64,000 nucleotides of DNA. Origin: Acidobacteriaceae bacterium (lineage in GTDB: Bacteria > Acidobacteriota > Terriglobia > Terriglobales > Acidobacteriaceae). The notes under the pieces are model-generated. The model did no database searches, was not told where the DNA came from, and worked only from the letters and a program-made list of their open reading frames with translations. The stretch lies in contig PLHW01000030.1 in NCBI GenBank assembly GCA_003139095.1, positions 513-64,512 of the forward strand, given 5' to 3'. The translations under genes and the position numbers were made by a program. Below, in pieces: positions 1 through 64,000 of the stretch; positions within the stretch are counted from its first letter, which is position 1; the number at the start of each line of letters is the position of its first letter.

Positions 1-2835
1 TTCAACGCCGATTTCGACGGCGACCAGATGGCAGTGCACATCCCGCTCTCGCCGGAAGCGCAAGTCGAAGCCAGCGTTCTGATGCTGTCTTCGCACAATA
101 TTCTGTCGCCGGCGTCAGGCCAGCCCATCACCGTGCCCACGCAGGACATGGTGCTTGGCCTCTATTACCTGACCAAAGGCAAGCCGGGCGCGAAGGGCGA
201 AGGCCGCTCGTTCGCGAACATCGACGACGTTGTGATTGCTCTCGAAGCCGGTGAAGTCGAAACCCTGACCCCGATTCGTCTGCGCTATACGGGCGAGGTG
301 CTCGATCTAACCCAGGCATACGACGACCAGGATGTAAGCCACACCGACACCGTGCACTTCGATCGGGAATATATCAACACGACGGTTGGCCGTACGATTC
401 TGAACGACCACCTGCCCAAGACCGTTGCCGGACGCGAGCCGATGCCGTACATCAATGGCCTGCTCAAGAAAAAGGGCATCGGCCAGCTGGTGAACTACTG
501 CTATTTGCGCTACGGGCTCGAGACCACGGTCAAAATGCTCGACGAGATCAAGTCGCTTGGCTTCCGCTACGCTACGCGTGCTGGCTTGTCGATCGGCATC
601 GATGACATGGTCATCCCGGACAACAAAAAGACCCTGGTGAAAGACGCCGACAAGCAGGTCATCGCGGTCCAGCAACAATACCTGGACGGCGCGATCACCA
701 ACGGCGAGCGCTACAACAAGGTCATCGAAATCTGGTCGGCGATCACGGAGAAAGTTGCCGACGAAATGTTTAACCAGATGCAGAGACGTGACAAAGAGGG
801 CGATCTGAACCCGATTTACGTCATGGCCGACTCGGGCGCTCGTGGATCGAAGCAGCAGATTCGCCAGCTCTCCGGTATGCGCGGACTGATGGCCAAGCCG
901 ACGGGTGAAATTATCGAGACGCCGATCACGGCGAACTTCCGTGAAGGTCTTACGGTGCTCGAATACTTTATCTCGACGCACGGCGCGCGCAAGGGTCTGG
1001 CCGATACGGCGCTGAAGACCGCCGACTCGGGCTACCTGACGCGGCGTCTGGTCGACGTGGCGCAGGACGTGATCATCAGCGAGTACGACTGCGGCACGGT
1101 GGACGGGATTTTCGTCTCCGGTATCGTCGAAGCCGGCGAAATCATCGAACCGTTGCGCGACCGCATCGTCGGCCGCGTATCGCTCGAGAAGATCAAAGAC
1201 TACGACGGCCAGGTTGTCGTCGACGTCAACCAGGAGATCACCGAAGACCTGGCGGGCGCGATTCAGGCCGCCGGCATCGAGCGTGTGAAGATTCGCTCGG
1301 TGCTGACCTGCGAATCGAGACGCGGCGTCTGCGTCATGTGCTATGGACGTAACCTCGCGTCCGGCCGTCTCGTCGAACTGGGCGAGGCAACCGGCGTTAT
1401 CGCGGCGCAATCGATCGGCGAACCGGGAACACAGCTCACCATGCGTACCTTTCACATCGGCGGCACGGCATCGCGAGTTTCTGAGCAGTCGCGCCTCGAT
1501 GCCAAGAGCAACGGGCTGGTGCGCTTCATCAACATGCAGACCGTGAAGTCGAAGACCGGCGACCTGGTGGTGATGAACCGCCAGGGTTCGATCGCGGTGG
1601 TCGACGAAAAGGGCCGCGAGCGCGAGCGTTACGCGGTAGTATACGGCGCCAAGGTGAAGGTTACCGACGGTGGCCCCGTCCAACTTGGCCAGGCACTGGT
1701 CGAGTGGGACCCGTACACCTTCGCGATCCTCACCGAAATCGGGGGCACGGCGCAGTTCAAGGACCTGCAGGAAGGCATCACGCTGCACGAAGAAGTGGAC
1801 GAGGTCACCGGCCTGTCGCGGCACGTGGTCGCCGATTCGCCCGATGAAAAGCGCCAACCGGCAATTGTCATCAAGGGCAAGGCGAGCAAACGCTACCTGA
1901 TGCCGTCCCGCGCTCACCTCATGGTGCAGGACGGAGATGCGGTCTTCCCCGGCGATGTGCTGGCGAAGATTCCGCGTGAAACCACCAAGACCAAGGACAT
2001 CACGGGCGGTCTGCCGCGTGTGGTCGAATTGTTCGAGGCGCGCAAGCCGCGCGAAACCGCGGTCATCAGCGAAATCGATGGCGTAGTTCGCTTCGGCGAG
2101 GTTTCAAAAGGCCAGCGCAAACTTTATGTGACGGCCGACAACGGCACCGAGAAGGAATACTCGGTTCCGCGCGGCGTGCACATTAACGTGCAGGAAGGCG
2201 AGCGCGTCAAAGCGGGCGAACCGCTGATGGATGGGCCGCTCAATCCGCACGATATTCTGGCTGTGCTCGGCGAGAAAGAGCTCCAGGCGTACCTGGTGAA
2301 CGAAATCCAGGAAGTCTACCGGCTCCAGGGCGTCAACATTTCCGACAAGCACATCGAAGTGATTGTGCGCCAGATGATGCGCTGGGTGAAGGTTGAGGAC
2401 GTGGGCGACACGCAGTTCCTGCTCGAACAGCAAGTGGACAAGTTCCGTTTCCACGAGGAGAACGAGCGCGTCATTCGCGAAGGCGGCAAACCAGCCACCG
2501 GGCGTCCGCTGCTTCTTGGCATCACCAAGGCGTCGCTCTCGACCGATTCGTTCATCTCCGCCGCCTCCTTCCAGGAGACGACGCGCGTGCTGACCGAGGC
2601 TTCTATTCAGGGAGCCGTCGATCATCTGCGCGGGCTGAAGGAGAACGTGATCGTGGGCCGCTTGATTCCTGCCGGCACCGGTATGGAGTACTACCGCAAC
2701 GTGCGCCTCTCTCCAGAAATGGAAGAGGCCGCGCACAAGGTGCAGGAGGAAGTCTCGCATGCCTACGAAGAGGCCGAGCGCGCGCTCGAGCTCATGCGTC
2801 ATGAAGGCGAGACGGAAGAACTTGCTGCGGAGTAA
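1..2835 (+). CDS. rpoC: DNA-directed RNA polymerase subunit beta' (3' portion, truncated by window start)
   Basis: Frame 1 opens with [13 protein letters not shown] (catalytic NADFDGD motif) and continues with RpoC sequence to a stop at 2835. Confidence 0.98.
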
Positions 2836-2854
2836 GATGGCCGCGTTTTGATAC

Positions 2855-2880
2855 AAAGGGGGCGACGACAGTCGCCCCTT
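2855..2880 (+). terminator. candidate stem-loop after rpoC
   Basis: AAGGGGGCGAC-gaca-GTCGCCCCTT just after the rpoC stop; T-tail weak. Confidence 0.5.
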
Positions 2881-2954
2881 ACCTTTAGGAAGAGAATGTG
2901 TCGTCAGATATTTGAATCAGCCAATTTATTGCAGACTGATTCTATGGATAATGT

Positions 2955-3941
2955 TTGCGTAACAACACGGCTCTCAACCCGATGGCTTTAGCCCTTGAAC
3001 CACCGCGTCTGACCGGCGAACCGGAGGACCCCAAGCGCGCGCCCGAGCCGATTCCCGGCGGCCTGATTCTGGCGCCCGCGCTGGGACGTTTCTGGCGCCT
3101 GTTTCGGCTGTCGGTCTGGCGCGCTTTCGAACATGACGCGTTCGCGATCGCCAAAGGCGGGGCCTATTCGTCGATCTTCACGTTCTTCCCGTTTTTGCTT
3201 GTGCTCGGTTCGGTGATGGCGACGGTTCGTCGCGGCGAAGTTTACCTGACGGAAATCTCCAACGCCCTCGGCAAAATTTTGCCGGCGGGCACATCGGCGG
3301 CGCTCGCCTATCTTCGCGGTAGCCCAAATCGGCCGGTGGGCCTGCTCGTCACCACGTCGCTGCTGACAATGTGGACTGCCTCGGGCGTCATCATCTCGTG
3401 GATGGACGGCTTCCGCCGCGCCTATCAGCTTCCGAAGACCTGGGGCCTGGTCAAGGAGCGGCTGATCGCTATGTCGCTCGTGCTGATGGCGGGGCTACCC
3501 CTGATGTTTTCCACCGTTCTGGTCGCGTTTGGCAGCCGCATCGAATTGCGCATCCTTTTTTATATTGGCCACGAATTTGGGCCGGTGATCTTTCTCCTGT
3601 GGGGCTTAATCCGCTGGATCATCGCGATTCTGACCAGCATTGCCGTGATGCAGCTTATCTACCATAATGCGGTGCCGCGCACGCAGCCCTGGCACAGCGT
3701 GTTGCCGGGCGCGGTGCTCGCCACGGCGATGTGGCTGCTTTCGACAGCATTGTTCGGGTGGTATTTGCAGCGCTATGCCAATTACAGCGTAATCTATGGC
3801 TCGCTGGGCGCGGGCATCGCGCTGCTCACTTGGATGTACCTCATTTCGCTGGTCGTGCTGATCGGCGCCGAGTTCAATGCGCTAATCTACCCGCGCGGGC
3901 TGGGGAAAGTGGCGCGGCGCACTGGCGATGAGAGCCGCTGA
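2955..3941 (+). CDS. YihY/virulence factor BrkB family membrane protein
   Basis: 328 aa, multiple TM segments, family-like AFxxDAFAIAKGGAYSSIFTFFPFLLV and YGSLGAGIALLTWMYLISLVVLIGAEFNA. Confidence 0.85.
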   Translation: MRNNTALNPMALALEPPRLTGEPEDPKRAPEPIPGGLILAPALGRFWRLFRLSVWRAFEHDAFAIAKGGAYSSIFTFFPFLLVLGSVMATVRRGEVYLTEISNALGKILPAGTSAALAYLRGSPNRPVGLLVTTSLLTMWTASGVIISWMDGFRRAYQLPKTWGLVKERLIAMSLVLMAGLPLMFSTVLVAFGSRIELRILFYIGHEFGPVIFLLWGLIRWIIAILTSIAVMQLIYHNAVPRTQPWHSVLPGAVLATAMWLLSTALFGWYLQRYANYSVIYGSLGAGIALLTWMYLISLVVLIGAEFNALIYPRGLGKVARRTGDESR

Positions 3942-5439
3942 CGTGAAAGCAAAAGTCCCATCGCCCGCAACGAGACTCCGCCGTGCAAAGATTGTCTGCA
4001 CCATCGGCCCAGCATGCGATTCCGAAGATTTCATTGCCGAATTGATGCGCCTCGGAATGGATGTTGCGCGCCTCAACTTTTCTCACGGAACTCATCCGGA
4101 GCATGCCAGGCGCATCCAGCGATTACGCGATACCGCGCGCAAGTTAAAACGCACGATCTGCATTTTGCAGGATCTGCAAGGCCCGAAGATCCGAACCGGG
4201 CGGTTGAAGAATGGCGCGCCCGTCGAACTGGAGCGGGGAAGCCGGCTGACGATCACGACGCGCGAAGTGGTGGGCAGCGCGGCGATGATCTCTACGGACT
4301 TTTCCGGTCTTGCGCGAGAAGTCGAGCCGGGCGCCCGCGTGCTCCTATCGGACGGGCGCATCGAGCTCAAAGTTCGCGCGGTTCGCGGCGAAGACGTGGA
4401 GTGCGAAGTCCTCAACGGAGGCATGCTCGGCGAGCACCAGGGTATCAACCTGCCCGGCGCGGCGGTTGCCATCCCCGCTCTGACCGTCAAAGACAAACTC
4501 GATCTCCAGTTCGGATTGAAACACGGAGTCGATGTCGTCGCGCTCTCTTTTGTCCGCTCGGCCGACGACATCCGGATGGCGAAGGAACTGATGCGGGGCT
4601 TCGGGAAATCGGTTCCGATTGTCGCCAAGCTGGAAAAGCCCCAAGCCATCGAGCAACTGGAAGAGATTCTCGAAGCGGCGGACGGCGTCATGATCGCACG
4701 CGGCGACTTGGGCGTGGAATTGCCGCCCGAGAAAGTTCCCATTATCCAAAAGCAGGTGATTCAGCGTGCCAGTGTGTGGCGCAAGCCGGTCATCACCGCG
4801 ACCCAGATGCTGGAATCGATGACCGAAAACCCGCGCCCCACGCGGGCGGAGGCGAGCGATGTGGCCAACGCTATTTTCGACGGCACCGATGCGGTCATGC
4901 TTTCCGGCGAGACCGCCAGCGGCCGCTACCCGCGCGAGGCCGTTGCCATGATGGCGCGCATCATTCTGGAAGCGGAAGCGAGCATTGCGCAATCGCCGGC
5001 CGTACTGCGGCGGCGGCACGAGAATCGCCGTTACTCGATCGCCGAAACGATTTGCGAGTCGATCGCGCACGCGGCCGAAGATTTGCCGATGCGCGCCATC
5101 GCGGTTTTCACCGAGAGTGGAAATACGGCGCGCATGTTATCCAAGCACCGGCCAAGGGTCTGCATCTATGCCTTCAGTCGTAACTTGGAAGTTTGCAATC
5201 GTATGAACGCGCTTTGGGGCGTGCATCCTGTTCACAAAGAGAAATGGGAATCGGCTGAGTCGATGCTCCAGACCGCCGAGATGGAACTACTGCCGAAGGG
5301 ACTGATCCACGACGGAGAGGTGCTCGGCCTGGTCGCAGGAACGAAGCTCACTTCAGGCGCGACCAATTTTATGCGGCTGCACACGGTGGGAGAGAAGGAT
5401 GGGCCGCCGACGAAGCGCCACCGCAAGCCAAGAGCATAG
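3928..5439 (+). CDS. pyk: pyruvate kinase
   Basis: RRAKIVCTIGPA, LQDLQGPKIRTG, VAKLEKPQAIEQLEEI, MIARGDLGVELP, KPVITATQMLESM; 14 bp overlap with preceding gene. Confidence 0.97.
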   Translation: MRAADVKAKVPSPATRLRRAKIVCTIGPACDSEDFIAELMRLGMDVARLNFSHGTHPEHARRIQRLRDTARKLKRTICILQDLQGPKIRTGRLKNGAPVELERGSRLTITTREVVGSAAMISTDFSGLAREVEPGARVLLSDGRIELKVRAVRGEDVECEVLNGGMLGEHQGINLPGAAVAIPALTVKDKLDLQFGLKHGVDVVALSFVRSADDIRMAKELMRGFGKSVPIVAKLEKPQAIEQLEEILEAADGVMIARGDLGVELPPEKVPIIQKQVIQRASVWRKPVITATQMLESMTENPRPTRAEASDVANAIFDGTDAVMLSGETASGRYPREAVAMMARIILEAEASIAQSPAVLRRRHENRRYSIAETICESIAHAAEDLPMRAIAVFTESGNTARMLSKHRPRVCIYAFSRNLEVCNRMNALWGVHPVHKEKWESAESMLQTAEMELLPKGLIHDGEVLGLVAGTKLTSGATNFMRLHTVGEKDGPPTKRHRKPRA

Positions 5440-5456
5440 CCACGGGGTTCACCGAG

Positions 5457-6152
5457 ATGCGCGGGGAATTCGTCCCTTCTATGGAAACCATCAACTCATT
5501 CTTCGCTCAGGATATTGATCCTCAGGTCCGCGGCTGGGTACATACCCCGCATAATCCGCGCGGCGATGCGCTGATCCTGACGCACGGCGCGGGCGGCAAT
5601 TGCACGGCGCCTTTGCTGGTTGCGCTTGCCGAAACTTTCTGTGGGCATGGTTTCACCGTCCTGCGCTGCGATCTTCCCTTCCGGCAGGAGCGGCGAACCG
5701 GCCTTCCATTTCCTGGAAATGCCGCGCGCGACCGGGCGGGGCTGCACAATGCCGTCGCGGCGATGCGTAAGGTGGTAAGCGGCAAAATGTTTCTTGGCGG
5801 ACATTCGTACGGAGGGAGACAAGCCACACTGCGCTGCTCGGAAGAGCACGATCTTGTTTCTGGATTACTGCTGCTTTCGTATCCGCTGCATCCGCCCCGC
5901 AAGCCAGAGCAACTGCGCATTCAGCACCTGCCAAATCTGCGCACACCGAGTCTGTTCGTACATGGAACGCGCGATCCGTTCGGCGGCATCGAGGAGATGA
6001 AGAAAGCGCTACAGTTAATTCCCGCAAGAAACGAACTAATGGAAGTGGACGGCGTGGGGCACGATCTGGGCTTCAAAGGGAAGAGCCGTAATGACGAGCT
6101 ACCCGCGCGGATCGTTGCGGCTTTTCGACGCCTTAACCAGATCAACTCTTAG
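5457..6152 (+). CDS. alpha/beta hydrolase (Tex30/KANL3- or dienelactone-hydrolase-like)
   Basis: LILTHGAGGN, GGHSYGGRQA nucleophile elbow, LFVHGTRDPFG, VDGVGHDLGF. Confidence 0.8.
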   Translation: MRGEFVPSMETINSFFAQDIDPQVRGWVHTPHNPRGDALILTHGAGGNCTAPLLVALAETFCGHGFTVLRCDLPFRQERRTGLPFPGNAARDRAGLHNAVAAMRKVVSGKMFLGGHSYGGRQATLRCSEEHDLVSGLLLLSYPLHPPRKPEQLRIQHLPNLRTPSLFVHGTRDPFGGIEEMKKALQLIPARNELMEVDGVGHDLGFKGKSRNDELPARIVAAFRRLNQINS

Positions 6153-6441
6153 CGTCGGGACTTCTCTGCTCGCTGGTTTTAGGCGGCGACTTTGGCGGCT
6201 CTTCCTTCGCGGGCGGTTTGTTTGGAACGCACATCAGATACGTTGGACCCATCATCTGTGGATTGGGCGGGTTCACCGCTTGGATGTGATAGCCCGCGGG
6301 GCAGGTTTGACCGGGGAGCATCTCGCATCCGCTGACGCCGTAATGAGTCACAGTCTTGCACGCTGGGGCCTCGCCCGCCGCATTCGCGGACATGAGCGCG
6401 ACCGCAATCCCCCAACCTGCACAGAGCCGACGAAGCATCAT
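6142..6441 (-). CDS. small secreted hypothetical protein
   Basis: 99 aa with signal-peptide-like N-terminus and several Cys; 11 bp convergent overlap with previous gene. Confidence 0.45.
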   Translation of the reverse strand: MMLRRLCAGWGIAVALMSANAAGEAPACKTVTHYGVSGCEMLPGQTCPAGYHIQAVNPPNPQMMGPTYLMCVPNKPPAKEEPPKSPPKTSEQRSPDAKS

Positions 6442-6473
6442 TGGGTCTCCTTCACTGAGTTCGTAGTATTTGC

Positions 6474-7313
6474 CTAATTCACCCAGCCCGATTTCCCTCC
6501 GCCGTTTGTCTTGTCTTCCTCGTCGGGAGGGATGTAGTTGCCGTGCTCGTCGAAAGTGACTTTGCGGTCGTGCTTGCGCATGTAGACCTCGAACTTCTTC
6601 GCGGCGCGCCGCCTCTTCCAGCGATAGTACGAGTTCCGCACGCCGAAATATTGTTCGGAAGCCGTATGAGTGAGGCCACGGCGCGGCGCGAACTTCACGA
6701 AGAGGAATCCAAAGAGCAGTCCGCCGAGGTGCGCAAAATTCGCAACGCCGTTTTGCGTGGGATCGAAGATGGCATAAATCGCGATTACGATCCAGATTCC
6801 GACCACGTACTTGGCCTTGATCGAAAACGGCAGCGGAAACAGATACATTTCCTGGTTAGCATAGAGAATGCCGAAAGCCATCAGCAAGCCAAAGATGCCG
6901 CCGGAAGCGCCCACCGTGGCCGTGTTCGGGCTCATGCCGAGGAAATGGGTGTAGGAGACGGCAACAGTGACAAGCGCCGCCCCCACTACGCAGAACAGGT
7001 AGCACTCAATGAAGCGCCGCGAACCCCAGTCGCGCTCGAGATAAGCGCCGATGAACCAGAGCGTCAGCATGTTGAAGAACAGGTGACTCCATCCCGCATG
7101 CAGCACTGAATAGGTGACGAGTTGCCAGAACTCGCCTTTCATTACGAAAACGGGGATGAGCGCAAACCATTCATCGACCCAGCGCAGGTCGACGGAAAAG
7201 ACGCGCCGCAGGATCAGTTCGGCGAAGAAGATTGCGGTGCATGTAATGATGATGCGCCGGACCCATCCGGCGAAGGGCGGGAAGCTGAACGAAATGGTGC
7301 CGCCGCGTTTCAT
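6474..7313 (-). CDS. rhomboid family intramembrane serine protease
   Basis: GASGGIFGLLMAFG catalytic motif, HLFFNMLTLWFIG, AHLGGLLFGFLF; start set at MKRGG within the longer ORF. Confidence 0.9.
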   Translation of the reverse strand: MKRGGTISFSFPPFAGWVRRIIITCTAIFFAELILRRVFSVDLRWVDEWFALIPVFVMKGEFWQLVTYSVLHAGWSHLFFNMLTLWFIGAYLERDWGSRRFIECYLFCVVGAALVTVAVSYTHFLGMSPNTATVGASGGIFGLLMAFGILYANQEMYLFPLPFSIKAKYVVGIWIVIAIYAIFDPTQNGVANFAHLGGLLFGFLFVKFAPRRGLTHTASEQYFGVRNSYYRWKRRRAAKKFEVYMRKHDRKVTFDEHGNYIPPDEEDKTNGGGKSGWVN

Positions 7314-7324
7314 CGAAGTTCCAT

Positions 7325-7419
7325 GTTTCAAAGGTCTCAAGGTCTCAAGGTTTCAAAGAAAAACCGCGCGCCGCAGGTCTTAACTTTGAGACCTTGCCCC
7401 TTGAAACTCTGAAACCTTG
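7325..7419. repeat. palindromic array of period-8 units (GGTYTCAA)n and inverse
   Basis: gtttcaaa ggtctcaa ggtctcaa ggtttcaa, then inverted arm ctttgagaccttgccccttgaaactctgaaaccttg. Confidence 0.75.
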
Positions 7420-7422
7420 TTC

Positions 7423-8892
7423 CTACCTTTCCGGCTCGGGCACAACGGGCAGGCTGCGATGGCCAGCGGCGTCGAGCGCGCGGACGGCGAATATCACATT
7501 ATCCTTCGAAACCGGCAGAGTTGCACGCGCGCCACTGCTGACCATTTGGACGTGCTCCCAATCGGAGGCGGTAGTGGAGCGCCAGAGTACCTCGTACGAG
7601 GTCGCGCCGGGAGACGGATTCCACGTAAGTGTCGTGTCGTTTTCCAGTTGCTTCGTAAGGATCTTCACGCTGGTGGGCGGAGCAGGGGCGGAAGCGAGCG
7701 AGGCGAGGGTCGCGGCATTCAGCCTAGCGACGTGGGCTATGAAGTCGAAGTTGACGAACTTAGGCAGGTCGCCATACTCGATGCCGTTCTCGGTGCGCAC
7801 ATCCTGATGCTGGTGGTTATAGTCTTCACGGAATTCGGTGAAGCGGACGGCGGCGAAGCCTTGCTGATTGAATGAGAGATGGTCTCCGCCACGCAGAAAG
7901 CGGTCGAGGCGGAAGATCGTCAGCGGACTGACGCCTGTGTTATACGTGCGGCCAACATCGACGATATAGCGAGCGAGTTCGCGGGAAGGCGAGTCGCTCT
8001 CGCCGCCGAGGGCGCGAATGCGCTTGATCTCGGCGTCGGTGGCGGCGTTCGGGAGGCCCTCGGAGAACACGCGCACAACGCTTGCATCCTGCTGCGGATT
8101 GCGGTCGCCGCCAACGATATCGTTGTTCAGCACGGCTTCGATCTTCCATCCCTGCTGCTTTGCCATTTGGGCAAAGTGTTTGCTGCCGTTCAAGCCCTGT
8201 TCTTCGCCCGCGACTGTGAGGAAGATGATGGTCGCAGGAAACCGGGCTTGGGACGCGGCTTTGCTGAGGACACGGGCGCATTCCAGGCTGACGGCTGTGC
8301 CGCTGCCGTCGTCGTTGGCCCCGGGCGCGGGATCGGTGCCGTTGAAGGTGTCGCTGTTGCGGGAATCGTAGTGACCGCTTACCAGGACGATACGATCGGC
8401 CTGTTCCGGGTCGGAGCCGCGCAGGATGGCATAAACGTTGGTGATCTGCGTGGGAGTCTTGATGCGCTCCTGAGGCTGCTCGATGAAGGAGTCGGTCCTG
8501 ACCTCAAGGCAGCCGCTGCAGTCTTTGGAATAGCGCTCAAACTCGGACTTGATCCAATTGCGAGCCGCGCCGACTCCTGTGCCGGCTTTGACTGAGGCTT
8601 CATCCTGCGGGGAAATGGTGGAGCGGTTGCCGAAGCTGACGAGCTTGTCGATGGTCTGGCGAATGCGCTCGGGCGAGACCTGCTTGATCGCCTCGGCGAT
8701 GCGAGGGTCGGGTGCCTGGGCCGCTGCAACGGTTGCGCCGGGCGCGTTGCGAGCCGGCTTTTCCCGTCCCTGGCACAAATGGGGGCAGCAGACCAATGCC
8801 AACGCGACCGCGCCGACGGTTTCGATGAACCTTTGAGAGCGACCCTTGTGGAGAACTTTTGGCAGCGAACGAGAATTTTCCGCGTAACCCAC
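7423..8892 (-). CDS. M28 family metallopeptidase with C-terminal FN3-like region
   Basis: VLVSGHYDSRNSD, PGANDDGSGTAVSLE, LTVAGEEQGLNGS zinc-ligand motifs. Confidence 0.9.
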   Translation of the reverse strand: MGYAENSRSLPKVLHKGRSQRFIETVGAVALALVCCPHLCQGREKPARNAPGATVAAAQAPDPRIAEAIKQVSPERIRQTIDKLVSFGNRSTISPQDEASVKAGTGVGAARNWIKSEFERYSKDCSGCLEVRTDSFIEQPQERIKTPTQITNVYAILRGSDPEQADRIVLVSGHYDSRNSDTFNGTDPAPGANDDGSGTAVSLECARVLSKAASQARFPATIIFLTVAGEEQGLNGSKHFAQMAKQQGWKIEAVLNNDIVGGDRNPQQDASVVRVFSEGLPNAATDAEIKRIRALGGESDSPSRELARYIVDVGRTYNTGVSPLTIFRLDRFLRGGDHLSFNQQGFAAVRFTEFREDYNHQHQDVRTENGIEYGDLPKFVNFDFIAHVARLNAATLASLASAPAPPTSVKILTKQLENDTTLTWNPSPGATSYEVLWRSTTASDWEHVQMVSSGARATLPVSKDNVIFAVRALDAAGHRSLPVVPEPER

Positions 8893-8953
8893 TTGACCTT
8901 TACCTCACGAAGAAACTAAATATAACAGGGGACTACGAGTCTGGAGGAAAGCA

Positions 8954-9172
8954 ATGGTGTATTGTCCTGAATGCGAGACCGATCTTGACATCGATGAGGA
9001 TGAGGTCGATGAAGGAGCGGTGGTCTCGTGCCCGGAGTGCGGTTCGGACTTCGAGGTGATCACGGTGAATCCCATCGAACTCAAGATGGTCGGTGAAGAC
9101 GAGATCGCCGACGTAGACGAAGAGGACGAAGACGCGGTCAAGGAAGACGCCGAGGACGAGGACGAACTCTGA
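8954..9172 (+). CDS. LysW-like / CPxCG zinc-ribbon acidic mini-protein
   Basis: 72 aa: MVYCPECETDLDIDEDEVDEGAVVSCPECGSDFEVITVNPIELK plus Asp/Glu-rich tail; two CPEC pairs arranged as in the LysW amino-group carrier family. Confidence 0.75.
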   Translation: MVYCPECETDLDIDEDEVDEGAVVSCPECGSDFEVITVNPIELKMVGEDEIADVDEEDEDAVKEDAEDEDEL

Positions 9173-9195
9173 GCACGCGATGGAGACATGGGCGC

Positions 9196-9594
9196 TTGCG
9201 GCGTATCAGGCTGATTGTGGGCGGAGCCTTGTGCTTCGCGGCTCTGTCGGTTGCTTTGCCGGCGGTTCTGGCCCATGGCGCGGAGCGCGGCAAGCCGAGT
9301 CCATACGCGCTGATCTTCGGGACGGTGTGGGATCCTGACGGTCATCCGTTGTATGCGGTGCAGGTGAAGATCCGGCGCGCGGACCAGAAGAAAGCGCGCT
9401 GGGAGCTGTATTCCGATCATAATGGCGAGTTCGCGCAGCGCGTTCCGGTTGGGCCCGCAGACTACATCGTCTGGGCCGACGTGAAAAGGTACAAGCTGGA
9501 CGATGGGCGGAAGTTGCAGGCCGGGACTGAAGTCAAGGTACATATTGACGGCGACGAGCGGAGCGACATCGGGCTGCACTTGAGTTGGCGATAG
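9196..9594 (+). CDS. secreted carboxypeptidase-regulatory-like domain protein
   Basis: Signal-like N-terminus, FGTVWDPDGHPLYAVQVKI; TTG start as in ORF track, true start uncertain. Confidence 0.6.
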   Translation: MRRIRLIVGGALCFAALSVALPAVLAHGAERGKPSPYALIFGTVWDPDGHPLYAVQVKIRRADQKKARWELYSDHNGEFAQRVPVGPADYIVWADVKRYKLDDGRKLQAGTEVKVHIDGDERSDIGLHLSWR

Positions 9595-9674
9595 TCTTCG
9601 CGGGTGAGTTGGCAGTCGCCGATGCATCTCATTGGCAGTAGCCAAGGCGCGCTGGAAACGGCAGAATAGATAGC

Positions 9675-10097
9675 ATGAAGAAGACTGTCATTGCGGGTTT
9701 GCTGGGAGCGCTCGCTATCGGCTTGCTGGCCGTTGTTGTCTCGCTGGTCGTGTTCGACTCGCTCGCGCAACCTGCGCTGGCTGCGCAGCTATTTGGACGC
9801 GAACCGAAGAAGGAAGACAAGACTCGCGTGCTCACGGGCAAGGTTATGGACAACGGCGACAATCCGTTACCGAACGCGGTTGTGTACCTGACCAACACGC
9901 GCGACCATTCGGTGAAGACCTACATTGTGAGCGGCGAAGGGACTTACCGATTCCCTGCTTTGCAACCCACGATCGACTACGAGGTTTATGCGCAGTACAA
10001 CAAGCGCAGAAGCCATACGAAGACGGTGAGCCAGTTCGACAATCGGCAGCAGGTTTACATCGACCTGAAGATCGATACGAAGGGCGAAACGCAGTAG
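9675..10097 (+). CDS. secreted carboxypeptidase-regulatory-like domain protein
   Basis: MKKTVIAGLLGALAIG...LTGKVMDNGDNPLPNAVVYLTNTRD...GEGTYRFPALQP. Confidence 0.7.
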   Translation: MKKTVIAGLLGALAIGLLAVVVSLVVFDSLAQPALAAQLFGREPKKEDKTRVLTGKVMDNGDNPLPNAVVYLTNTRDHSVKTYIVSGEGTYRFPALQPTIDYEVYAQYNKRRSHTKTVSQFDNRQQVYIDLKIDTKGETQ

Positions 10098-10125
10098 AGC
10101 TAGCCTGTCTTATCCCCCCTGGAGT

Positions 10126-10349
10126 GGTCTTTGAAAACAAAGGAGTTGTGCGCAAATTTCCGTCAGGTCTTTGAGGAATAAGGAGTTACGGGAATGGCGA
10201 TGCGGTTGCTTGTAAGTTATTGTATTTAATACAGTTGTTGGAAGTTTTATGCTTTTATGGTTACTAAAAGGTAACGGTAGGAATTTGGTCTTTGAAAACA
10301 AAGGACTTATCGGATCGATTTCCGCTAGGTCTTTGAGGAATAAGGAGTT
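10126..10349. repeat. four copies of a ~22-mer GGTCTTTGARRAAYAAAGGAGTT in a nested direct duplication
   Basis: Copies at 10126, 10166, 10287 and 10328; pairs (1,2) and (3,4) form two ~70 bp diverged direct repeats. Confidence 0.85.
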
Positions 10350-10506
10350 GCTGGAATCTAGGAGGTGTGGCGCGGGAAGAATGCCCTTGACCGCTGAGTT
10401 CGCAGAGAAAACCGGCGGAGTGCGCAGAGGAACCCCGTGGGTTGGGTTCGGCACTGGTAAGCCGCCGTGATCCATAATTGCGTGGGACTCAATATTGCGT
10501 GGGGAG

Positions 10507-11220
10507 TCACGCGGGATGGAGCAGCCCGCGAATCTCTTCGTGGTGGCCCTCGGCTGCCCACCCTTCCGGGGTGGAATCGAACTTGGCGTCGCGGATGGTC
10601 CGATCAGCACCGTGATGTAAAAGAAACGCGACGGTATCTTTATGACCGTTGATGGCGGCCCAGTGCAGGGCGGTGCCGCCGAAGACGCCTTTCGCGTTGA
10701 CGCTGGCCCCGCGCTCGAGCAGTAGCGCAGCAACCGCCGTGTGGCCATTTCGGCAGGCGCAGTAGAAGAGGTGGGAGATCACGTCGCCCCGCATGCGGGC
10801 AGAATCGGCGACCCAGTGATCGTCGGGTTGGGCGGGGGCCGGCGCGACTAGGGACGCGAGGGGAACGCCTGAATCGAGAAAGTTGCGGACTAAGTCCATT
10901 TTCCCGAGACTTGCCGCATTCACGAGGTTCATCCCGCGGGCACCGCGTGCCAGGAGCAGATCGGCAACTTTTGTGCTCCCCATAGTGGCCGCCCAGTCGA
11001 GCGGCGTGGCACCCCAGGATGTTGTCGCATCGAGGTCGGCGCCCGCGTTTAGCAGCGTCTCGGCGACGTCGTCGTGATCGTGTTCGGCGGCCCAATGGAG
11101 CGGCGTCTTGAGGTGGTCGTCGGTGTCATGCACGAGGCGAGGATCGTCGCTCAGGAGACGCTTGACGGTCGACACGTCTCCGTCTTGGGCGGCTCGGAGG
11201 ATGGCGGCTGCGCCGTTCAT
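10507..11220 (-). CDS. ankyrin repeat protein
   Basis: Repeats such as LKTPLHWAAEHDHDDVAETLLNAGADLDATTSWGATPLDWAA and GTALHWAAINGHKDTVAFLLHHGAD. Confidence 0.9.
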   Translation of the reverse strand: MNGAAAILRAAQDGDVSTVKRLLSDDPRLVHDTDDHLKTPLHWAAEHDHDDVAETLLNAGADLDATTSWGATPLDWAATMGSTKVADLLLARGARGMNLVNAASLGKMDLVRNFLDSGVPLASLVAPAPAQPDDHWVADSARMRGDVISHLFYCACRNGHTAVAALLLERGASVNAKGVFGGTALHWAAINGHKDTVAFLLHHGADRTIRDAKFDSTPEGWAAEGHHEEIRGLLHPA

Positions 11221-11369
11221 GGGCGTCTACGACGGAGAACCTTATCATAGATCGCGCCTTCGTCCCCAGGGGGAAAGCTCTCATTTCTCCAAGCCGAAAT
11301 GGTATGACTAAAGCCATGCCCTACCCGAAACCAATCTGGTGAAACACACTTTGCGGCCAGGACCAAGAA

Positions 11370-11395
11370 AAAGGCCACCGCTGGGGGTGGCCTTT
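11370..11395 (-). terminator. intrinsic terminator of rpsA
   Basis: On the minus strand AAAGGCCACC-CCCAGC-GGTGGCCTTTTTC: 10 bp stem plus T-run shortly after the rpsA stop. Confidence 0.85.
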
Positions 11396-11422
11396 AAATA
11401 TCTCGATGTTAATAAGTAGAAG

Positions 11423-13435
11423 TTAGTTGCTGTCGCCGCCGGCGCGTTTCCAGGAGATGAGGTCGCCGATGGTTGTGCTGGTTGACGAGGAGGACGCCGG
11501 GTGCTTGTAGTGTTCCACTTCCTGGCGCGAGGCTTCTTCGCCTACGGCTTTGATGCTCAGGCCGACCTTTTTCTCTTCCTGGTTCATCTTGATGATCTTG
11601 AAGTCGAACTCACTGCCCGGCTCAAGATGCATGGGCTGTCCGTTGCCATCGACGGCTTCGGAGTTGTGGCAGAGACCTTCGACGCCTTCGGCAATTTCTA
11701 CGAAGGATCCAAAGGTGGCAACGCGCAGGACCTTGCCGTGCACGATGTCGCCGACGCGATGCTTGGTGAAGAATGCATCCCAAACGTCGGGCTGCATCTG
11801 CTTGACGCCGAGAGAAAGGCGGCGCTTATCGGGCTCGATGGCGAGAATGACGGCTTTGACGCGGTCTCCTTTTTTGAGGACTTCGGAGGGATGCTTGACG
11901 CGCGTGGTCCAGCTCAGATTGCTGACGTGGACGAGGCCGTCGATGCCGTCTTCGATTTCGATGAAGGCGCCGAACTCGGTTAAGTTGCGGACGCGGCCTT
12001 CGACGGTTGCACCGACGGGATACTTATCGTGCAGCGTGTCCCAGGGATTGGCGGCGAGCTGGCGCATGCCGAGCGAGATGCGGCGCTCGGTGGGATTGAC
12101 GCTGATGACGACGCAATCGACCTCGTCGCCGACGTTGACGAGCTTGGAGGGATGCTTCATGCGCTTGGACCAAGTCATCTCGCTGACGTGGACGAGGCCT
12201 TCGATGCCCTGTTCGAGTTCGACGAATGCGCCGTAGTCGGTGACGCTGATGACGCGGCCGTGAACGTGCGCGCCCACGGGATAGCGATGTTCGGCATCGA
12301 GCCAGGGATCGGGCGTGAGCTGCTTGAAGCCGAGGGAGACGCGCTGCTTGTCTTTGTCGTACTTGAGGACCTTGACCTGAATCTGGTCGCCGACGTTGAC
12401 GAGGTCGCGGGGGTGCGTGAGGCGACCCCATGACATGTCGGTGATGTGGAGCAGGCCATCGATGCCGCCCATATCGACGAAAGCGCCGTACTCGGTGAGA
12501 TTCTTGACGATGCCGGTGAGGATGGCGCCCTCTTCGAGATGCTCGAGGGTCTTGCCGCGCTTTTCGGACTGCTCTTCTTCGAGAAGCTGTTTGCGCGAGA
12601 CGACGATGTTGCCGCGCTTTTTGTTGAGCTTGATGATAGCGACTTCGATGGTCTGGCCCTTCATGCCGTCGAGATTGCGGATGGGCCGGAGATCGACCTG
12701 GGAGCCGGGGAGGAAGGCGCGGGCGCCGTTGATATCGACGGTGAGGCCGCCCTTGATGCGCTCGACGACCACGCCCTTGATGGGCTTTTTCTCGTTGTGG
12801 GCGCGCTCAATGTCGTCCCAGGCGCGAAGGCGCTGAGCCTTCTGGTGGGAGAGCTTGGGGTAACCGTCTTCGGTCTCACCCTTCTCGCGCATGACGTCGA
12901 TTTCGTCGCCGGACTTGAAGCGGGGCTGGCCCTCGTGATCGAGGACTTCGGCGATGGGCACCATGCCTTCAGACTTGGCGCCGATATCGACGACGACGTG
13001 GGTGGCCGTCAGCTTGACCACGGTGCCTTTGATCACGTGGTCATCGCCGACCGATTCTTCGGTCTCGGTGGTGAAGTTTTCGAGGGCGGCGGCAAAGTCG
13101 TCGCTGGCGGCGGGGGGTTCGGGCGCGGGGGCCGGAACCGGCGCGGTCGTCGAACTTTGGTGACTGGCAGGCTCGGGAGCGGCCGAAGCTTCAACAGCCG
13201 GGGCCGCGGGGGCTGGAGCCTCGGGAGCGACGGCGGCGGGCGCAGTGTCGGGTGCGGCAGTATCGGGAGCGACGGCGTCGGTTGCGGCGGAAGCTTGCGC
13301 GTCCGCGGGAGAAGGTTGTGCGGGTTCGGGAGCGTCGAGGACGGCCGATCCGCCATTGTGCGTGTCGTGTTCAGGGTTCATGGTTTCGAGGGTGGAATCA
13401 GAGTTACCAGCGGTGTTGTCGTCGTGCAAAGTCAT
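11423..13435 (-). CDS. rpsA: 30S ribosomal protein S1 with long Ala/Pro-rich N-terminal extension
   Basis: Six S1 motifs, e.g. GIVKNLTEYGAFVDMGGIDGLLHITDMSWGR, GRVISVTDYGAFVELEQGIEGLVHVSEMTW; start at MTLHDDN. Confidence 0.93.
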   Translation of the reverse strand: MTLHDDNTAGNSDSTLETMNPEHDTHNGGSAVLDAPEPAQPSPADAQASAATDAVAPDTAAPDTAPAAVAPEAPAPAAPAVEASAAPEPASHQSSTTAPVPAPAPEPPAASDDFAAALENFTTETEESVGDDHVIKGTVVKLTATHVVVDIGAKSEGMVPIAEVLDHEGQPRFKSGDEIDVMREKGETEDGYPKLSHQKAQRLRAWDDIERAHNEKKPIKGVVVERIKGGLTVDINGARAFLPGSQVDLRPIRNLDGMKGQTIEVAIIKLNKKRGNIVVSRKQLLEEEQSEKRGKTLEHLEEGAILTGIVKNLTEYGAFVDMGGIDGLLHITDMSWGRLTHPRDLVNVGDQIQVKVLKYDKDKQRVSLGFKQLTPDPWLDAEHRYPVGAHVHGRVISVTDYGAFVELEQGIEGLVHVSEMTWSKRMKHPSKLVNVGDEVDCVVISVNPTERRISLGMRQLAANPWDTLHDKYPVGATVEGRVRNLTEFGAFIEIEDGIDGLVHVSNLSWTTRVKHPSEVLKKGDRVKAVILAIEPDKRRLSLGVKQMQPDVWDAFFTKHRVGDIVHGKVLRVATFGSFVEIAEGVEGLCHNSEAVDGNGQPMHLEPGSEFDFKIIKMNQEEKKVGLSIKAVGEEASRQEVEHYKHPASSSSTSTTIGDLISWKRAGGDSN

Positions 13436-13676
13436 AGCCTCAGTGCCACGCACGCAGGGCGTGACGAATGCGGGACGGTGTGTAGCGGACTGCTGGCGTG
13501 GTCTTCAGGTTGTGTTGAGGGCGCCCTGGCGGACGACCCTTAGAACAATTCCAGCTGCCGGAACGTCGAAGCGAACCCGCGTCCAATGGGGACTCTTTGA
13601 CTATAACAACCGTGTGGGAATAGGTCAAACGCGATTGTGGGCAGGGGGCGAAAATTTACCGGGGAGTCATAGTTGC

Positions 13677-13753
13677 AGCTTTGAGCTTCGAGCTACGAGC
13701 TCCGAGCAAACCATGACGTTGCGGCCTCATAGTTTGCGGCTCACAGCTCAGAG
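13677..13753. repeat. period-7 repeat (AGCTNYG)n with partial inverted counterpart
   Basis: AGCTTTG AGCTTCG AGCTACG AGCTCCG AGC ... catagtttgcggctcacagctcagag. Confidence 0.6.
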
Positions 13754-13777
13754 GTGATTTCTGCTAACCTCGCGGGC

Positions 13778-14260
13778 ATGGATTATCTGTGGACTCCCTG
13801 GCGGTATGCGTATGTGACTGGGGCTGAGGCGGCGGTGGGCTGCATTTTTTGCGAGGCGCCGAAGCAGAGCGATGAGCAGGCGCGCATCGTTTACCGCGGG
13901 ACGCATTGCTTCGTCATTCTGAATACGTATCCGTATACGAATGGGCACGTGATGATCGTTCCGTACGCACACTTGGACGAGTTGCGGAAACTGCCGGTGG
14001 ATGCGGCGCACGAGATGATGGACTTGACGCAGCGTATGGAGGGAGTGCTGCGGACGCTGTATCGGCCGGACGGGCTGAATTTGGGAATGAACATTGGGAA
14101 GGCAGCGGGGGCGGGCGTGGGGGGACACGTTCATATGCACGTTTTGCCGAGGTGGGTGGCGGACGCGAATTTTATGAGCGTGGTGGGCGAGACGCGGGTG
14201 CTGCCGGAGTCGCTGGAGGTGACGTGGAGGAGGATTCGGGGAGAGATGGGGAATTTGTAA
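13778..14260 (+). CDS. HIT family protein
   Basis: GHVHMHVLPRW histidine triad; start MDYLWTPWR. Confidence 0.93.
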   Translation: MDYLWTPWRYAYVTGAEAAVGCIFCEAPKQSDEQARIVYRGTHCFVILNTYPYTNGHVMIVPYAHLDELRKLPVDAAHEMMDLTQRMEGVLRTLYRPDGLNLGMNIGKAAGAGVGGHVHMHVLPRWVADANFMSVVGETRVLPESLEVTWRRIRGEMGNL

Positions 14261-14287
14261 TTGTGGATTTGTAATTTGTAATTGCAG
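14253..14287. repeat. five period-7 units ATTTGTA-like
   Basis: ATTTGTA ATTGTGG ATTTGTA ATTTGTA ATTGCAG overlapping the HIT gene stop. Confidence 0.7.
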
Positions 14288-14423
14288 GTCGAGGGCTTAC
14301 TTCTTCTCCGCGGGTTCCCGCGGCTTTTGACGGATTTTCTCTTCATTCTTTTTCATGATTTTTTTGACGCCGTGATTCTTCTCCTGCGGAGGGTCGGCGT
14401 CGATTCGCTTTGAATGAAGTTCT

Positions 14424-15617
14424 TTAATCGCCTACCAGTTCGATTTCGGCGGAGTCGAGTTCATCGGTGGGGCGGCTGCTTTGGCGGGCCAGCCATAGGC
14501 TGACTAGAGAGACACCGGCGAAGAGGGTGACGCAGCCCGGCCATTTTTTCCAATTCCAAAACCAATCGGTGAGGGTGGCGCCGAGGCTGCCGCCGAGATA
14601 GTAGAAGGTGACGTAGAGACCGGCGGCGGAGGAGCGAGCGCGGCCGGCGATGGCTCCGGTTTGCACGGAGGCGGCGGCCTGGGCGACGAACATTCCGGAA
14701 GAAAAAATGGCGAGGCCGACGATGACGATGGGGAGGGAGGCGACGAGAGTGAGCAGAAGGCCGGCGATCATCATGGAGCAATAGAGAAATGAAGTGGAGC
14801 GGAAACCGAAGCGGTCGAGGAAATGGCCTGCCTGCGGAGTGATGACGACTCCGAGGAGATAGACGAAGAAGATGCTGCCGAGTTGCGCGGAGTTGAGATG
14901 GAAGGGCGCGGCGGCGAGATAAAAGTTGGCGTAGGTAAAGCATCCGACGAGCGCGAAGAGAGCGGCGGCGCCCATGCCAAAATTGGCGAGCAGGCGCGGA
15001 TTGCGGAGGTGCTGGGCGGCGTCCTTGAGAACCTGGCGGAGGTGCTCGGCGCGAACAAAATTTTTGGCGAGGGGGAGCCACGCGCGGACGAGGATGGCGC
15101 CGACGAAGTTGAGGGCGGCGAGCACGACAAACGTGGCGCGCCAATTCCAGTGGGCGGCGACCATGCCGGAGAGGAAGCGGCCAAGGAATCCTCCGAGCAC
15201 GGTGCCGGCGACGTAGGAGGACATGGCGCGGCCGACGCCGCGTCCGGCCCACTCTTCATTGACATAGGCGAGCATGACCGCGATGACGCCGGGGACGAAG
15301 ATGCCCTGGGCGAAGCGCCAGAAGATGAGGGCGCGCAGAGTCTGCGAGGTGGCGGCGAGGGCGGTGGGGATGGTGAGGAGAAAAAGCGAGGGGACGATTA
15401 CTTTTTTGCGGCCACGACGTTCGGCGATCATGCCGATGAAAGGAGCGGTGATGGCGGTGGCGAAGATGGTGGCGCTGACGGTGAAACTGACTTGGAGTTC
15501 GGAGGCGTGAAAGACCTGGCGCAGGAGCGGCAGCAACGGCTGGGTGCTGTAGACGCTGAGAAATGTACACATGCCGGCCAACATGGAGGCGGCGATCGGC
15601 TTGTCGAATTTGGGCAA
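14424..15617 (-). CDS. MFS transporter
   Basis: About 12 hydrophobic segments; PFIGMIAERRGRKKVIVPSL motif A. Confidence 0.9.
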   Translation of the reverse strand: MPKFDKPIAASMLAGMCTFLSVYSTQPLLPLLRQVFHASELQVSFTVSATIFATAITAPFIGMIAERRGRKKVIVPSLFLLTIPTALAATSQTLRALIFWRFAQGIFVPGVIAVMLAYVNEEWAGRGVGRAMSSYVAGTVLGGFLGRFLSGMVAAHWNWRATFVVLAALNFVGAILVRAWLPLAKNFVRAEHLRQVLKDAAQHLRNPRLLANFGMGAAALFALVGCFTYANFYLAAAPFHLNSAQLGSIFFVYLLGVVITPQAGHFLDRFGFRSTSFLYCSMMIAGLLLTLVASLPIVIVGLAIFSSGMFVAQAAASVQTGAIAGRARSSAAGLYVTFYYLGGSLGATLTDWFWNWKKWPGCVTLFAGVSLVSLWLARQSSRPTDELDSAEIELVGD

Positions 15618-15668
15618 GAAGGATGGACCTGAGAATTCGATGATACGCGAGGCGATTTTTGCCGAGTT

Positions 15669-17933
15669 TTATTTCGCGGGCATCTCGCGATCGAAAAATT
15701 CGGCGGTGGCGGTGTAGGCGCGCAGCCAACTTCTCCAGAGGAGAAAGCCGTGGACTTCGTCGGGGAAGACGAGTTGTTCGACGTGAACTTTTTGGGCGCG
15801 GAGACGCTGGAGCAGATCGACGGTTTGCGAGAAGGGGACGTTGCGGTCGTCGTCGCCCTGGATGAGAAGGACGGGCGAACGCCAGGTGGAGATGGCGGCG
15901 TCGGGCGAAGATTGGAAGGCGAGCTTCATGGCGGCGTCGTAGTCGGGAGCATCTTTCGGGTACTCGTCCTGGGTGGACCAATCGTGAACGCCGTGGAGGT
16001 CGACGCCAGCGGCGAAGAGCTCGGAGTTGTGGGCGAGGCCCATGGCGGTGAGGTAGCCGCCGTAAGAGCCGCCCCAGAGGCCGATGCGCGCGGGATCGAC
16101 GGTGGGGAGGGTCTGGAGAAATTTTCCGGCGGCGACGATGTCTTTGTATTCGGCACCGCCGCGCCAGCCGCCGTCGGCGGGCTCGCGGAAATGGCGGCCG
16201 TACATGATTCCGGTGCGGTAGTTGACGGCGAGAACGACATAGCCGCGGCTGGCGAGGTACTGATTCATGGCGTAGGCATTGTGGTAGTAGTCCATGTAAT
16301 GGAAGCCGAGCATCATCTGGCGGACGGAGCCGCCGTGAATAAAGATGAGAGCGGGGCGGCGTTCCGAGCCGTGTGGGTTCGGCTCAAATAATTGGCCGTG
16401 GATCTCCCAACCATCTTCGGCTTTGAAGATGACTTGCTTAGGTGTGACGAGTTTGGCGGAGGGGAAGCTGGCGGGGAGCGCGGTTTTGGCGATCATTTCT
16501 CGGGCGTGCGCGGTGACGACATACGGCATGGCGGGCGAAGTGGCGGTGGAGCCTAGGCAGACGAGTTTGCCGGCGACTTCGACGGGAGACCACTCCATGG
16601 TTGCGCCGGAGGTGAGGGGCTGAGGCGGGCCGCCCTCGACGCTGACTTGCCAGAGATGACGGCGGTCGATGTCGGCGGGATCGGCGGTTGCCTGATTCGA
16701 CGAGTAGATGACGGAGTTTTTGTCGGCGCTAAGGGTGACGTCTTCGGTCTCGAAATTTCCGGCAGTGAGGAGAGCGGGCGCGCCGCCATTGGTGGAGACG
16801 GAGTAGAGATGATTCCACCCCTCCTGCTCCGAGGAGAAGACGATGCGATTTTTGGCGGCGAATTGAAACGAGGCTTCGGACGTGAGTTCGGGGAGAGAGT
16901 CGTCGAGGGCGGGGCCGCTGTGCCAGATTTCGCGGGCGGAATCTTTGGCGAGATCGTAGACCCAGATGGACCAGGGGAGCGGAGTTTGCGGAATGAGCGG
17001 CTGCTTCATGCGCTTGCCGCCGAGGCGGACGAAGGCGAGTTGGGAACCGTCGGGCGACCATCGCGGGGCGAGATCGCGGTCGGCGGTGGGCGAGAGGTAG
17101 TGAAGAGATTGGGCGGCGAAGTCGTAGAGGACGATGAAGCTGTGATCGCCGCGATCGCTGACGAAGGCGATTTTCTTGGAGTCGGGCGACCAGCGAGGCT
17201 CGGAGTTGTCGCCGCGGGCGGAGGTGAGCGGGCGGGCGTTGGCGGCGGCGCTTTCCTTTGCGGGGGCGTTGGCGGGGACAGCCTTGTCGAAGACCTCTTT
17301 GGAGGGCCTAGGGATTTCGTCGCCGGAGATGGAAGCGATCCAGATCTGCTTTTTTGCAGCCCAGAGGGCGAACTTGCCATTGGGGGAGATCTGAATGTCC
17401 TCGCATCCCTCGCTGTCGCAACCGAGTTCGCCGAGGAGGCGGGGAGCGGCGTGATCGACGTCGGCGGCCCAGACTTGCTGGAGCGGCTTTTCGACGGTGC
17501 TGGTGGGGTTGGCGACCTCGCCGGAGCGATTGACCTCGCTGCCGCGTGCGTAGACGACGGTGCGGCCGTCGGGCGTGAGCTTGAGCGAGGCGATGGGCAT
17601 GCCGTCGTCGCCGGTGTAGTGCGTGAGTTGGCGCGCGTCGAAATTGGGGGCGTCAGCGATCCAGACGTTACGAGAGCCTTTGGCGGCGAAGACCCAGGCG
17701 ATTCTGCCAGAGTGATCGGCGGCCACGAGATTGGTTGGGAAGGGCGAGCTGAGGATTTGCTCGAGGGTGAAGGCGCCCACATTTGACTGCGCGGTACATT
17801 GCGAAGTCTGTGTCAACAAGAAAGAGAAACAAAACAGGAAACAGAAGAAAACGCGCGAGGAGAAGTTGCGGTCAGCCATGCGCGGCAGAGTACGTGAAAT
17901 GGATGAAGATGGCAACCGGGTGGCACGATTCAA
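15669..17933 (-). CDS. S9 family peptidase (prolyl oligopeptidase/DPP-like) with TolB-like propeller
   Basis: GLWGGSYGGYLTAMGL nucleophile elbow, LLIQGDDDRNVPF, PDEVHGF; WSPDG/WSPDSKKIAFVSDR repeats. Confidence 0.92.
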   Translation of the reverse strand: MNRATRLPSSSISRTLPRMADRNFSSRVFFCFLFCFSFLLTQTSQCTAQSNVGAFTLEQILSSPFPTNLVAADHSGRIAWVFAAKGSRNVWIADAPNFDARQLTHYTGDDGMPIASLKLTPDGRTVVYARGSEVNRSGEVANPTSTVEKPLQQVWAADVDHAAPRLLGELGCDSEGCEDIQISPNGKFALWAAKKQIWIASISGDEIPRPSKEVFDKAVPANAPAKESAAANARPLTSARGDNSEPRWSPDSKKIAFVSDRGDHSFIVLYDFAAQSLHYLSPTADRDLAPRWSPDGSQLAFVRLGGKRMKQPLIPQTPLPWSIWVYDLAKDSAREIWHSGPALDDSLPELTSEASFQFAAKNRIVFSSEQEGWNHLYSVSTNGGAPALLTAGNFETEDVTLSADKNSVIYSSNQATADPADIDRRHLWQVSVEGGPPQPLTSGATMEWSPVEVAGKLVCLGSTATSPAMPYVVTAHAREMIAKTALPASFPSAKLVTPKQVIFKAEDGWEIHGQLFEPNPHGSERRPALIFIHGGSVRQMMLGFHYMDYYHNAYAMNQYLASRGYVVLAVNYRTGIMYGRHFREPADGGWRGGAEYKDIVAAGKFLQTLPTVDPARIGLWGGSYGGYLTAMGLAHNSELFAAGVDLHGVHDWSTQDEYPKDAPDYDAAMKLAFQSSPDAAISTWRSPVLLIQGDDDRNVPFSQTVDLLQRLRAQKVHVEQLVFPDEVHGFLLWRSWLRAYTATAEFFDREMPAK

Positions 17934-17960
17934 GCGACCAGCAAGATGGAAGCGAAGGTT

Positions 17961-19025
17961 CTAGGAGGCGACGGCGGCGGTGGCCTGCCGGATTGGGAGC
18001 GTGACCGAGAAGGTTGTGCCCTTGCCGGTGCTGCTTTGGACTTCGATGCGTCCGTGGTGCTCTTCGACAATGCGGCGGGCGAGCGAGAGGCCGAGGCCGG
18101 TGCCGTTGCCTTTGGTGGTGTAAAACGGGCGGAAGATGTTGGGAAGATGCTCGGCGGGAATGCCGCGGCCGGTGTCAGAGACGGTGATGACGGCGTCATC
18201 GCCATCTTCCCTGGCAAACAAACCGACGCGCACCGTGCCCGAGCCTTCGATGGCCTGCACGGAATTGAGCAGCAGATTGAGCAGCACCTGATGCATCTGA
18301 TCGCTGTCGTGATCGACTTCGAGCAAATCCGGTGAGGGCGTGAATTCGATTTTGATGGGCTTGGAGAGGACCTGCTGGCGCGCCAGCATAACGGCATGTT
18401 CAATGGTTGTGTTCAGGTCGCTGGGGCGCATTTCGGAGGCGCGGGGTCGCGCGGTGCCGAGCAGATCGGTGAGAATGCGATTGATCTGCGCGATCTCTTC
18501 GCGGACATCTTTTACGACGGCTTTTGCAGGACTGGAGGCCGGGAGGTCGCGTCCGACGATCTCGATGACGCCGGCGATTCCGGCGAGAGGATTACGAATT
18601 TCGTGGGCCAGTCCGGTGGCGAGTTCGCCGAGGGTGGCAAAGTGCTCGGCGCGCGACATCTGGGTGCGGTGAAGATGTTCGATCTCCTCGCGGCTTTCGC
18701 GCAGTTGCTGAACCATCAGGTTGAAATTGCGGCCCAGATCTCCGATCTCGTCGTTTCTTTTGGCGAAGCCGACGGAGGCGGTGAGATCGCCGTCGCCGAC
18801 CTTTTCCATTTGCTCCTGCAATTCAATAACGGGAGATTGGAAGGTGCGAACGAGGACGACAATGACGACGCCGCAAATGGCGACGGCGCCGGAGCCGGCG
18901 ATCAATAAAACGCGATGACGCTCGGTGTCTTGCAGGGAAACGGTGGCGAGCAGGAAGAGCAGCATGCCGTTCAGGAGAACGACGGCGACCGGCCAGAGGG
19001 CTTTGAGCTGCCAATTGACCCGCAT
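17961..19025 (-). CDS. sensor histidine kinase (HAMP-HisKA-HATPase)
   Basis: LGELATGLAHEIRNPLAGI H-box, NLLLNSVQAI N-box, DTGRGIPAE G-box; start MRVNWQ. Confidence 0.92.
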   Translation of the reverse strand: MRVNWQLKALWPVAVVLLNGMLLFLLATVSLQDTERHRVLLIAGSGAVAICGVVIVVLVRTFQSPVIELQEQMEKVGDGDLTASVGFAKRNDEIGDLGRNFNLMVQQLRESREEIEHLHRTQMSRAEHFATLGELATGLAHEIRNPLAGIAGVIEIVGRDLPASSPAKAVVKDVREEIAQINRILTDLLGTARPRASEMRPSDLNTTIEHAVMLARQQVLSKPIKIEFTPSPDLLEVDHDSDQMHQVLLNLLLNSVQAIEGSGTVRVGLFAREDGDDAVITVSDTGRGIPAEHLPNIFRPFYTTKGNGTGLGLSLARRIVEEHHGRIEVQSSTGKGTTFSVTLPIRQATAAVAS

Positions 19026-19180
19026 GGAAGACAATGGAACGCCTCCTCGGGCCTGACCGTCGTGACCGCTTCCGTCGCTATGTTCCAATCGCACGTAAAC
19101 TCCTACGTTTAGATCCCTGCCGTTTGCTTCCACTCAACTTAAAAACTGCGCACCAGAAACTGAGAACCGTGTTTCCGGCC

Positions 19181-20590
19181 TCATGCGTAGGCATGCAAAC
19201 CGGGAAGCAGGTACGTGACGCCGAAGAACGTGAACATGACCACGCCAAAGCCGAGAATGGCGAAGTAAGCGGCGCGGCGTCCGCGCCAGCCGCGGGTAAT
19301 GCGCATGTGCAGATAGCCCGCGTAGACGAGCCACGTAATGGCTGCCCAAGTCTCTTTCGGATCCCAGTTCCAGTACGAACCCCACGTTTGATTCGCCCAG
19401 TACGCGCCAGCGGCGATCATGAGCGTGAGGAGCGGGAAGGCGATGCAGATGGTTTTGTAAGTAATGCGGTCGAGCGTATTGGCGTCGGGCAGCAGGCGCT
19501 CAAGATCGGGCCGCCGCCACAAGAGAAGAAGATAAAGCAGCGACATGAAAATTCCGCCCACGAGGCCGGCAAGAATAAAGGGGCTGGCGGCGAGGCTGGT
19601 GGCGAAGAGTCCGTCGGCGTCGAGCGAGGGGTAGCTGCCGTTGCTGGCGCGGAGGAGGAACATGGCGAGCGTCATGATCTGGAGAAGGATGCTGATGAAG
19701 ACGGCGCGGTTGGCGATGGCGAGGAGGCTGGCATTCTTTTTCGATTGCGCCAGTGCGTACAACACGAGCGGCGCGGCGACAACCAGAAGCGCGAGCAGCA
19801 TGAGCCAGCCGAGGTCGGGAATGGTGACGAAGAGGCGGACGCCCTTGGAAAGGAAGACCTCCTGTTTGTGCTCGGAATCCCAGGCAATGAGGCTGAGGCC
19901 TCCCCATTTTTCAAAGCGCGTCAAGACGATGCTCAGGTAGATGCCGATGGTGCCGATGCTGGTGGCGGCGAGGAAGGTCTCCGTCTTCATGTTGTCCTGG
20001 ATGAGGAACATCATGGCGAGCGCAAAGCTGAGGGCGCAGGCGGCATAAGCCAGCATGGCGAGCGTAACGTGGACGTGAAGCCAGGTAGATTGCAGGGCCG
20101 GGACCAAGGGATGAACGTCGGTGCGGAGCAACTGCATGAGCACGACGCCGACGATGGCGACGGGCATGGTGACGGTGCCGATGACCTTGACGTGATATTT
20201 CTTTTCCGCAATCAGAGTGAGGACGGCGAGCGTCCAGACGAAGCTGAGCAACATCTCGTAGACGCTGGCAAAGGGAGGATGCCCGGCATCATACCAGCGA
20301 TGGGCGATAGCACCGGTATTGGCGAGCAGGCCGACCCAGGTGGCGAGCGAGGCGGCTTTTACATACGATTCGATGCCGGTGACGCCGAACCCGAGATAGA
20401 GAGCGCCGGCGCCGGCGTAGAAGATGAGGGCCGCAAAGAGCAGATTGCTCTCGCTCAAAAGGTTGCCGCTCTTCACCACATTCAGAAACGCCAGGAAGAG
20501 CAGGAAGGCGATTCCGAGGCCCACGAAGACGATCAGCGTTGTGCCGGTCGTTGCCGGCTGCGGACGCTGTTCTGTGTTCACTTGCGACAT
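19181..20590 (-). CDS. ccsA: cytochrome c biogenesis protein CcsA/ResC (System II)
   Basis: [31 protein letters not shown]-type haem-handling motif, many TM helices. Confidence 0.95.
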
Positions 20591-20613
20591 TGCTAAATCC
20601 TCCGGGCGACAGC

Positions 20614-22125
20614 TCAGCGTACGGCCGCCGCGATCGGCTCACTGGGAGCGATGCTGGAAACTGGTTTCAAATCCTTGTCGATGGCGGAAATCAAAACATC
20701 GAAACGTTGTTCAAAGGCGTCGCGATTGCGATTCGCGCTGCCGCCGACCCACAGCACGAGCTGGCCGGTTTTTTCATCGCGCACCGGCACGGCCCAGAAA
20801 CGCATGTGTATCACGTAGAAGACGAAGGCCAAGCCAACCCCGAGCAGCACGACGCCCGTCCACACGCCCCATTGTCCGGGCTCGTGGGAGACCTGAAGGC
20901 CGGTGAAATGGCCGAGCTTAAGATCTTTGGGTTCGAGCAGATAAGGAGCCTTCGAGTTATCGGCGACCTCTTCGAGCGGAGGGAACCAGACATCGAAGCT
21001 CTTTCCGCTGGCTTTAGAGGTAACGACGAGATGGGCCGCCGGACTGCCCATTTCATTGGAGCGCTTGTAAACCTGGCCGTCGCGGACGGCATAGTCAGTG
21101 AAGAACTCGGCGAAGCGGACGGTGGTGTCGGCGTCGAGGTCGGCGGTGTCGCCGACGGTGAAGGCGATGAGCTTCGGCTGAGCGGGAACGGGAGGCGGCG
21201 CGCCGGGACCGGCGGAATTGAAGCTGGCATTGGGCGTCGCGGTCAGGATCAGCTTGTCTACTTTGCCGTTCTCGCCGTAACTGGACTGGTAGAAGCGGAC
21301 GCTGTTGTAGATCAGAGGGTCGTTGACGACGATTTCTTTGGCTTTCACGTCCTGGCCGTTGTCGACGATCGCGAGCTTGGACCACCACTTTTTGGGAGTG
21401 CCGTCCTTATAGTTCTCCTGGCCGGCGGAGTCGCAGCGGATGGAGAAGGGCATGGGACGAGTGCCACCGTCGCGCAATTCGACGAGGTTGGAGGTCTGGC
21501 CTTCATCGAGCCGAATGTAACCGCGCCAACCGTAGACGCCATCGACGATCCAGCCGAAGAAGATCAGCAGCAGGCTGGCGTGGACGATGTAGACGGCCAT
21601 CTCGGAGATGCGGTGACGCTCGGCGAAAATCGCGAAGTGATCCTCGCGGATGACGCGCTCGGGCTTGAAGCCCAGCGAGTTGAGGGCGCGCTCGGCCGAG
21701 ACGAGGCCGGTTTCTTCGTCGGGAATCGGGATGGTTTTTTGCGGATGCAGAGCGCGGCGGAAGCTCGAGTCAGGATATTTGTAGGGACGCGAATAGTAGC
21801 GCCAGGAATTGGGAAAACGCTCGATGGAGGCGGCGATGATGCAGAGGCTGACCAGGACCATTAAGCCGAGAAACCACCAGGCGTGAAAGACGTCGGTCAT
21901 GCCGGTGGCATCGAGAAAGCGCAGAGCCTGCGGAGAGTAGGCGCGCTGCATGTCGTCGGGTTCGGTCATGGGGCGTTGCAGAATGACGGTGCCGGCCGCG
22001 GCGAAAACCACGACCAGAATCAGAAGGACGACGCCGGTTTTGATGGAAGCAGCCGTTTGCCAGATTTTGCGCGCCAGGGATTTTCGAGGCGCGCTGGTGG
22101 AAACGGTCTTTGGACTAGTGGCCAT
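20614..22125 (-). CDS. resB: cytochrome c biogenesis protein ResB (System II)
   Basis: ResB-like N-terminus, [32 protein letters not shown], large soluble domain, C-terminal TM; adjacent to ccsA. Confidence 0.94.
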
Positions 22126-22302
22126 GTTTCTCCCCCAACGGAGGGGAGGGATGCACGTTCGCCGCCAAGATCGGTGTTTGTGTGTAAGGGAAAGAAAATA
22201 AATAAGTTAAACGGTTATGACGGGGCAGGATTGAGCTGTGATTTGGGCCAAATGGCCCACCCGGAATGGCGGCCTTCGAGATTTCACCCATCACAAAGGA
22301 GT

Positions 22303-22318
22303 GGTGACGAGCATCACG
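22303..22318. promoter_or_regulatory. CRP/FNR-type palindrome (degenerate)
   Basis: GGTGA-cgagca-TCACG in the ResB / 16-haem divergent intergenic region. Confidence 0.45.
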
Positions 22319-22412
22319 GGCCCGGGTGAGGTGCGAACATGGGCTGACTGGCGGCGTCATTTTGTATTGCCCGCGTTGTATTTCCGGGTCATGCGCCGGA
22401 ACTTGAGTTCGT

Positions 22413-22428
22413 TGTGACCAACATCACA
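22413..22428. promoter_or_regulatory. CRP-type operator, perfect TGTGA-N6-TCACA
   Basis: TGTGA-ccaaca-TCACA between the divergent resB and 16-haem genes. Confidence 0.6.
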
Positions 22429-22868
22429 AGCGCCCGTGATTTGGACTACACACGCAATTCCGAAACTGGGTTCGAATGCTTTTATTGCAGGTGGGGAATG
22501 CGGACTCATTGTGCATCGATTCTTTCGGCACGCGTTTCGCGAATGTGGCCTGCGACTTCGCGTGCAAAAGGCCGCGTTCCGGTCGACAAGAACTTGCGCC
22601 ATTTCACGGTTTACGGTGTGCGAGAAGGCCCATCCGAAATAATTGCTGGCGCTGGTGCATCCCTGCGCCCAAGGCGCTATGATCGCGGAGACGTTCTAAT
22701 CCAAGCACTTAAACCGCCGTTGAAAATTATTGCAGCACGTGGCAAAGCGGCGAGAAGCGTGCATGAGCACACTCGGAGAATGACGTGAACGGCCTCCCCC
22801 AATTCAATCGCCAAGGTCATATTGCGCACCCTGTGAAGTTCATCCACCCGTGGACGCGGATCCATTCG

Positions 22869-24311
22869 ATGATGGACGCAGGCCCGGGCTTTTTGCTGAA
22901 ATTCTTTTTTGTGTCGTGCCTGGCGCTGGTTTGCAGCGGGCGCGGATTCGGCGCCGTGCATCCGGTCCCGCTTGAAGCCAACACCGATGCGGCGAAGTGC
23001 CTGGAATGCCACGAAGACAAAAGCAAGGGCAAGTTTGTGCACTCCGCGATCGCAATGGGGTGTTTGACCTGCCACGAGATTCGTGTGAACAAAGACATCA
23101 CGCGGGTCAAGCTGACGACCACGACGCCGCAGTCGCTATGCCTCACTTGTCACGCCGATAAAGACGCGGCGACGCTGAAGGGGACGGTTCATCCTCCGGC
23201 GGTGCGGGATTGCATCAAGTGTCACGATCCCCATGAGTCGGACAACAAGAACCAGTTGCTCAAGCCGGAGAGCGGAGAAAAGGACAAGAACCTGTGCCTG
23301 GACTGCCATACCCAGGGGCTGAATGTTCCGGAAAAAGGGAGCCGCCATGCCGCGCTCGACATGGGTTGCGATGCCTGTCACGTAACCCACAAGGTGGGCG
23401 AGGTGGGCAAACTGGAGTTCGACAAACATCTGACCAAGGACGTACCCGCGCTGTGCGTCGACTGCCACGATGTTAAAGACGATGCATTGGTGAAAGCCCA
23501 CCAGGGGCAGCCCTTCGCGACCGCCAACTGCATTCAATGCCACGATCCGCACCAGTCGGCGCAGCCGAAGCTGATGCAGAAGTTCCTCCACAATCCGTTT
23601 GAATCGAAGGCCTGTGATACGTGCCACTCGCCGGCCAAGGACGGAAAGGTGGTGCTGACCAACAGCGACACGAAGGCGCTCTGCGTAACCTGCCACAGCG
23701 ATGAGGCAGAGAAAATCGACAAAGCGAAAGTGCCGCATCCGGGCGCTCAGGGCGAATGCGTCGCGTGCCATAATCCGCATGCCGGCAAGACTCCCGGGTT
23801 TTTGCAGCCCGACCCGGTCAGCGCGTGCCTGGCTTGCCACTCGGACCAGGCCGATCAGTTCAAGAAAGCGCATTTACACCAGCCCGCATTCCGGCAGGCG
23901 TGCGCGATTTGCCATGAACCGCACGGCGGCGACAATGACCACCTGCTGCGCACGAAGAAGACGAACGACCTTTGCCTGGAGTGCCACGGGCCTGAGGCGC
24001 CGCAGCCCAAGAAGCTCGAATCCGAGCACCTCATCACGATCTTTAACGGCGCGGTGAAGTTGCCCGAGGACTATTTCTCCAAGAATAAAGTCGTGGTGCT
24101 GCCGCTGAGATATGGCCGCGGACACCCGGTGGAAGGCCATCCGGTGAGTGACGTGGTGGATCCTTCCGACATCACGAAATTGAAAGCGCAGATCAACTGC
24201 CTGTCGTGCCATCAGCCGCATGCCTCGGCTCAACCCGATCTGCTGGTGAAGGACCAAGCCAACAACATGGCCTTCTGCTCGACCTGTCACAAAGATCTGA
24301 CGCGGAGATAA
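22869..24311 (+). CDS. 16-haem c-type cytochrome
   Basis: 16 CXXCH motifs counted in the translation; hydrophobic N-terminus; start taken at MMDAGPGF within an ORF opening at GTG 22785. Confidence 0.92.
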   Translation: MMDAGPGFLLKFFFVSCLALVCSGRGFGAVHPVPLEANTDAAKCLECHEDKSKGKFVHSAIAMGCLTCHEIRVNKDITRVKLTTTTPQSLCLTCHADKDAATLKGTVHPPAVRDCIKCHDPHESDNKNQLLKPESGEKDKNLCLDCHTQGLNVPEKGSRHAALDMGCDACHVTHKVGEVGKLEFDKHLTKDVPALCVDCHDVKDDALVKAHQGQPFATANCIQCHDPHQSAQPKLMQKFLHNPFESKACDTCHSPAKDGKVVLTNSDTKALCVTCHSDEAEKIDKAKVPHPGAQGECVACHNPHAGKTPGFLQPDPVSACLACHSDQADQFKKAHLHQPAFRQACAICHEPHGGDNDHLLRTKKTNDLCLECHGPEAPQPKKLESEHLITIFNGAVKLPEDYFSKNKVVVLPLRYGRGHPVEGHPVSDVVDPSDITKLKAQINCLSCHQPHASAQPDLLVKDQANNMAFCSTCHKDLTRR

Positions 24312-25576
24312 TGAGGAGAATGATTATGGCGTTTACTGGCGCAAGGTGGATGCACAACAGAAAAATTGTTTTCGGGATTGCAGTCGTCCTCTTGCTGGCG
24401 ATTGCGTCGCCGGCGGCTTTTGCGAAAAAGAAAAAGCAGGACGCGACGCAAACGAAAAAAGCGCCGGTCATTGATTATTCCAACATCGTTTGGCCGAATC
24501 CGCCGGCGATTGCACGCATCAGGTACCAGTCGTTTTACGCGGCCGAGAAGATTTCGCAGGTCGAGGAAGGCACACAGACCAAGAAGGCGAAGTGGATGGA
24601 TCGCCTCGCGGGTACGCAGCCCGCCAGCGAGAGCACAAAGGTTCTTTTCCAACTCGGCGAGCCCTACGGCATCGCGGTTGACTCCAAAAACAATCTTTAT
24701 GTCGCCGACCAGAAGGTGGGAGCCATTTTCATCTTCAACACAGAAACGCGCGAGGTTGAGCTGATCAAGAACAAGGTGCACGCCCACTTTGTCCGCATCA
24801 TCGGTCTCGCCATGGATGACGGCGATCGCCTGTTTGTCTCCGATCCGGGACTGCGGCATGTGCTGGTTTTCGATGCGACGCACAAAGCGACAGACGTGAT
24901 TACGGACGGTATGGTCGAGCCCGGCTCGCTTGCCATCGACCGCGAAAATCGGTTGCTTTACGTGTCGGACGTGAACCAGGATCAAGTTTTGGTGTATGAC
25001 GCCGACACCCTCAAACTCAAACGAAGGATGGGGACGGTGGGGAAGAACCATGAATTAACGAGTCAAGGGGACTTTGCCAAGCCGTCGGGGCTGGCGGTTG
25101 ACTCGGAAGGCAACCTATATGTGTGCGATACGCTGAACGACCGGATTGAAGTGTTCGATGCGGATGGGAAGTTTATGTCGGCGTACGGGAAGAACGGGGA
25201 TGGGCCGGGATACTTTGCGCGACCGAAAGGCATTGCGATTGATGGAGATGGACACATCTGGGTGGCGGACGGGATGCAGGACCGGGTGCAGGTGTTCAAC
25301 AGCCAGTGGCAACTGCTGATCACGTTTGGCGGGCATGGGCTGTTACCCGGGCAGTTTCAAGGACTTGTGCAGATTGCGATTGACAAGAACAACCGGGTGT
25401 TTACGTCGGAGATCTATCCGGGGCGGGTGCAGCAGTTCCGGTATGTGACTGATGCGGAAGCGGATAAGCTGAAAAAAGAGCGCGAAGAGCAGTTGCAGAA
25501 AAAGGCGGGCGGAGGGCAGAAGGAAGTGCAGCCGGTGGCGGCTCCGACGGCGAGCGCGGAGACGCCGAAGAGCTGA
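24311..25576 (+). CDS. NHL-repeat beta-propeller protein, exported
   Basis: Signal-like N-terminus; repeats LGEPYGIAVDSKNNLYVADQ, FAKPSGLAVDSEGNLYVCDTLNDRIEVFD, FARPKGIAIDGDGHIWVADGMQDRVQVF; overlaps upstream stop. Confidence 0.9.
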   Translation: MRRMIMAFTGARWMHNRKIVFGIAVVLLLAIASPAAFAKKKKQDATQTKKAPVIDYSNIVWPNPPAIARIRYQSFYAAEKISQVEEGTQTKKAKWMDRLAGTQPASESTKVLFQLGEPYGIAVDSKNNLYVADQKVGAIFIFNTETREVELIKNKVHAHFVRIIGLAMDDGDRLFVSDPGLRHVLVFDATHKATDVITDGMVEPGSLAIDRENRLLYVSDVNQDQVLVYDADTLKLKRRMGTVGKNHELTSQGDFAKPSGLAVDSEGNLYVCDTLNDRIEVFDADGKFMSAYGKNGDGPGYFARPKGIAIDGDGHIWVADGMQDRVQVFNSQWQLLITFGGHGLLPGQFQGLVQIAIDKNNRVFTSEIYPGRVQQFRYVTDAEADKLKKEREEQLQKKAGGGQKEVQPVAAPTASAETPKS

Positions 25577-25649
25577 TGAAAATTCTTCGTTTTTTTTACT
25601 ACTTAATTAGCAGGTGGGGCATGCGTTTTGTGATATAGAGGCGCTTCGA

Positions 25650-25697
25650 CATTTGGTCATTTAGTCATTTGATCATTTAATCATTTAGTCATTGGGG
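25650..25697. repeat. tandem octamer array CATTTRRT (six units)
   Basis: CATTTGGT CATTTAGT CATTTGAT CATTTAAT CATTTAGT CATTGGGG. Confidence 0.85.
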
Positions 25698-25875
25698 TCC
25701 CCCAAGCTCAAGCTCCAACAGCGCTCCCACCTCCAACGCGACCTCGGCCCCCAGACCACCCCAGCTTCGCCCCCAGACACCCCAACCTCGCCCCATCCCC
25801 CCTGACCACCCCAGCCTCTCGGCTTTCGTCCCCTTCCCCGCCCCGATTCCACCTCACCCCCTAGTTCACCGCCGC
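25698..25875 (+). promoter_or_regulatory. C-rich, G-poor tract, candidate Rho utilisation region
   Basis: About 180 nt strongly C-biased on the plus strand between the NHL and tetrahaem genes. Confidence 0.4.
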
Positions 25876-25929
25876 GCGCCGCCATACCGCTTGCTTACTG
25901 TGGAATTTGACCACGTGGGGAACGGGGGT

Positions 25930-26181
25930 GGATCATTTCCCCCAGATCTGGCGGGCTCGGCTCGATGTTGCAAAATTCATCGATTGGGGGATGTGTAGGT
26001 GTTTCAATTAGTTACAAAATCGCTTTTCGGGATGCACTTTGGTGCCAGTTCGGACTGGCGAGTGCAATACACAAGGGCGAGGGGCGACTGCAAGGTGCCC
26101 AGGCACGGAGCGGTTTAGGGCCTAAGCCTCTAAGAGTTCGATTTTGAAACAGCTGCATACATCTATGGAGGTTTTATCTAT
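25930..26181 (+). promoter_or_regulatory. conserved 5' leader of tetrahaem cytochrome 1
   Basis: Shares ordered blocks with 27176-27431: GGATCAT, GTTGCARAATTCATC, ACAAGG..GGCGAC, GGGCCTAAGCCTC, CTATGGAGG. Confidence 0.6.
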
Positions 26182-27099
26182 ATGAAGAAAGCGATGTTGC
26201 TCGTACTGTTTATCCTGGCACTGGCGGGATTTGTGATGGGGCAAGCATGGACATCACCAACCGACGTGTTGGGCGCTCACCAAAACCAAGGCCGTGGCTG
26301 CGCGGGCTGCCATGCTCCGCATAGCGGCTCGTTCGGTTCCGGTCACGGCGGTGCATCTGATGCCGGTACCTACGCATTGTGGGGACAGGACGCCAGCCCA
26401 CTTTATGGCAAGACAGTTGCGTTCGGCGACAGCGGCAAATACGTTGAAGTTCTGCCCAACGGAATCGCCACTGGAAGCATTGAAGTTGGCGGCATTCTGC
26501 TCTGCCTGAGCTGCCATGACGGCAACCTGACCCAGTCCAACATGATGCAGAATTGGTCTTATGAACAACAGATCGGCTTGCTGACCAACACTACCTACGG
26601 CAGCCAGAAGATCCCAACCCTGCTCGGCAACGACGGAACGACCGCCGGCAATTACACCAACGATCACCCGGTGGGCCAGAACGCCACGATCAGTTCCGGC
26701 AGCGGCCTGGTTTGGGCCAATAATACCTTTACCGTAACCCCTGGCACCCCCTACCAGCAGTTCGTAAACAACTATGGCTGGCCGGCTCTGGCGCCTGGAA
26801 AGTGGTCTTCTCCGTGGGGCATCAACGGCTCCGGTAAGCCCTATGTGGTTTGCACCACCTGCCACAACCAGCACGTGATGACGGTATACACTTCGAGCGC
26901 GGCTAGCCCGATCAAGAACGACGGCGGCGGATATTTCTACGCCACCTACTTCTTCGTCAACGGCCCCTACAACCCGAACCTGCAAGGCAAGCTCAGCGCA
27001 GGCCAGGCAGCCTCGACGACTCAGTTCTGCCGTCAGTGCCACTTCGGCGAAGCCAACGAAGCCAACAACACCATGAACATCCCGACGGTCTTCCAGTAG
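26182..27099 (+). CDS. secreted tetrahaem c-type cytochrome (paralog 1)
   Basis: MKKAMLLVLFILALAGFVMGQ signal peptide; CAGCH, CLSCH, CTTCH, CRQCH. Confidence 0.93.
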   Translation: MKKAMLLVLFILALAGFVMGQAWTSPTDVLGAHQNQGRGCAGCHAPHSGSFGSGHGGASDAGTYALWGQDASPLYGKTVAFGDSGKYVEVLPNGIATGSIEVGGILLCLSCHDGNLTQSNMMQNWSYEQQIGLLTNTTYGSQKIPTLLGNDGTTAGNYTNDHPVGQNATISSGSGLVWANNTFTVTPGTPYQQFVNNYGWPALAPGKWSSPWGINGSGKPYVVCTTCHNQHVMTVYTSSAASPIKNDGGGYFYATYFFVNGPYNPNLQGKLSAGQAASTTQFCRQCHFGEANEANNTMNIPTVFQ

Positions 27100-27140
27100 A
27101 CCTGAAGGTGTAGCGAATAACGTAGTAGGCAAGAAATTGC

Positions 27141-27197
27141 AACTGGGGGATATGGACCAGCCAGGTTAAGAAGGCTGGATCATATCTCCCAGTTTTG
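27141..27197 (+). terminator. intrinsic terminator after tetrahaem cytochrome 1
   Basis: AACTGGGGGATATGgaCCAGCC-aggttaagaa-GGCTGGatCATATCtCCCAGTT followed by TTTGCC. Confidence 0.8.
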
Positions 27198-27431
27198 CCT
27201 TTGAATCCAGCCTGTTGCAGAATTCATCCAGCAACGAATCCCTCCATAGAATCAGGAGTCTGCGTGCGCTCAGGCGACTCCCATCTTCAGCCCGGTTTCG
27301 GATTGGAATTTGCATTGACAAGGTCGCTGAGGCGACCGCGATAGAACGTCCTCCCCCAATCTCGGCCCAGGGCCTAAGCCTCCGCAGTCAAGGTAAGAGT
27401 CGCACACATCCTATGGAGGACTTAAGACTAT
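27176..27431 (+). promoter_or_regulatory. conserved 5' leader of tetrahaem cytochrome 2
   Basis: Homologous block order to 25930-26181; GGGCCTAAGCCTC lies about 50 nt before the ATG in both. Confidence 0.6.
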
Positions 27432-28346
27432 ATGAAGAAGGCGATGTTGCTTTTACTATTCGTCCTGGCAGTGGTGGGTTTGATGATGGCGCAGAACTGG
27501 ACATCACCGACCGACGTGCTGGGCGCACACCAAAACCAGGGGCGCGGCTGCGCGGGCTGCCATGCTCCGCATAGCGGCTCATTCGGTTCCGGTCACGGGG
27601 GATCATCCGACACCGGTGACTATGCATTGTGGGGACAGGACGCAAGCCCACTGTACGGCAAGACGGTAGCGTTCGGCGATGGTGGCCGCTACGTCGAAGT
27701 TCTGCCCAGCGGAATTGCGGCCGGTGGCTCGGAAGTCAGCGGCATTCTGCTCTGCCTGAGCTGCCATGACGGCAACCTGACCCAGTCCAACATGATGCAG
27801 AATTGGTCCTATGAACAACAGATCGGCTTGCTGACCAATACCACGTACGGCAGCCAGAAGATCCCAACCCTGCTCGGCAATGACGGCACGTCGGCGGGCA
27901 ACTACACCAACGATCACCCGGTGGGCGTAAATGCCACCATCAGCGCGAGCACGGCAAACGGGCTGGTATGGGCGAACAACACGTTCACTGTCACAGCGGG
28001 CTCTCCCTATGCCACGTTTCAATCAAACTATGGTCTTCCGGTGCTCCGGATCGGCCGTAGCTTCTCCAATATCAACAGTGCAGGTCAGCCTTACGTGACC
28101 TGCCGCACATGCCACAATCAGCATGTGATGACGGTGTTCGCGGCGAGTTCGAGCAGCCCGATCGTCGGCAATACAACGGGATACTATGCGACCTACTTCT
28201 TCATAGCCGCCCCCTATAACCCGAATTTGCAAGGCAAATTGACTGCCGGCCAGGCAGCCTCCACGACCCAGTTCTGCCGTCAGTGCCACTTTGGCGAGGC
28301 GAACGAGGCCAACAACACCAATAACATCCCCACGGTCTTCCAGTAG
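27432..28346 (+). CDS. secreted tetrahaem c-type cytochrome (paralog 2)
   Basis: CAGCH, CLSCH, CRTCH, CRQCH; close paralog of 26182-27099. Confidence 0.93.
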   Translation: MKKAMLLLLFVLAVVGLMMAQNWTSPTDVLGAHQNQGRGCAGCHAPHSGSFGSGHGGSSDTGDYALWGQDASPLYGKTVAFGDGGRYVEVLPSGIAAGGSEVSGILLCLSCHDGNLTQSNMMQNWSYEQQIGLLTNTTYGSQKIPTLLGNDGTSAGNYTNDHPVGVNATISASTANGLVWANNTFTVTAGSPYATFQSNYGLPVLRIGRSFSNINSAGQPYVTCRTCHNQHVMTVFAASSSSPIVGNTTGYYATYFFIAAPYNPNLQGKLTAGQAASTTQFCRQCHFGEANEANNTNNIPTVFQ

Positions 28347-28371
28347 ACCGCGGTTGACATCGAGTGCAGGT

Positions 28372-28404
28372 GGGGGAGAGAAAGTTTCTCCCCCTTCTTT
28401 TTTG
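28372..28404 (+). terminator. intrinsic terminator after tetrahaem cytochrome 2
   Basis: GGGGGAGA-gaaagtt-TCTCCCCC followed by ttcttttttt. Confidence 0.9.
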
Positions 28405-28499
28405 GGAACGAAGATTGCTTAACGATGAGTATCGGAATATTTAGAATCGAGCCGTTTGGTTTGGATGATGGAATGATCCCAGGCTCGGATGAAACGAGG

Positions 28500-29543
28500 A
28501 TGGCTATGAAACGAAAGGTCTTAATCTCCGCAATTTTGCTCGGGGCCGTGATCACGGTCTCGGCCCAGGTCTCGTCCCACGCGCCCACTGCGGTGGCGTC
28601 GGCTGCGTCAGCGCCAACACCTTCCGCGCAAAGTTCCCCACTGGTGGTGACGGATAAGCCGGTGGCGCGGGTGAATGGCGCGGTGCTGACCGACCGGGAT
28701 CTGCTGCGGGAGATGTTTTCCATTTTCCCTTACGCCCGCCAGCACAATGGCTTTCCGAAGGGACAAGAGGCCGCGATCCGGCAAGGCGCGCTGGAGATGA
28801 TCATATTCGAGGAGTTGGTTTACCAGGAGGCGGGACGGCGCAAGCTGACGATACCGGCCGCCAAGATTAACCAGGCGGAGGCGGAGTACAAAAAGCAGTT
28901 CCACAGCCCGGATGAATACGACGCATATTTGAAGTCGGAGATGGGCGGCTCGGAGCAGAAGCTGCGGGAGACGATCAAGCGGTCGCTGCTGATCGACCAA
29001 GTCTTGAAGACCGATGTGGAGGCGAAGTCCGCGGTGACGGCGGCCGAGGTGCAGGCGTTTTATATGAAGAACGCGGCGAAATATGCGCAGCCGGAGATGT
29101 ACAGTTTCCAGAGCATTTCGGTGGTGCCGCCGCTGAAGCCGACGGCGGAGCAGGCGAAGCAAGCGAAAAAGGCCGCCGACGAGGCGCTGCAAAAGGCCAA
29201 AGCCACCAAGAGCTACGAGGATTTCGGTTTGCTCGCCGAGGCAGTTTCGCAGGACGATTTCCGGGTAAATATGGGCGACCACAAAGCGGTGGAGAAGGAC
29301 AAATTGCCGCCGCAGATCGTGAAGGCGTTTCAGGGAATGCAGGCGGGGCAGGTGAGCGGGCTGATCCAGATCGAATCGGCATACACGATTGTGCGGCTGA
29401 ACGCGCATAATCCGGCGCGCAAGCAGCCCCTGGCGGAAGTGAAAAACCAGTTGAAGGACGAGTTGCAGAAAGAGAAATACGAAAAGCTGCGGTCAGGGCT
29501 GGCCAAGCAGCTTCGGGCCAAGGCGAAAGTTGAAGTGGGATAG
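28500..29543 (+). CDS. parvulin-type (PpiC/SurA) peptidyl-prolyl cis-trans isomerase, exported
   Basis: Signal-like MKRKVLISAILLGAVITVSAQ; SurA-like N-domain VARVNGAVLTDRDLLREM; degenerate parvulin domain ending in QLKDELQKEKYEKL. Confidence 0.82.
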   Translation: MAMKRKVLISAILLGAVITVSAQVSSHAPTAVASAASAPTPSAQSSPLVVTDKPVARVNGAVLTDRDLLREMFSIFPYARQHNGFPKGQEAAIRQGALEMIIFEELVYQEAGRRKLTIPAAKINQAEAEYKKQFHSPDEYDAYLKSEMGGSEQKLRETIKRSLLIDQVLKTDVEAKSAVTAAEVQAFYMKNAAKYAQPEMYSFQSISVVPPLKPTAEQAKQAKKAADEALQKAKATKSYEDFGLLAEAVSQDDFRVNMGDHKAVEKDKLPPQIVKAFQGMQAGQVSGLIQIESAYTIVRLNAHNPARKQPLAEVKNQLKDELQKEKYEKLRSGLAKQLRAKAKVEVG

Positions 29544-29546
29544 GAA

Positions 29547-29687
29547 ATTGAGCCGTTGAGTCATTTAGACATTGAGTGATTGAGTCATTGAGCGATTGAA
29601 AACCCAAGCTTGCGCCGGACGAAACTTAGGCTGCGGGCTTGGGTTTTTCAATGATTAAATGACTCAATGACTGACTGACTAAATTTC
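29547..29687. repeat. palindromic octamer array with central terminator-like stem
   Basis: attgagcc gttgagtc atttagac attgagtg attgagtc attgagcg attgaaaacccaagc ... gcttgggtttttcaatgattaaatgactcaatgactgactgactaaattt. Confidence 0.85.
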
Positions 29688-29736
29688 CCATTGCGGGTTT
29701 CTTCTCGTTCTCCGCGTGATATTCCGCACTGGGGCG

Positions 29737-29762
29737 TGTGATTGGGTCACATTGGGCTGTGA
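29737..29762. promoter_or_regulatory. CRP-like half-site cluster TGTGA-TTGGG-TCACA-TTGGGC-TGTGA
   Basis: Read directly upstream of the beta-barrel gene; inverted pair has N5 rather than N6 spacing. Confidence 0.4.
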
Positions 29763-29881
29763 GGTCGGCTTAAGTCATTGAAAACAATTGGCGTTATATT
29801 TCTCGGTTCCTCGGCATTTGGCATGGTTTGTGCCTTCTATTTAGTAAGTCTTATCACGGTTGGGGATGTTCGCAGGAAGGC

Positions 29882-31762
29882 ATGGGTCTTGTGGGTGTGG
29901 CGAAACGCATCGTCGGGGTGGGGGCAGCCGGAATTGGGGTGCTGATCAGGCTGCTGTTGCTTGTAGGGACCTCCCAGATTGCGGTTGGTCAGGTTGCGCC
30001 TTCGGCGCTGAACATTGGGGAAAATACCAAACTGAACGCGGGCGGCATGTTCACCTTCGGCTACGCCGGCGATTATGGCGACGCGATTCCTTCCAGCCAC
30101 GGCCTGACGTGGGGGCTGGATGGGAAGATGAGCGGGTACTATTACAACCCGAATTTCATCTCTTTCTCGGCCACTCCCTATTACAACCAGTCGCGCTCGG
30201 ATTCGAGCTACCAGTCGTTGACCGGGGCCAGCGGGATCGACGGCACGGCGAACTTTTTCTCGGGAAGCAATTTTCCGGGATCGGTGAGCTACCGGTACGA
30301 CCGGAACACGAGCGGAACGTTGGGACTGGTGGGGCAGCCGAACTTCACGACGATCGGGACGGGCAAGGGGTTCGCGGTCAACTGGAGCGCGCTGCTGCCG
30401 AATTGGCCCACGTTGTCAGTGGGATATTCGCAAGGGAGCGGGAGCGGGAATATCTACGGGACGAGCGAGGAGACGAGTTCGAGCAATAAACTGTTCAACG
30501 TTCATTCGAACTATCAGATCGTTGGGTTCCGGCTGAATGCGTTTTTCACGCGCAACACCATGAACTCGCTGTATCCGGAGTTTCTGACCGGGCAGGGAGA
30601 GTCGGTCGAGGACTCGACGGGACAGAACATCGGCTTTGGAGCACAGCACAGCCTGCCGATACACGGCTCGTTTTACGCGACCTTCAACCGCGCCTCCGCC
30701 GACAGCAGTTACGGGGGAACAAACCAGAGCGCGAACACTTCGAGCTATACCGACGATAGTGAAAGCGCCGGGGCGAGCTTCCATCCGACCAAGAAGTGGG
30801 GATTCAATGTGGCCGAGAACTACACCAGCGACCTGAGCGGGTACCTGACACAGAGCCTGGGTCTGACGGGCGGAGTGCAGCCGGTCAACCTGGGATCGGG
30901 GTCGCATTCGACGACTTTTGGCGGAGGCACGAGTTATCAGTTTACGAATCTGCTCACGGGGACGGCGCAGGCAACGCACTACGATCAGTTTTATTTTGGG
31001 CAGAGTTACACGGGAACGTTTGTGAGCGGGACAGTGAATTACGCGAAGCGGCTGCTGGATATGTTCAGCTTCTCGGGAACGGTGCTGGACGCGAGCAATG
31101 GCAAGGACACGAACGCGATTGGGTTCATCGGGAATGTGAATTACTCGCATCGGATCAAGGGATGGCAGACGGCCGGGCAATTCAGTTATGCGCAGAATGT
31201 GCAGACGCTGCTGGTGACGTATACGACATCGTATTACAGCTACAGCGCGAACCTGCGGCGCCGGATTCGTCCGGGATGGCAGTGGACGGGCGCGTTTAAT
31301 GGAACGCACAGCGGGCTGACGAATTATTCCGGAACGACGAGCCACGGCGAAGGATACTCGACCTCGCTGGGGTCGCGGGTGTTTACACTGACGGGGACGT
31401 ATTCGAAGTCGGTGGGGCTCTCGCTGCTGGGCGGAGGGACGCTGCAAGGACTGCCGCCGACGCCCGGGGTGACGGATTTTGTGACGTTCAGCGGAGATAG
31501 TTATGGGGGCGGCTTCTCGGTGCAGCCGCTGCGGCGGATGGTGCTTTCGGGGAGTTACAGCCGGTCGCTCAGCAACACGATAGCCCAGACGCTCTCCCAC
31601 AACGACACGGAGGTTTATAACGCGCAGTTGCAGTACCATTTGAGGAGGATCGGACTCCAGGCGGGGTACACGCGCTTTTCGCAGGGGATCAGCGCGCTGG
31701 GAACGCCGCAGAGCACGACGTCATACTTTGTTGGATTCTCTCGATGGTTCGACTTTTTCTAG
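29882..31762 (+). CDS. outer-membrane beta-barrel (porin-like) protein
   Basis: Alternating amphipathic beta pattern, Gly/Ser/Tyr rich, no Cys in the mature region, C-terminal strand GFSRWFDFF ending in Phe; lies within a cytochrome locus. Confidence 0.82.
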   Translation: MGLVGVAKRIVGVGAAGIGVLIRLLLLVGTSQIAVGQVAPSALNIGENTKLNAGGMFTFGYAGDYGDAIPSSHGLTWGLDGKMSGYYYNPNFISFSATPYYNQSRSDSSYQSLTGASGIDGTANFFSGSNFPGSVSYRYDRNTSGTLGLVGQPNFTTIGTGKGFAVNWSALLPNWPTLSVGYSQGSGSGNIYGTSEETSSSNKLFNVHSNYQIVGFRLNAFFTRNTMNSLYPEFLTGQGESVEDSTGQNIGFGAQHSLPIHGSFYATFNRASADSSYGGTNQSANTSSYTDDSESAGASFHPTKKWGFNVAENYTSDLSGYLTQSLGLTGGVQPVNLGSGSHSTTFGGGTSYQFTNLLTGTAQATHYDQFYFGQSYTGTFVSGTVNYAKRLLDMFSFSGTVLDASNGKDTNAIGFIGNVNYSHRIKGWQTAGQFSYAQNVQTLLVTYTTSYYSYSANLRRRIRPGWQWTGAFNGTHSGLTNYSGTTSHGEGYSTSLGSRVFTLTGTYSKSVGLSLLGGGTLQGLPPTPGVTDFVTFSGDSYGGGFSVQPLRRMVLSGSYSRSLSNTIAQTLSHNDTEVYNAQLQYHLRRIGLQAGYTRFSQGISALGTPQSTTSYFVGFSRWFDFF

Positions 31763-31791
31763 AAGCGAATTCCGATACAGCTGAGGGTGGA

Positions 31792-32967
31792 ATGGCCGGG
31801 GAGGCGACAGTCAGAACGCTGCACGCACGGCGGAGGAGAGGCTCGCGTGCGCGCGCATGGATGCTCGTCGCCACCGCGCTCCTGTGGATGGGCGTAGGCA
31901 TAGCGTGGGGATCGTCGAAGCGCGCGAAGGAGACGCTGGGGGCGCTGGCGCCGCCGGATTTGCTGATGGATGGCGGCCGAAAACTGACGTGGGAGAAGAG
32001 CTTCAGCCTGGAGCGGGAAGTCAAGCCGAAGCGAAGTTTTTGGACGCGGGTGGTGGACGTGATCGCGGGAGAGCCGGATTTTCATTATCTGGTCAGTCCG
32101 TACAGCGTGGTGACGGATTCGCGGGGACGGATCATTGTGAGCGACACGGCGGCGGTGGGGGTTCACATATTCGATTTTCAGGCGCAGAAATATAAATTTC
32201 TGACGCGGCGTGATGCGGGGAAGGATCCGATGGTCGCGCCGCAGTGCGTGACCGTGGATGCGCAGGACAATATTTATGTGACGGACTCGCAGACGGGGAA
32301 GATTTTTGTGTTTGACGCGAACGGAAAATACCGGCGGGTGATCGGGAGCTTGAAAGGCGGCGAGGGATATTTCAAGCGGCCGACGGGCATCGCGGTGGAC
32401 GCGGCGGCCGGGCGGATCTATGTGACGGACACGCTGCGCAACAAGATTTACATGATGGACATGCAGGGCAGCGTGTTGCAGGTCATCGGGAAGGCGGGGA
32501 CGGGGGACGGGGAATTTAATTTTCCGACCGAGCTGCGGCTGAACGGGCAGGACCTGGTGGTGGTCGACGCCATGAATTTCCGCGTGCAGGTGCTGGACCG
32601 CAGCGGCAAGTTCGAATACGCGATCGGCAAGATTGGCGATGGCGCGGGATGGATCTTCCGGCCGAAGGGGATTGGATTCGATTCCGAAGGCCACCTGTAC
32701 GTGGTCGATGGGCAGTGGGGGATCGTGCAGGTATTCGATCACGAGGGGCGCCTGCTGTATTACTTTGGCGGGCGCGGCACCGGCAACGGACAGTTTCAAC
32801 TGCCGGCGGGATTGCAGATCGACAATCATGACCGCATTTATGTAGTGGACTCATTCAACCGCCGGGTACAGATTTTTCATTATTACGGGGTGGGGCCGGA
32901 CGCGAGGCCCGACACGAGGCCGGACGCGAGGCCCGACGCGGAGCCCGACACGAGGAAAGACCCATGA
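31792..32967 (+). CDS. NHL-repeat beta-propeller protein
   Basis: VAPQCVTVDAQDNIYVTDSQTGKIFVFD, FKRPTGIAVDAAAGRIYVTDTLRNKIYMMD, FRPKGIGFDSEGHLYVVDGQWGIVQVFD; ATGA overlap with next gene. Confidence 0.9.
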   Translation: MAGEATVRTLHARRRRGSRARAWMLVATALLWMGVGIAWGSSKRAKETLGALAPPDLLMDGGRKLTWEKSFSLEREVKPKRSFWTRVVDVIAGEPDFHYLVSPYSVVTDSRGRIIVSDTAAVGVHIFDFQAQKYKFLTRRDAGKDPMVAPQCVTVDAQDNIYVTDSQTGKIFVFDANGKYRRVIGSLKGGEGYFKRPTGIAVDAAAGRIYVTDTLRNKIYMMDMQGSVLQVIGKAGTGDGEFNFPTELRLNGQDLVVVDAMNFRVQVLDRSGKFEYAIGKIGDGAGWIFRPKGIGFDSEGHLYVVDGQWGIVQVFDHEGRLLYYFGGRGTGNGQFQLPAGLQIDNHDRIYVVDSFNRRVQIFHYYGVGPDARPDTRPDARPDAEPDTRKDP

Positions 32968-34925
32968 GGCGCATCCAGCAGACCCAGGCTCTTTGCATCG
33001 CAACGGCCGTGCGGCTGATGACCGCAGTGTTGATGGCTGCCCTGACGGTGGGCGCGATGTATGCGCAGCAGCCGCCGGCGGACGTGCTGGGAATGCACAA
33101 TCTGACGCAGGCGAGCGGAGCGTCGGTTTATTCGCAGGGTAGTCTGGGCTGTACCTTCTGCCATGCGCCACACAGCGGGCTGGGCGGGATATCTCCGCTC
33201 TGGAACCAGAAATATTCGAACGCGTCGTACACAACGTACAACAGCACTACGTATGTAGAGCAGGGGAATCCGAAGCCAACGCTGGGAATTACGAGCAGCT
33301 TGTGTTTGAGCTGTCACGACGGCACGGTCGGCGTGGGGCAGTCGCAGGCCTACGGGCCTCTGCCCGTGGTGGGCTCGATGAACGGGATGGATTCGTTTGG
33401 AACGACGCTGACGGGATCGCATCCCTTCAGCCTGGTGCTGCCGATGAAGGATGCGCCGAACCTAGTGGCAACGCTGGTATCGCAGTGCAAGACGGCCGAT
33501 CCGACTGGAGCCGTGAAGCTGATCAACTGCAATATCGAATGCACGAGCTGCCATAGCCCCCATGTCCAGGGGATCGACCAGATTGCCCAGATGTTCCTCG
33601 TCCGGGACAGCTCGAATGCGCAGATGTGCTCGGCGTGCCACGATCCGAACCGGGTCGTGCAGGGACAGATCAACCCGCTGGCAGGATTTGCGAACAGCAT
33701 TCACCAGACCGCGACCAACGCGGTTTCGCCCAGCGCGCACGTGGGCCCGTACGCAACCGTGGCGGTCAATGCGTGCGAATCCTGCCACATGAACCACGAC
33801 TCCGTGGCGCCCGCGCGATTGCTGCGGCCGGCCACCCCGGCAGCAACGGGCTACGATTCGGTGACGCAGAGTTGCATGACCTGCCACGAGGGCGGTACCT
33901 ACCTCTCGCCGCAGCCGCTCAACATCATGGCCGAACTGGCCAAGACGAGCCACCCGCTGCCCTCGGGCAACAATTTTCATGACGCGGCCGAGGCCCCGCT
34001 GCTCAACAATAACCGTCACGCCACCTGTGTCGACTGCCACGATGCTCACGCCGGAAATCCCGAAGTGCAATTCACGCAGCCCCCGGCCATCCGCCCGCCC
34101 CAGCAGGGCGCCACCGGCATCAGCGCGCTCGACGGCGTGACCCCGATCATTCCTGCGGTCAACCAGTATGAAACCTGCCTGCGCTGCCACGGAACCAGCA
34201 CCGGCAAACAGCGGCTGCTGATCTACGGCTATGCGCCCATCCGGGTAGTTTCGGCGCCCGATCCGCTGAATGTGATTCCGGAGTTTGCGCCGACCGCGAC
34301 CTCCAGCCATCCGGTGACGCATACGAGCCAGTCGCCGCTGCCGGAGCCGAGCCTGCTCACCAACATGCTCACGTTGACGGGACAGGCATCGGGACGTCTG
34401 GTGGGGAACCAGATTTTCTGCATGGATTGCCACAACAGCGATGACGACCGGGAATTCGGCGGGACGGGGCCGAACGGTCCGCACGGTTCGGTGAACATGC
34501 ACTTGCTCGAGCGCAATTACCAGTTCAGCCAGGCGGCCCTCCCCGGCGGAACCGTGACCAACCTGTTTCCAAATCCCGACACCAGCCCGGCGGGGCCCTA
34601 TTCGATGTGCGCCAAGTGCCACAGCCTGACCTCGATTTTCAACAACCAGAGCTTCAACCAGCACAACCTGCATTCCTACCAGTACGGATTTACTTGCTCG
34701 GTGTGCCACACCGCGCATGGCATGGGAGCGACCTCTCCCTACATTACGGGAGAGCAACTGGTGAATTTCGACGCCAATGTCGTGGGACTGAACAATGGAG
34801 CCCCGATCGCGTATAACCACGCCACCAATACCTGCACCCTGCAATGCCACAACTACGACCACAACGCAGATGGCAGCGTGACACCCGCGACAGGACAGGG
34901 CCTGAAAAAGAAGCCAGGAAAATGA
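32964..34925 (+). CDS. multihaem c-type cytochrome (11 CXXCH plus one CX3CH)
   Basis: CTFCH, CLSCH, CTSCH, CSACH, CESCH, CMTCH, CVDCH, CLRCH, CMDCH, CAKCH, CSVCH and C-terminal CTLQCH. Confidence 0.93.
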   Translation: MRRIQQTQALCIATAVRLMTAVLMAALTVGAMYAQQPPADVLGMHNLTQASGASVYSQGSLGCTFCHAPHSGLGGISPLWNQKYSNASYTTYNSTTYVEQGNPKPTLGITSSLCLSCHDGTVGVGQSQAYGPLPVVGSMNGMDSFGTTLTGSHPFSLVLPMKDAPNLVATLVSQCKTADPTGAVKLINCNIECTSCHSPHVQGIDQIAQMFLVRDSSNAQMCSACHDPNRVVQGQINPLAGFANSIHQTATNAVSPSAHVGPYATVAVNACESCHMNHDSVAPARLLRPATPAATGYDSVTQSCMTCHEGGTYLSPQPLNIMAELAKTSHPLPSGNNFHDAAEAPLLNNNRHATCVDCHDAHAGNPEVQFTQPPAIRPPQQGATGISALDGVTPIIPAVNQYETCLRCHGTSTGKQRLLIYGYAPIRVVSAPDPLNVIPEFAPTATSSHPVTHTSQSPLPEPSLLTNMLTLTGQASGRLVGNQIFCMDCHNSDDDREFGGTGPNGPHGSVNMHLLERNYQFSQAALPGGTVTNLFPNPDTSPAGPYSMCAKCHSLTSIFNNQSFNQHNLHSYQYGFTCSVCHTAHGMGATSPYITGEQLVNFDANVVGLNNGAPIAYNHATNTCTLQCHNYDHNADGSVTPATGQGLKKKPGK

Positions 34926-36457
34926 ACGTGCAAGATCGCCGGGTACAAGCGGTGCAGGTGGGAGCGCTGGCGCTGCTGTTTGCGGCGTTTCCGCTGCTGG
35001 AGGCGGTGCAATGCCGCTCGCTCAGCAGCCTCACGAACTCCGATATTTGGTGGCATTTGAGCACGGGCCTCTGGATGCTCCAGCACCACGCGCTGCCCCA
35101 CACCGGAATTTTTTCGCAGGCGGCGGAGCGCCCGTGGATCGCCGCCAGTTGGCTGTTCGATCTGAAGCTGGCAATTTACTACCGGCTGCTCGGGCTGCGC
35201 GCGATTCCGATGTGCGCCATGTTTTTTAAGGCTGGGCTGGGAGTTGTGACATTTTTGCTCGCGGGCGGCCGCCGCGGAAATTTTTGGGGTGCGGTCGCAA
35301 TTTCGGTGATTGCGCAGTATGTGCTCGGCGGCCTGCCCGCGACGGCGCTCTATGGTTCCGTCATCTTCCTTGGTGTCGAGCTGCTGTTGTTGCTGGAGAG
35401 CCGGCAGCACGCCCAGATGCTGTGGTGGCTGGCGCCTTTGTTCCTCGTGTGGGCCAATGTCGATGTGAATTTTGTCTACGGCCTGGGGGCGCTGGTGCTG
35501 TTTGTGTTCGCCGAGGTCGTCTCCGCAGCGCTTCAATCCGCAAGTACCGGCGCAGGCTTTACCGCAGCCCTCACGCGCTCCGCCACTCAAAAGAAGCGTG
35601 CATTCCTGGCGGGCGCTCTTTGCTTTGTGGCCACGCTGTTTACGCCGTATTTCTATCGTCCTTACCAGGTGTTTTTTGCCACTGCGTGGAACGGCGCGAA
35701 TGCGTATTTGCCGGATCACAAGGCGCTCGGATTCCGCCAGCCGCAGGATTACGTTTTGCTGCTCTTTGTGATGGCGGCGTTTCTGGCCCTGGGGCTTCGG
35801 CGCTCGCGAAATTTATTTTTGATTGCCGCGCTGGCGGCCGGCGCGGGGCTTTCGTTTTACTCGCAGCACGACGCCTGGCTGGTTACCCTGGCGGCCGTAG
35901 CAGTCATGGGTGAGACGCTGGCCGGGGCAGTGCATCCGGCCGAGGCGCGAGATGCAGAGACTCGAGATGAAGCAGAGACTCGGGATAAAAAAGATGCGAG
36001 CGCGAAGTACCCGGCCGGCGGTCGCACCATTTGGATTGCGGCCGCTTTGACGGCGGTGGCGCTCGTGGCCGCCGCCGCGGCGCTGGTTCCGCGCTCTGGC
36101 CGCCTGATGACGAAGGTCGCGGAGAGCTATCCCGTGGCAGCCGCCGACTCGATTCGCTCGCATCGGATGGCGCAACCAATTTTTAATGCCTTCGAGTGGG
36201 GCGGCTTTCTAACCTGGTATCTGCCCGAGTTTCCGGTGGCCATTGACGGGCGGGTCGATCTCTACGGAGACGATTTCATCATTGAATATTCGAAGGTGAT
36301 GAATGCCGATGTAAGATACACGGAGTTTCCGGCGCTGGCGGGGGCGCAGACAATAGTTTTGCCGCGGACGGCGATCATGGCGCAGGCGATGGCGACGGTG
36401 TCGGGGTATAAAGTGGCTTATCAGGACGATGTGGCCGTGGTAATCAGCCGCGAGTAG
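34922..36457 (+). CDS. GT-C-like polytopic membrane protein
   Basis: Many TM segments, NSDIWWHLSTGLWMLQHHALPHTGIFS, EFPVAIDGRVDLYGDD; ATGA coupling to the upstream cytochrome; paralog of 39323-40921. Confidence 0.7.
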   Translation: MNVQDRRVQAVQVGALALLFAAFPLLEAVQCRSLSSLTNSDIWWHLSTGLWMLQHHALPHTGIFSQAAERPWIAASWLFDLKLAIYYRLLGLRAIPMCAMFFKAGLGVVTFLLAGGRRGNFWGAVAISVIAQYVLGGLPATALYGSVIFLGVELLLLLESRQHAQMLWWLAPLFLVWANVDVNFVYGLGALVLFVFAEVVSAALQSASTGAGFTAALTRSATQKKRAFLAGALCFVATLFTPYFYRPYQVFFATAWNGANAYLPDHKALGFRQPQDYVLLLFVMAAFLALGLRRSRNLFLIAALAAGAGLSFYSQHDAWLVTLAAVAVMGETLAGAVHPAEARDAETRDEAETRDKKDASAKYPAGGRTIWIAAALTAVALVAAAAALVPRSGRLMTKVAESYPVAAADSIRSHRMAQPIFNAFEWGGFLTWYLPEFPVAIDGRVDLYGDDFIIEYSKVMNADVRYTEFPALAGAQTIVLPRTAIMAQAMATVSGYKVAYQDDVAVVISRE

Positions 36458-36596
36458 TTGAACCATTGAAGCATTTAGCCATTGAATCATTTAGTCATTG
36501 AGTCATTGAAAACCCGTTGAGTTAATTTCGGCGCGGCAATAAGTTGACCTAAGATCTTCAATGACTAAATGATTAACTGACTAACTGATTAAATTC
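36457..36596. repeat. palindromic octamer array (seven left, five right units)
   Basis: gttgaacc attgaagc atttagcc attgaatc atttagtc attgagtc attgaaaa ... ttcaatga ctaaatga ttaactga ctaactga ttaaattc. Confidence 0.9.
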
Positions 36597-36598
36597 TT

Positions 36599-38143
36599 AT
36601 GGACTCTGGTTACAAGACGGATGGTTCTCTGGCGTTGGCATCTTCCGGCACTGCGGGCGGCGAGATTGCCTTGGTGCCTCCCGCCGCCGTCTCGCCCTGG
36701 TGGCGCGTGGGGGACTTCGCCGTCCTGGGTGTGTGGATCTCCGTGGTGGGCTTCGTCCTTCCCTACCATGAGAAGTGGGCCGACGAGGCCCAGGCCTGGC
36801 TCATCGCGCGCGATCTCGATCTCAGAACCATCTGGTTTCATGAGCTGCGCTACGAGGGCTCTCCGGGGCTGTGGCACACAATTTTGTGGGTCGCCCAGCA
36901 CGTGTTTCATGCGAAGTATGACGCGATCGGCTACATCGGAGCGGCAGGCGCACTCGCCGGAGTGGCGCTGCTGATTTTTGCGGCGCCCTTCCCGCGCTAT
37001 ATCCGGTGGCCGCTGGCCTTCACCTATTTCATGGTCTATCAGTATGCCGTGATCGCCCGGCCGTACACGCTGCTCCCGCTCCTCGCCTTCGCGGCCGCCG
37101 CGCTCTTCAAAGATCTCAAGCATCCCGAGCGCATCACGGCAGTCCTCGTGCTCCTGGCAAATTTGAGTTTGCACGGAACCATCCTCGCAGGCTGCCTCGG
37201 CCTCGTCTATCTCATCGACGCCTGGCGCGCCCGCGAGCGGCTGGATGCGCGGGTGCAGCGGAAGTACTGGATTTGCATCGGTGCGATGGCGGTCGTGTTT
37301 CTGTTTTTGTTTTTGATCCTCAAGCCGACCCCGGATGTGGAAGAGTTCGCCGTGAAGAAATACCTCCCGCCACCAGTGGACGCGAGTGGCCATGTGATTA
37401 CGGCGTCAATGAAATTTGTAGCGACAATGTCAGGGGCGTTTCTGGACTGGTTCGCGCCGTCTGTCGTGTTTGTCTTACTTGCGGGGGCGTGGTGCTTCAT
37501 CCGGCGAAGGTTTCTGGCATTCGCATTGCCGGTCGCGCTGCTGGCGTTCTTGTATTCGGAGATTCACGGCTACCCGCACCACCATGGGGTCCTATTTGTT
37601 GCCGCAATTACGGGGCTCTGGATCGCATGGCCCACGCCGGAGGAAGTGAGCAAATCTAATTTGATCAGGCGGCGGGCGCTACAGGGCATGATAGGGCTGC
37701 TTCTATGCCTGTGCGCGGTCAATCTCTGGGACGCTGCGGTGGTCATCGACCGCGAATACAAATATCCTTACAGTGGCGCTCCGGATGCCGCGAGGTATTT
37801 GAGATCGGTCGGGGCCGACCGGGGTCCGATGTTCGGGTTCTTGATGGGCGTGGTCGCGGTGCAGGCGTACTTTGACCAGCACCTCTTTGCCAATATTCCG
37901 ACATCGTATTTTCATCTCGGATTTCCCCGAACCGGCGTGGATCTGAACGTGGACGAGTTGTATAGGATAAGACCCGAGTACATCGTTGCGTACACAATCG
38001 ATCCTCAAATGATGCTTGAGACAGGACTGCCTGAGTTGACCTCGCGCGGCTACGAGGTTGTCCACATTTCGGACGGGTATTACATGTACAAGAGGGCGGT
38101 CTGGCAACGGGAAGTCTATTTTATCCTGCGGCGGGTGCGGTAA
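36599..38143 (+). CDS. GT-C/PMT-like polytopic membrane protein
   Basis: EKWADEAQAWLIARDLD first-loop acidic motif, about 10 or more TM segments. Confidence 0.7.
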   Translation: MDSGYKTDGSLALASSGTAGGEIALVPPAAVSPWWRVGDFAVLGVWISVVGFVLPYHEKWADEAQAWLIARDLDLRTIWFHELRYEGSPGLWHTILWVAQHVFHAKYDAIGYIGAAGALAGVALLIFAAPFPRYIRWPLAFTYFMVYQYAVIARPYTLLPLLAFAAAALFKDLKHPERITAVLVLLANLSLHGTILAGCLGLVYLIDAWRARERLDARVQRKYWICIGAMAVVFLFLFLILKPTPDVEEFAVKKYLPPPVDASGHVITASMKFVATMSGAFLDWFAPSVVFVLLAGAWCFIRRRFLAFALPVALLAFLYSEIHGYPHHHGVLFVAAITGLWIAWPTPEEVSKSNLIRRRALQGMIGLLLCLCAVNLWDAAVVIDREYKYPYSGAPDAARYLRSVGADRGPMFGFLMGVVAVQAYFDQHLFANIPTSYFHLGFPRTGVDLNVDELYRIRPEYIVAYTIDPQMMLETGLPELTSRGYEVVHISDGYYMYKRAVWQREVYFILRRVR

Positions 38144-38145
38144 CG

Positions 38146-38185
38146 ATTTAATCATTTAGCCAGTTAGTCATTCAATCATTGAAAA
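38146..38185. repeat. octamer array (five units)
   Basis: atttaatc atttagcc agttagtc attcaatc attgaaaa. Confidence 0.8.
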
Positions 38186-38239
38186 TCTTTGAGTTGCTTG
38201 GATCCGAGATGCCCGGGCATGATAAGTATATAGGTAAGT

Positions 38240-39172
38240 TCAGTAATTCTGGAGTAAGGTAGGAATCGTGTTCGTGTTATTCGCTTCGTTGGACTCGGTG
38301 AAGTGGCACTGCCGGCAGAACTGGGTTGAAGAGACGGCCAGGGGATTGGAAGCGTTAACGCTGCGCCCGGGTATGTAAGGTCCGTTCACGAAGAAGAAAG
38401 TGGGATACGATCTCCCCCCGCCATCGCCCGCAATCTGGCTCTCCCGCGACGACACATACACCGTCATCACGTGCTGGTTATGGCACGTAACGCACAGCAC
38501 GAAAGGCTGTCCCGAGGGAGTGATGCCCCACGGGTTGGAGTGACGCCCCGGCACCAGCGCGGGCCAACCGTAGTTGTTCATGAATTGCCAGTAGCGACTG
38601 CCCGGAACTACAGTGAACGTATTCCGCAGCCACACCAATCCTTCCCCGTCGGGGATGACCGCGTTCGGTCCCACCGGATGATCATTGGCGTAGGTGTCGG
38701 TGCCCAGCAGAGTCGGAATCGGCTGTCCCCCAAACGCCGCGCCCGGCAACAGGCCGATTCGCTGTTCGAAGGACTGCCCCACCATCATGCTCGGCGGAGT
38801 TAAATTCCCGTCATGACAACTGAGGCAGATCAGAATGCCATTCACCTCCCGGTTGCTGACCGAGATATTGCTGGGAAATACTTCGACGTAGCGTCCGCCG
38901 TCCCCGAACGCGAAGGTTCGGCCATAAAGAGGAATGGTGCTTGGACCCCACGGCGCATGTTCGACTTCGTCCGCCCGTGTACCGGGCGCGGCGCTCGATG
39001 CGCCAGACGGGGATGCGCCGAAGGATGTGTTGGCCGACGCCGTGTGACAGGTCAGGCAACCGCGCCCGCCGACATTGTGCGGGCCCAGCAGTTCAGTAGA
39101 GCCGGGCAGTTGCGCGCTGGCCAAACCGGCCAGCAACATGACAAAGAGAATGAGAACGCCTGTCTTTTTCAT
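38240..39172 (-). CDS. secreted tetrahaem c-type cytochrome (paralog 3)
   Basis: CLTCH, CLSCH, CVTCH, CRQCH; signal-like MKKTGVLILFVMLLAGLASAQ; shares HNQHVMTVY and FCRQCHFTESNEANN with paralogs 1 and 2. Confidence 0.92.
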   Translation of the reverse strand: MKKTGVLILFVMLLAGLASAQLPGSTELLGPHNVGGRGCLTCHTASANTSFGASPSGASSAAPGTRADEVEHAPWGPSTIPLYGRTFAFGDGGRYVEVFPSNISVSNREVNGILICLSCHDGNLTPPSMMVGQSFEQRIGLLPGAAFGGQPIPTLLGTDTYANDHPVGPNAVIPDGEGLVWLRNTFTVVPGSRYWQFMNNYGWPALVPGRHSNPWGITPSGQPFVLCVTCHNQHVMTVYVSSRESQIAGDGGGRSYPTFFFVNGPYIPGRSVNASNPLAVSSTQFCRQCHFTESNEANNTNTIPTLLQNY

Positions 39173-39322
39173 TCGAGAGGGCGGCAAATCTCCTGCATTA
39201 AGCTTTTTTATCACACATTCTGGCCTGCGACGTCAGTGACGAGTCGCACCACGGGTCGTGACCCATTTGCGCGCGACTGCGCCCATCGTCTTCGGCCCGA
39301 GCCAACTCACTCCTCCCCAAAT

Positions 39323-40921
39323 CTAGCGCCGCGCGAATACGGTGGCGATTTCGTCATGATAGATGAGGTCGAACCGCGGGTCGATGGTCAGCACTTTCGC
39401 CAGCGGCAGCTTCGAGTCCAGCAGCACGAACCCGGCGTGGTCAAGATAGGGGTCCGTCTTGTACGAGTCCTGGGCGCTTTCCGAGCTGTAGAAGATTTTG
39501 TCCAGGTCGTCGCCGTAAAGATCGTTGCGCCCGTCGATGGCGACGGGAAAGTCCGGCATATACCACATCAGAAATCCGCCCCAGTTGAGGTTGTTGTAGA
39601 TGGGGCCACGCACCGGATTGCGCCGCAGAAAATTGATGGCGTTGACCGGATAGTCGGCGCTGATGGCGCGATCCAGGCCGCGCTCGTTGAAGTCGACGGC
39701 GCCCGCGACGAAGATGAGGCAGACGGCGACGGCGGCGGCGATGGCAAGATTTTCCAGCCAGGCCTGCCGCGACGAGACAGCCGGCTCCTGCTCGCGCTCA
39801 GACTGGGAGCGGCTTTCGAGCGCACGCGCGCGAAACGCTTCGGCGATGCAGGCGGCGGCGGGCAGGCAGATGAACCATGCGTCGCGCATGGTGCGGAAGG
39901 CGACAACGACGGCGGCCGTCAGCAGGGCGAGTTTGAACAGATCGATACCAGGCGGCGCGTCGGACTGCCGCGGACTTGAGTGCCGCGCTCTCCCCAGATT
40001 CGCTTGCCAGCCCAGCGCAAAGAATCCGGAGGCGGCCAGTAAGAGTTCCAGGAACTCGCTGGCGTAACGAAAGCTTAGCGGTTGGAGTTCGACGATGACC
40101 GAGTATGTGAACTTAGCCTTCGAGTATTCGAACACGACGACGTACGGATGGTAGAAGTACGGCCCCAGCAGGGTGGCGAAGACGCAAGCGGCGAAGATGG
40201 CGATGAGCCGCGCGTTCTGCGGCGGCGACTTCTCCCCGCCTGTCAGATCCAGCGCCGACAAGAGTGTCCGCGCCACACGGGGCGGTGCGACGCGGGCCAG
40301 CGCGGAGAGAAGCGTCCGCGCCAAGCTAACCGACATGAACAGGCCGACCAAGAACAATCCGTAGATGAACTGGATGTGCAGATTGGCCCAGACAAAGAAG
40401 ATGAGCGGAAGCCAGTAGAGCTTTTTCAGGTCGGCGCCGCGGCCCGCCTCCAGAAGCAGCGTGAGCGTCACCGCGAAAAGCGCGATGGAAAAAAAGAACG
40501 GGCGCGGCGTGCCGTTGAACAGGAACGACCAACAAACCACGCCGGTCAGAATCCAGGCGATCCAAAACCGGCCCGACAGCCGCAACAGCATCCAATAGAT
40601 GGCCAGCGCCACGAGCAGCGTGAGCAGCGTGCCAAACACGCCGATGCCGATCAACCCGAACCAGGCGTAGGCGCGCGACAGAAGCACTTCGTATCCCCAG
40701 CTATACGCAACCCATGGCCGTGTGGCCGCGGTGCGGGAGAGAATGCCGGTGTGGGGAACGGCGAGGTGCTCCACAATCCAGTCCCCGACCTTCAAATGCC
40801 ACCAGATGTCGGAGTCAATGACGAAGTACTTGAGGCGAAGCGCGGCTGTGCCGACAACGATAAAAAGCGCGGTGAGCGCGCCGAGTTGGAGCGACCGGAT
40901 GTGGGCAAGCGATTTAAGCAT
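39323..40921 (-). CDS. GT-C-like polytopic membrane protein, paralog of 34922-36457
   Basis: SDIWWHLKVGDWIVEHLAVPHTGILSRTAATRPWVAYSW and DFPVAIDGRNDLYGDD; contains in-frame ARTLLSAL repeat. Confidence 0.72.
   Translation of the reverse strand: MLKSLAHIRSLQLGALTALFIVVGTAALRLKYFVIDSDIWWHLKVGDWIVEHLAVPHTGILSRTAATRPWVAYSWGYEVLLSRAYAWFGLIGIGVFGTLLTLLVALAIYWMLLRLSGRFWIAWILTGVVCWSFLFNGTPRPFFFSIALFAVTLTLLLEAGRGADLKKLYWLPLIFFVWANLHIQFIYGLFLVGLFMSVSLARTLLSALARVAPPRVARTLLSALDLTGGEKSPPQNARLIAIFAACVFATLLGPYFYHPYVVVFEYSKAKFTYSVIVELQPLSFRYASEFLELLLAASGFFALGWQANLGRARHSSPRQSDAPPGIDLFKLALLTAAVVVAFRTMRDAWFICLPAAACIAEAFRARALESRSQSEREQEPAVSSRQAWLENLAIAAAVAVCLIFVAGAVDFNERGLDRAISADYPVNAINFLRRNPVRGPIYNNLNWGGFLMWYMPDFPVAIDGRNDLYGDDLDKIFYSSESAQDSYKTDPYLDHAGFVLLDSKLPLAKVLTIDPRFDLIYHDEIATVFARR
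40251..40325. repeat. two copies of the GCG(G/C)RGA..GTCCGCGCC palindromic element inside a CDS
   Basis: agcgccgacaagagtgtccgcgccacac (40251-40278) and cagcgcggagagaagcgtccgcgccaa (40299-40325). Confidence 0.75.
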
Positions 40922-41399
40922 GGGGGAAAGTCGCTTCATGATAACGGAAGTTGGCGACCGGCCCCAGGGTTAGGCCGTTATGAGTTCAACTGGTCCCTCT
41001 TGCGCGCTAAGATCGAGGCTGGCCGGTTGCCAGCCCGGGGATTCGTGCGCAATTGTTGGGCCAGCGTTATGGGGCGGTAAGCGGCGGGACATCAGCGGCT
41101 TAGGACTCAATGTGGCCACCTGGGCAGGGTCAAATCACGCGGGCGTTGAGGGGAAACGCACGATTTCACCCCAAAATAGACGGGAGTTTGCGGGGGAAGG
41201 CGAATTTGAAAGGCGGCCGACTCACAAAGCGCTGATTTTGCAGGGCCGGGCGGGATGACGGCCCGCTGGCACTTTGGCATTTCCAGTGCTCGGCTGATCT
41301 GGTTGCAACGTCGCGCCACAACTTCGTTCTGAGCTGGAACTCAGTTTTGGCGCCTACTTCGCTTTGCCCCGGTGGCAAACGTTATCCGCTTTGAGGGGG

Positions 41400-41494
41400 A
41401 CGACGCAAGCATTGGGGACCGGACAGGGCTGGCAAGCCAGGACTGAAACCGCGGTTAGGCCCTCGGAATCAGAACTGGTCCAGCCCTGCGTCGT
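41400..41494. other. intergenic inverted repeat, possible structured RNA
   Basis: ACGACG..CAGGGCTGG ... CCAGCCCTG CGTCGT upstream of the SGNH gene. Confidence 0.4.
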
Positions 41495-41558
41495 GTTTGG
41501 GTAGCGAATCAAGGCGTTAGGGCCGGGAGCCTCGTCGCTGCAATCCATAGGAACTGGC

Positions 41559-43229
41559 ATGGCAGAGGGGACTGCAAAACGGAACTCGGGTCGCGGGATT
41601 GGCTACTGGGCGCCCAGAGTGGGCGCGGCGCTGCTCGCGCCCGTCGTAGTGCTGGTGGTGATTGAACTAGCCCTGCGCCTGGGTGGAGTGGGCTTTCCCA
41701 CGGACGTCACCGTGCCCTGCACGCTCGCAGGCAAGAGCGCCTCCTGCTACAACCTGTTTTTTCCGGCCCCATTTTTTCCACCGGGGATGATCAAGGCCCC
41801 GCAGGCCTATGCCATTCCGGCGGTGAAGGCGCAAGGCACCTACCGCATCTTTGTCCTCGGCGAGTCGGCAGCCATGGGAGACCCGGACCCGGCCTATGCC
41901 TTCAGCCGCTATCTCGACGTGATGCTGCGCGCCCGCTATCCGGAGATGAGCTTTGAGGTAGTCAACACGGGCAGCGTCGCCATCAATTCCCACGTGCTGC
42001 TGCCCATCGCGGAAGGATTGGCGAAGCAGCGGCCCGACCTGTTCATTATTTATTCCGGGAACAACGAAGTCGTCGGCCCCTACGGCCCCGGCACGGCGCT
42101 GACCTCGGGCGGAATGACCATACCCGTCATCCGCGCCAGCATTTTTGTGCGCTCCACGCGGATTGGCCAGCTGCTGACCAAAGTGGGCGCGCAGAAAAAA
42201 GAGTGGGGCGGAATGGAGATGTTCCTCGACAAACAGGTGCCCGCGAGCGCTCCGGAGATGAAGTACGTGTACCAGAACTTCGAGCGCAATCTGCGGGACA
42301 CGGTGGAAGCGGCGCGGAGCACGGGGGCGCGCGTGATTGTCAGCACGGTGGCGACGAACGTGAAAGACTGCGCGCCGTTTGCCTCAATGCACCGCGAGGG
42401 GCTGGCGCCGGACGATTTGCAGCGGTGGAACCGCCTGGTGGAGCAGGGCGCGGAGCTGGAGAGCGGGCGATCGTATGAAGAGGCTCTGAAGGCGTACCAG
42501 ATGGCGTCGCAGATCGACGACCAGTATGCCGAGCTGGAATTCCGCATGGCGCGGGCGCAGTGGATGATCGGTGATTACGCAGGGGCGAAGGCGAATTTTG
42601 AGCGCGCCCGCGATTTGGACACCCTGCGCTTCCGGGCCGATGGCCGCATCAACGAAATCAATCGGAGAGTGGGCGGCGCGGCAGCCGGCGCGGAACTGGT
42701 CGATGCGGAGAAACTTTTTTCCCACGAGAGTCCGAATGGCGTGACCGGCAGCGACCTCGTGTATGAGCACGTGCATATGACGCCGCTGGGGAATTATCTG
42801 CTGGCGCGCGCGATGTTTTTGCAGATTGCGAAAAAGATGCCGAACGCGGCGACTGGCGCGACTGCGGATGCTGTGCTTTCGGAGGCCGAGTGCGAGCAAC
42901 GCCTCGCCTTCACGCCGCATGACCGCACCCGGATTGCGGGCGAAATGCTGGAGCGGCTGCAAAAGCCTCCGTTCACAAATCAGTTGAACCACGCCGAGCA
43001 GATGTTGCGGCTGGCGATGCAGGCGGAGGTTCCGGATGAGAATCCGGCAGAGACCTCGGCAGAGTACCAGTGGGCAATCGCGCAGCGGCCCGAGGATCGC
43101 ATTCTGCGCTACAACTTCGGGCTCTTTTTGTTCGGGTATGACCGCAATGCGGCGTTCGCGCAGTTGCGGCTGTCCCGGCCATGGGATGATTTTCCGGTGT
43201 TTGCGCCCGATGGGACGATGGTGCAGTAG
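41559..43229 (+). CDS. membrane-anchored SGNH/GDSL-like protein with TPR-like C-terminal part
   Basis: RIFVLGESAAMGDPDPAYAFSRYLDVMLRARYP (GxS block), DLFIIYSGNNEV, YEHVHMTPLGNYLLA (late His block). Confidence 0.8.
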   Translation: MAEGTAKRNSGRGIGYWAPRVGAALLAPVVVLVVIELALRLGGVGFPTDVTVPCTLAGKSASCYNLFFPAPFFPPGMIKAPQAYAIPAVKAQGTYRIFVLGESAAMGDPDPAYAFSRYLDVMLRARYPEMSFEVVNTGSVAINSHVLLPIAEGLAKQRPDLFIIYSGNNEVVGPYGPGTALTSGGMTIPVIRASIFVRSTRIGQLLTKVGAQKKEWGGMEMFLDKQVPASAPEMKYVYQNFERNLRDTVEAARSTGARVIVSTVATNVKDCAPFASMHREGLAPDDLQRWNRLVEQGAELESGRSYEEALKAYQMASQIDDQYAELEFRMARAQWMIGDYAGAKANFERARDLDTLRFRADGRINEINRRVGGAAAGAELVDAEKLFSHESPNGVTGSDLVYEHVHMTPLGNYLLARAMFLQIAKKMPNAATGATADAVLSEAECEQRLAFTPHDRTRIAGEMLERLQKPPFTNQLNHAEQMLRLAMQAEVPDENPAETSAEYQWAIAQRPEDRILRYNFGLFLFGYDRNAAFAQLRLSRPWDDFPVFAPDGTMVQ

Positions 43230-43260
43230 GCTGTCAGCTGTCCCTTCCCAACTCCAGGCT

Positions 43261-44748
43261 TCAAAAATTCCCGTACATCATCTGGGCGGCGCTGGTGCCG
43301 TGGGAAATTGTTACGAAGAGTAAGAAGAAGAGGGCAACGGCATAGAGAGGCGCCAGCCAGAACCAGCGCGAGCGCGCCAGCAAGACCGCGAATCCGGGGG
43401 ATTCGGAGGTTGCTGGTTGATGTGAGGACGCGCTGTTTAGAGCGTCGATTGTCAGTAGTGTGATGACGTACGCTGCGGCAATAGCGGCGACCATTACGTA
43501 GAGAGATGCGGTTAAGAAATGAACTCGGTAACTGGTGGGGTCAACCAGCGCCCCGAACATCTGCCTCGCCTGCGAAACCGAGTGGGCGCGGAACAAGATC
43601 CACCCCACGCTGACCAGGCTGATGGTTGTTACCCAGGCGAGGGCGTTCCACGCGCGGAGCATCGACGACCCGGCTGCCTCGATTGGAGGCCAGTCGTACT
43701 TGCGCTCCTGGGCCTCCAGGATGCGGTGCAGAACCAGTAGCACTCCGTGATAGACGCCCCAAAGAAGAAACAGAACGCTCGCCTTGTGCCACAGGCCGAA
43801 CAGGATCATCGACACCAGCAGCGCCGAGTTCCTCCACCAGATTTCGCGGCGCATCTGCATGATCGGGAAGAAAACATAGTCCCGGATCCAGAACGACAGC
43901 GACATGTGCCAACGCGTCCAGAATATGGAAGGCGTCGTGGAGGCGAAGGGCCGCGAGAAATTTTCCGGCACCTCGAACCCAAGCGCCCGCGCCGCGCCGA
44001 TCGCGATGTGGGAGTATCCGGCAAAGTCAAAAAAAAGTTGCAGCCCGTAGCCGAAGGCGAGGCACCACACATCAAGGCCCGACCAGCGCGTCAGTCGATC
44101 GAAACCGGAGTTGATGCCGTCTCCGGCAAGAATGCCCTGACCGAGCAGCCGCGCCAGTTGCATCATGAAGACGCCCGTGGCCACCCGGCGTAGCCCGAGG
44201 AGCACGTCGTCGGACGCGGTCGTCGCCGTGGACCGGAACTGCGGAAGCATCTCTGTCATGCGGCAGACTGGGCCGGAAATCGTCACCGGAAAGAACGCCA
44301 TGTAGAGGGCGAATTCCCAGAGCGACGGATCGATGTCTTCGCCCTGATAAACATCGAAGAGATAGCTGAGGGCCTGGAATGTCCAGAAGGAAATACCGAG
44401 AGGCATGACGAGACGGGCGAAGGGATGAAGGGCGGAAAACGGAAGATGGACGGCGGTTTCGGGCAGATATTTGAAGACGCCGAGCAGCGCGAAGTTGAAG
44501 AAGATGCCGCTCCAGAGCGCGCGTCCCGAGGGCTTCCGGCGCAACCACTCGCCCACCAGATAGTTGATCGTGGTGGAGGCCGCCAGAACAGCGGCGAACC
44601 ATGGGCTCCACGTGAAATACAGAGCGTAGCTCGCGATGAGAAGGGCGATCTGGCGCAGACTGCGCGAGCGCACCGTGCCCATGATTGCAGCCGACACCAG
44701 GAAGACCACCACGTAAGCGACGATTCGGAGCAACGGTCCTCCCGGCAT
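43261..44748 (-). CDS. MBOAT family O-acyltransferase
   Basis: Polytopic; FFDFAGYSHIAIGAARALGF, WHMSLSFWIRDYVFFPI, ILFGLWHKASVLFLLWGVYHG. Confidence 0.93.
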   Translation of the reverse strand: MPGGPLLRIVAYVVVFLVSAAIMGTVRSRSLRQIALLIASYALYFTWSPWFAAVLAASTTINYLVGEWLRRKPSGRALWSGIFFNFALLGVFKYLPETAVHLPFSALHPFARLVMPLGISFWTFQALSYLFDVYQGEDIDPSLWEFALYMAFFPVTISGPVCRMTEMLPQFRSTATTASDDVLLGLRRVATGVFMMQLARLLGQGILAGDGINSGFDRLTRWSGLDVWCLAFGYGLQLFFDFAGYSHIAIGAARALGFEVPENFSRPFASTTPSIFWTRWHMSLSFWIRDYVFFPIMQMRREIWWRNSALLVSMILFGLWHKASVLFLLWGVYHGVLLVLHRILEAQERKYDWPPIEAAGSSMLRAWNALAWVTTISLVSVGWILFRAHSVSQARQMFGALVDPTSYRVHFLTASLYVMVAAIAAAYVITLLTIDALNSASSHQPATSESPGFAVLLARSRWFWLAPLYAVALFFLLFVTISHGTSAAQMMYGNF

Positions 44749-44879
44749 TGCGAATGGGCCCGGCTACAGACGAATAGAAAGACGACGGCAAAGTCAGAGT
44801 GAGGCCAGCGAACAAGAATAACCGTGTGTGCCGAACGTCACAAGATCAGGCGAGGCGCGTCCGAGGCGCGTCCACTAAA

Positions 44880-46640
44880 ATGGCGGGGGTGCCATACAAA
44901 ACTCTCATCGACGCGTTGCATGCCGCTCCCGCCGAGCGGCCATTTGTTACCGAGTGGGTGAATGAGGATGAGCAGGAGACGGTGACGTTTGGGGAATTTC
45001 GTGCGCGGGCGCGCGCGCAGGCTGCCCGGTTGCGGGCGCACGGCGTCGAGCCGGGAGATCGCGTCGTCATCATCATGCCCCAGGGGATTGCGGCGATGAC
45101 GGTGTTTGCGGGCGCAATGCTGGCAGCCGCGGCACCCGCGTTTATCGCATATCCGAACGACAAAGTTGAGGCCGCGAAGTATCGCTCGGGATTGGCGGGG
45201 GTGACGGCGAACCTGAAGGCAAAGGTCGTGGTGATCGATGATGAATTTCCCGAGGAGATGCGCGAGCACGTTCGCGTGGGCGACGGGAGCGTGGTGGTGC
45301 GGGCGGGGCGCAAAGACGAAGACGAACTCGGGGATTCGGATGGCTCCGATTCCGCGAACCTCGATTCGCAAAAGTCCGCTTCGCGAAAATTCGATTCGCA
45401 AGAATTCGATCCGCGGCAAATCGACTCCGGCAGCGTGGCGTTTATTCAGCATTCGGCCGGAACCACCGGCCTTCAGAAGGGCGTGGCGCTGACCCATGCG
45501 GCCGTGCTCCGGCAACTCGATCATCTCGCCAAAGCTCTGAGCATTGAGAGCCGCGACCGGATTTACAGCTGGCTGCCCCTCTATCACGACATGGGATTGA
45601 TCGCGTGCTTCATGCTGCCGATGGTCTATCACCTGCCGTTGGTGATGCAATCGCCCATCGATTGGGTGATGGTCCCGGAGACAATGCTCGCCGCGATCAG
45701 CCAGCACAAATGCACACTCGCGTGGATGCCGAATTTTGCCTTTCAATTTATTCCCCGCCGGACCCGGCCCGACCGGCGCGCGGAATACGATTTATCCTCG
45801 GTCCGCGCGCTCATTAATTGCTCGGAGCCGGTGCGGGCAAGGAGCATGCGCGAGTTTGAAGAGGCCTTCGCCGGCATCGGCCTGAAGAGCGACGCGCTGC
45901 AATCGTCCTATGCGATGGCGGAGAACGTTTTCGCCGTGACCCAGTCGCCACTGGGCGCGCAAGGCCCGCCGCGGCTTTGGGCGGATGCCAAGGAGTTTCG
46001 GGGCGCGGCGAGAATTCGCGAGGTGCAGGAGCAAGCGGCGCAATCCGTGGAGTTTGTCTCGTCGGGGCGACTGCTGCCGAATCATGAGATTCGAATCGTG
46101 GCGGACGATGGCAAGCAGTTGGAGGACGGACGCGTCGGCGAGATCCTGGTGAAGAGCGATTGCCTCTTCGAGGGCTATTACAATCGTCCGGACCTGACCG
46201 CCGAGGCGATCGTTGCAGGCTGGTATCACACGGGCGATCTGGGATTCTGCTGGGAACAGGAATTGTATGTGGTGGGACGGAAAAAAGATTTGATTATTGT
46301 GGGCGGAGAGAATTTGTATCCCCAGGATATTGAAGAGATCGCAGGGCGCCATGCCGCGGTTCATGACGGGCGCGTGATCGCCATGGGTTTGTACAATCCA
46401 AGCCTGGGGACAGAAGAGATTGTGGTGGTGGCCGAGGTCGAGAACGAGGCATTGTTGGACAAGGCGGAGCAGATCGAGCGCGAGATACGGGAGCAGGTAG
46501 CGGCAGGAATGGGCGTTACGGTCCCGACAATTTTTCTCAAGCCTCCAAAATGGATCGTAAAGAGCACGGCAGGAAAGGCGGCGCGGTCGAGCACGCTTGA
46601 GAAGTTGGGGAGAGAGCATCCCGAGTGGGAAGTGGACTAA
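44880..46640 (+). CDS. AMP-forming acyl ligase (fatty acyl-AMP ligase-like)
   Basis: FIQHSAGTTGLQKGVALTH P-loop, SWLPLYHDMGLIACFMLPM FAAL-like, WYHTGDLGF, GRKKDLIIVGGENLYPQDIE. Confidence 0.9.
   Translation: MAGVPYKTLIDALHAAPAERPFVTEWVNEDEQETVTFGEFRARARAQAARLRAHGVEPGDRVVIIMPQGIAAMTVFAGAMLAAAAPAFIAYPNDKVEAAKYRSGLAGVTANLKAKVVVIDDEFPEEMREHVRVGDGSVVVRAGRKDEDELGDSDGSDSANLDSQKSASRKFDSQEFDPRQIDSGSVAFIQHSAGTTGLQKGVALTHAAVLRQLDHLAKALSIESRDRIYSWLPLYHDMGLIACFMLPMVYHLPLVMQSPIDWVMVPETMLAAISQHKCTLAWMPNFAFQFIPRRTRPDRRAEYDLSSVRALINCSEPVRARSMREFEEAFAGIGLKSDALQSSYAMAENVFAVTQSPLGAQGPPRLWADAKEFRGAARIREVQEQAAQSVEFVSSGRLLPNHEIRIVADDGKQLEDGRVGEILVKSDCLFEGYYNRPDLTAEAIVAGWYHTGDLGFCWEQELYVVGRKKDLIIVGGENLYPQDIEEIAGRHAAVHDGRVIAMGLYNPSLGTEEIVVVAEVENEALLDKAEQIEREIREQVAAGMGVTVPTIFLKPPKWIVKSTAGKAARSSTLEKLGREHPEWEVD
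45333..45422 (+). repeat. in-frame 15-bp tandem repeat in the acyl ligase
   Basis: Pentapeptides DSDGS DSANL DSQKS ASRKF DSQEF DPRQI. Confidence 0.85.
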
Positions 46641-46655
46641 GGGGCGAGAATTCGC

Positions 46656-46704
46656 GATGCTGGATCGCGGATCTGGGGTCGGCGATCTGGAGTCGGCGAG
46701 TTCG
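46656..46704. repeat. period-7/14 repeat (GATCTGG RGTCGGC)n
   Basis: gatgctg gatcgcg gatctgg ggtcggc gatctgg agtcggc gagttcg between ligase and carrier genes. Confidence 0.7.
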
Positions 46705-46770
46705 CACCCGGTGGATTGAGGCGGCGGCATCGGTCTTTATTATTCGGCGGACAGGGGAGAACAAGTTCAC

Positions 46771-47022
46771 ATGACGGAAGAAGCCAAGCAGATGATTGCA
46801 TACATCCTGGAGCGGATCCGCAAGCCCACGCTGGCGATTGACGAGAACACGGCGCTCGTGTCGTCGGGGATCGTGGATTCCATGGCGCTGGGCGATTTGC
46901 TCTTGAAGCTCGAAGACCTGACCAACACACGCATTCGCCCGGGAGCGGTCAAGCCGAAAGATATGGACACGGTGGCCAAAATGTTCACCACGGCGGCGCG
47001 CGTCGGCAAGCCCCGGAAGTAG
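46771..47022 (+). CDS. acyl carrier protein
   Basis: 83 aa; NTALVSSGIVDSMALGDLLLKLED with DSM phosphopantetheine site. Confidence 0.88.
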   Translation: MTEEAKQMIAYILERIRKPTLAIDENTALVSSGIVDSMALGDLLLKLEDLTNTRIRPGAVKPKDMDTVAKMFTTAARVGKPRK

Positions 47023-47040
47023 CCCCGATCGCCAGTCAGG

Positions 47041-47150
47041 GTCGGGTCCCCTGGCCGCCCATTCCCCCCTCATTTCACCCCCTGCCCATTTTTCTCCCTG
47101 CTCACACCGCCCTCCGGTCCGCGCCTCGCCCATTCCACCGCGGCGATTTG
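47041..47150 (+). promoter_or_regulatory. C-rich, G-poor tract, candidate rut region
   Basis: gcccattcccccctcatttcaccccctgcccatttttctccctgctcacaccgccctcc downstream of the carrier gene. Confidence 0.35.
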
Positions 47151-47172
47151 CCGATGGGGCGTCACATGATTC

Positions 47173-47188
47173 GGTGAGTGATGTCACT
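47173..47188. promoter_or_regulatory. CRP/FNR-type palindrome
   Basis: GGTGA-gtgatg-TCACT upstream of the octahaem gene. Confidence 0.45.
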
Positions 47189-47521
47189 TACGGAAGTTCT
47201 TTTCCCCTGTTACATAGATGTGGCGTATTGCGGCACTTTGTAAGGCGCCCTGACGCGCGATTCGCGCGTGGAGTTCAGTGTCTTTGTTCGCGGGTGTTGG
47301 AGGCAGGAAGTTTCCCCGCCCGGCCCGGCGGGGAATGGTGGCAGGTCATTTTTGTTTCGACCCAGGTAATTTCTGGCCATGGGAAGTAACTACGACCTTA
47401 GTCCCGGAGAAACCCGCCGTTCACGCTGCGTTCGGGCCCTCTCCCCTAATAACGGCGTGTAAGCTGCCCAGGCCACAGTAAATCAAGTCGCACGATTTCA
47501 CAAAAGACTGTGGAGGTCATC

Positions 47522-50500
47522 ATGAGGGCAAGAGCGAACGTTTTCCCGTCAATCCTATTTATTCTCCTTGCAATTTCTCTTGGCGCGTCGATTGCGCACG
47601 CGCAATGTTACTTGAACCAGGGATGCAAGCCGGTCGATTTTCTGAACTACCAGCCGAGCGGACCGGTGGGCCAGGTCTATCATGGAGATGGCGCATCCAA
47701 TAACGGGGCGGGCGGATGGACGAACTATTACTCGGATGTGAACCAATGTCTAAGCTGCCATTATGGAACCGACACATATCCGTATCTTATGACCGGCCAT
47801 AAGAACACCCTGCGCAAATTCGCGCCCGGAGTGCTATGGGGTGGGCCGGACGATAACATCTATCTAACTACCGACGATCATTACGGATCGGGAAGCACGT
47901 ATAACTGGACGACAAACCAGGTGACGCTGGGATGGTGCGATCCACTGGGAACAATTGCGCTGAACGGGCTGAATCCGGTCGATCCATTCTGCCAATATCC
48001 TTATTACACGCTGCCGAACCCGAATGCGCCGGCGCCCTACAACCCGGTGGCGCAGACGGTCGGAGCGGGGGGAGTGCGAAACCTATTTTATCTGTATGGC
48101 GGCTGGCAGAACTATGGTGGCCAGCAGAATCCGACGGCGACGCATTTGAACTCGGTTTTCGACAGCGGATTTACGGGCGACATTTATCCGAGGGCGAACT
48201 TCGACTGCGCCCGCTGCCACGCCACGGGATATAACTTCAGCGCATGGGGGCCGGAGCCGACGTCGAATACGAACGATCAGGTGACGCCGATCCCGGATGC
48301 GCAGTTCAGCCGCCTTCCCAGCGATGGCTATGTCGCGCCGGGGACGAACGGGACGTCGTCGTGGTATTTGACCGGAATTCAGTGCGAGCGGTGCCACGTT
48401 GCGGCCTGGGGCTACGGTTCGCATCCCGAGGGCGGGCTGCAAGCGACGATCGCGCAGAACGAGGCAGCGACAGCGTTGTGCATGGAGTGCCACCGGGAAG
48501 AGAGCATTACGATGGCACAGAACGGCAATGGAGGGAGCATCAATCCCGCGAACACGATGATGACGCGGGACCATGGATATTGCTCGGACCTGTCGGGATC
48601 GCTGTATCCGACTTGCGTCGCGAATCCGTCGAATCAATGGATCTATAAACCGTATGTGGATCACGAACCGGGGCAGGCGTTTCTGAACGGGTCGCATGCG
48701 CGGTTCAGCGGCAGTCTGATACAGAACACGCAGAACTCGGCGGATCTGTCGATCACGATCTCGGGAGCCTATGCCAGCCAATTCACGGAGACGCTGGGCG
48801 ATCCGACGAAGAACCTGGGATGCACGGGCTGCCACGATCCGCACCAGAGCACGGTGGCCCAAGTGAGCGGAGCGAAGCCGATTGCGACCACGTGCGACCA
48901 GTGCCACACGCTGGCGCAGACGCTGATGCAGACGATCAACCATCCCGCCGGACCGGGAACGCCCTTCCCAACCGGGGCGCAGTCCGACATTCCGGGGGCG
49001 TGCATCACGTGCCACATGCAGGGGGCGCTGGGACGGGCCAACAGCCATCTGTTCCGCATCAGCAGCGATCCGAATTACCGGACGTTCCCGACGCCGGCGC
49101 AGCTTTATACGCAGAACATCACGGCGCTGGGCATTGAGACCGAGTATTCGGAGATGGATGGTTCGCCTTTCACCCCCGCAAACTGGCTCGATGTGGACCT
49201 GGCGTGCGGCCAATGCCACGTAGGCAATGACGGCGTGACCAATGAATATGGACTGACGCTGCCGCCGGGGATGCCGGGCGCGCACGCATACACCAGAGCG
49301 CAACTGGCGTATTGGGCATCGGTGATGCATGGCCCCGATCCGGGCGTGCCGACACCGACGTTCTCCCCCGCGCCGGGCACGTTCCATTCGCCGCAGACCG
49401 TCACCATCACGGATGCGACGGTGGGGGCGACGATTTACTACACGATGGACGGATCGATTCCGACGCAAAAATCAGCCGTCTATTCGTCGCCAATAACGGT
49501 GGCGAGCACGACCACCATCGTAGCGCTGGCGGCGTATCCGAAAATTCCGCAGAGCAACACGGCGTACGCCACTTACTCGATTGTGCTCCCGCAGGCGCCA
49601 CCGCCCACGTTCTCGCCGACCCCGTCCACGTTCAGCGGACCGGTAACGGTAAAGCTCGCCAACACACTCAACTTACAGATGTATTACACGCTCGATGGAT
49701 CCACGCCGACAACCAGTTCGACTCCGTATGCCGGGCCCATCACCGTATCGCAGAACACAACCATCAATGCGATCACGGCGGCATATGGGTACATCACCAG
49801 CCCGGTATCGAGCGGAACTTACCTGATCCAGGCGCCCACGCCAACGATCTCGCCCGCGGCAGGCACGTATTACAACACACAAACGGTCACCATCTCCGAC
49901 ACCGTGAGCGGGGCGACGATCTATTACACGACCAATGGATCGGTGCCGACAACGTCGTCGACGTCGTGCGCGAACCCATGCTCGGTGACGGTGGCGGTGA
50001 CGACAACGCTGAAGGCAATCGCGTCAGGAGGCGGATACACCAACAGCAGCGTAGCCGTGGCGGCCTACACGATTGCGGCGGCGACACCGACGTTCTCGCC
50101 GGCGGCGGGGACTTACTACAACCCGATAACGGTGACGATCAGCGACACGACGAGCGGCGTGACGATCTACTACACGACGAATGGATCGTTCCCAACGTTG
50201 TCATCGCCGTCGTGCACGAGTCCGTGCACGGTGCCGGTGGCGGTGACGACGACAATCCGGGCGATCGCGGCGGGGAATGGGATTTCGCAGAGTGGGACGG
50301 GGGTCGCGGTGTATACGATTGCCGCGAACACGCCGACCTTCTCGCCGCCTTCCGGAACCTATTCGACGGCGCAGACGGTAACCATCTCCGACACGACGAG
50401 CGGCGTAACCATCTATTACACAACTAATGGATCGTTCCCCTCGACCTCATCCACCTCGTGCTCGAATCCGTGTACCATCACGGTCGCGACGACGACAACG

Positions 50501-50578
50501 GTGAAGGCGATTGCGGCCGGGAACGGCATCTCGCAAAGCGGCGTCGGATTAGCAACGTACACAATCACCGGGCATTAA
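47522..50578 (+). CDS. octahaem c-type cytochrome fused to five chitobiase/beta-hexosaminidase C-terminal-like domains
   Basis: Eight CXXCH motifs in the N-terminal two thirds; five copies of PTFSPxxGTYxxxxTVTISDTTSGxTIYYTTNGSxPT; GGAGG before ATG 47522. Confidence 0.93.
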   Translation: MRARANVFPSILFILLAISLGASIAHAQCYLNQGCKPVDFLNYQPSGPVGQVYHGDGASNNGAGGWTNYYSDVNQCLSCHYGTDTYPYLMTGHKNTLRKFAPGVLWGGPDDNIYLTTDDHYGSGSTYNWTTNQVTLGWCDPLGTIALNGLNPVDPFCQYPYYTLPNPNAPAPYNPVAQTVGAGGVRNLFYLYGGWQNYGGQQNPTATHLNSVFDSGFTGDIYPRANFDCARCHATGYNFSAWGPEPTSNTNDQVTPIPDAQFSRLPSDGYVAPGTNGTSSWYLTGIQCERCHVAAWGYGSHPEGGLQATIAQNEAATALCMECHREESITMAQNGNGGSINPANTMMTRDHGYCSDLSGSLYPTCVANPSNQWIYKPYVDHEPGQAFLNGSHARFSGSLIQNTQNSADLSITISGAYASQFTETLGDPTKNLGCTGCHDPHQSTVAQVSGAKPIATTCDQCHTLAQTLMQTINHPAGPGTPFPTGAQSDIPGACITCHMQGALGRANSHLFRISSDPNYRTFPTPAQLYTQNITALGIETEYSEMDGSPFTPANWLDVDLACGQCHVGNDGVTNEYGLTLPPGMPGAHAYTRAQLAYWASVMHGPDPGVPTPTFSPAPGTFHSPQTVTITDATVGATIYYTMDGSIPTQKSAVYSSPITVASTTTIVALAAYPKIPQSNTAYATYSIVLPQAPPPTFSPTPSTFSGPVTVKLANTLNLQMYYTLDGSTPTTSSTPYAGPITVSQNTTINAITAAYGYITSPVSSGTYLIQAPTPTISPAAGTYYNTQTVTISDTVSGATIYYTTNGSVPTTSSTSCANPCSVTVAVTTTLKAIASGGGYTNSSVAVAAYTIAAATPTFSPAAGTYYNPITVTISDTTSGVTIYYTTNGSFPTLSSPSCTSPCTVPVAVTTTIRAIAAGNGISQSGTGVAVYTIAANTPTFSPPSGTYSTAQTVTISDTTSGVTIYYTTNGSFPSTSSTSCSNPCTITVATTTTVKAIAAGNGISQSGVGLATYTITGH

Positions 50579-50697
50579 AATATTTGAGCGTACCGAAGCA
50601 CCCCGGGGGCACAGGCTCCCGGGTGCGGACGGAATCGGCGGCGGCCCTTGCGCAGCGGGGTCCTTCGCAGTTTCGGCGAACTTCATCAGGAGGCGCT

Positions 50698-51996
50698 ATG
50701 GGCGCGATTGACAGGGATGGCAGAGTGGAGGCGGGTTTTCCGGCTTTGCCGGGCATGGAAATGAGCGCGAGAAAACGGGCGGGCGAGTTCTTGGGCGCGG
50801 CTGCCGCCCTCCCCGCTTTTTTTGCGCTGGCCATGATCGCCTTGCTGATTGGCGCGCAGGCGGCGTATGGGCAATCGGAGACGGTGCTCTACAATTTCAC
50901 CGGCGGCAGCGACGGCGGCTACGCCACATCCCGGCTCACTGCCGATGGCGCGGGTAACTTTTATGGGACGACCTTTGGCGGCGGCCTTGGGTATGGCACG
51001 GTATTTGAGTTATCGCCGAACGGAAGTGGAGGATGGAACGAAACGGTTCTTTATAATTTCACGGGCGGCCTGGACGGCGGCGGCCCGCTGTACTCTTATT
51101 TGATCTTTGACGCGTCCGGTAATCTTTACGGCACCGCTTATGCGGGAGGCGCCCACGGGCAGGGAGTTGTGTTCGAACTCAGTCCCGATGGGGTAAGTTG
51201 GAGCGAGACTGTCTTATACAGCTTTAATTCTATTCCGCCGAACTGGACAGACGGATCTTATCCGGAGTCGGGGCTGATTATGGACACGGCGGGTAACTTG
51301 TATGGAACGACGCAAACGGGCGGAGGGATGTTTCAACCGGGAGTCGTATTCGAACTTAGTCCGGCTAAGGGCGGATGGACGGAGCAGGTGATCTTCGCCT
51401 ATCCCGCGCAGGATGGCTCGGCGGGTGCCGGCGGGTTGACCATGGATGCGGCCGGAAATCTTTATGGAGTCGGGAATCAAGTTGTGTTCGAGTTGTCTCC
51501 GGGCCAGGGTGGATGGACCGCGAACGTGCTGCACACCTTTGGCGAGCCCAAAGGCGGCCTGACGGCGCAGGGTATTCCCGTCCTGGATAAGAATGGAAAT
51601 ATCTATGGGACCACGCTTTCCGGCGGCGCGAAGGGAAATGGAACAGTGTACAAGCTGATTCTGGGGAAGAAGGGAGTTTGGACGGAGAAAGTTTTGTACT
51701 CGTTTAAGGGCCGGAAGGACGGCAGCAATCCGTTGGCAGGAATTATTTTCGACGCGGCGGGCAATATATACGGGACCACCACGGCCGGCGGTAAGACGAA
51801 CAATGGCACGGTCTATGAACTGGTGGCGCCGATTGGCAAGGGGAGTTATAAAGAGAAAGTTCTGTGGAGCTTCAGCGGTCCCGATGGAAGCGCGCCTGAT
51901 GCGAGCCTGATCTTTGATGGGGCGGGCAACCTCTATGGCACGACTAAGATGGGGGGAACAGCGGGGATGGGGAGCGTGTTTGAAGTGGTGCCCTAA
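50698..51996 (+). CDS. secreted GloVer-type tandem-repeat protein (TIGR03803-like)
   Basis: Repeats NLYGTTxxGG...GTVFELSP...ETVLYNFTGG; AGGAGG before ATG 50698. Confidence 0.85.
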   Translation: MGAIDRDGRVEAGFPALPGMEMSARKRAGEFLGAAAALPAFFALAMIALLIGAQAAYGQSETVLYNFTGGSDGGYATSRLTADGAGNFYGTTFGGGLGYGTVFELSPNGSGGWNETVLYNFTGGLDGGGPLYSYLIFDASGNLYGTAYAGGAHGQGVVFELSPDGVSWSETVLYSFNSIPPNWTDGSYPESGLIMDTAGNLYGTTQTGGGMFQPGVVFELSPAKGGWTEQVIFAYPAQDGSAGAGGLTMDAAGNLYGVGNQVVFELSPGQGGWTANVLHTFGEPKGGLTAQGIPVLDKNGNIYGTTLSGGAKGNGTVYKLILGKKGVWTEKVLYSFKGRKDGSNPLAGIIFDAAGNIYGTTTAGGKTNNGTVYELVAPIGKGSYKEKVLWSFSGPDGSAPDASLIFDGAGNLYGTTKMGGTAGMGSVFEVVP

Positions 51997-52289
51997 GGTA
52001 GTGCGTTGAAGGGATCCGCTACATCGAGCAACGCAGGAATCCAGGATTTCCGGTCCCACGTCTGCGGAATTCGATGGAGGGGCCAATAGTCGAGAAGGAG
52101 CAGCAATACGGGAACCGTTACGGCTGTGGGTTTGGACATGAGGGCAGAGCAGGGCATTGCGGTCCTTCTCGGCCCAGTCGGCCAGCGACTGGACGAAGCT
52201 GGCAGACTATGCCGGACAGGGAGCTAGGTGTATGATGGCCACGTTTTTGGAGTCAAAAAGGAGATTGCGTTCCCGCTGAGGAGGTTCGT

Positions 52290-54587
52290 TTGACTTCACT
52301 GCGCTCTTTTGTCGCATATCTCGCAACGATCACCATCGCTCATCTCACTTTTGCGCAATCGGCGCAGGTTCCAGCTCCGGAGACTTCCCGTCTAGCCGGC
52401 TATTCGTCCGAATCCTCCATGGCAGAGCGCGAGTGGGAAAAGAAACTTCGGGCCGGCATCCTCCCGGAGAACTTGCGTCAGAACATGCAACATCTAACTG
52501 CCCGTCCGCACCATGTGGGTTCTCCCTATGACAAGGAGAATGCGGACTGGATCCTGTCCAAGTTCAAAGAATGGGGATTTGACGCCCGCATCGAATCCTT
52601 CCAGGTGCTTTTCCCGACGCCCAAAGAGCGCATCGTCGAAATGATCGAGCCAACTAAGTTCCGAGCCAAGCTGCAGGAACCTGCCGTCCCTGGCGATCCG
52701 ACCTCCAATCAAATCGCCGAGCAGTTGCCGACGTATAACGCGTATTCCATCGACGGAGACGTGACCGCGCCGCTGGTATATGTGAACTATGGCAGCCGTG
52801 AAGATTACGAGCAACTCGACCGTCTGGGGATTTCCGTTAAGGGCGCCATCGTAATCGCGCGCTACGGCGAAGACTGGCGCGGCACCAAGCCCAAAGTTGC
52901 GGCCGAGCATGAGGCGATCGGTTGCATCATTTATTCCGATCCCAAGGACGATGGTTTCTTCAACGGCGACGACTATCCCAAGGGTGGATGGAGGCCGCGC
53001 GAAGGCGTGCAACGCGGCAGCGTCATGGACACGGACTACCCCGGCGATCCTCTAACCCCCGGAGTGGGCGCCACTGCCGACGCCAAGCGGCTCGACATCA
53101 AAGACGCGAAGACCATTACCAAGATTCCCGTGTTGCCGATTTCCTGGGGCGATGCGCTGCCCTTGCTTAGCGCCTTGCAGGGACCGGTTGCGCCGGAGGC
53201 ATGGCGAGGAGCCTTGCCCATCACCTATCACGTGGGACCGGGCCCCGCGAAAGTTCATCTGAAAGTGGCGTCGAACTGGGACTTGAAGCCGGTCAACGAC
53301 GTGATTGCCGTTATGCGCGGATCGGATGCGCCCGAGGAGTGGGTGATCCGCGGCAATCATTATGATGCCTGGGTCAATGGCGCCGATGACCCGATCTCGG
53401 GGATGGTAACGGTTTTGGAAGAAGCTCGCGTGCTCGGCGAGCTGCATAAACAAGGATGGAATCCGAAGCGGACGATCGTATTCTGCGCGTGGGACGGCGA
53501 AGAGCCCGGCCTCTTGGGCTCGACTGAGTGGGTCGAAACCCATCGCGACGAACTTCAGAAACGAGCCGTCGCCTACATCAATTCCGATAGCAATGGCAGG
53601 GGCTTTTTCCGCGCCGGCGGTACGCATGACTTGCAACACCTTATCAACGATGTAACTCATGATATTCAAGATCCGGAGAAACACATCTCCGTTCAGCAAC
53701 GAGCGCGTCTGCGGCGAATTGAAAGGGCACCCAACGCTGAGGAGCGAGCCGAGATCAGAAAAAGCGACGATGTGCGGATCGGAGAACTGGGAGACGGTTC
53801 GGACTACACGGCATTCATCGACTACGCCGGCATCTCCGCTCTCAACATCGGCTATGGCGGTGAGAACGAGGGCGACTCTTATCATTCCATCTACGACGAC
53901 TTCTACTGGTACACCAAGTTCATGGATACGGATTTCTCTTATGGCCGCACGCTGGCACAAACTGGGGGAACTGCGGTCATGCGACTGGCGGATGCCGACG
54001 TGATTCCCTACGAATACAACGCCGAGGCGGAGACCATCGGACGCTATGTGAAAGAACTGGAGAAGCTGCTCAAAGACAAGCAGGAGGAAATCACCGAGCG
54101 CAATCTGGAACTGAAAGAAGGCGTGTTCACGGCAACGGCCGACCCACGCAAAACTTCTGTCCCTCCCCCCGCCAAGCCGGTTCCACCGTTCATGAATTTT
54201 GCGCCGCTGAAGAACGGCGTTGAGGCAATCAAGAAGAGCGCGGAACGTTATCAATCAGCGTTTGCCAAATGGCAGACTGGCGCAACCGATTTGCCGGCCC
54301 AGACCACCGCAGCTCTGAACGCAGAGCTCATCCAGATTCAGAGAACGTTCTTAACCGAGAGAGGCTTGCCGGAGCGCCCGTGGTTCAAGCATCAGGTCTA
54401 CGCTCCCGGCGCCTACACCGGCTACGGGGCCAAGCCGATTGCGGCGGTACGTGAATACATGGATCAGGAAAAATGGAAGGAAGCGGAGGCGCAGGTTCCC
54501 CTGGTTGGCCAAGTGCTGGAAAATGTCGCGGTCGCGATTGGCAAAGCCGCGGACGATCTGGAGAAGGCGGTGGAGCCGGGGCGGTAG
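52290..54587 (+). CDS. M28B-like metallopeptidase (glutamate carboxypeptidase II / PSMA-like)
   Basis: PA domain KGAIVIARYGEDWRGTK, IRGNHYDAWVNGADDPISGMVTVLEEAR, FCAWDGEEPGLLGSTEW, C-terminal dimerisation-like region; TTG start. Confidence 0.9.
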   Translation: MTSLRSFVAYLATITIAHLTFAQSAQVPAPETSRLAGYSSESSMAEREWEKKLRAGILPENLRQNMQHLTARPHHVGSPYDKENADWILSKFKEWGFDARIESFQVLFPTPKERIVEMIEPTKFRAKLQEPAVPGDPTSNQIAEQLPTYNAYSIDGDVTAPLVYVNYGSREDYEQLDRLGISVKGAIVIARYGEDWRGTKPKVAAEHEAIGCIIYSDPKDDGFFNGDDYPKGGWRPREGVQRGSVMDTDYPGDPLTPGVGATADAKRLDIKDAKTITKIPVLPISWGDALPLLSALQGPVAPEAWRGALPITYHVGPGPAKVHLKVASNWDLKPVNDVIAVMRGSDAPEEWVIRGNHYDAWVNGADDPISGMVTVLEEARVLGELHKQGWNPKRTIVFCAWDGEEPGLLGSTEWVETHRDELQKRAVAYINSDSNGRGFFRAGGTHDLQHLINDVTHDIQDPEKHISVQQRARLRRIERAPNAEERAEIRKSDDVRIGELGDGSDYTAFIDYAGISALNIGYGGENEGDSYHSIYDDFYWYTKFMDTDFSYGRTLAQTGGTAVMRLADADVIPYEYNAEAETIGRYVKELEKLLKDKQEEITERNLELKEGVFTATADPRKTSVPPPAKPVPPFMNFAPLKNGVEAIKKSAERYQSAFAKWQTGATDLPAQTTAALNAELIQIQRTFLTERGLPERPWFKHQVYAPGAYTGYGAKPIAAVREYMDQEKWKEAEAQVPLVGQVLENVAVAIGKAADDLEKAVEPGR

Positions 54588-55044
54588 GTGACCTTAACCA
54601 GGTTCACGTGGCTATCGCTGCTCCCGCCGGGAAACAACGGCGCCCATTTATTCGCTCAATCACGCACGCTCAGGATCAGACATTTCAACAGCCTCGACTT
54701 TCTCCAGTGCGAACGTATTCCGAAATCAGTCCTGCGCTCGGCCCGCCGAGGCTCACTTTCCCCAGGAGATGAATTTCTTGCGAAGCGAGGCTAACAACTC
54801 CAGTGTCTCCAACTTCAGCAGCTTCGAGAGTCGCTTTAGATAAGTTCTCTTTCGGGTGGCCTTGCTGCTCCGAGTTGCGTATCAGCCTTGGTGTTTTCCG
54901 GTTGAAATCCCCTCCCGCCGGCGCTACACTTGCCGCTCCTCCCCAGGAAGTGGTGCGGATGCGCACGTCTGAATCCACCCCCTCCATTTCATCAAGTCAA
55001 TTTTGCGCGGGAGAGTTTTTGCGCGGAGGCATTTGCGCAACGCC

Positions 55045-57291
55045 ATGGCTACTGACGCCTCACACCGTTTTGAGAACTGTTTATCCTCGGCGCACTTGTT
55101 TCGCGCGCTGCCCGCTGAGTTCCTTTCCGCACTGGCTGGCCTGGCGGATGACGTGTCCGTGGCCGCGGGCGAAGTATGCGTTGCGGAGGGAGACGTCAGC
55201 GACTGCTTCTTCGTCATCGCCTCCGGCCAGGTGCGCCTCACGCCGCGCGGCACCGAGGGCCGCAAGAACGCCGCCCTCGAATTTGGCGCGGGCGCCTGCT
55301 TTGGAGAAGTCGGATTTCTCACCGGAGACCGCCGCTCCGCCACCGTCCGCGCCGTCGCCGACTGCGTCCTGCTCCGTATTTCCCGGGAAGCCTTCGGCCA
55401 GCTCGCGCGCCAGTTTCCGCGCGAAACAGAGCTGGTCTGCGATCGCATCGTCGCCCGCTCGCGCGAGGTCCATCTTTCCTCCGCGCTTCGCCGCAGCGAA
55501 CTCTTCGGCTCGGTCGACGGAGAAATTCTGCGCGCGCTCGAGGCCGAGCTCGAACTCGTGAACCTCGGCAGCGGAGAGATTCTGTTTCGCCGCGGCGACC
55601 CCGGCGACGCCATGTACCTCGTCATTGCCGGCCGCCTCCGCATTGCCCTCGACACCCCAGACGCCGCCCGCGCCCCCGAGCGCGTTCTCGCCGAACTCGC
55701 CTCCGGCGATACGCTCGGAGAGATGGCCGTCCTCAGCGGCGAGCCCCGCTCCGCCACCGTCTACGCCTTTCGCGATACCCAGCTTGCCTGCCTTTCCCGC
55801 GAAGGTTTTCAGCGCCTCCTGCAAAAGTATCCCGCCGTGGTGGCGCTGTTTTTCACGCGAAAAATGGTGCGCCTCATGCAGGAGCAGATTTCCGGCGCCG
55901 CCCCCCGCTCCGCTGGCCTGCGCACAATGGCCGTCATTCCCGCGCATCCCGGCGCCCCCGTGCCCGAGTTCTGCGCCAAATTTGCCCGCGCCCTGGCCCC
56001 GCTCGATTCCACCATGCACGTAACCAGCGACTCCGTCGATGCCGCGCTCGGCCGCGTCGGCGCAGCCCAGGCCGAGGGAGAAGCCGCCCAACAGCGCGTT
56101 ACCGAGTGGCTCAACCAACTCGAAGAGCAATTCCGCTATGTGCTCTACGAAGCCGACGCCCACCAATCCCAATGGACCGAGCGCTGCCTCCGCCAGGCCG
56201 ACCACGTCCTTGTCGTCGCCGACGCCGACGCCGACCCCGCCCTCGGTGAAATCGAGCGCACCCTCATGTCGGCCGACCAAGCCCGCCGCCAGAAGATCAG
56301 CCTCGTGCTCACCTATCGCCGCCCGGGCAATCCGTCGGGAACAGGAAGATGGCTCGCCGCCCGCGAAGGCTACCGCCATCATCATGTCCGGCTCGTCGCC
56401 CCCGATGACTTTGCCCGCATCGCCCGTTTTTTCACCGGCCGCGCCTTCGGCCTCGTGCTCGGAGGAGGATTTGCCCGCGGCATCGCCCACATCGGCGTCT
56501 TGCGGGCCCTGGAAGAGGCAAACATTCCCATCGATCTCATCGGCGGCACCAGCATGGGCTCCATGGTCGCCGGCCTTTGGTCCCTCGGCATGCAGCGCAG
56601 CGAGATGATCGACCGTCTCCGCCGCGGCGGCATCGCCGCCTTCCGCGACTTCACCTTTCCTCTCGTCAGCTTCACCCGCGGCCTCAAAATGTGGCAGATG
56701 GTCAGCGAGGTCGGCGGCGACATGCAGATTGAAGATCTCTGGACCCCCTATTTTTGTGTCTCGGCCATCCTCAACCGCGCCGAAGTCAAGGTCCACACCC
56801 GCGGCTCGCTCACCAAGAGCGTCCTCGCCAGTTCGCGCGCGCCCGGAGTTTTTCCGCCCATCGTCTGGGACGACGATCTCCTCGTCGATGGCGGCATCAT
56901 CAACAATGTTCCGGTGGATGTGATGCAGGAATATTCCAATCACGGCACCATCATCGCCGTGGATGTCTCGCCCAGTCCGGAGTCGGCGAAAACAGAAGAC
57001 TACGGCATGGCCTTCTCCGGATCGCGCATGCTCCTCCGCAAGCTCAACCCGTTTTCTTCCGGAACCTATCCTCCGAGCATCATCACCGTCTTGATGAAGA
57101 CCATCGACTTCAGCAGCGAGTCCTACCGCCGCCAGGTCGCCGACGGAGCCGACCTCTATCTAAGGCCCACGCTCACGGGTTTCCGCTTCGACGACTTCCG
57201 CCGCGCCGAACAGATGGCCGAAGCCGCCTACCAATACGCCCGCCAGGCCATCGCCGAGTGGAATCGCCAGCCTCAGAAAAAAACCGCCTGA
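55045..57291 (+). CDS. dual cNMP-binding domain patatin-like phospholipase (NTE-like)
   Basis: Two cNMP modules (GACFGEVGFLTGDRRSATVRA, GDTLGEMAVLSGEPRSATVYA) then GLVLGGGFARGIAHIGVL, GGTSMGSMVAG, DGGIINNVPVD. Confidence 0.93.
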   Translation: MATDASHRFENCLSSAHLFRALPAEFLSALAGLADDVSVAAGEVCVAEGDVSDCFFVIASGQVRLTPRGTEGRKNAALEFGAGACFGEVGFLTGDRRSATVRAVADCVLLRISREAFGQLARQFPRETELVCDRIVARSREVHLSSALRRSELFGSVDGEILRALEAELELVNLGSGEILFRRGDPGDAMYLVIAGRLRIALDTPDAARAPERVLAELASGDTLGEMAVLSGEPRSATVYAFRDTQLACLSREGFQRLLQKYPAVVALFFTRKMVRLMQEQISGAAPRSAGLRTMAVIPAHPGAPVPEFCAKFARALAPLDSTMHVTSDSVDAALGRVGAAQAEGEAAQQRVTEWLNQLEEQFRYVLYEADAHQSQWTERCLRQADHVLVVADADADPALGEIERTLMSADQARRQKISLVLTYRRPGNPSGTGRWLAAREGYRHHHVRLVAPDDFARIARFFTGRAFGLVLGGGFARGIAHIGVLRALEEANIPIDLIGGTSMGSMVAGLWSLGMQRSEMIDRLRRGGIAAFRDFTFPLVSFTRGLKMWQMVSEVGGDMQIEDLWTPYFCVSAILNRAEVKVHTRGSLTKSVLASSRAPGVFPPIVWDDDLLVDGGIINNVPVDVMQEYSNHGTIIAVDVSPSPESAKTEDYGMAFSGSRMLLRKLNPFSSGTYPPSIITVLMKTIDFSSESYRRQVADGADLYLRPTLTGFRFDDFRRAEQMAEAAYQYARQAIAEWNRQPQKKTA

Positions 57292-57502
57292 AAATCGCGC
57301 CCTTTCCCTCCGCTCATCGCCTTCTTGGCGCGACGAGAGCGATATTTGCGGCCTCCGCCTGATAAGAGGGTTTTCAAAGCGCTTCGCTGAAATCCGCTTC
57401 ATAATCCCCATAAAAACCGGCATCAAGCAGAGGACTAGGTTTGCTTGGAACGGCTTTTTCGTGACAATCCACGAGGCACACGGTAGCATAAATTAAACGC
57501 GA

Positions 57503-57751
57503 ATGAGAGCTATGATTCACAGTGTCAAAGACCTGTCACCCGACCAAAAGCTGGCCATTGAAAGCCTGCTCGGTCGCCCCATTTCCGAAGGAGAGCAAGT
57601 GAGCGTGCGCACCGTGCCCGCTTCGCCGGAATGGCTCATGTCCATCCAACAGGACTCCAGGAATAAGGGCACCGATAAACTCACAATGGAAGAAATCGAC
57701 ACGGAAATTGCCGCAGCACGACGTGAGCGCGGCCAGCGGCCCGGACAGTGA
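57503..57751 (+). CDS. putative antitoxin partner of PIN protein
   Basis: 82 aa, 4-nt overlap (GTGA) with downstream PIN ORF. Confidence 0.55.
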   Translation: MRAMIHSVKDLSPDQKLAIESLLGRPISEGEQVSVRTVPASPEWLMSIQQDSRNKGTDKLTMEEIDTEIAAARRERGQRPGQ

Positions 57752-58074
57752 TTCGGGTCGTCATCGACACCAACGTTTTGGTTTCAGCATTATTGACCAG
57801 CGGCGGCTTGCCGGAGGCTGTCATCGACCTTGCCATTTCCGGCGAGGTGCAGTGGTTTGCCTCCGAATCGATTCTCGCCGAATACGAGGACGTGCTCAAC
57901 CGTCCTCGGCTCGCAATCGATTCTGGCAAAGCCGCAGACGCAATGGCCAGAATCCGGGCAATTGTCTCCCTCGTCTCACCGGCAGTACGCGTTGCAGCGG
58001 CAAGTGACACCGACGATAATCGGTTCCTCGAATGCGCCGAGGCCGCGCAAGCCCGTTACCTCGTTACGATATAA
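57748..58074 (+). CDS. PIN-domain protein, toxin-like, apparently C-terminally truncated
   Basis: VVIDTNVLVSALL, ESILAEYEDVL, DTDDNRFLECAEAAQARYLVTI then stop. Confidence 0.75.
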   Translation: MIRVVIDTNVLVSALLTSGGLPEAVIDLAISGEVQWFASESILAEYEDVLNRPRLAIDSGKAADAMARIRAIVSLVSPAVRVAAASDTDDNRFLECAEAAQARYLVTI

Positions 58075-58178
58075 CTCCAGCAAGAAATAATGCGAGTCCC
58101 GAACCCTGCCCCCGACCCACCCCAGCCCCCGGCCAACTCAACCCAATATAATAGTCACTCCACCACCAGAGGAGAGGT

Positions 58179-59180
58179 GTGACTTTGAGTGTGGGGAAAG
58201 TTTATCTCGCCGCATCCTCGCCCGAGAGCACGCTCGAACTCGCGCTGGACGCGGGCACCGCCTGGACTATCGGGCGCTCCGCGGACAACGCGCTGGTCTG
58301 CAACGACAAATCCATGTCCCGCCGCCACGGCATGATTCAGCAGATGCAGCCCGGCAAGTATTACTTTATTGACCTTGGCAGCAGCAACGGATCCTCGTTG
58401 AACGGGCGCCGCATTACCATCCCCATCGAATTGCGCGACCAGGACTGCATCGTCTGCGGTGCCACGCGCCTCACGTTTCATGACCACTCGAAAGGCGCGG
58501 GTGCAAGCCAGGCCAACGAAAGCGACGGCGCGACCATGGTGCTCTACGCCCGCCGCACCATCACCGTGCTGGTCGTCGACATTCGCGACTTCACGCCCCT
58601 CACCCGTCAACTGAATGATGCGGTGCTCGCCCAGACCATCGGCACCTGGTTTCGCCACGCGGGAATGATTCTTCGCCGCTACGGCGCCTCCGGAGACAAA
58701 TACATTGGCGATGCCGTCATGGCCGTATGGACGCACGCCACCGAAACACCAACCAGCGCCGAGATCTGCGACATTCTGAAGGCGCTGTCCGAGATCGAGG
58801 CATTTACCCGAACCCTGCACCAGCAATTTCCCCTGCCCGCGGCGCTCCGGGTGGGCGCGGGCGTCAATACGGGAATCTCCATCATGAGCAACACCGGCCC
58901 GCAGGAGAATCCCGATTTCAGTCCGCTCGGCGACGCGGTAAACGCCGGCTTCCGCCTTGAGACAGCGACCAAGAAGGCGGGGTTCGACGTAGCCCTCGGT
59001 CGCGCGACGGCCGAAGCGCTCAACCGAAGCGGGACCTTTGCCGCCCACTTCCAGAAAAAGTCAGTGGAGTTGAAGGGCTACGACGAGGCGGTCGAGGCCT
59101 GGTTTACGACATTTGACACTCTGAAGGATTATTTGGCGGCGGTGGCGCTGGACCGGAGTCACCGTACTTCGCCGCAGTAG
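58179..59180 (+). CDS. FHA domain-containing class III nucleotide cyclase
   Basis: FHA: WTIGRSADNALVCNDKSMSRRHGMI, DLGSSNGSSLNGRRI; cyclase: VLVVDIRDFTPL, GDKYIGDAVMAVW, LGDAVNAGFRLE; GTG start. Confidence 0.92.
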   Translation: MTLSVGKVYLAASSPESTLELALDAGTAWTIGRSADNALVCNDKSMSRRHGMIQQMQPGKYYFIDLGSSNGSSLNGRRITIPIELRDQDCIVCGATRLTFHDHSKGAGASQANESDGATMVLYARRTITVLVVDIRDFTPLTRQLNDAVLAQTIGTWFRHAGMILRRYGASGDKYIGDAVMAVWTHATETPTSAEICDILKALSEIEAFTRTLHQQFPLPAALRVGAGVNTGISIMSNTGPQENPDFSPLGDAVNAGFRLETATKKAGFDVALGRATAEALNRSGTFAAHFQKKSVELKGYDEAVEAWFTTFDTLKDYLAAVALDRSHRTSPQ

Positions 59181-59277
59181 CGGAGGATGGCCGCCGCATT
59201 GAGGCGTGTGGCATTTGGTTTTCGCGCGTTAGTTCTGCTAGTCTGCCAGTTCGACCTTAGGCGAAGGGATTCCATCC

Positions 59278-61062
59278 ATGAAAAATTGGTCACGACGTTT
59301 GCATTGCACTGTGCTGGTTTGCTGTCTCTCTGCGAGCTTGGTTTGGGCTTCGGATAAGACGGCGGAGGCCGCGAAGTCCGAGGCGGGAGCGGGAGCGGCG
59401 GCGTATGAAGCGGCGCAACCGGCGAAGGAAAACCTCGACTACACGATGTACCAGCGGATTCGCGAAGAGGGATTGCGGCACTCGCATGTGATGGAGTATG
59501 CGTCGGGGCTGATGGACGGGATTGGGCCGCGGCTGACGGGATCGCCGAATTTGCGGCGGGCGAACGAGTGGACGCGGGATCAACTGACAGCGATGGGCTG
59601 CGCGAACGTGCATCTGGAAGACTGGGGCGAGTTCGGGATGGGCTGGCAGCAGCTGAATACCTGGGTGCGGATGAGTTCGCCGGATACGGCGGTGTTTATT
59701 GCGCAGGCGGCGCCGTGGTCGCCGTCGACGAATGGGGCGGTGAGTGGGGCGGCGATCTGGCTGGATGTGGACAAGCCGGAGGATTTGGACAAGTACAAGG
59801 GAAAAGTTGCGGGGAAGATCGTGCTGTATGGGGCGATGCGGGAAGTGAAGCCGGTCGATAAGGCGCTGTTCGAGCGCACGGATGAGAAGGAGCTGGCGAA
59901 GACGGCAGAGTATCCGCTGAGCCCGTCGCGGGAGTATGAGCAATATATAAAGGACCGCAAAAAGCGGCAGGAGTTGCAGGAGAAGGTGACGAATTTTCTG
60001 GTGGCGGAGCACGCGCTGGCGGTGGTGCTGCCGAGCCGGGACGGGCGGAACAGCGGGGGCTCCGGGGGAACGATTTTTGACGACGGGAGCTTTGCATGGT
60101 CTACGTATCAGAAGGAGCACGCGCTGCAGTTTCCGGTGGTGGTGATGGCGATCGAGAACTATGGGCGAGTGTACCGGCTGCTGAAGGCGCATGTGCCGGT
60201 GACGATCGAAATGAATGTGGATACGAAGTTCACGGGCGATCACGAGCACGGGTTCGACACGATTGCGGAGATTCCGGGGACGGACGCGAAGTTGAAAGAC
60301 GAAGTGGTGATGGTGGGAGGACACCTGGATTCGTGGGCGTCAGGGACGGGCGCGACGGATAACGGGGCGGGAACGGTGGTAGCGATGGAGGTGATGCGGA
60401 TTTTGAACGCGCTCGGGGTGAAGCCGCGGCGGACGATCCGGATCGGGCTGTGGACGGGCGAAGAGCAGGGATTGTTCGGGTCGGCGCGATACGTGAAAGA
60501 GCATTTTGGATCGGCGCCGCTCTCGACTGCGCCCGACCAGGCGAAGCTGCCGGAGTGGCTGAGGAAAACGGTGGGACCGCTGGAGCTGAAGCCGGAGCAG
60601 GCGAAGATTTCGGGCTACTTCAACGTGGATAACGGGACGGGGAAGATTCTCGGCGTGTACTTGCAGGAGAACGCGGCGGTGGGTCCGATATTTGCGCAGT
60701 GGACGGAGCCGCTGAAGGACCTGGGCGTGACGACGATCACGATGCGCAATACGGGCGGGACGGATCACGAGTCGTTTGATGCGGTGGGGATTCCGGGATT
60801 CCAGTTTATACAGGATGAGATGGACTACACGTCGCGGACGCACCACTCGAATATGGACACGTATGAGCGGTTGCAGGAGCCGGACTTGAAACAGGCGGCG
60901 ACGGTGGAGGCGATTTTTGTGTATAACGCGGCAATGCGGGACGGGATGCTGCCGCGGAAGCCGCTGCCGCATCCGGAACTGGAGGAGCAGAGGAGGAGTC
61001 CGCTGAAGAAAGTGATGCCGGGGGCGGTGGAGGAAGAGGAAGTGAAGGGGCCGGAGAATTAA
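59278..61062 (+). CDS. M28 family metallopeptidase
   Basis: MVGGHLDSWASGTGATDNGAGTVVAMEVMRIL, GLWTGEEQGLFGSARYV, GGTDHESFDAVGIPGFQFIQ. Confidence 0.92.
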   Translation: MKNWSRRLHCTVLVCCLSASLVWASDKTAEAAKSEAGAGAAAYEAAQPAKENLDYTMYQRIREEGLRHSHVMEYASGLMDGIGPRLTGSPNLRRANEWTRDQLTAMGCANVHLEDWGEFGMGWQQLNTWVRMSSPDTAVFIAQAAPWSPSTNGAVSGAAIWLDVDKPEDLDKYKGKVAGKIVLYGAMREVKPVDKALFERTDEKELAKTAEYPLSPSREYEQYIKDRKKRQELQEKVTNFLVAEHALAVVLPSRDGRNSGGSGGTIFDDGSFAWSTYQKEHALQFPVVVMAIENYGRVYRLLKAHVPVTIEMNVDTKFTGDHEHGFDTIAEIPGTDAKLKDEVVMVGGHLDSWASGTGATDNGAGTVVAMEVMRILNALGVKPRRTIRIGLWTGEEQGLFGSARYVKEHFGSAPLSTAPDQAKLPEWLRKTVGPLELKPEQAKISGYFNVDNGTGKILGVYLQENAAVGPIFAQWTEPLKDLGVTTITMRNTGGTDHESFDAVGIPGFQFIQDEMDYTSRTHHSNMDTYERLQEPDLKQAATVEAIFVYNAAMRDGMLPRKPLPHPELEEQRRSPLKKVMPGAVEEEEVKGPEN

Positions 61063-61081
61063 GGGTTAGGCTAAGGGCTGG

Positions 61082-61156
61082 GCAAAGGCAACAGCAAAAG
61101 CAAAAGCAACAGCAACAGCAACAGCAACAGCAGAGGCAACAGCAACAGCAACAGAG
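61082..61156. repeat. hexamer microsatellite (AACAGC)n
   Basis: ggcaacagcaaaagcaaaagcaacagcaacagcaacagcaacagcagaggcaacagcaacagcaacag. Confidence 0.9.
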
Positions 61157-61180
61157 GCGGACAAGAGTGTCCGCCCCACA
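61156..61180. repeat. dispersed palindrome GGCGGACA-AGAG-TGTCCGCC-CCACA
   Basis: Perfect 8-bp stem; same core at 40251 and 63191. Confidence 0.8.
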
Positions 61181-61242
61181 CATCCCAAGGCAACACCAAC
61201 ACCAGCAACACGAGGCAGCGCCTTATTATGGGCGCATCCCCA

Positions 61243-62481
61243 TCACAACAGTTGCATTGGTTGCGGAGATTCTGGCGGTGGGGTGGGGCTTGACTCTCCT
61301 TTGTAGACGCGGGCGATGGCGCGGACGATCTGGCGCATCGGGAGTTCGTCTTTTCCGTTCGCGAAGAAAATCTCACCTTTGCGGGTTCCGCGATAACACC
61401 AGCGTTTAAGGATGGCGAGATGCTCCATGTGCTCCATGAGGCTGGCGGGGCGCGCGGGGAGAAGTGCGTCGAGGGCGGATTGGATGCGGGCTTCCATGGA
61501 TTGCGACTTGGCGTGCTCGGCGGCGGAGAGCGGGAAGATGGCGGGGCCGGCGATGGCGCCGGCATCGACGCGGAAGAGGGCGACGGTTTCGGGCTGTGCG
61601 GAGGGCTGAATAATGAGGGCGCGCATGCGGTCGATGCGCCGCACGGGCTCGGGCATTTGCTGGAGGATGGGCGTGAGCTTTTCGAGGCGGGCGTGGAGGG
61701 CGGCGGCCTGCTCGAAGGCGAGCGACTCAGAGGCGCGATTGCGGTCGGCGGAAATCTGGCGCTTGAGGGATTCGCCGCGCGTGCTGAGGAAGTCTTCAAC
61801 GCGAATGACCTCGTCGCGGTATTCGTCGCGGGTGCAACCCTTGAAGCAGGGAGCGAGGCACATCTTCATTTCGGAGTAGACGCAGCCGGGATGATTCGGG
61901 TCGGGATGGAGGTCTTCGACGCAGCGGCGAATGAGGAAAAAATCTAGCACGTCGTTGATGAATTTTTCGGCAATGGGGCGCGACGGGAAGGGGCCGTAGT
62001 AGAGGTTTCCGCTGGTGAAGCGGCCGAGGCGGGTGGTGATGGAGGCGCGCGGAAATTCGTTTTCGAGATGGAGCTTGGCGAGCGGAGGAAAGCGCAGGCG
62101 CAGGCGTTTGTCATAACTTTTGGGGAAGGCGAGACGCAGGACCTGGTAGAGGAGGAAAGCGGATTCGAAGTCGGAGCCGGTGAGGGAATATTCGATGGAG
62201 TGGACGCGGTCGCGGAGGTTGAGGCGGCGGGAGTGCTCGTCGGGCGGGGAGAGCAGGCGCTCGAGGCGGCGGCGCAAATTGGCGGTCTTGGTGACGTACG
62301 GCTCGGAAGCGGGGTCGGGGCCGCGCAGGAGAAAGACGGCGGAGGCGGCGGGGACGGCGGCGAAGAAATCGTGGCCGGGGCCGGGCGCGAATTGGAGATG
62401 GGTGGCGAGCACAGGGAACTCCGGGTACGGATTCGTCAAAACGGTTACCAGGGGACGCCCATGTTTACACACGGAGTACAC
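61243..62481 (-). CDS. UvrC-like protein (GIY-YIG plus UVR regions only, no RNase H-like C-terminal half)
   Basis: YVTKTANLRRRLERLL, YYGPFPSRPIAEKFINDVLDFFLIRRC, CLAPCFKGCTRDEYRDEVIRVEDFL, ESLAFEQAAALHARLEKL. Confidence 0.8.
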   Translation of the reverse strand: MYSVCKHGRPLVTVLTNPYPEFPVLATHLQFAPGPGHDFFAAVPAASAVFLLRGPDPASEPYVTKTANLRRRLERLLSPPDEHSRRLNLRDRVHSIEYSLTGSDFESAFLLYQVLRLAFPKSYDKRLRLRFPPLAKLHLENEFPRASITTRLGRFTSGNLYYGPFPSRPIAEKFINDVLDFFLIRRCVEDLHPDPNHPGCVYSEMKMCLAPCFKGCTRDEYRDEVIRVEDFLSTRGESLKRQISADRNRASESLAFEQAAALHARLEKLTPILQQMPEPVRRIDRMRALIIQPSAQPETVALFRVDAGAIAGPAIFPLSAAEHAKSQSMEARIQSALDALLPARPASLMEHMEHLAILKRWCYRGTRKGEIFFANGKDELPMRQIVRAIARVYKGESSPTPPPESPQPMQLL

Positions 62482-62598
62482 GAAGGACGGCCAGAACTTT
62501 CTTGCAGTCTACCCTGAAATTGCCCCCCTTCGCTCAGATGCCATCGAGAAAAAGTCACGCGCTCCCCGGGTGATACCTGGGCGAAGATGCTGGCACGC

Positions 62599-63048
62599 TC
62601 ATGTTTGATGAGGGGCGGTTTCAGGGTGGGGGGAATTTTTGCCGCGGTCCATGGCTTGATTGGCGAGGCGGTCGGCGATCTGGTTGTGCTCGCGGAGAGC
62701 GTGGCGGATTTCGACGTACTCGATCTGCGCGGTGAGGTGCTGGGCCTCATCGTAGAGTTTGCGCAGCTCGGGATGGCGGACTTTGTAGATGCCCTTCATC
62801 TGGCGGACCATGAGCTCGGAGTCGCTGACGATTTTGAGCGAGGGAATGCGGTGGGCGATGGCGAAGCGGAGAGCGGCGAGGAGTCCGTTGTATTCGGCGT
62901 AGTTGTTGGTGCGATGGCCGAGGTACTGGCTGAGTTCGGCGACTTTTTTGCCGTGAGCGTCATGGATGACGACACCGAAGCCGGCGGGGCCGGGGTTGCC
63001 TCGGGCTCCGCCGTCGACGTGGGCGGTGTGGGCTGGGGCGGCGTCCAT
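62599..63048 (-). CDS. rnhA: ribonuclease HI family protein
   Basis: HVDGGARGNPGPAGFGVVI, NNYAEYNGLLAAL, IVSDSELMVRQMKG, EHNQIADRLANQAM. Confidence 0.94.
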   Translation of the reverse strand: MDAAPAHTAHVDGGARGNPGPAGFGVVIHDAHGKKVAELSQYLGHRTNNYAEYNGLLAALRFAIAHRIPSLKIVSDSELMVRQMKGIYKVRHPELRKLYDEAQHLTAQIEYVEIRHALREHNQIADRLANQAMDRGKNSPHPETAPHQT

Positions 63049-63069
63049 GGGGAAAGTTTACAGGATCGG

Positions 63070-63107
63070 TTCTCAGTTCTCAGTTCTTCTCAGTTCTCAG
63101 TTGTCAG
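63070..63107. repeat. period-7 repeat TTCTCAG
   Basis: ttctcag ttctcag ttc ttctcag ttctcag ttgtcag. Confidence 0.8.
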
Positions 63108-63190
63108 AGCGAGAACTTTGACCGCGGAGTACGCGGCGCGCGGTGGACGTGCCCGGGAACGGCGCGCGGGGACTTGATTCGGCGCAGGCA

Positions 63191-63216
63191 CGCGGACAGG
63201 AGTGTCCGCGCCACAC
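63191..63216. repeat. dispersed palindrome CGCGGACA-GGAG-TGTCCGCG-CCACAC
   Basis: Perfect 8-bp stem; same family as 61156 and 40251. Confidence 0.8.
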
Positions 63217-63223
63217 GAAAAAG

Positions 63224-63979
63224 CTAGCGGCCGGTGGCCAAGCGCGTGGCCAGGCGCGGGGGGAGCTTGGCGGCCAGGATTTTTTCCTGGGCTACGCGGA
63301 GGTTGTAGGGGACGCGGTAGAAGGTGACGACCCAGGCATCGGTGTCGAAGATGGCGAAGGCGGCGCGCCAGTCGCCATCGCGGGGTTGGCCGACGGAGCC
63401 GGGATTGACGAGATAGCGGACATCTTTTCGCAGAGGCCAATCGGAGGATTCGGGCCGACCGATGGTGCGATAGCCGGGGCGGTAGGCTTCGCTGATTTCG
63501 CCTTGGAGCATGAATCCGCCCTGAAGGTGAGTGTGGCCGAAGAAGGTGACAGGGACGGGGTTGGTGATGAGGGGCTCGATGGCATCGCGTACGCTGACCA
63601 TGTATTCGTCTTCGTCGAGCGCGGAGCCGTGGACGAACTGGATGCCGGGGAACTCGTCGAGGCGGATGGGACCTTGCGGAAGAGAGCGGAGCCAGTCGAG
63701 ATTGGCGCGGGTAAGCTGGTCGCGGGTCCAGAGTGTGGCGAGGCCGGCGACGGGATTGAAGTCTTCGAGATCCATGAGGCCACTGACGGCCCTGTCATGA
63801 TTGCCGCGGACGAAAACTTTGCCGAGCTCGCGGGCGCGGGCGATGACCTCGTTGGGATTGCCGCCATAGCCGACCGTGTCTCCGAGGTTGACGACGAGAT
63901 CGTGAGGGGGAGCGGCCGCGAGGCAGGCGTCGAAGGCCTCGAGGTTGCTGTGGATATCGCTGAGTAGAAGGATGCGCAC
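63224..63979 (-). CDS. YfcE/MJ0936-like metallophosphoesterase
   Basis: MRILLLSDIHSNLEAFDACL, VNLGDTVGYGGNPNEVI, VRGNHDRAVSG, FFGHTHLQGGF. Confidence 0.93.
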   Translation of the reverse strand: MRILLLSDIHSNLEAFDACLAAAPPHDLVVNLGDTVGYGGNPNEVIARARELGKVFVRGNHDRAVSGLMDLEDFNPVAGLATLWTRDQLTRANLDWLRSLPQGPIRLDEFPGIQFVHGSALDEDEYMVSVRDAIEPLITNPVPVTFFGHTHLQGGFMLQGEISEAYRPGYRTIGRPESSDWPLRKDVRYLVNPGSVGQPRDGDWRAAFAIFDTDAWVVTFYRVPYNLRVAQEKILAAKLPPRLATRLATGR

Positions 63980-64000
63980 GGCGAAGGGAGGATTATAGCG

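Follow-up and report, generated by a model that had tools for sequence, protein, structure and literature searches.

Tandem OmcE-type tetrahaem cytochromes in a conserved acidobacterial gene cluster: candidate subunits of an electron-export apparatus

Described cytochrome filaments and conduits

The cytochromes OmcE and OmcS each have a haem whose ligand is a histidine from the neighbouring subunit (PMC9473688, PMC12954529), and in the OmcE filament the inter-subunit-ligated haem was reported as haem 2 (PMC12203936). Long-range electron transfer by cytochrome filaments is disputed even in Geobacter (PMC11077965). The oet/OmcKL clusters join a porin, multihaem cytochromes, a six-bladed propeller and a PPIase with putative filament cytochromes (PMC10553843, PMC5539420). 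In the MtrCAB systems of Acidobacteriia group 5, found in Bryobacterales and unclassified Acidobacteriia, a tetrahaem cytochrome was predicted to be periplasmic (PMC8805035). A 2013 peat metagenome indicated Acidobacteria as iron reducers, and OmcE, OmcS and OmcZ were not found in it by annotation and TBLASTX (PMC3669403).

The locus compared here with these systems lies in a 64 kb window, the whole stretch of DNA analysed, from a member of the Acidobacteriaceae. An earlier note on this DNA had described a tandem of tetrahaem cytochromes; the present analysis adds the conserved gene cluster around it, the leader RNA and a 12-haem cytochrome with an OmcE-like domain.

The tandem cytochromes and their haem ligands

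The two tandem paralogs of about 305 residues, reported earlier as secreted and tetrahaem, were recovered as open reading frames whose products were 81% identical in amino-acid sequence:

26182-27099, forward strand: cytochrome A, predicted secreted tetrahaem protein of OmcE type, 305 aa
27432-28346, forward strand: cytochrome B, tandem paralog of A, 304 aa, with the haem and histidine pattern of A

Four CxxCH motifs were present in each of A, B and a third paralog in the window, C (at residues 40, 108, 224 and 283 in A), as in all full-length family members. A single hydrophobic segment, N-terminal and accompanied by no other membrane segment, was found in both A and B, which fits Sec export and agrees with their proposed secretion. 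Apart from those of CxxCH, exactly four histidines were conserved across an alignment of 38 members, one per haem (33, 47, 162 and 231 in A), and the sole exception was paralog C, which was devoid of His47. The histidine set was common to 64 sequences.

At the DNA level, A and B were 90-97% identical at approximately 26482-26661 versus 27732-27911, and 43-75% identical beyond, a pattern for which gene conversion, or strong constraint on the region of haem 2, may be responsible.

Relationship to OmcE

The earlier note had assigned these proteins to the OmcE class by haem number, leaving homology unproven. A direct phmmer search of A against the PDB gave no meaningful match, and the family HMM alone reached 9yuq, a relative of OmcE (7tfs), weakly at E 0.18. 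Profile-profile comparison of the family with OmcE, of which most of the sequence was recovered from PDB alignments, plus 9yuq gave a probability of 97.2 (E 2.9e-11). The family-OmcE score was 75.5; none of 20 shuffles that retained every CxxCH exceeded 45.1, and the reversed control gave 14.1. Membership in the OmcS type was not indicated, the family profile matching OmcS at a probability of 7.8. OmcE and the family have in common the motif order H..CxxCHxPH..LW..CxSCHDG..NDHPV..CxxCHxxH..CxxCH, and the family presents the four distal histidines in OmcE order, including those of CxxCHxPH and NDHPV, with C lacking that of CxxCHxPH.

When the CxxCH letters were masked, the direct family-OmcE probability dropped to 16.8%, and the direct case is therefore moderate. 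This loss of most of the direct score, together with the fact that Paired_CXXCH_1 was the only Pfam family clearing its cut-off for A, would suit membership in a general doubled-CXXCH family whose match to OmcE is haem-motif convergence only. That explanation is very improbable, given the shuffles that kept CxxCH, the failure of the OmcS control, the identical order of CxSCHDG, NDHPV and CxxCHxxH in both groups, and a bridge provided by the 12-haem cytochrome encoded nearby. The profile of its N-terminal domain matched OmcE at a probability of 99.1 and the A/B family at 99.2, with E about 1e-19 on each side. A combined profile of the family and this domain retrieved from the PDB 9yuq (9.8e-10) and 7tfs (1.5e-7), the next match being at 0.044; the PDB match thus needed the bridge domain. 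By sequence, we place A and B with good confidence among the OmcE-type proteins, as divergent members, the evidence being moderate directly and strong via the 12-haem domain, so that class membership is now supported by profiles and not by haem number alone.

A and B resemble OmcE of Geobacter sulfurreducens (7tfs) in motif order, signal peptide and four haems. They differ in mature length (about 285 aa, with extra segments, versus about 210), in a leader type of their own, in a direct match visible by profile only, and in distribution, the family having been found here only in Acidobacteriota and nearly always in Acidobacteriaceae. The best PDB match of the combined profile, 9yuq_N (a putative multihaem cytochrome c, 16 chains), has the motif order of the family and is shorter than A and B, at 218 aa with signal.

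The surrounding gene cluster

A and B were flanked by the following genes:

20617-22125: ResB-type cytochrome c maturation gene, upstream of the cluster and present in many related loci
22785-24311, forward strand: 16-haem DmsE/MtrA-related cytochrome, probable periplasmic partner
24293-25576, forward strand: six-bladed beta-propeller with NHL repeats (tentative start; ORF listed from 24206)
28425-29543, forward strand: SurA-like peptidyl-prolyl isomerase (ORF; true start probably near 28500)
29828-31762, forward strand: putative outer-membrane beta-barrel, conserved, proposed from sequence character only
31744-32967, forward strand: second NHL-repeat beta-propeller
32964-34925, forward strand: 11-12-haem cytochrome with an OmcE-like tetrahaem domain in its N-terminal 200 aa or so (33042-33668)

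The order 16-haem cytochrome, NHL propeller, tetrahaem cytochrome, SurA-like PPIase and barrel-like protein, continuing with the second NHL propeller and the 12-haem cytochrome, was conserved and was seen in most loci of sufficient length; in one subgroup, the 16-haem and first NHL genes stood at the opposite end of the block. The genes that would make up a porin-cytochrome conduit (16-haem cytochrome, 12-haem cytochrome and a putative barrel, so assigned from sequence character only) belong to this conserved set, which makes a conduit cluster a possible assignment. The OmcE-like domain of the 11-12-haem cytochrome was complete and resembled OmcE more closely than A and B do. Three large hydrophobic proteins with no Pfam match (34922-36457, 36599-38143 and 39323-40939) were encoded between or beside the cytochromes, and the presence and orientation of their genes varied among loci.

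The likeness to the oet/OmcKL clusters, known from Desulfobacterota (syntrophic sulfate reducers), is one of gene inventory. The putative filament cytochromes there are OmcX/OmcS, whereas here the small cytochrome is of OmcE type and an OmcE-like domain forms the N-terminus of the large one. With the MtrCAB systems of Acidobacteriia group 5, the locus has in common a 16-haem cytochrome related to the DmsE/MtrA type, a likely barrel and a nearby tetrahaem cytochrome; it differs from them in that the putative barrel had no Pfam match at E 1, and the tetrahaem protein of those systems differs in its predicted periplasmic location and in its host groups.

Third paralog, copy number and distribution

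A paralog absent from the earlier note was found about 10 kb downstream of A and B:

38240-39172, reverse strand: cytochrome C, third paralog, about 60% identical to A

C has lost the CxxCHxPH histidine, which is invariant elsewhere in the family, and occupied a long, fast-evolving branch of the tree (branch length 0.73 versus 0.06 for A), with all four CxxCH kept in an intact reading frame. In the related subgroup with the 16-haem and first NHL genes at the opposite end, a second, inverted tetrahaem gene also followed the 12-haem gene, as C does, and its product retained the CxxCHxPH histidine.

A scan of public genomes recovered 30 relatives. All belonged to Acidobacteriota, the majority under the label Acidobacteriaceae, and almost every one came from a metagenome bin; Occallatibacter savannae was the one named strain. 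By profile search, the gene was present in 76 of 301 genomes of the source's taxonomic family and in 7 of 247 genomes across the phylum, six of these seven belonging to the same family and two of the seven being weak matches. This patchy distribution was counted against the explanation of A and B as parts of a filament apparatus. A plasmid origin was searched for, with no match.

Since most genomes of the genus carried one copy, A and B would appear to have arisen by a local duplication that took in the gene together with its leader and its terminator. The single copy typical of the genus, like the long branch of C and its loss of an otherwise invariant histidine, could indicate that not all copies are meaningful, the tandem being a recent duplication without function and C a decaying gene. 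We regard this as improbable, since B retains all eight haem histidines, the promoter signature, the ribosome-binding site and the terminator, and C retains its four CxxCH in an unbroken frame.

Promoter, leader RNA and transcription unit

The elements preceding and following the two genes were:

26049-26066, forward strand: GG-N10-GC signature of a sigma54-like promoter before A, conserved across 16 leaders
26080-26131, forward strand: leader RNA of A, with helices P1 (AGGGGC/GCCTCT), P2 and P3
26164-26171, forward strand: Shine-Dalgarno sequence TATGGAGG of A
27141-27194, forward strand: terminator-like hairpin after A, arms 27141-27154 and 27181-27194, z -3.6
27295-27391, forward strand: promoter signature and leader RNA of B, P3 degenerate
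27297-27314, forward strand: sigma54-like promoter signature of B
27412-27419, forward strand: Shine-Dalgarno sequence TATGGAGG of B
28372-28400, forward strand: intrinsic terminator after B, textbook hairpin, z -3.6

The 16 leaders presented a common TTCGG...TGCA block, the GG-N10-GC spacing and a TTGCA-like -12 element. By itself the GG-N10-GC pattern is not a rare one, with 0.85 occurrences expected per window; what counts is that it keeps its place across the leaders. RpoN is encoded in the same genome, and a promoter of sigma54 type is supported. TATGGAGG occurred three times on the forward strand of the window, two of the occurrences being those before A and B.

Downstream of the signature, 93.7% of the cells of the P1-P3 element were paired, which none of 500 shuffles reached. 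Covariation comprised five pairs changed on both sides, a modest count, from 16 related sequences, which 6 of 500 shuffles reached. The ribosome-binding site, too, was complementary to the 3' strand of P1, GCCUCU (96.4% paired and well conserved, with no covariation), so the P1 fold and the helix covering the ribosome-binding site would be mutually exclusive. Moreover, 12 bases, GGCCTAAGCCTC, were invariant among the leaders. Since single-sequence folding of the leaders was no better than shuffles, the RNA claim draws on comparative evidence only. A covariance model of the leader, built from sequences that included those of A and B, matched exactly these two places in its own genome (76.7 and 67.6 bits). 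Nine other genomes of the genus had a single match each; in those of the nine that were fetched as loci, the site lay ahead of the tetrahaem gene.

Rfam searches returned no regulatory family for the window stretch at E 1 and no regulatory match for the leaders of four relatives at E 0.5, and the leader was rejected as a known riboswitch. A whole-genome search for c-di-GMP-I had no match, but its controls were likewise without match. Two Rfam microRNA matches of chance level overlapped the terminator hairpin of A. The segments 26047-26139 and 27295-27391 are put forward as a sigma54-like promoter followed by a cis-regulatory RNA that is a candidate for a new family, encountered in the genus only ahead of this gene; we interpret it as a putative gene-specific translational regulator.

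The terminator of B (28372-28394) reads GGGGGAGAGA-AAG-TTTCTCCCCC-TTCTTTTTT, and its position and stem sequence were similar in most close orthologs. After A, the hairpin is long and interrupted and followed by a short T run only, giving a strong stem and a weak tail. A hairpin with T run followed 23 of 28 A-type orthologs, versus 124 of 2000 random windows (6%), and terminator-like hairpins after other cluster genes numbered 0-4 cases each. The separate unit is thus a conserved property.

For the transcriptional design proposed in the earlier note, these results uphold the homologous leaders, the strong ribosome-binding site ahead of both genes and the monocistronic arrangement. The claim of strong intrinsic terminators holds fully for B and for the stem of A, the T run of A being short. 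The proposed high output was not borne out: codon adaptation of A, B and C (0.51-0.54, where ribosomal proteins had 0.56-0.82 and the other genes of the window 0.46-0.69) was ordinary and was rejected as a sign of it, and the leader looks regulated, not constitutive.

Filament or monomer

In OmcS the histidine donated to the neighbouring subunit is His16, which sits in a CxxCHxxH motif, as does His47 of A; His47 is therefore the candidate donor. By this analogy, it would probably ligate the haem of a neighbouring subunit and thereby produce a polymer. Filament formation by A and B is judged likely. AlphaFold models of the single chain without haem were poor (pLDDT 54.2 and 53.8, from alignments of 38 and 64 sequences), and a fold search with both low-confidence models (pLDDT 54) gave no significant match.

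Alternatively, A and B could have the OmcE fold and be monomeric or dimeric, acting as soluble periplasmic or surface carriers from the conduit to an acceptor, with no filament. Four haems and four conserved distal histidines also satisfy an intramolecular bis-His protein, codon adaptation is ordinary, and the same domain is used within the 12-haem protein, so that an OmcE-like domain alone does not imply polymers. OmcE, the closest solved relative of known assembly, nevertheless forms filaments in which a haem is ligated across the subunit boundary (PMC9473688, PMC12203936), and the conserved separate transcription unit suits a subunit required in its own amount. The carrier explanation is, on balance, unlikely, though it deserves serious weight.

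The reading towards which we lean, with some reserve, is that A and B are small extracellular OmcE-type subunits of an acidobacterial electron-export apparatus, separately transcribed and polymerising; it builds on the homology, ligand set, gene neighbourhood and conserved terminator observed above. Electrons would pass from the periplasmic 16-haem cytochrome through the beta-barrel to the extracellular 12-haem cytochrome with its OmcE-like domain, and from there along a chain of A and B subunits to an outside acceptor; both this path and the extracellular location of A and B are what we infer. Folding and assembly would fall to the PPIase and the NHL proteins, and one distal histidine, probably His47, would ligate the neighbour's haem, as in OmcE and OmcS. 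The sigma54-type promoter, an RNA leader that could hide or expose the ribosome-binding site, and the terminator would allow the amount of subunit to differ from that of the machinery.

A more specific version, which we hold as doubtful, places OmcE-type filaments on a dedicated base. The OmcE-like domain of the 12-haem cytochrome, at the outer membrane, would dock the first subunit by inter-subunit haem ligation, an RNA switch of a kind not described before, on the sigma54 transcript, would set the subunit supply, and C, without the donor histidine, would cap or end the chain.

Implications for soil acidobacteria

Acidobacteria are dominant in many soils and peats, and a divergent OmcE type visible to profiles only could account for part of the OmcE gap in peat. 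The locus is testable, including in Occallatibacter savannae, and the OmcE-like domain on the larger cytochrome of the cluster makes the junction between filament and outer-membrane conduit directly testable. These soil bacteria, too, may make protein wires, as Geobacter does with OmcE.
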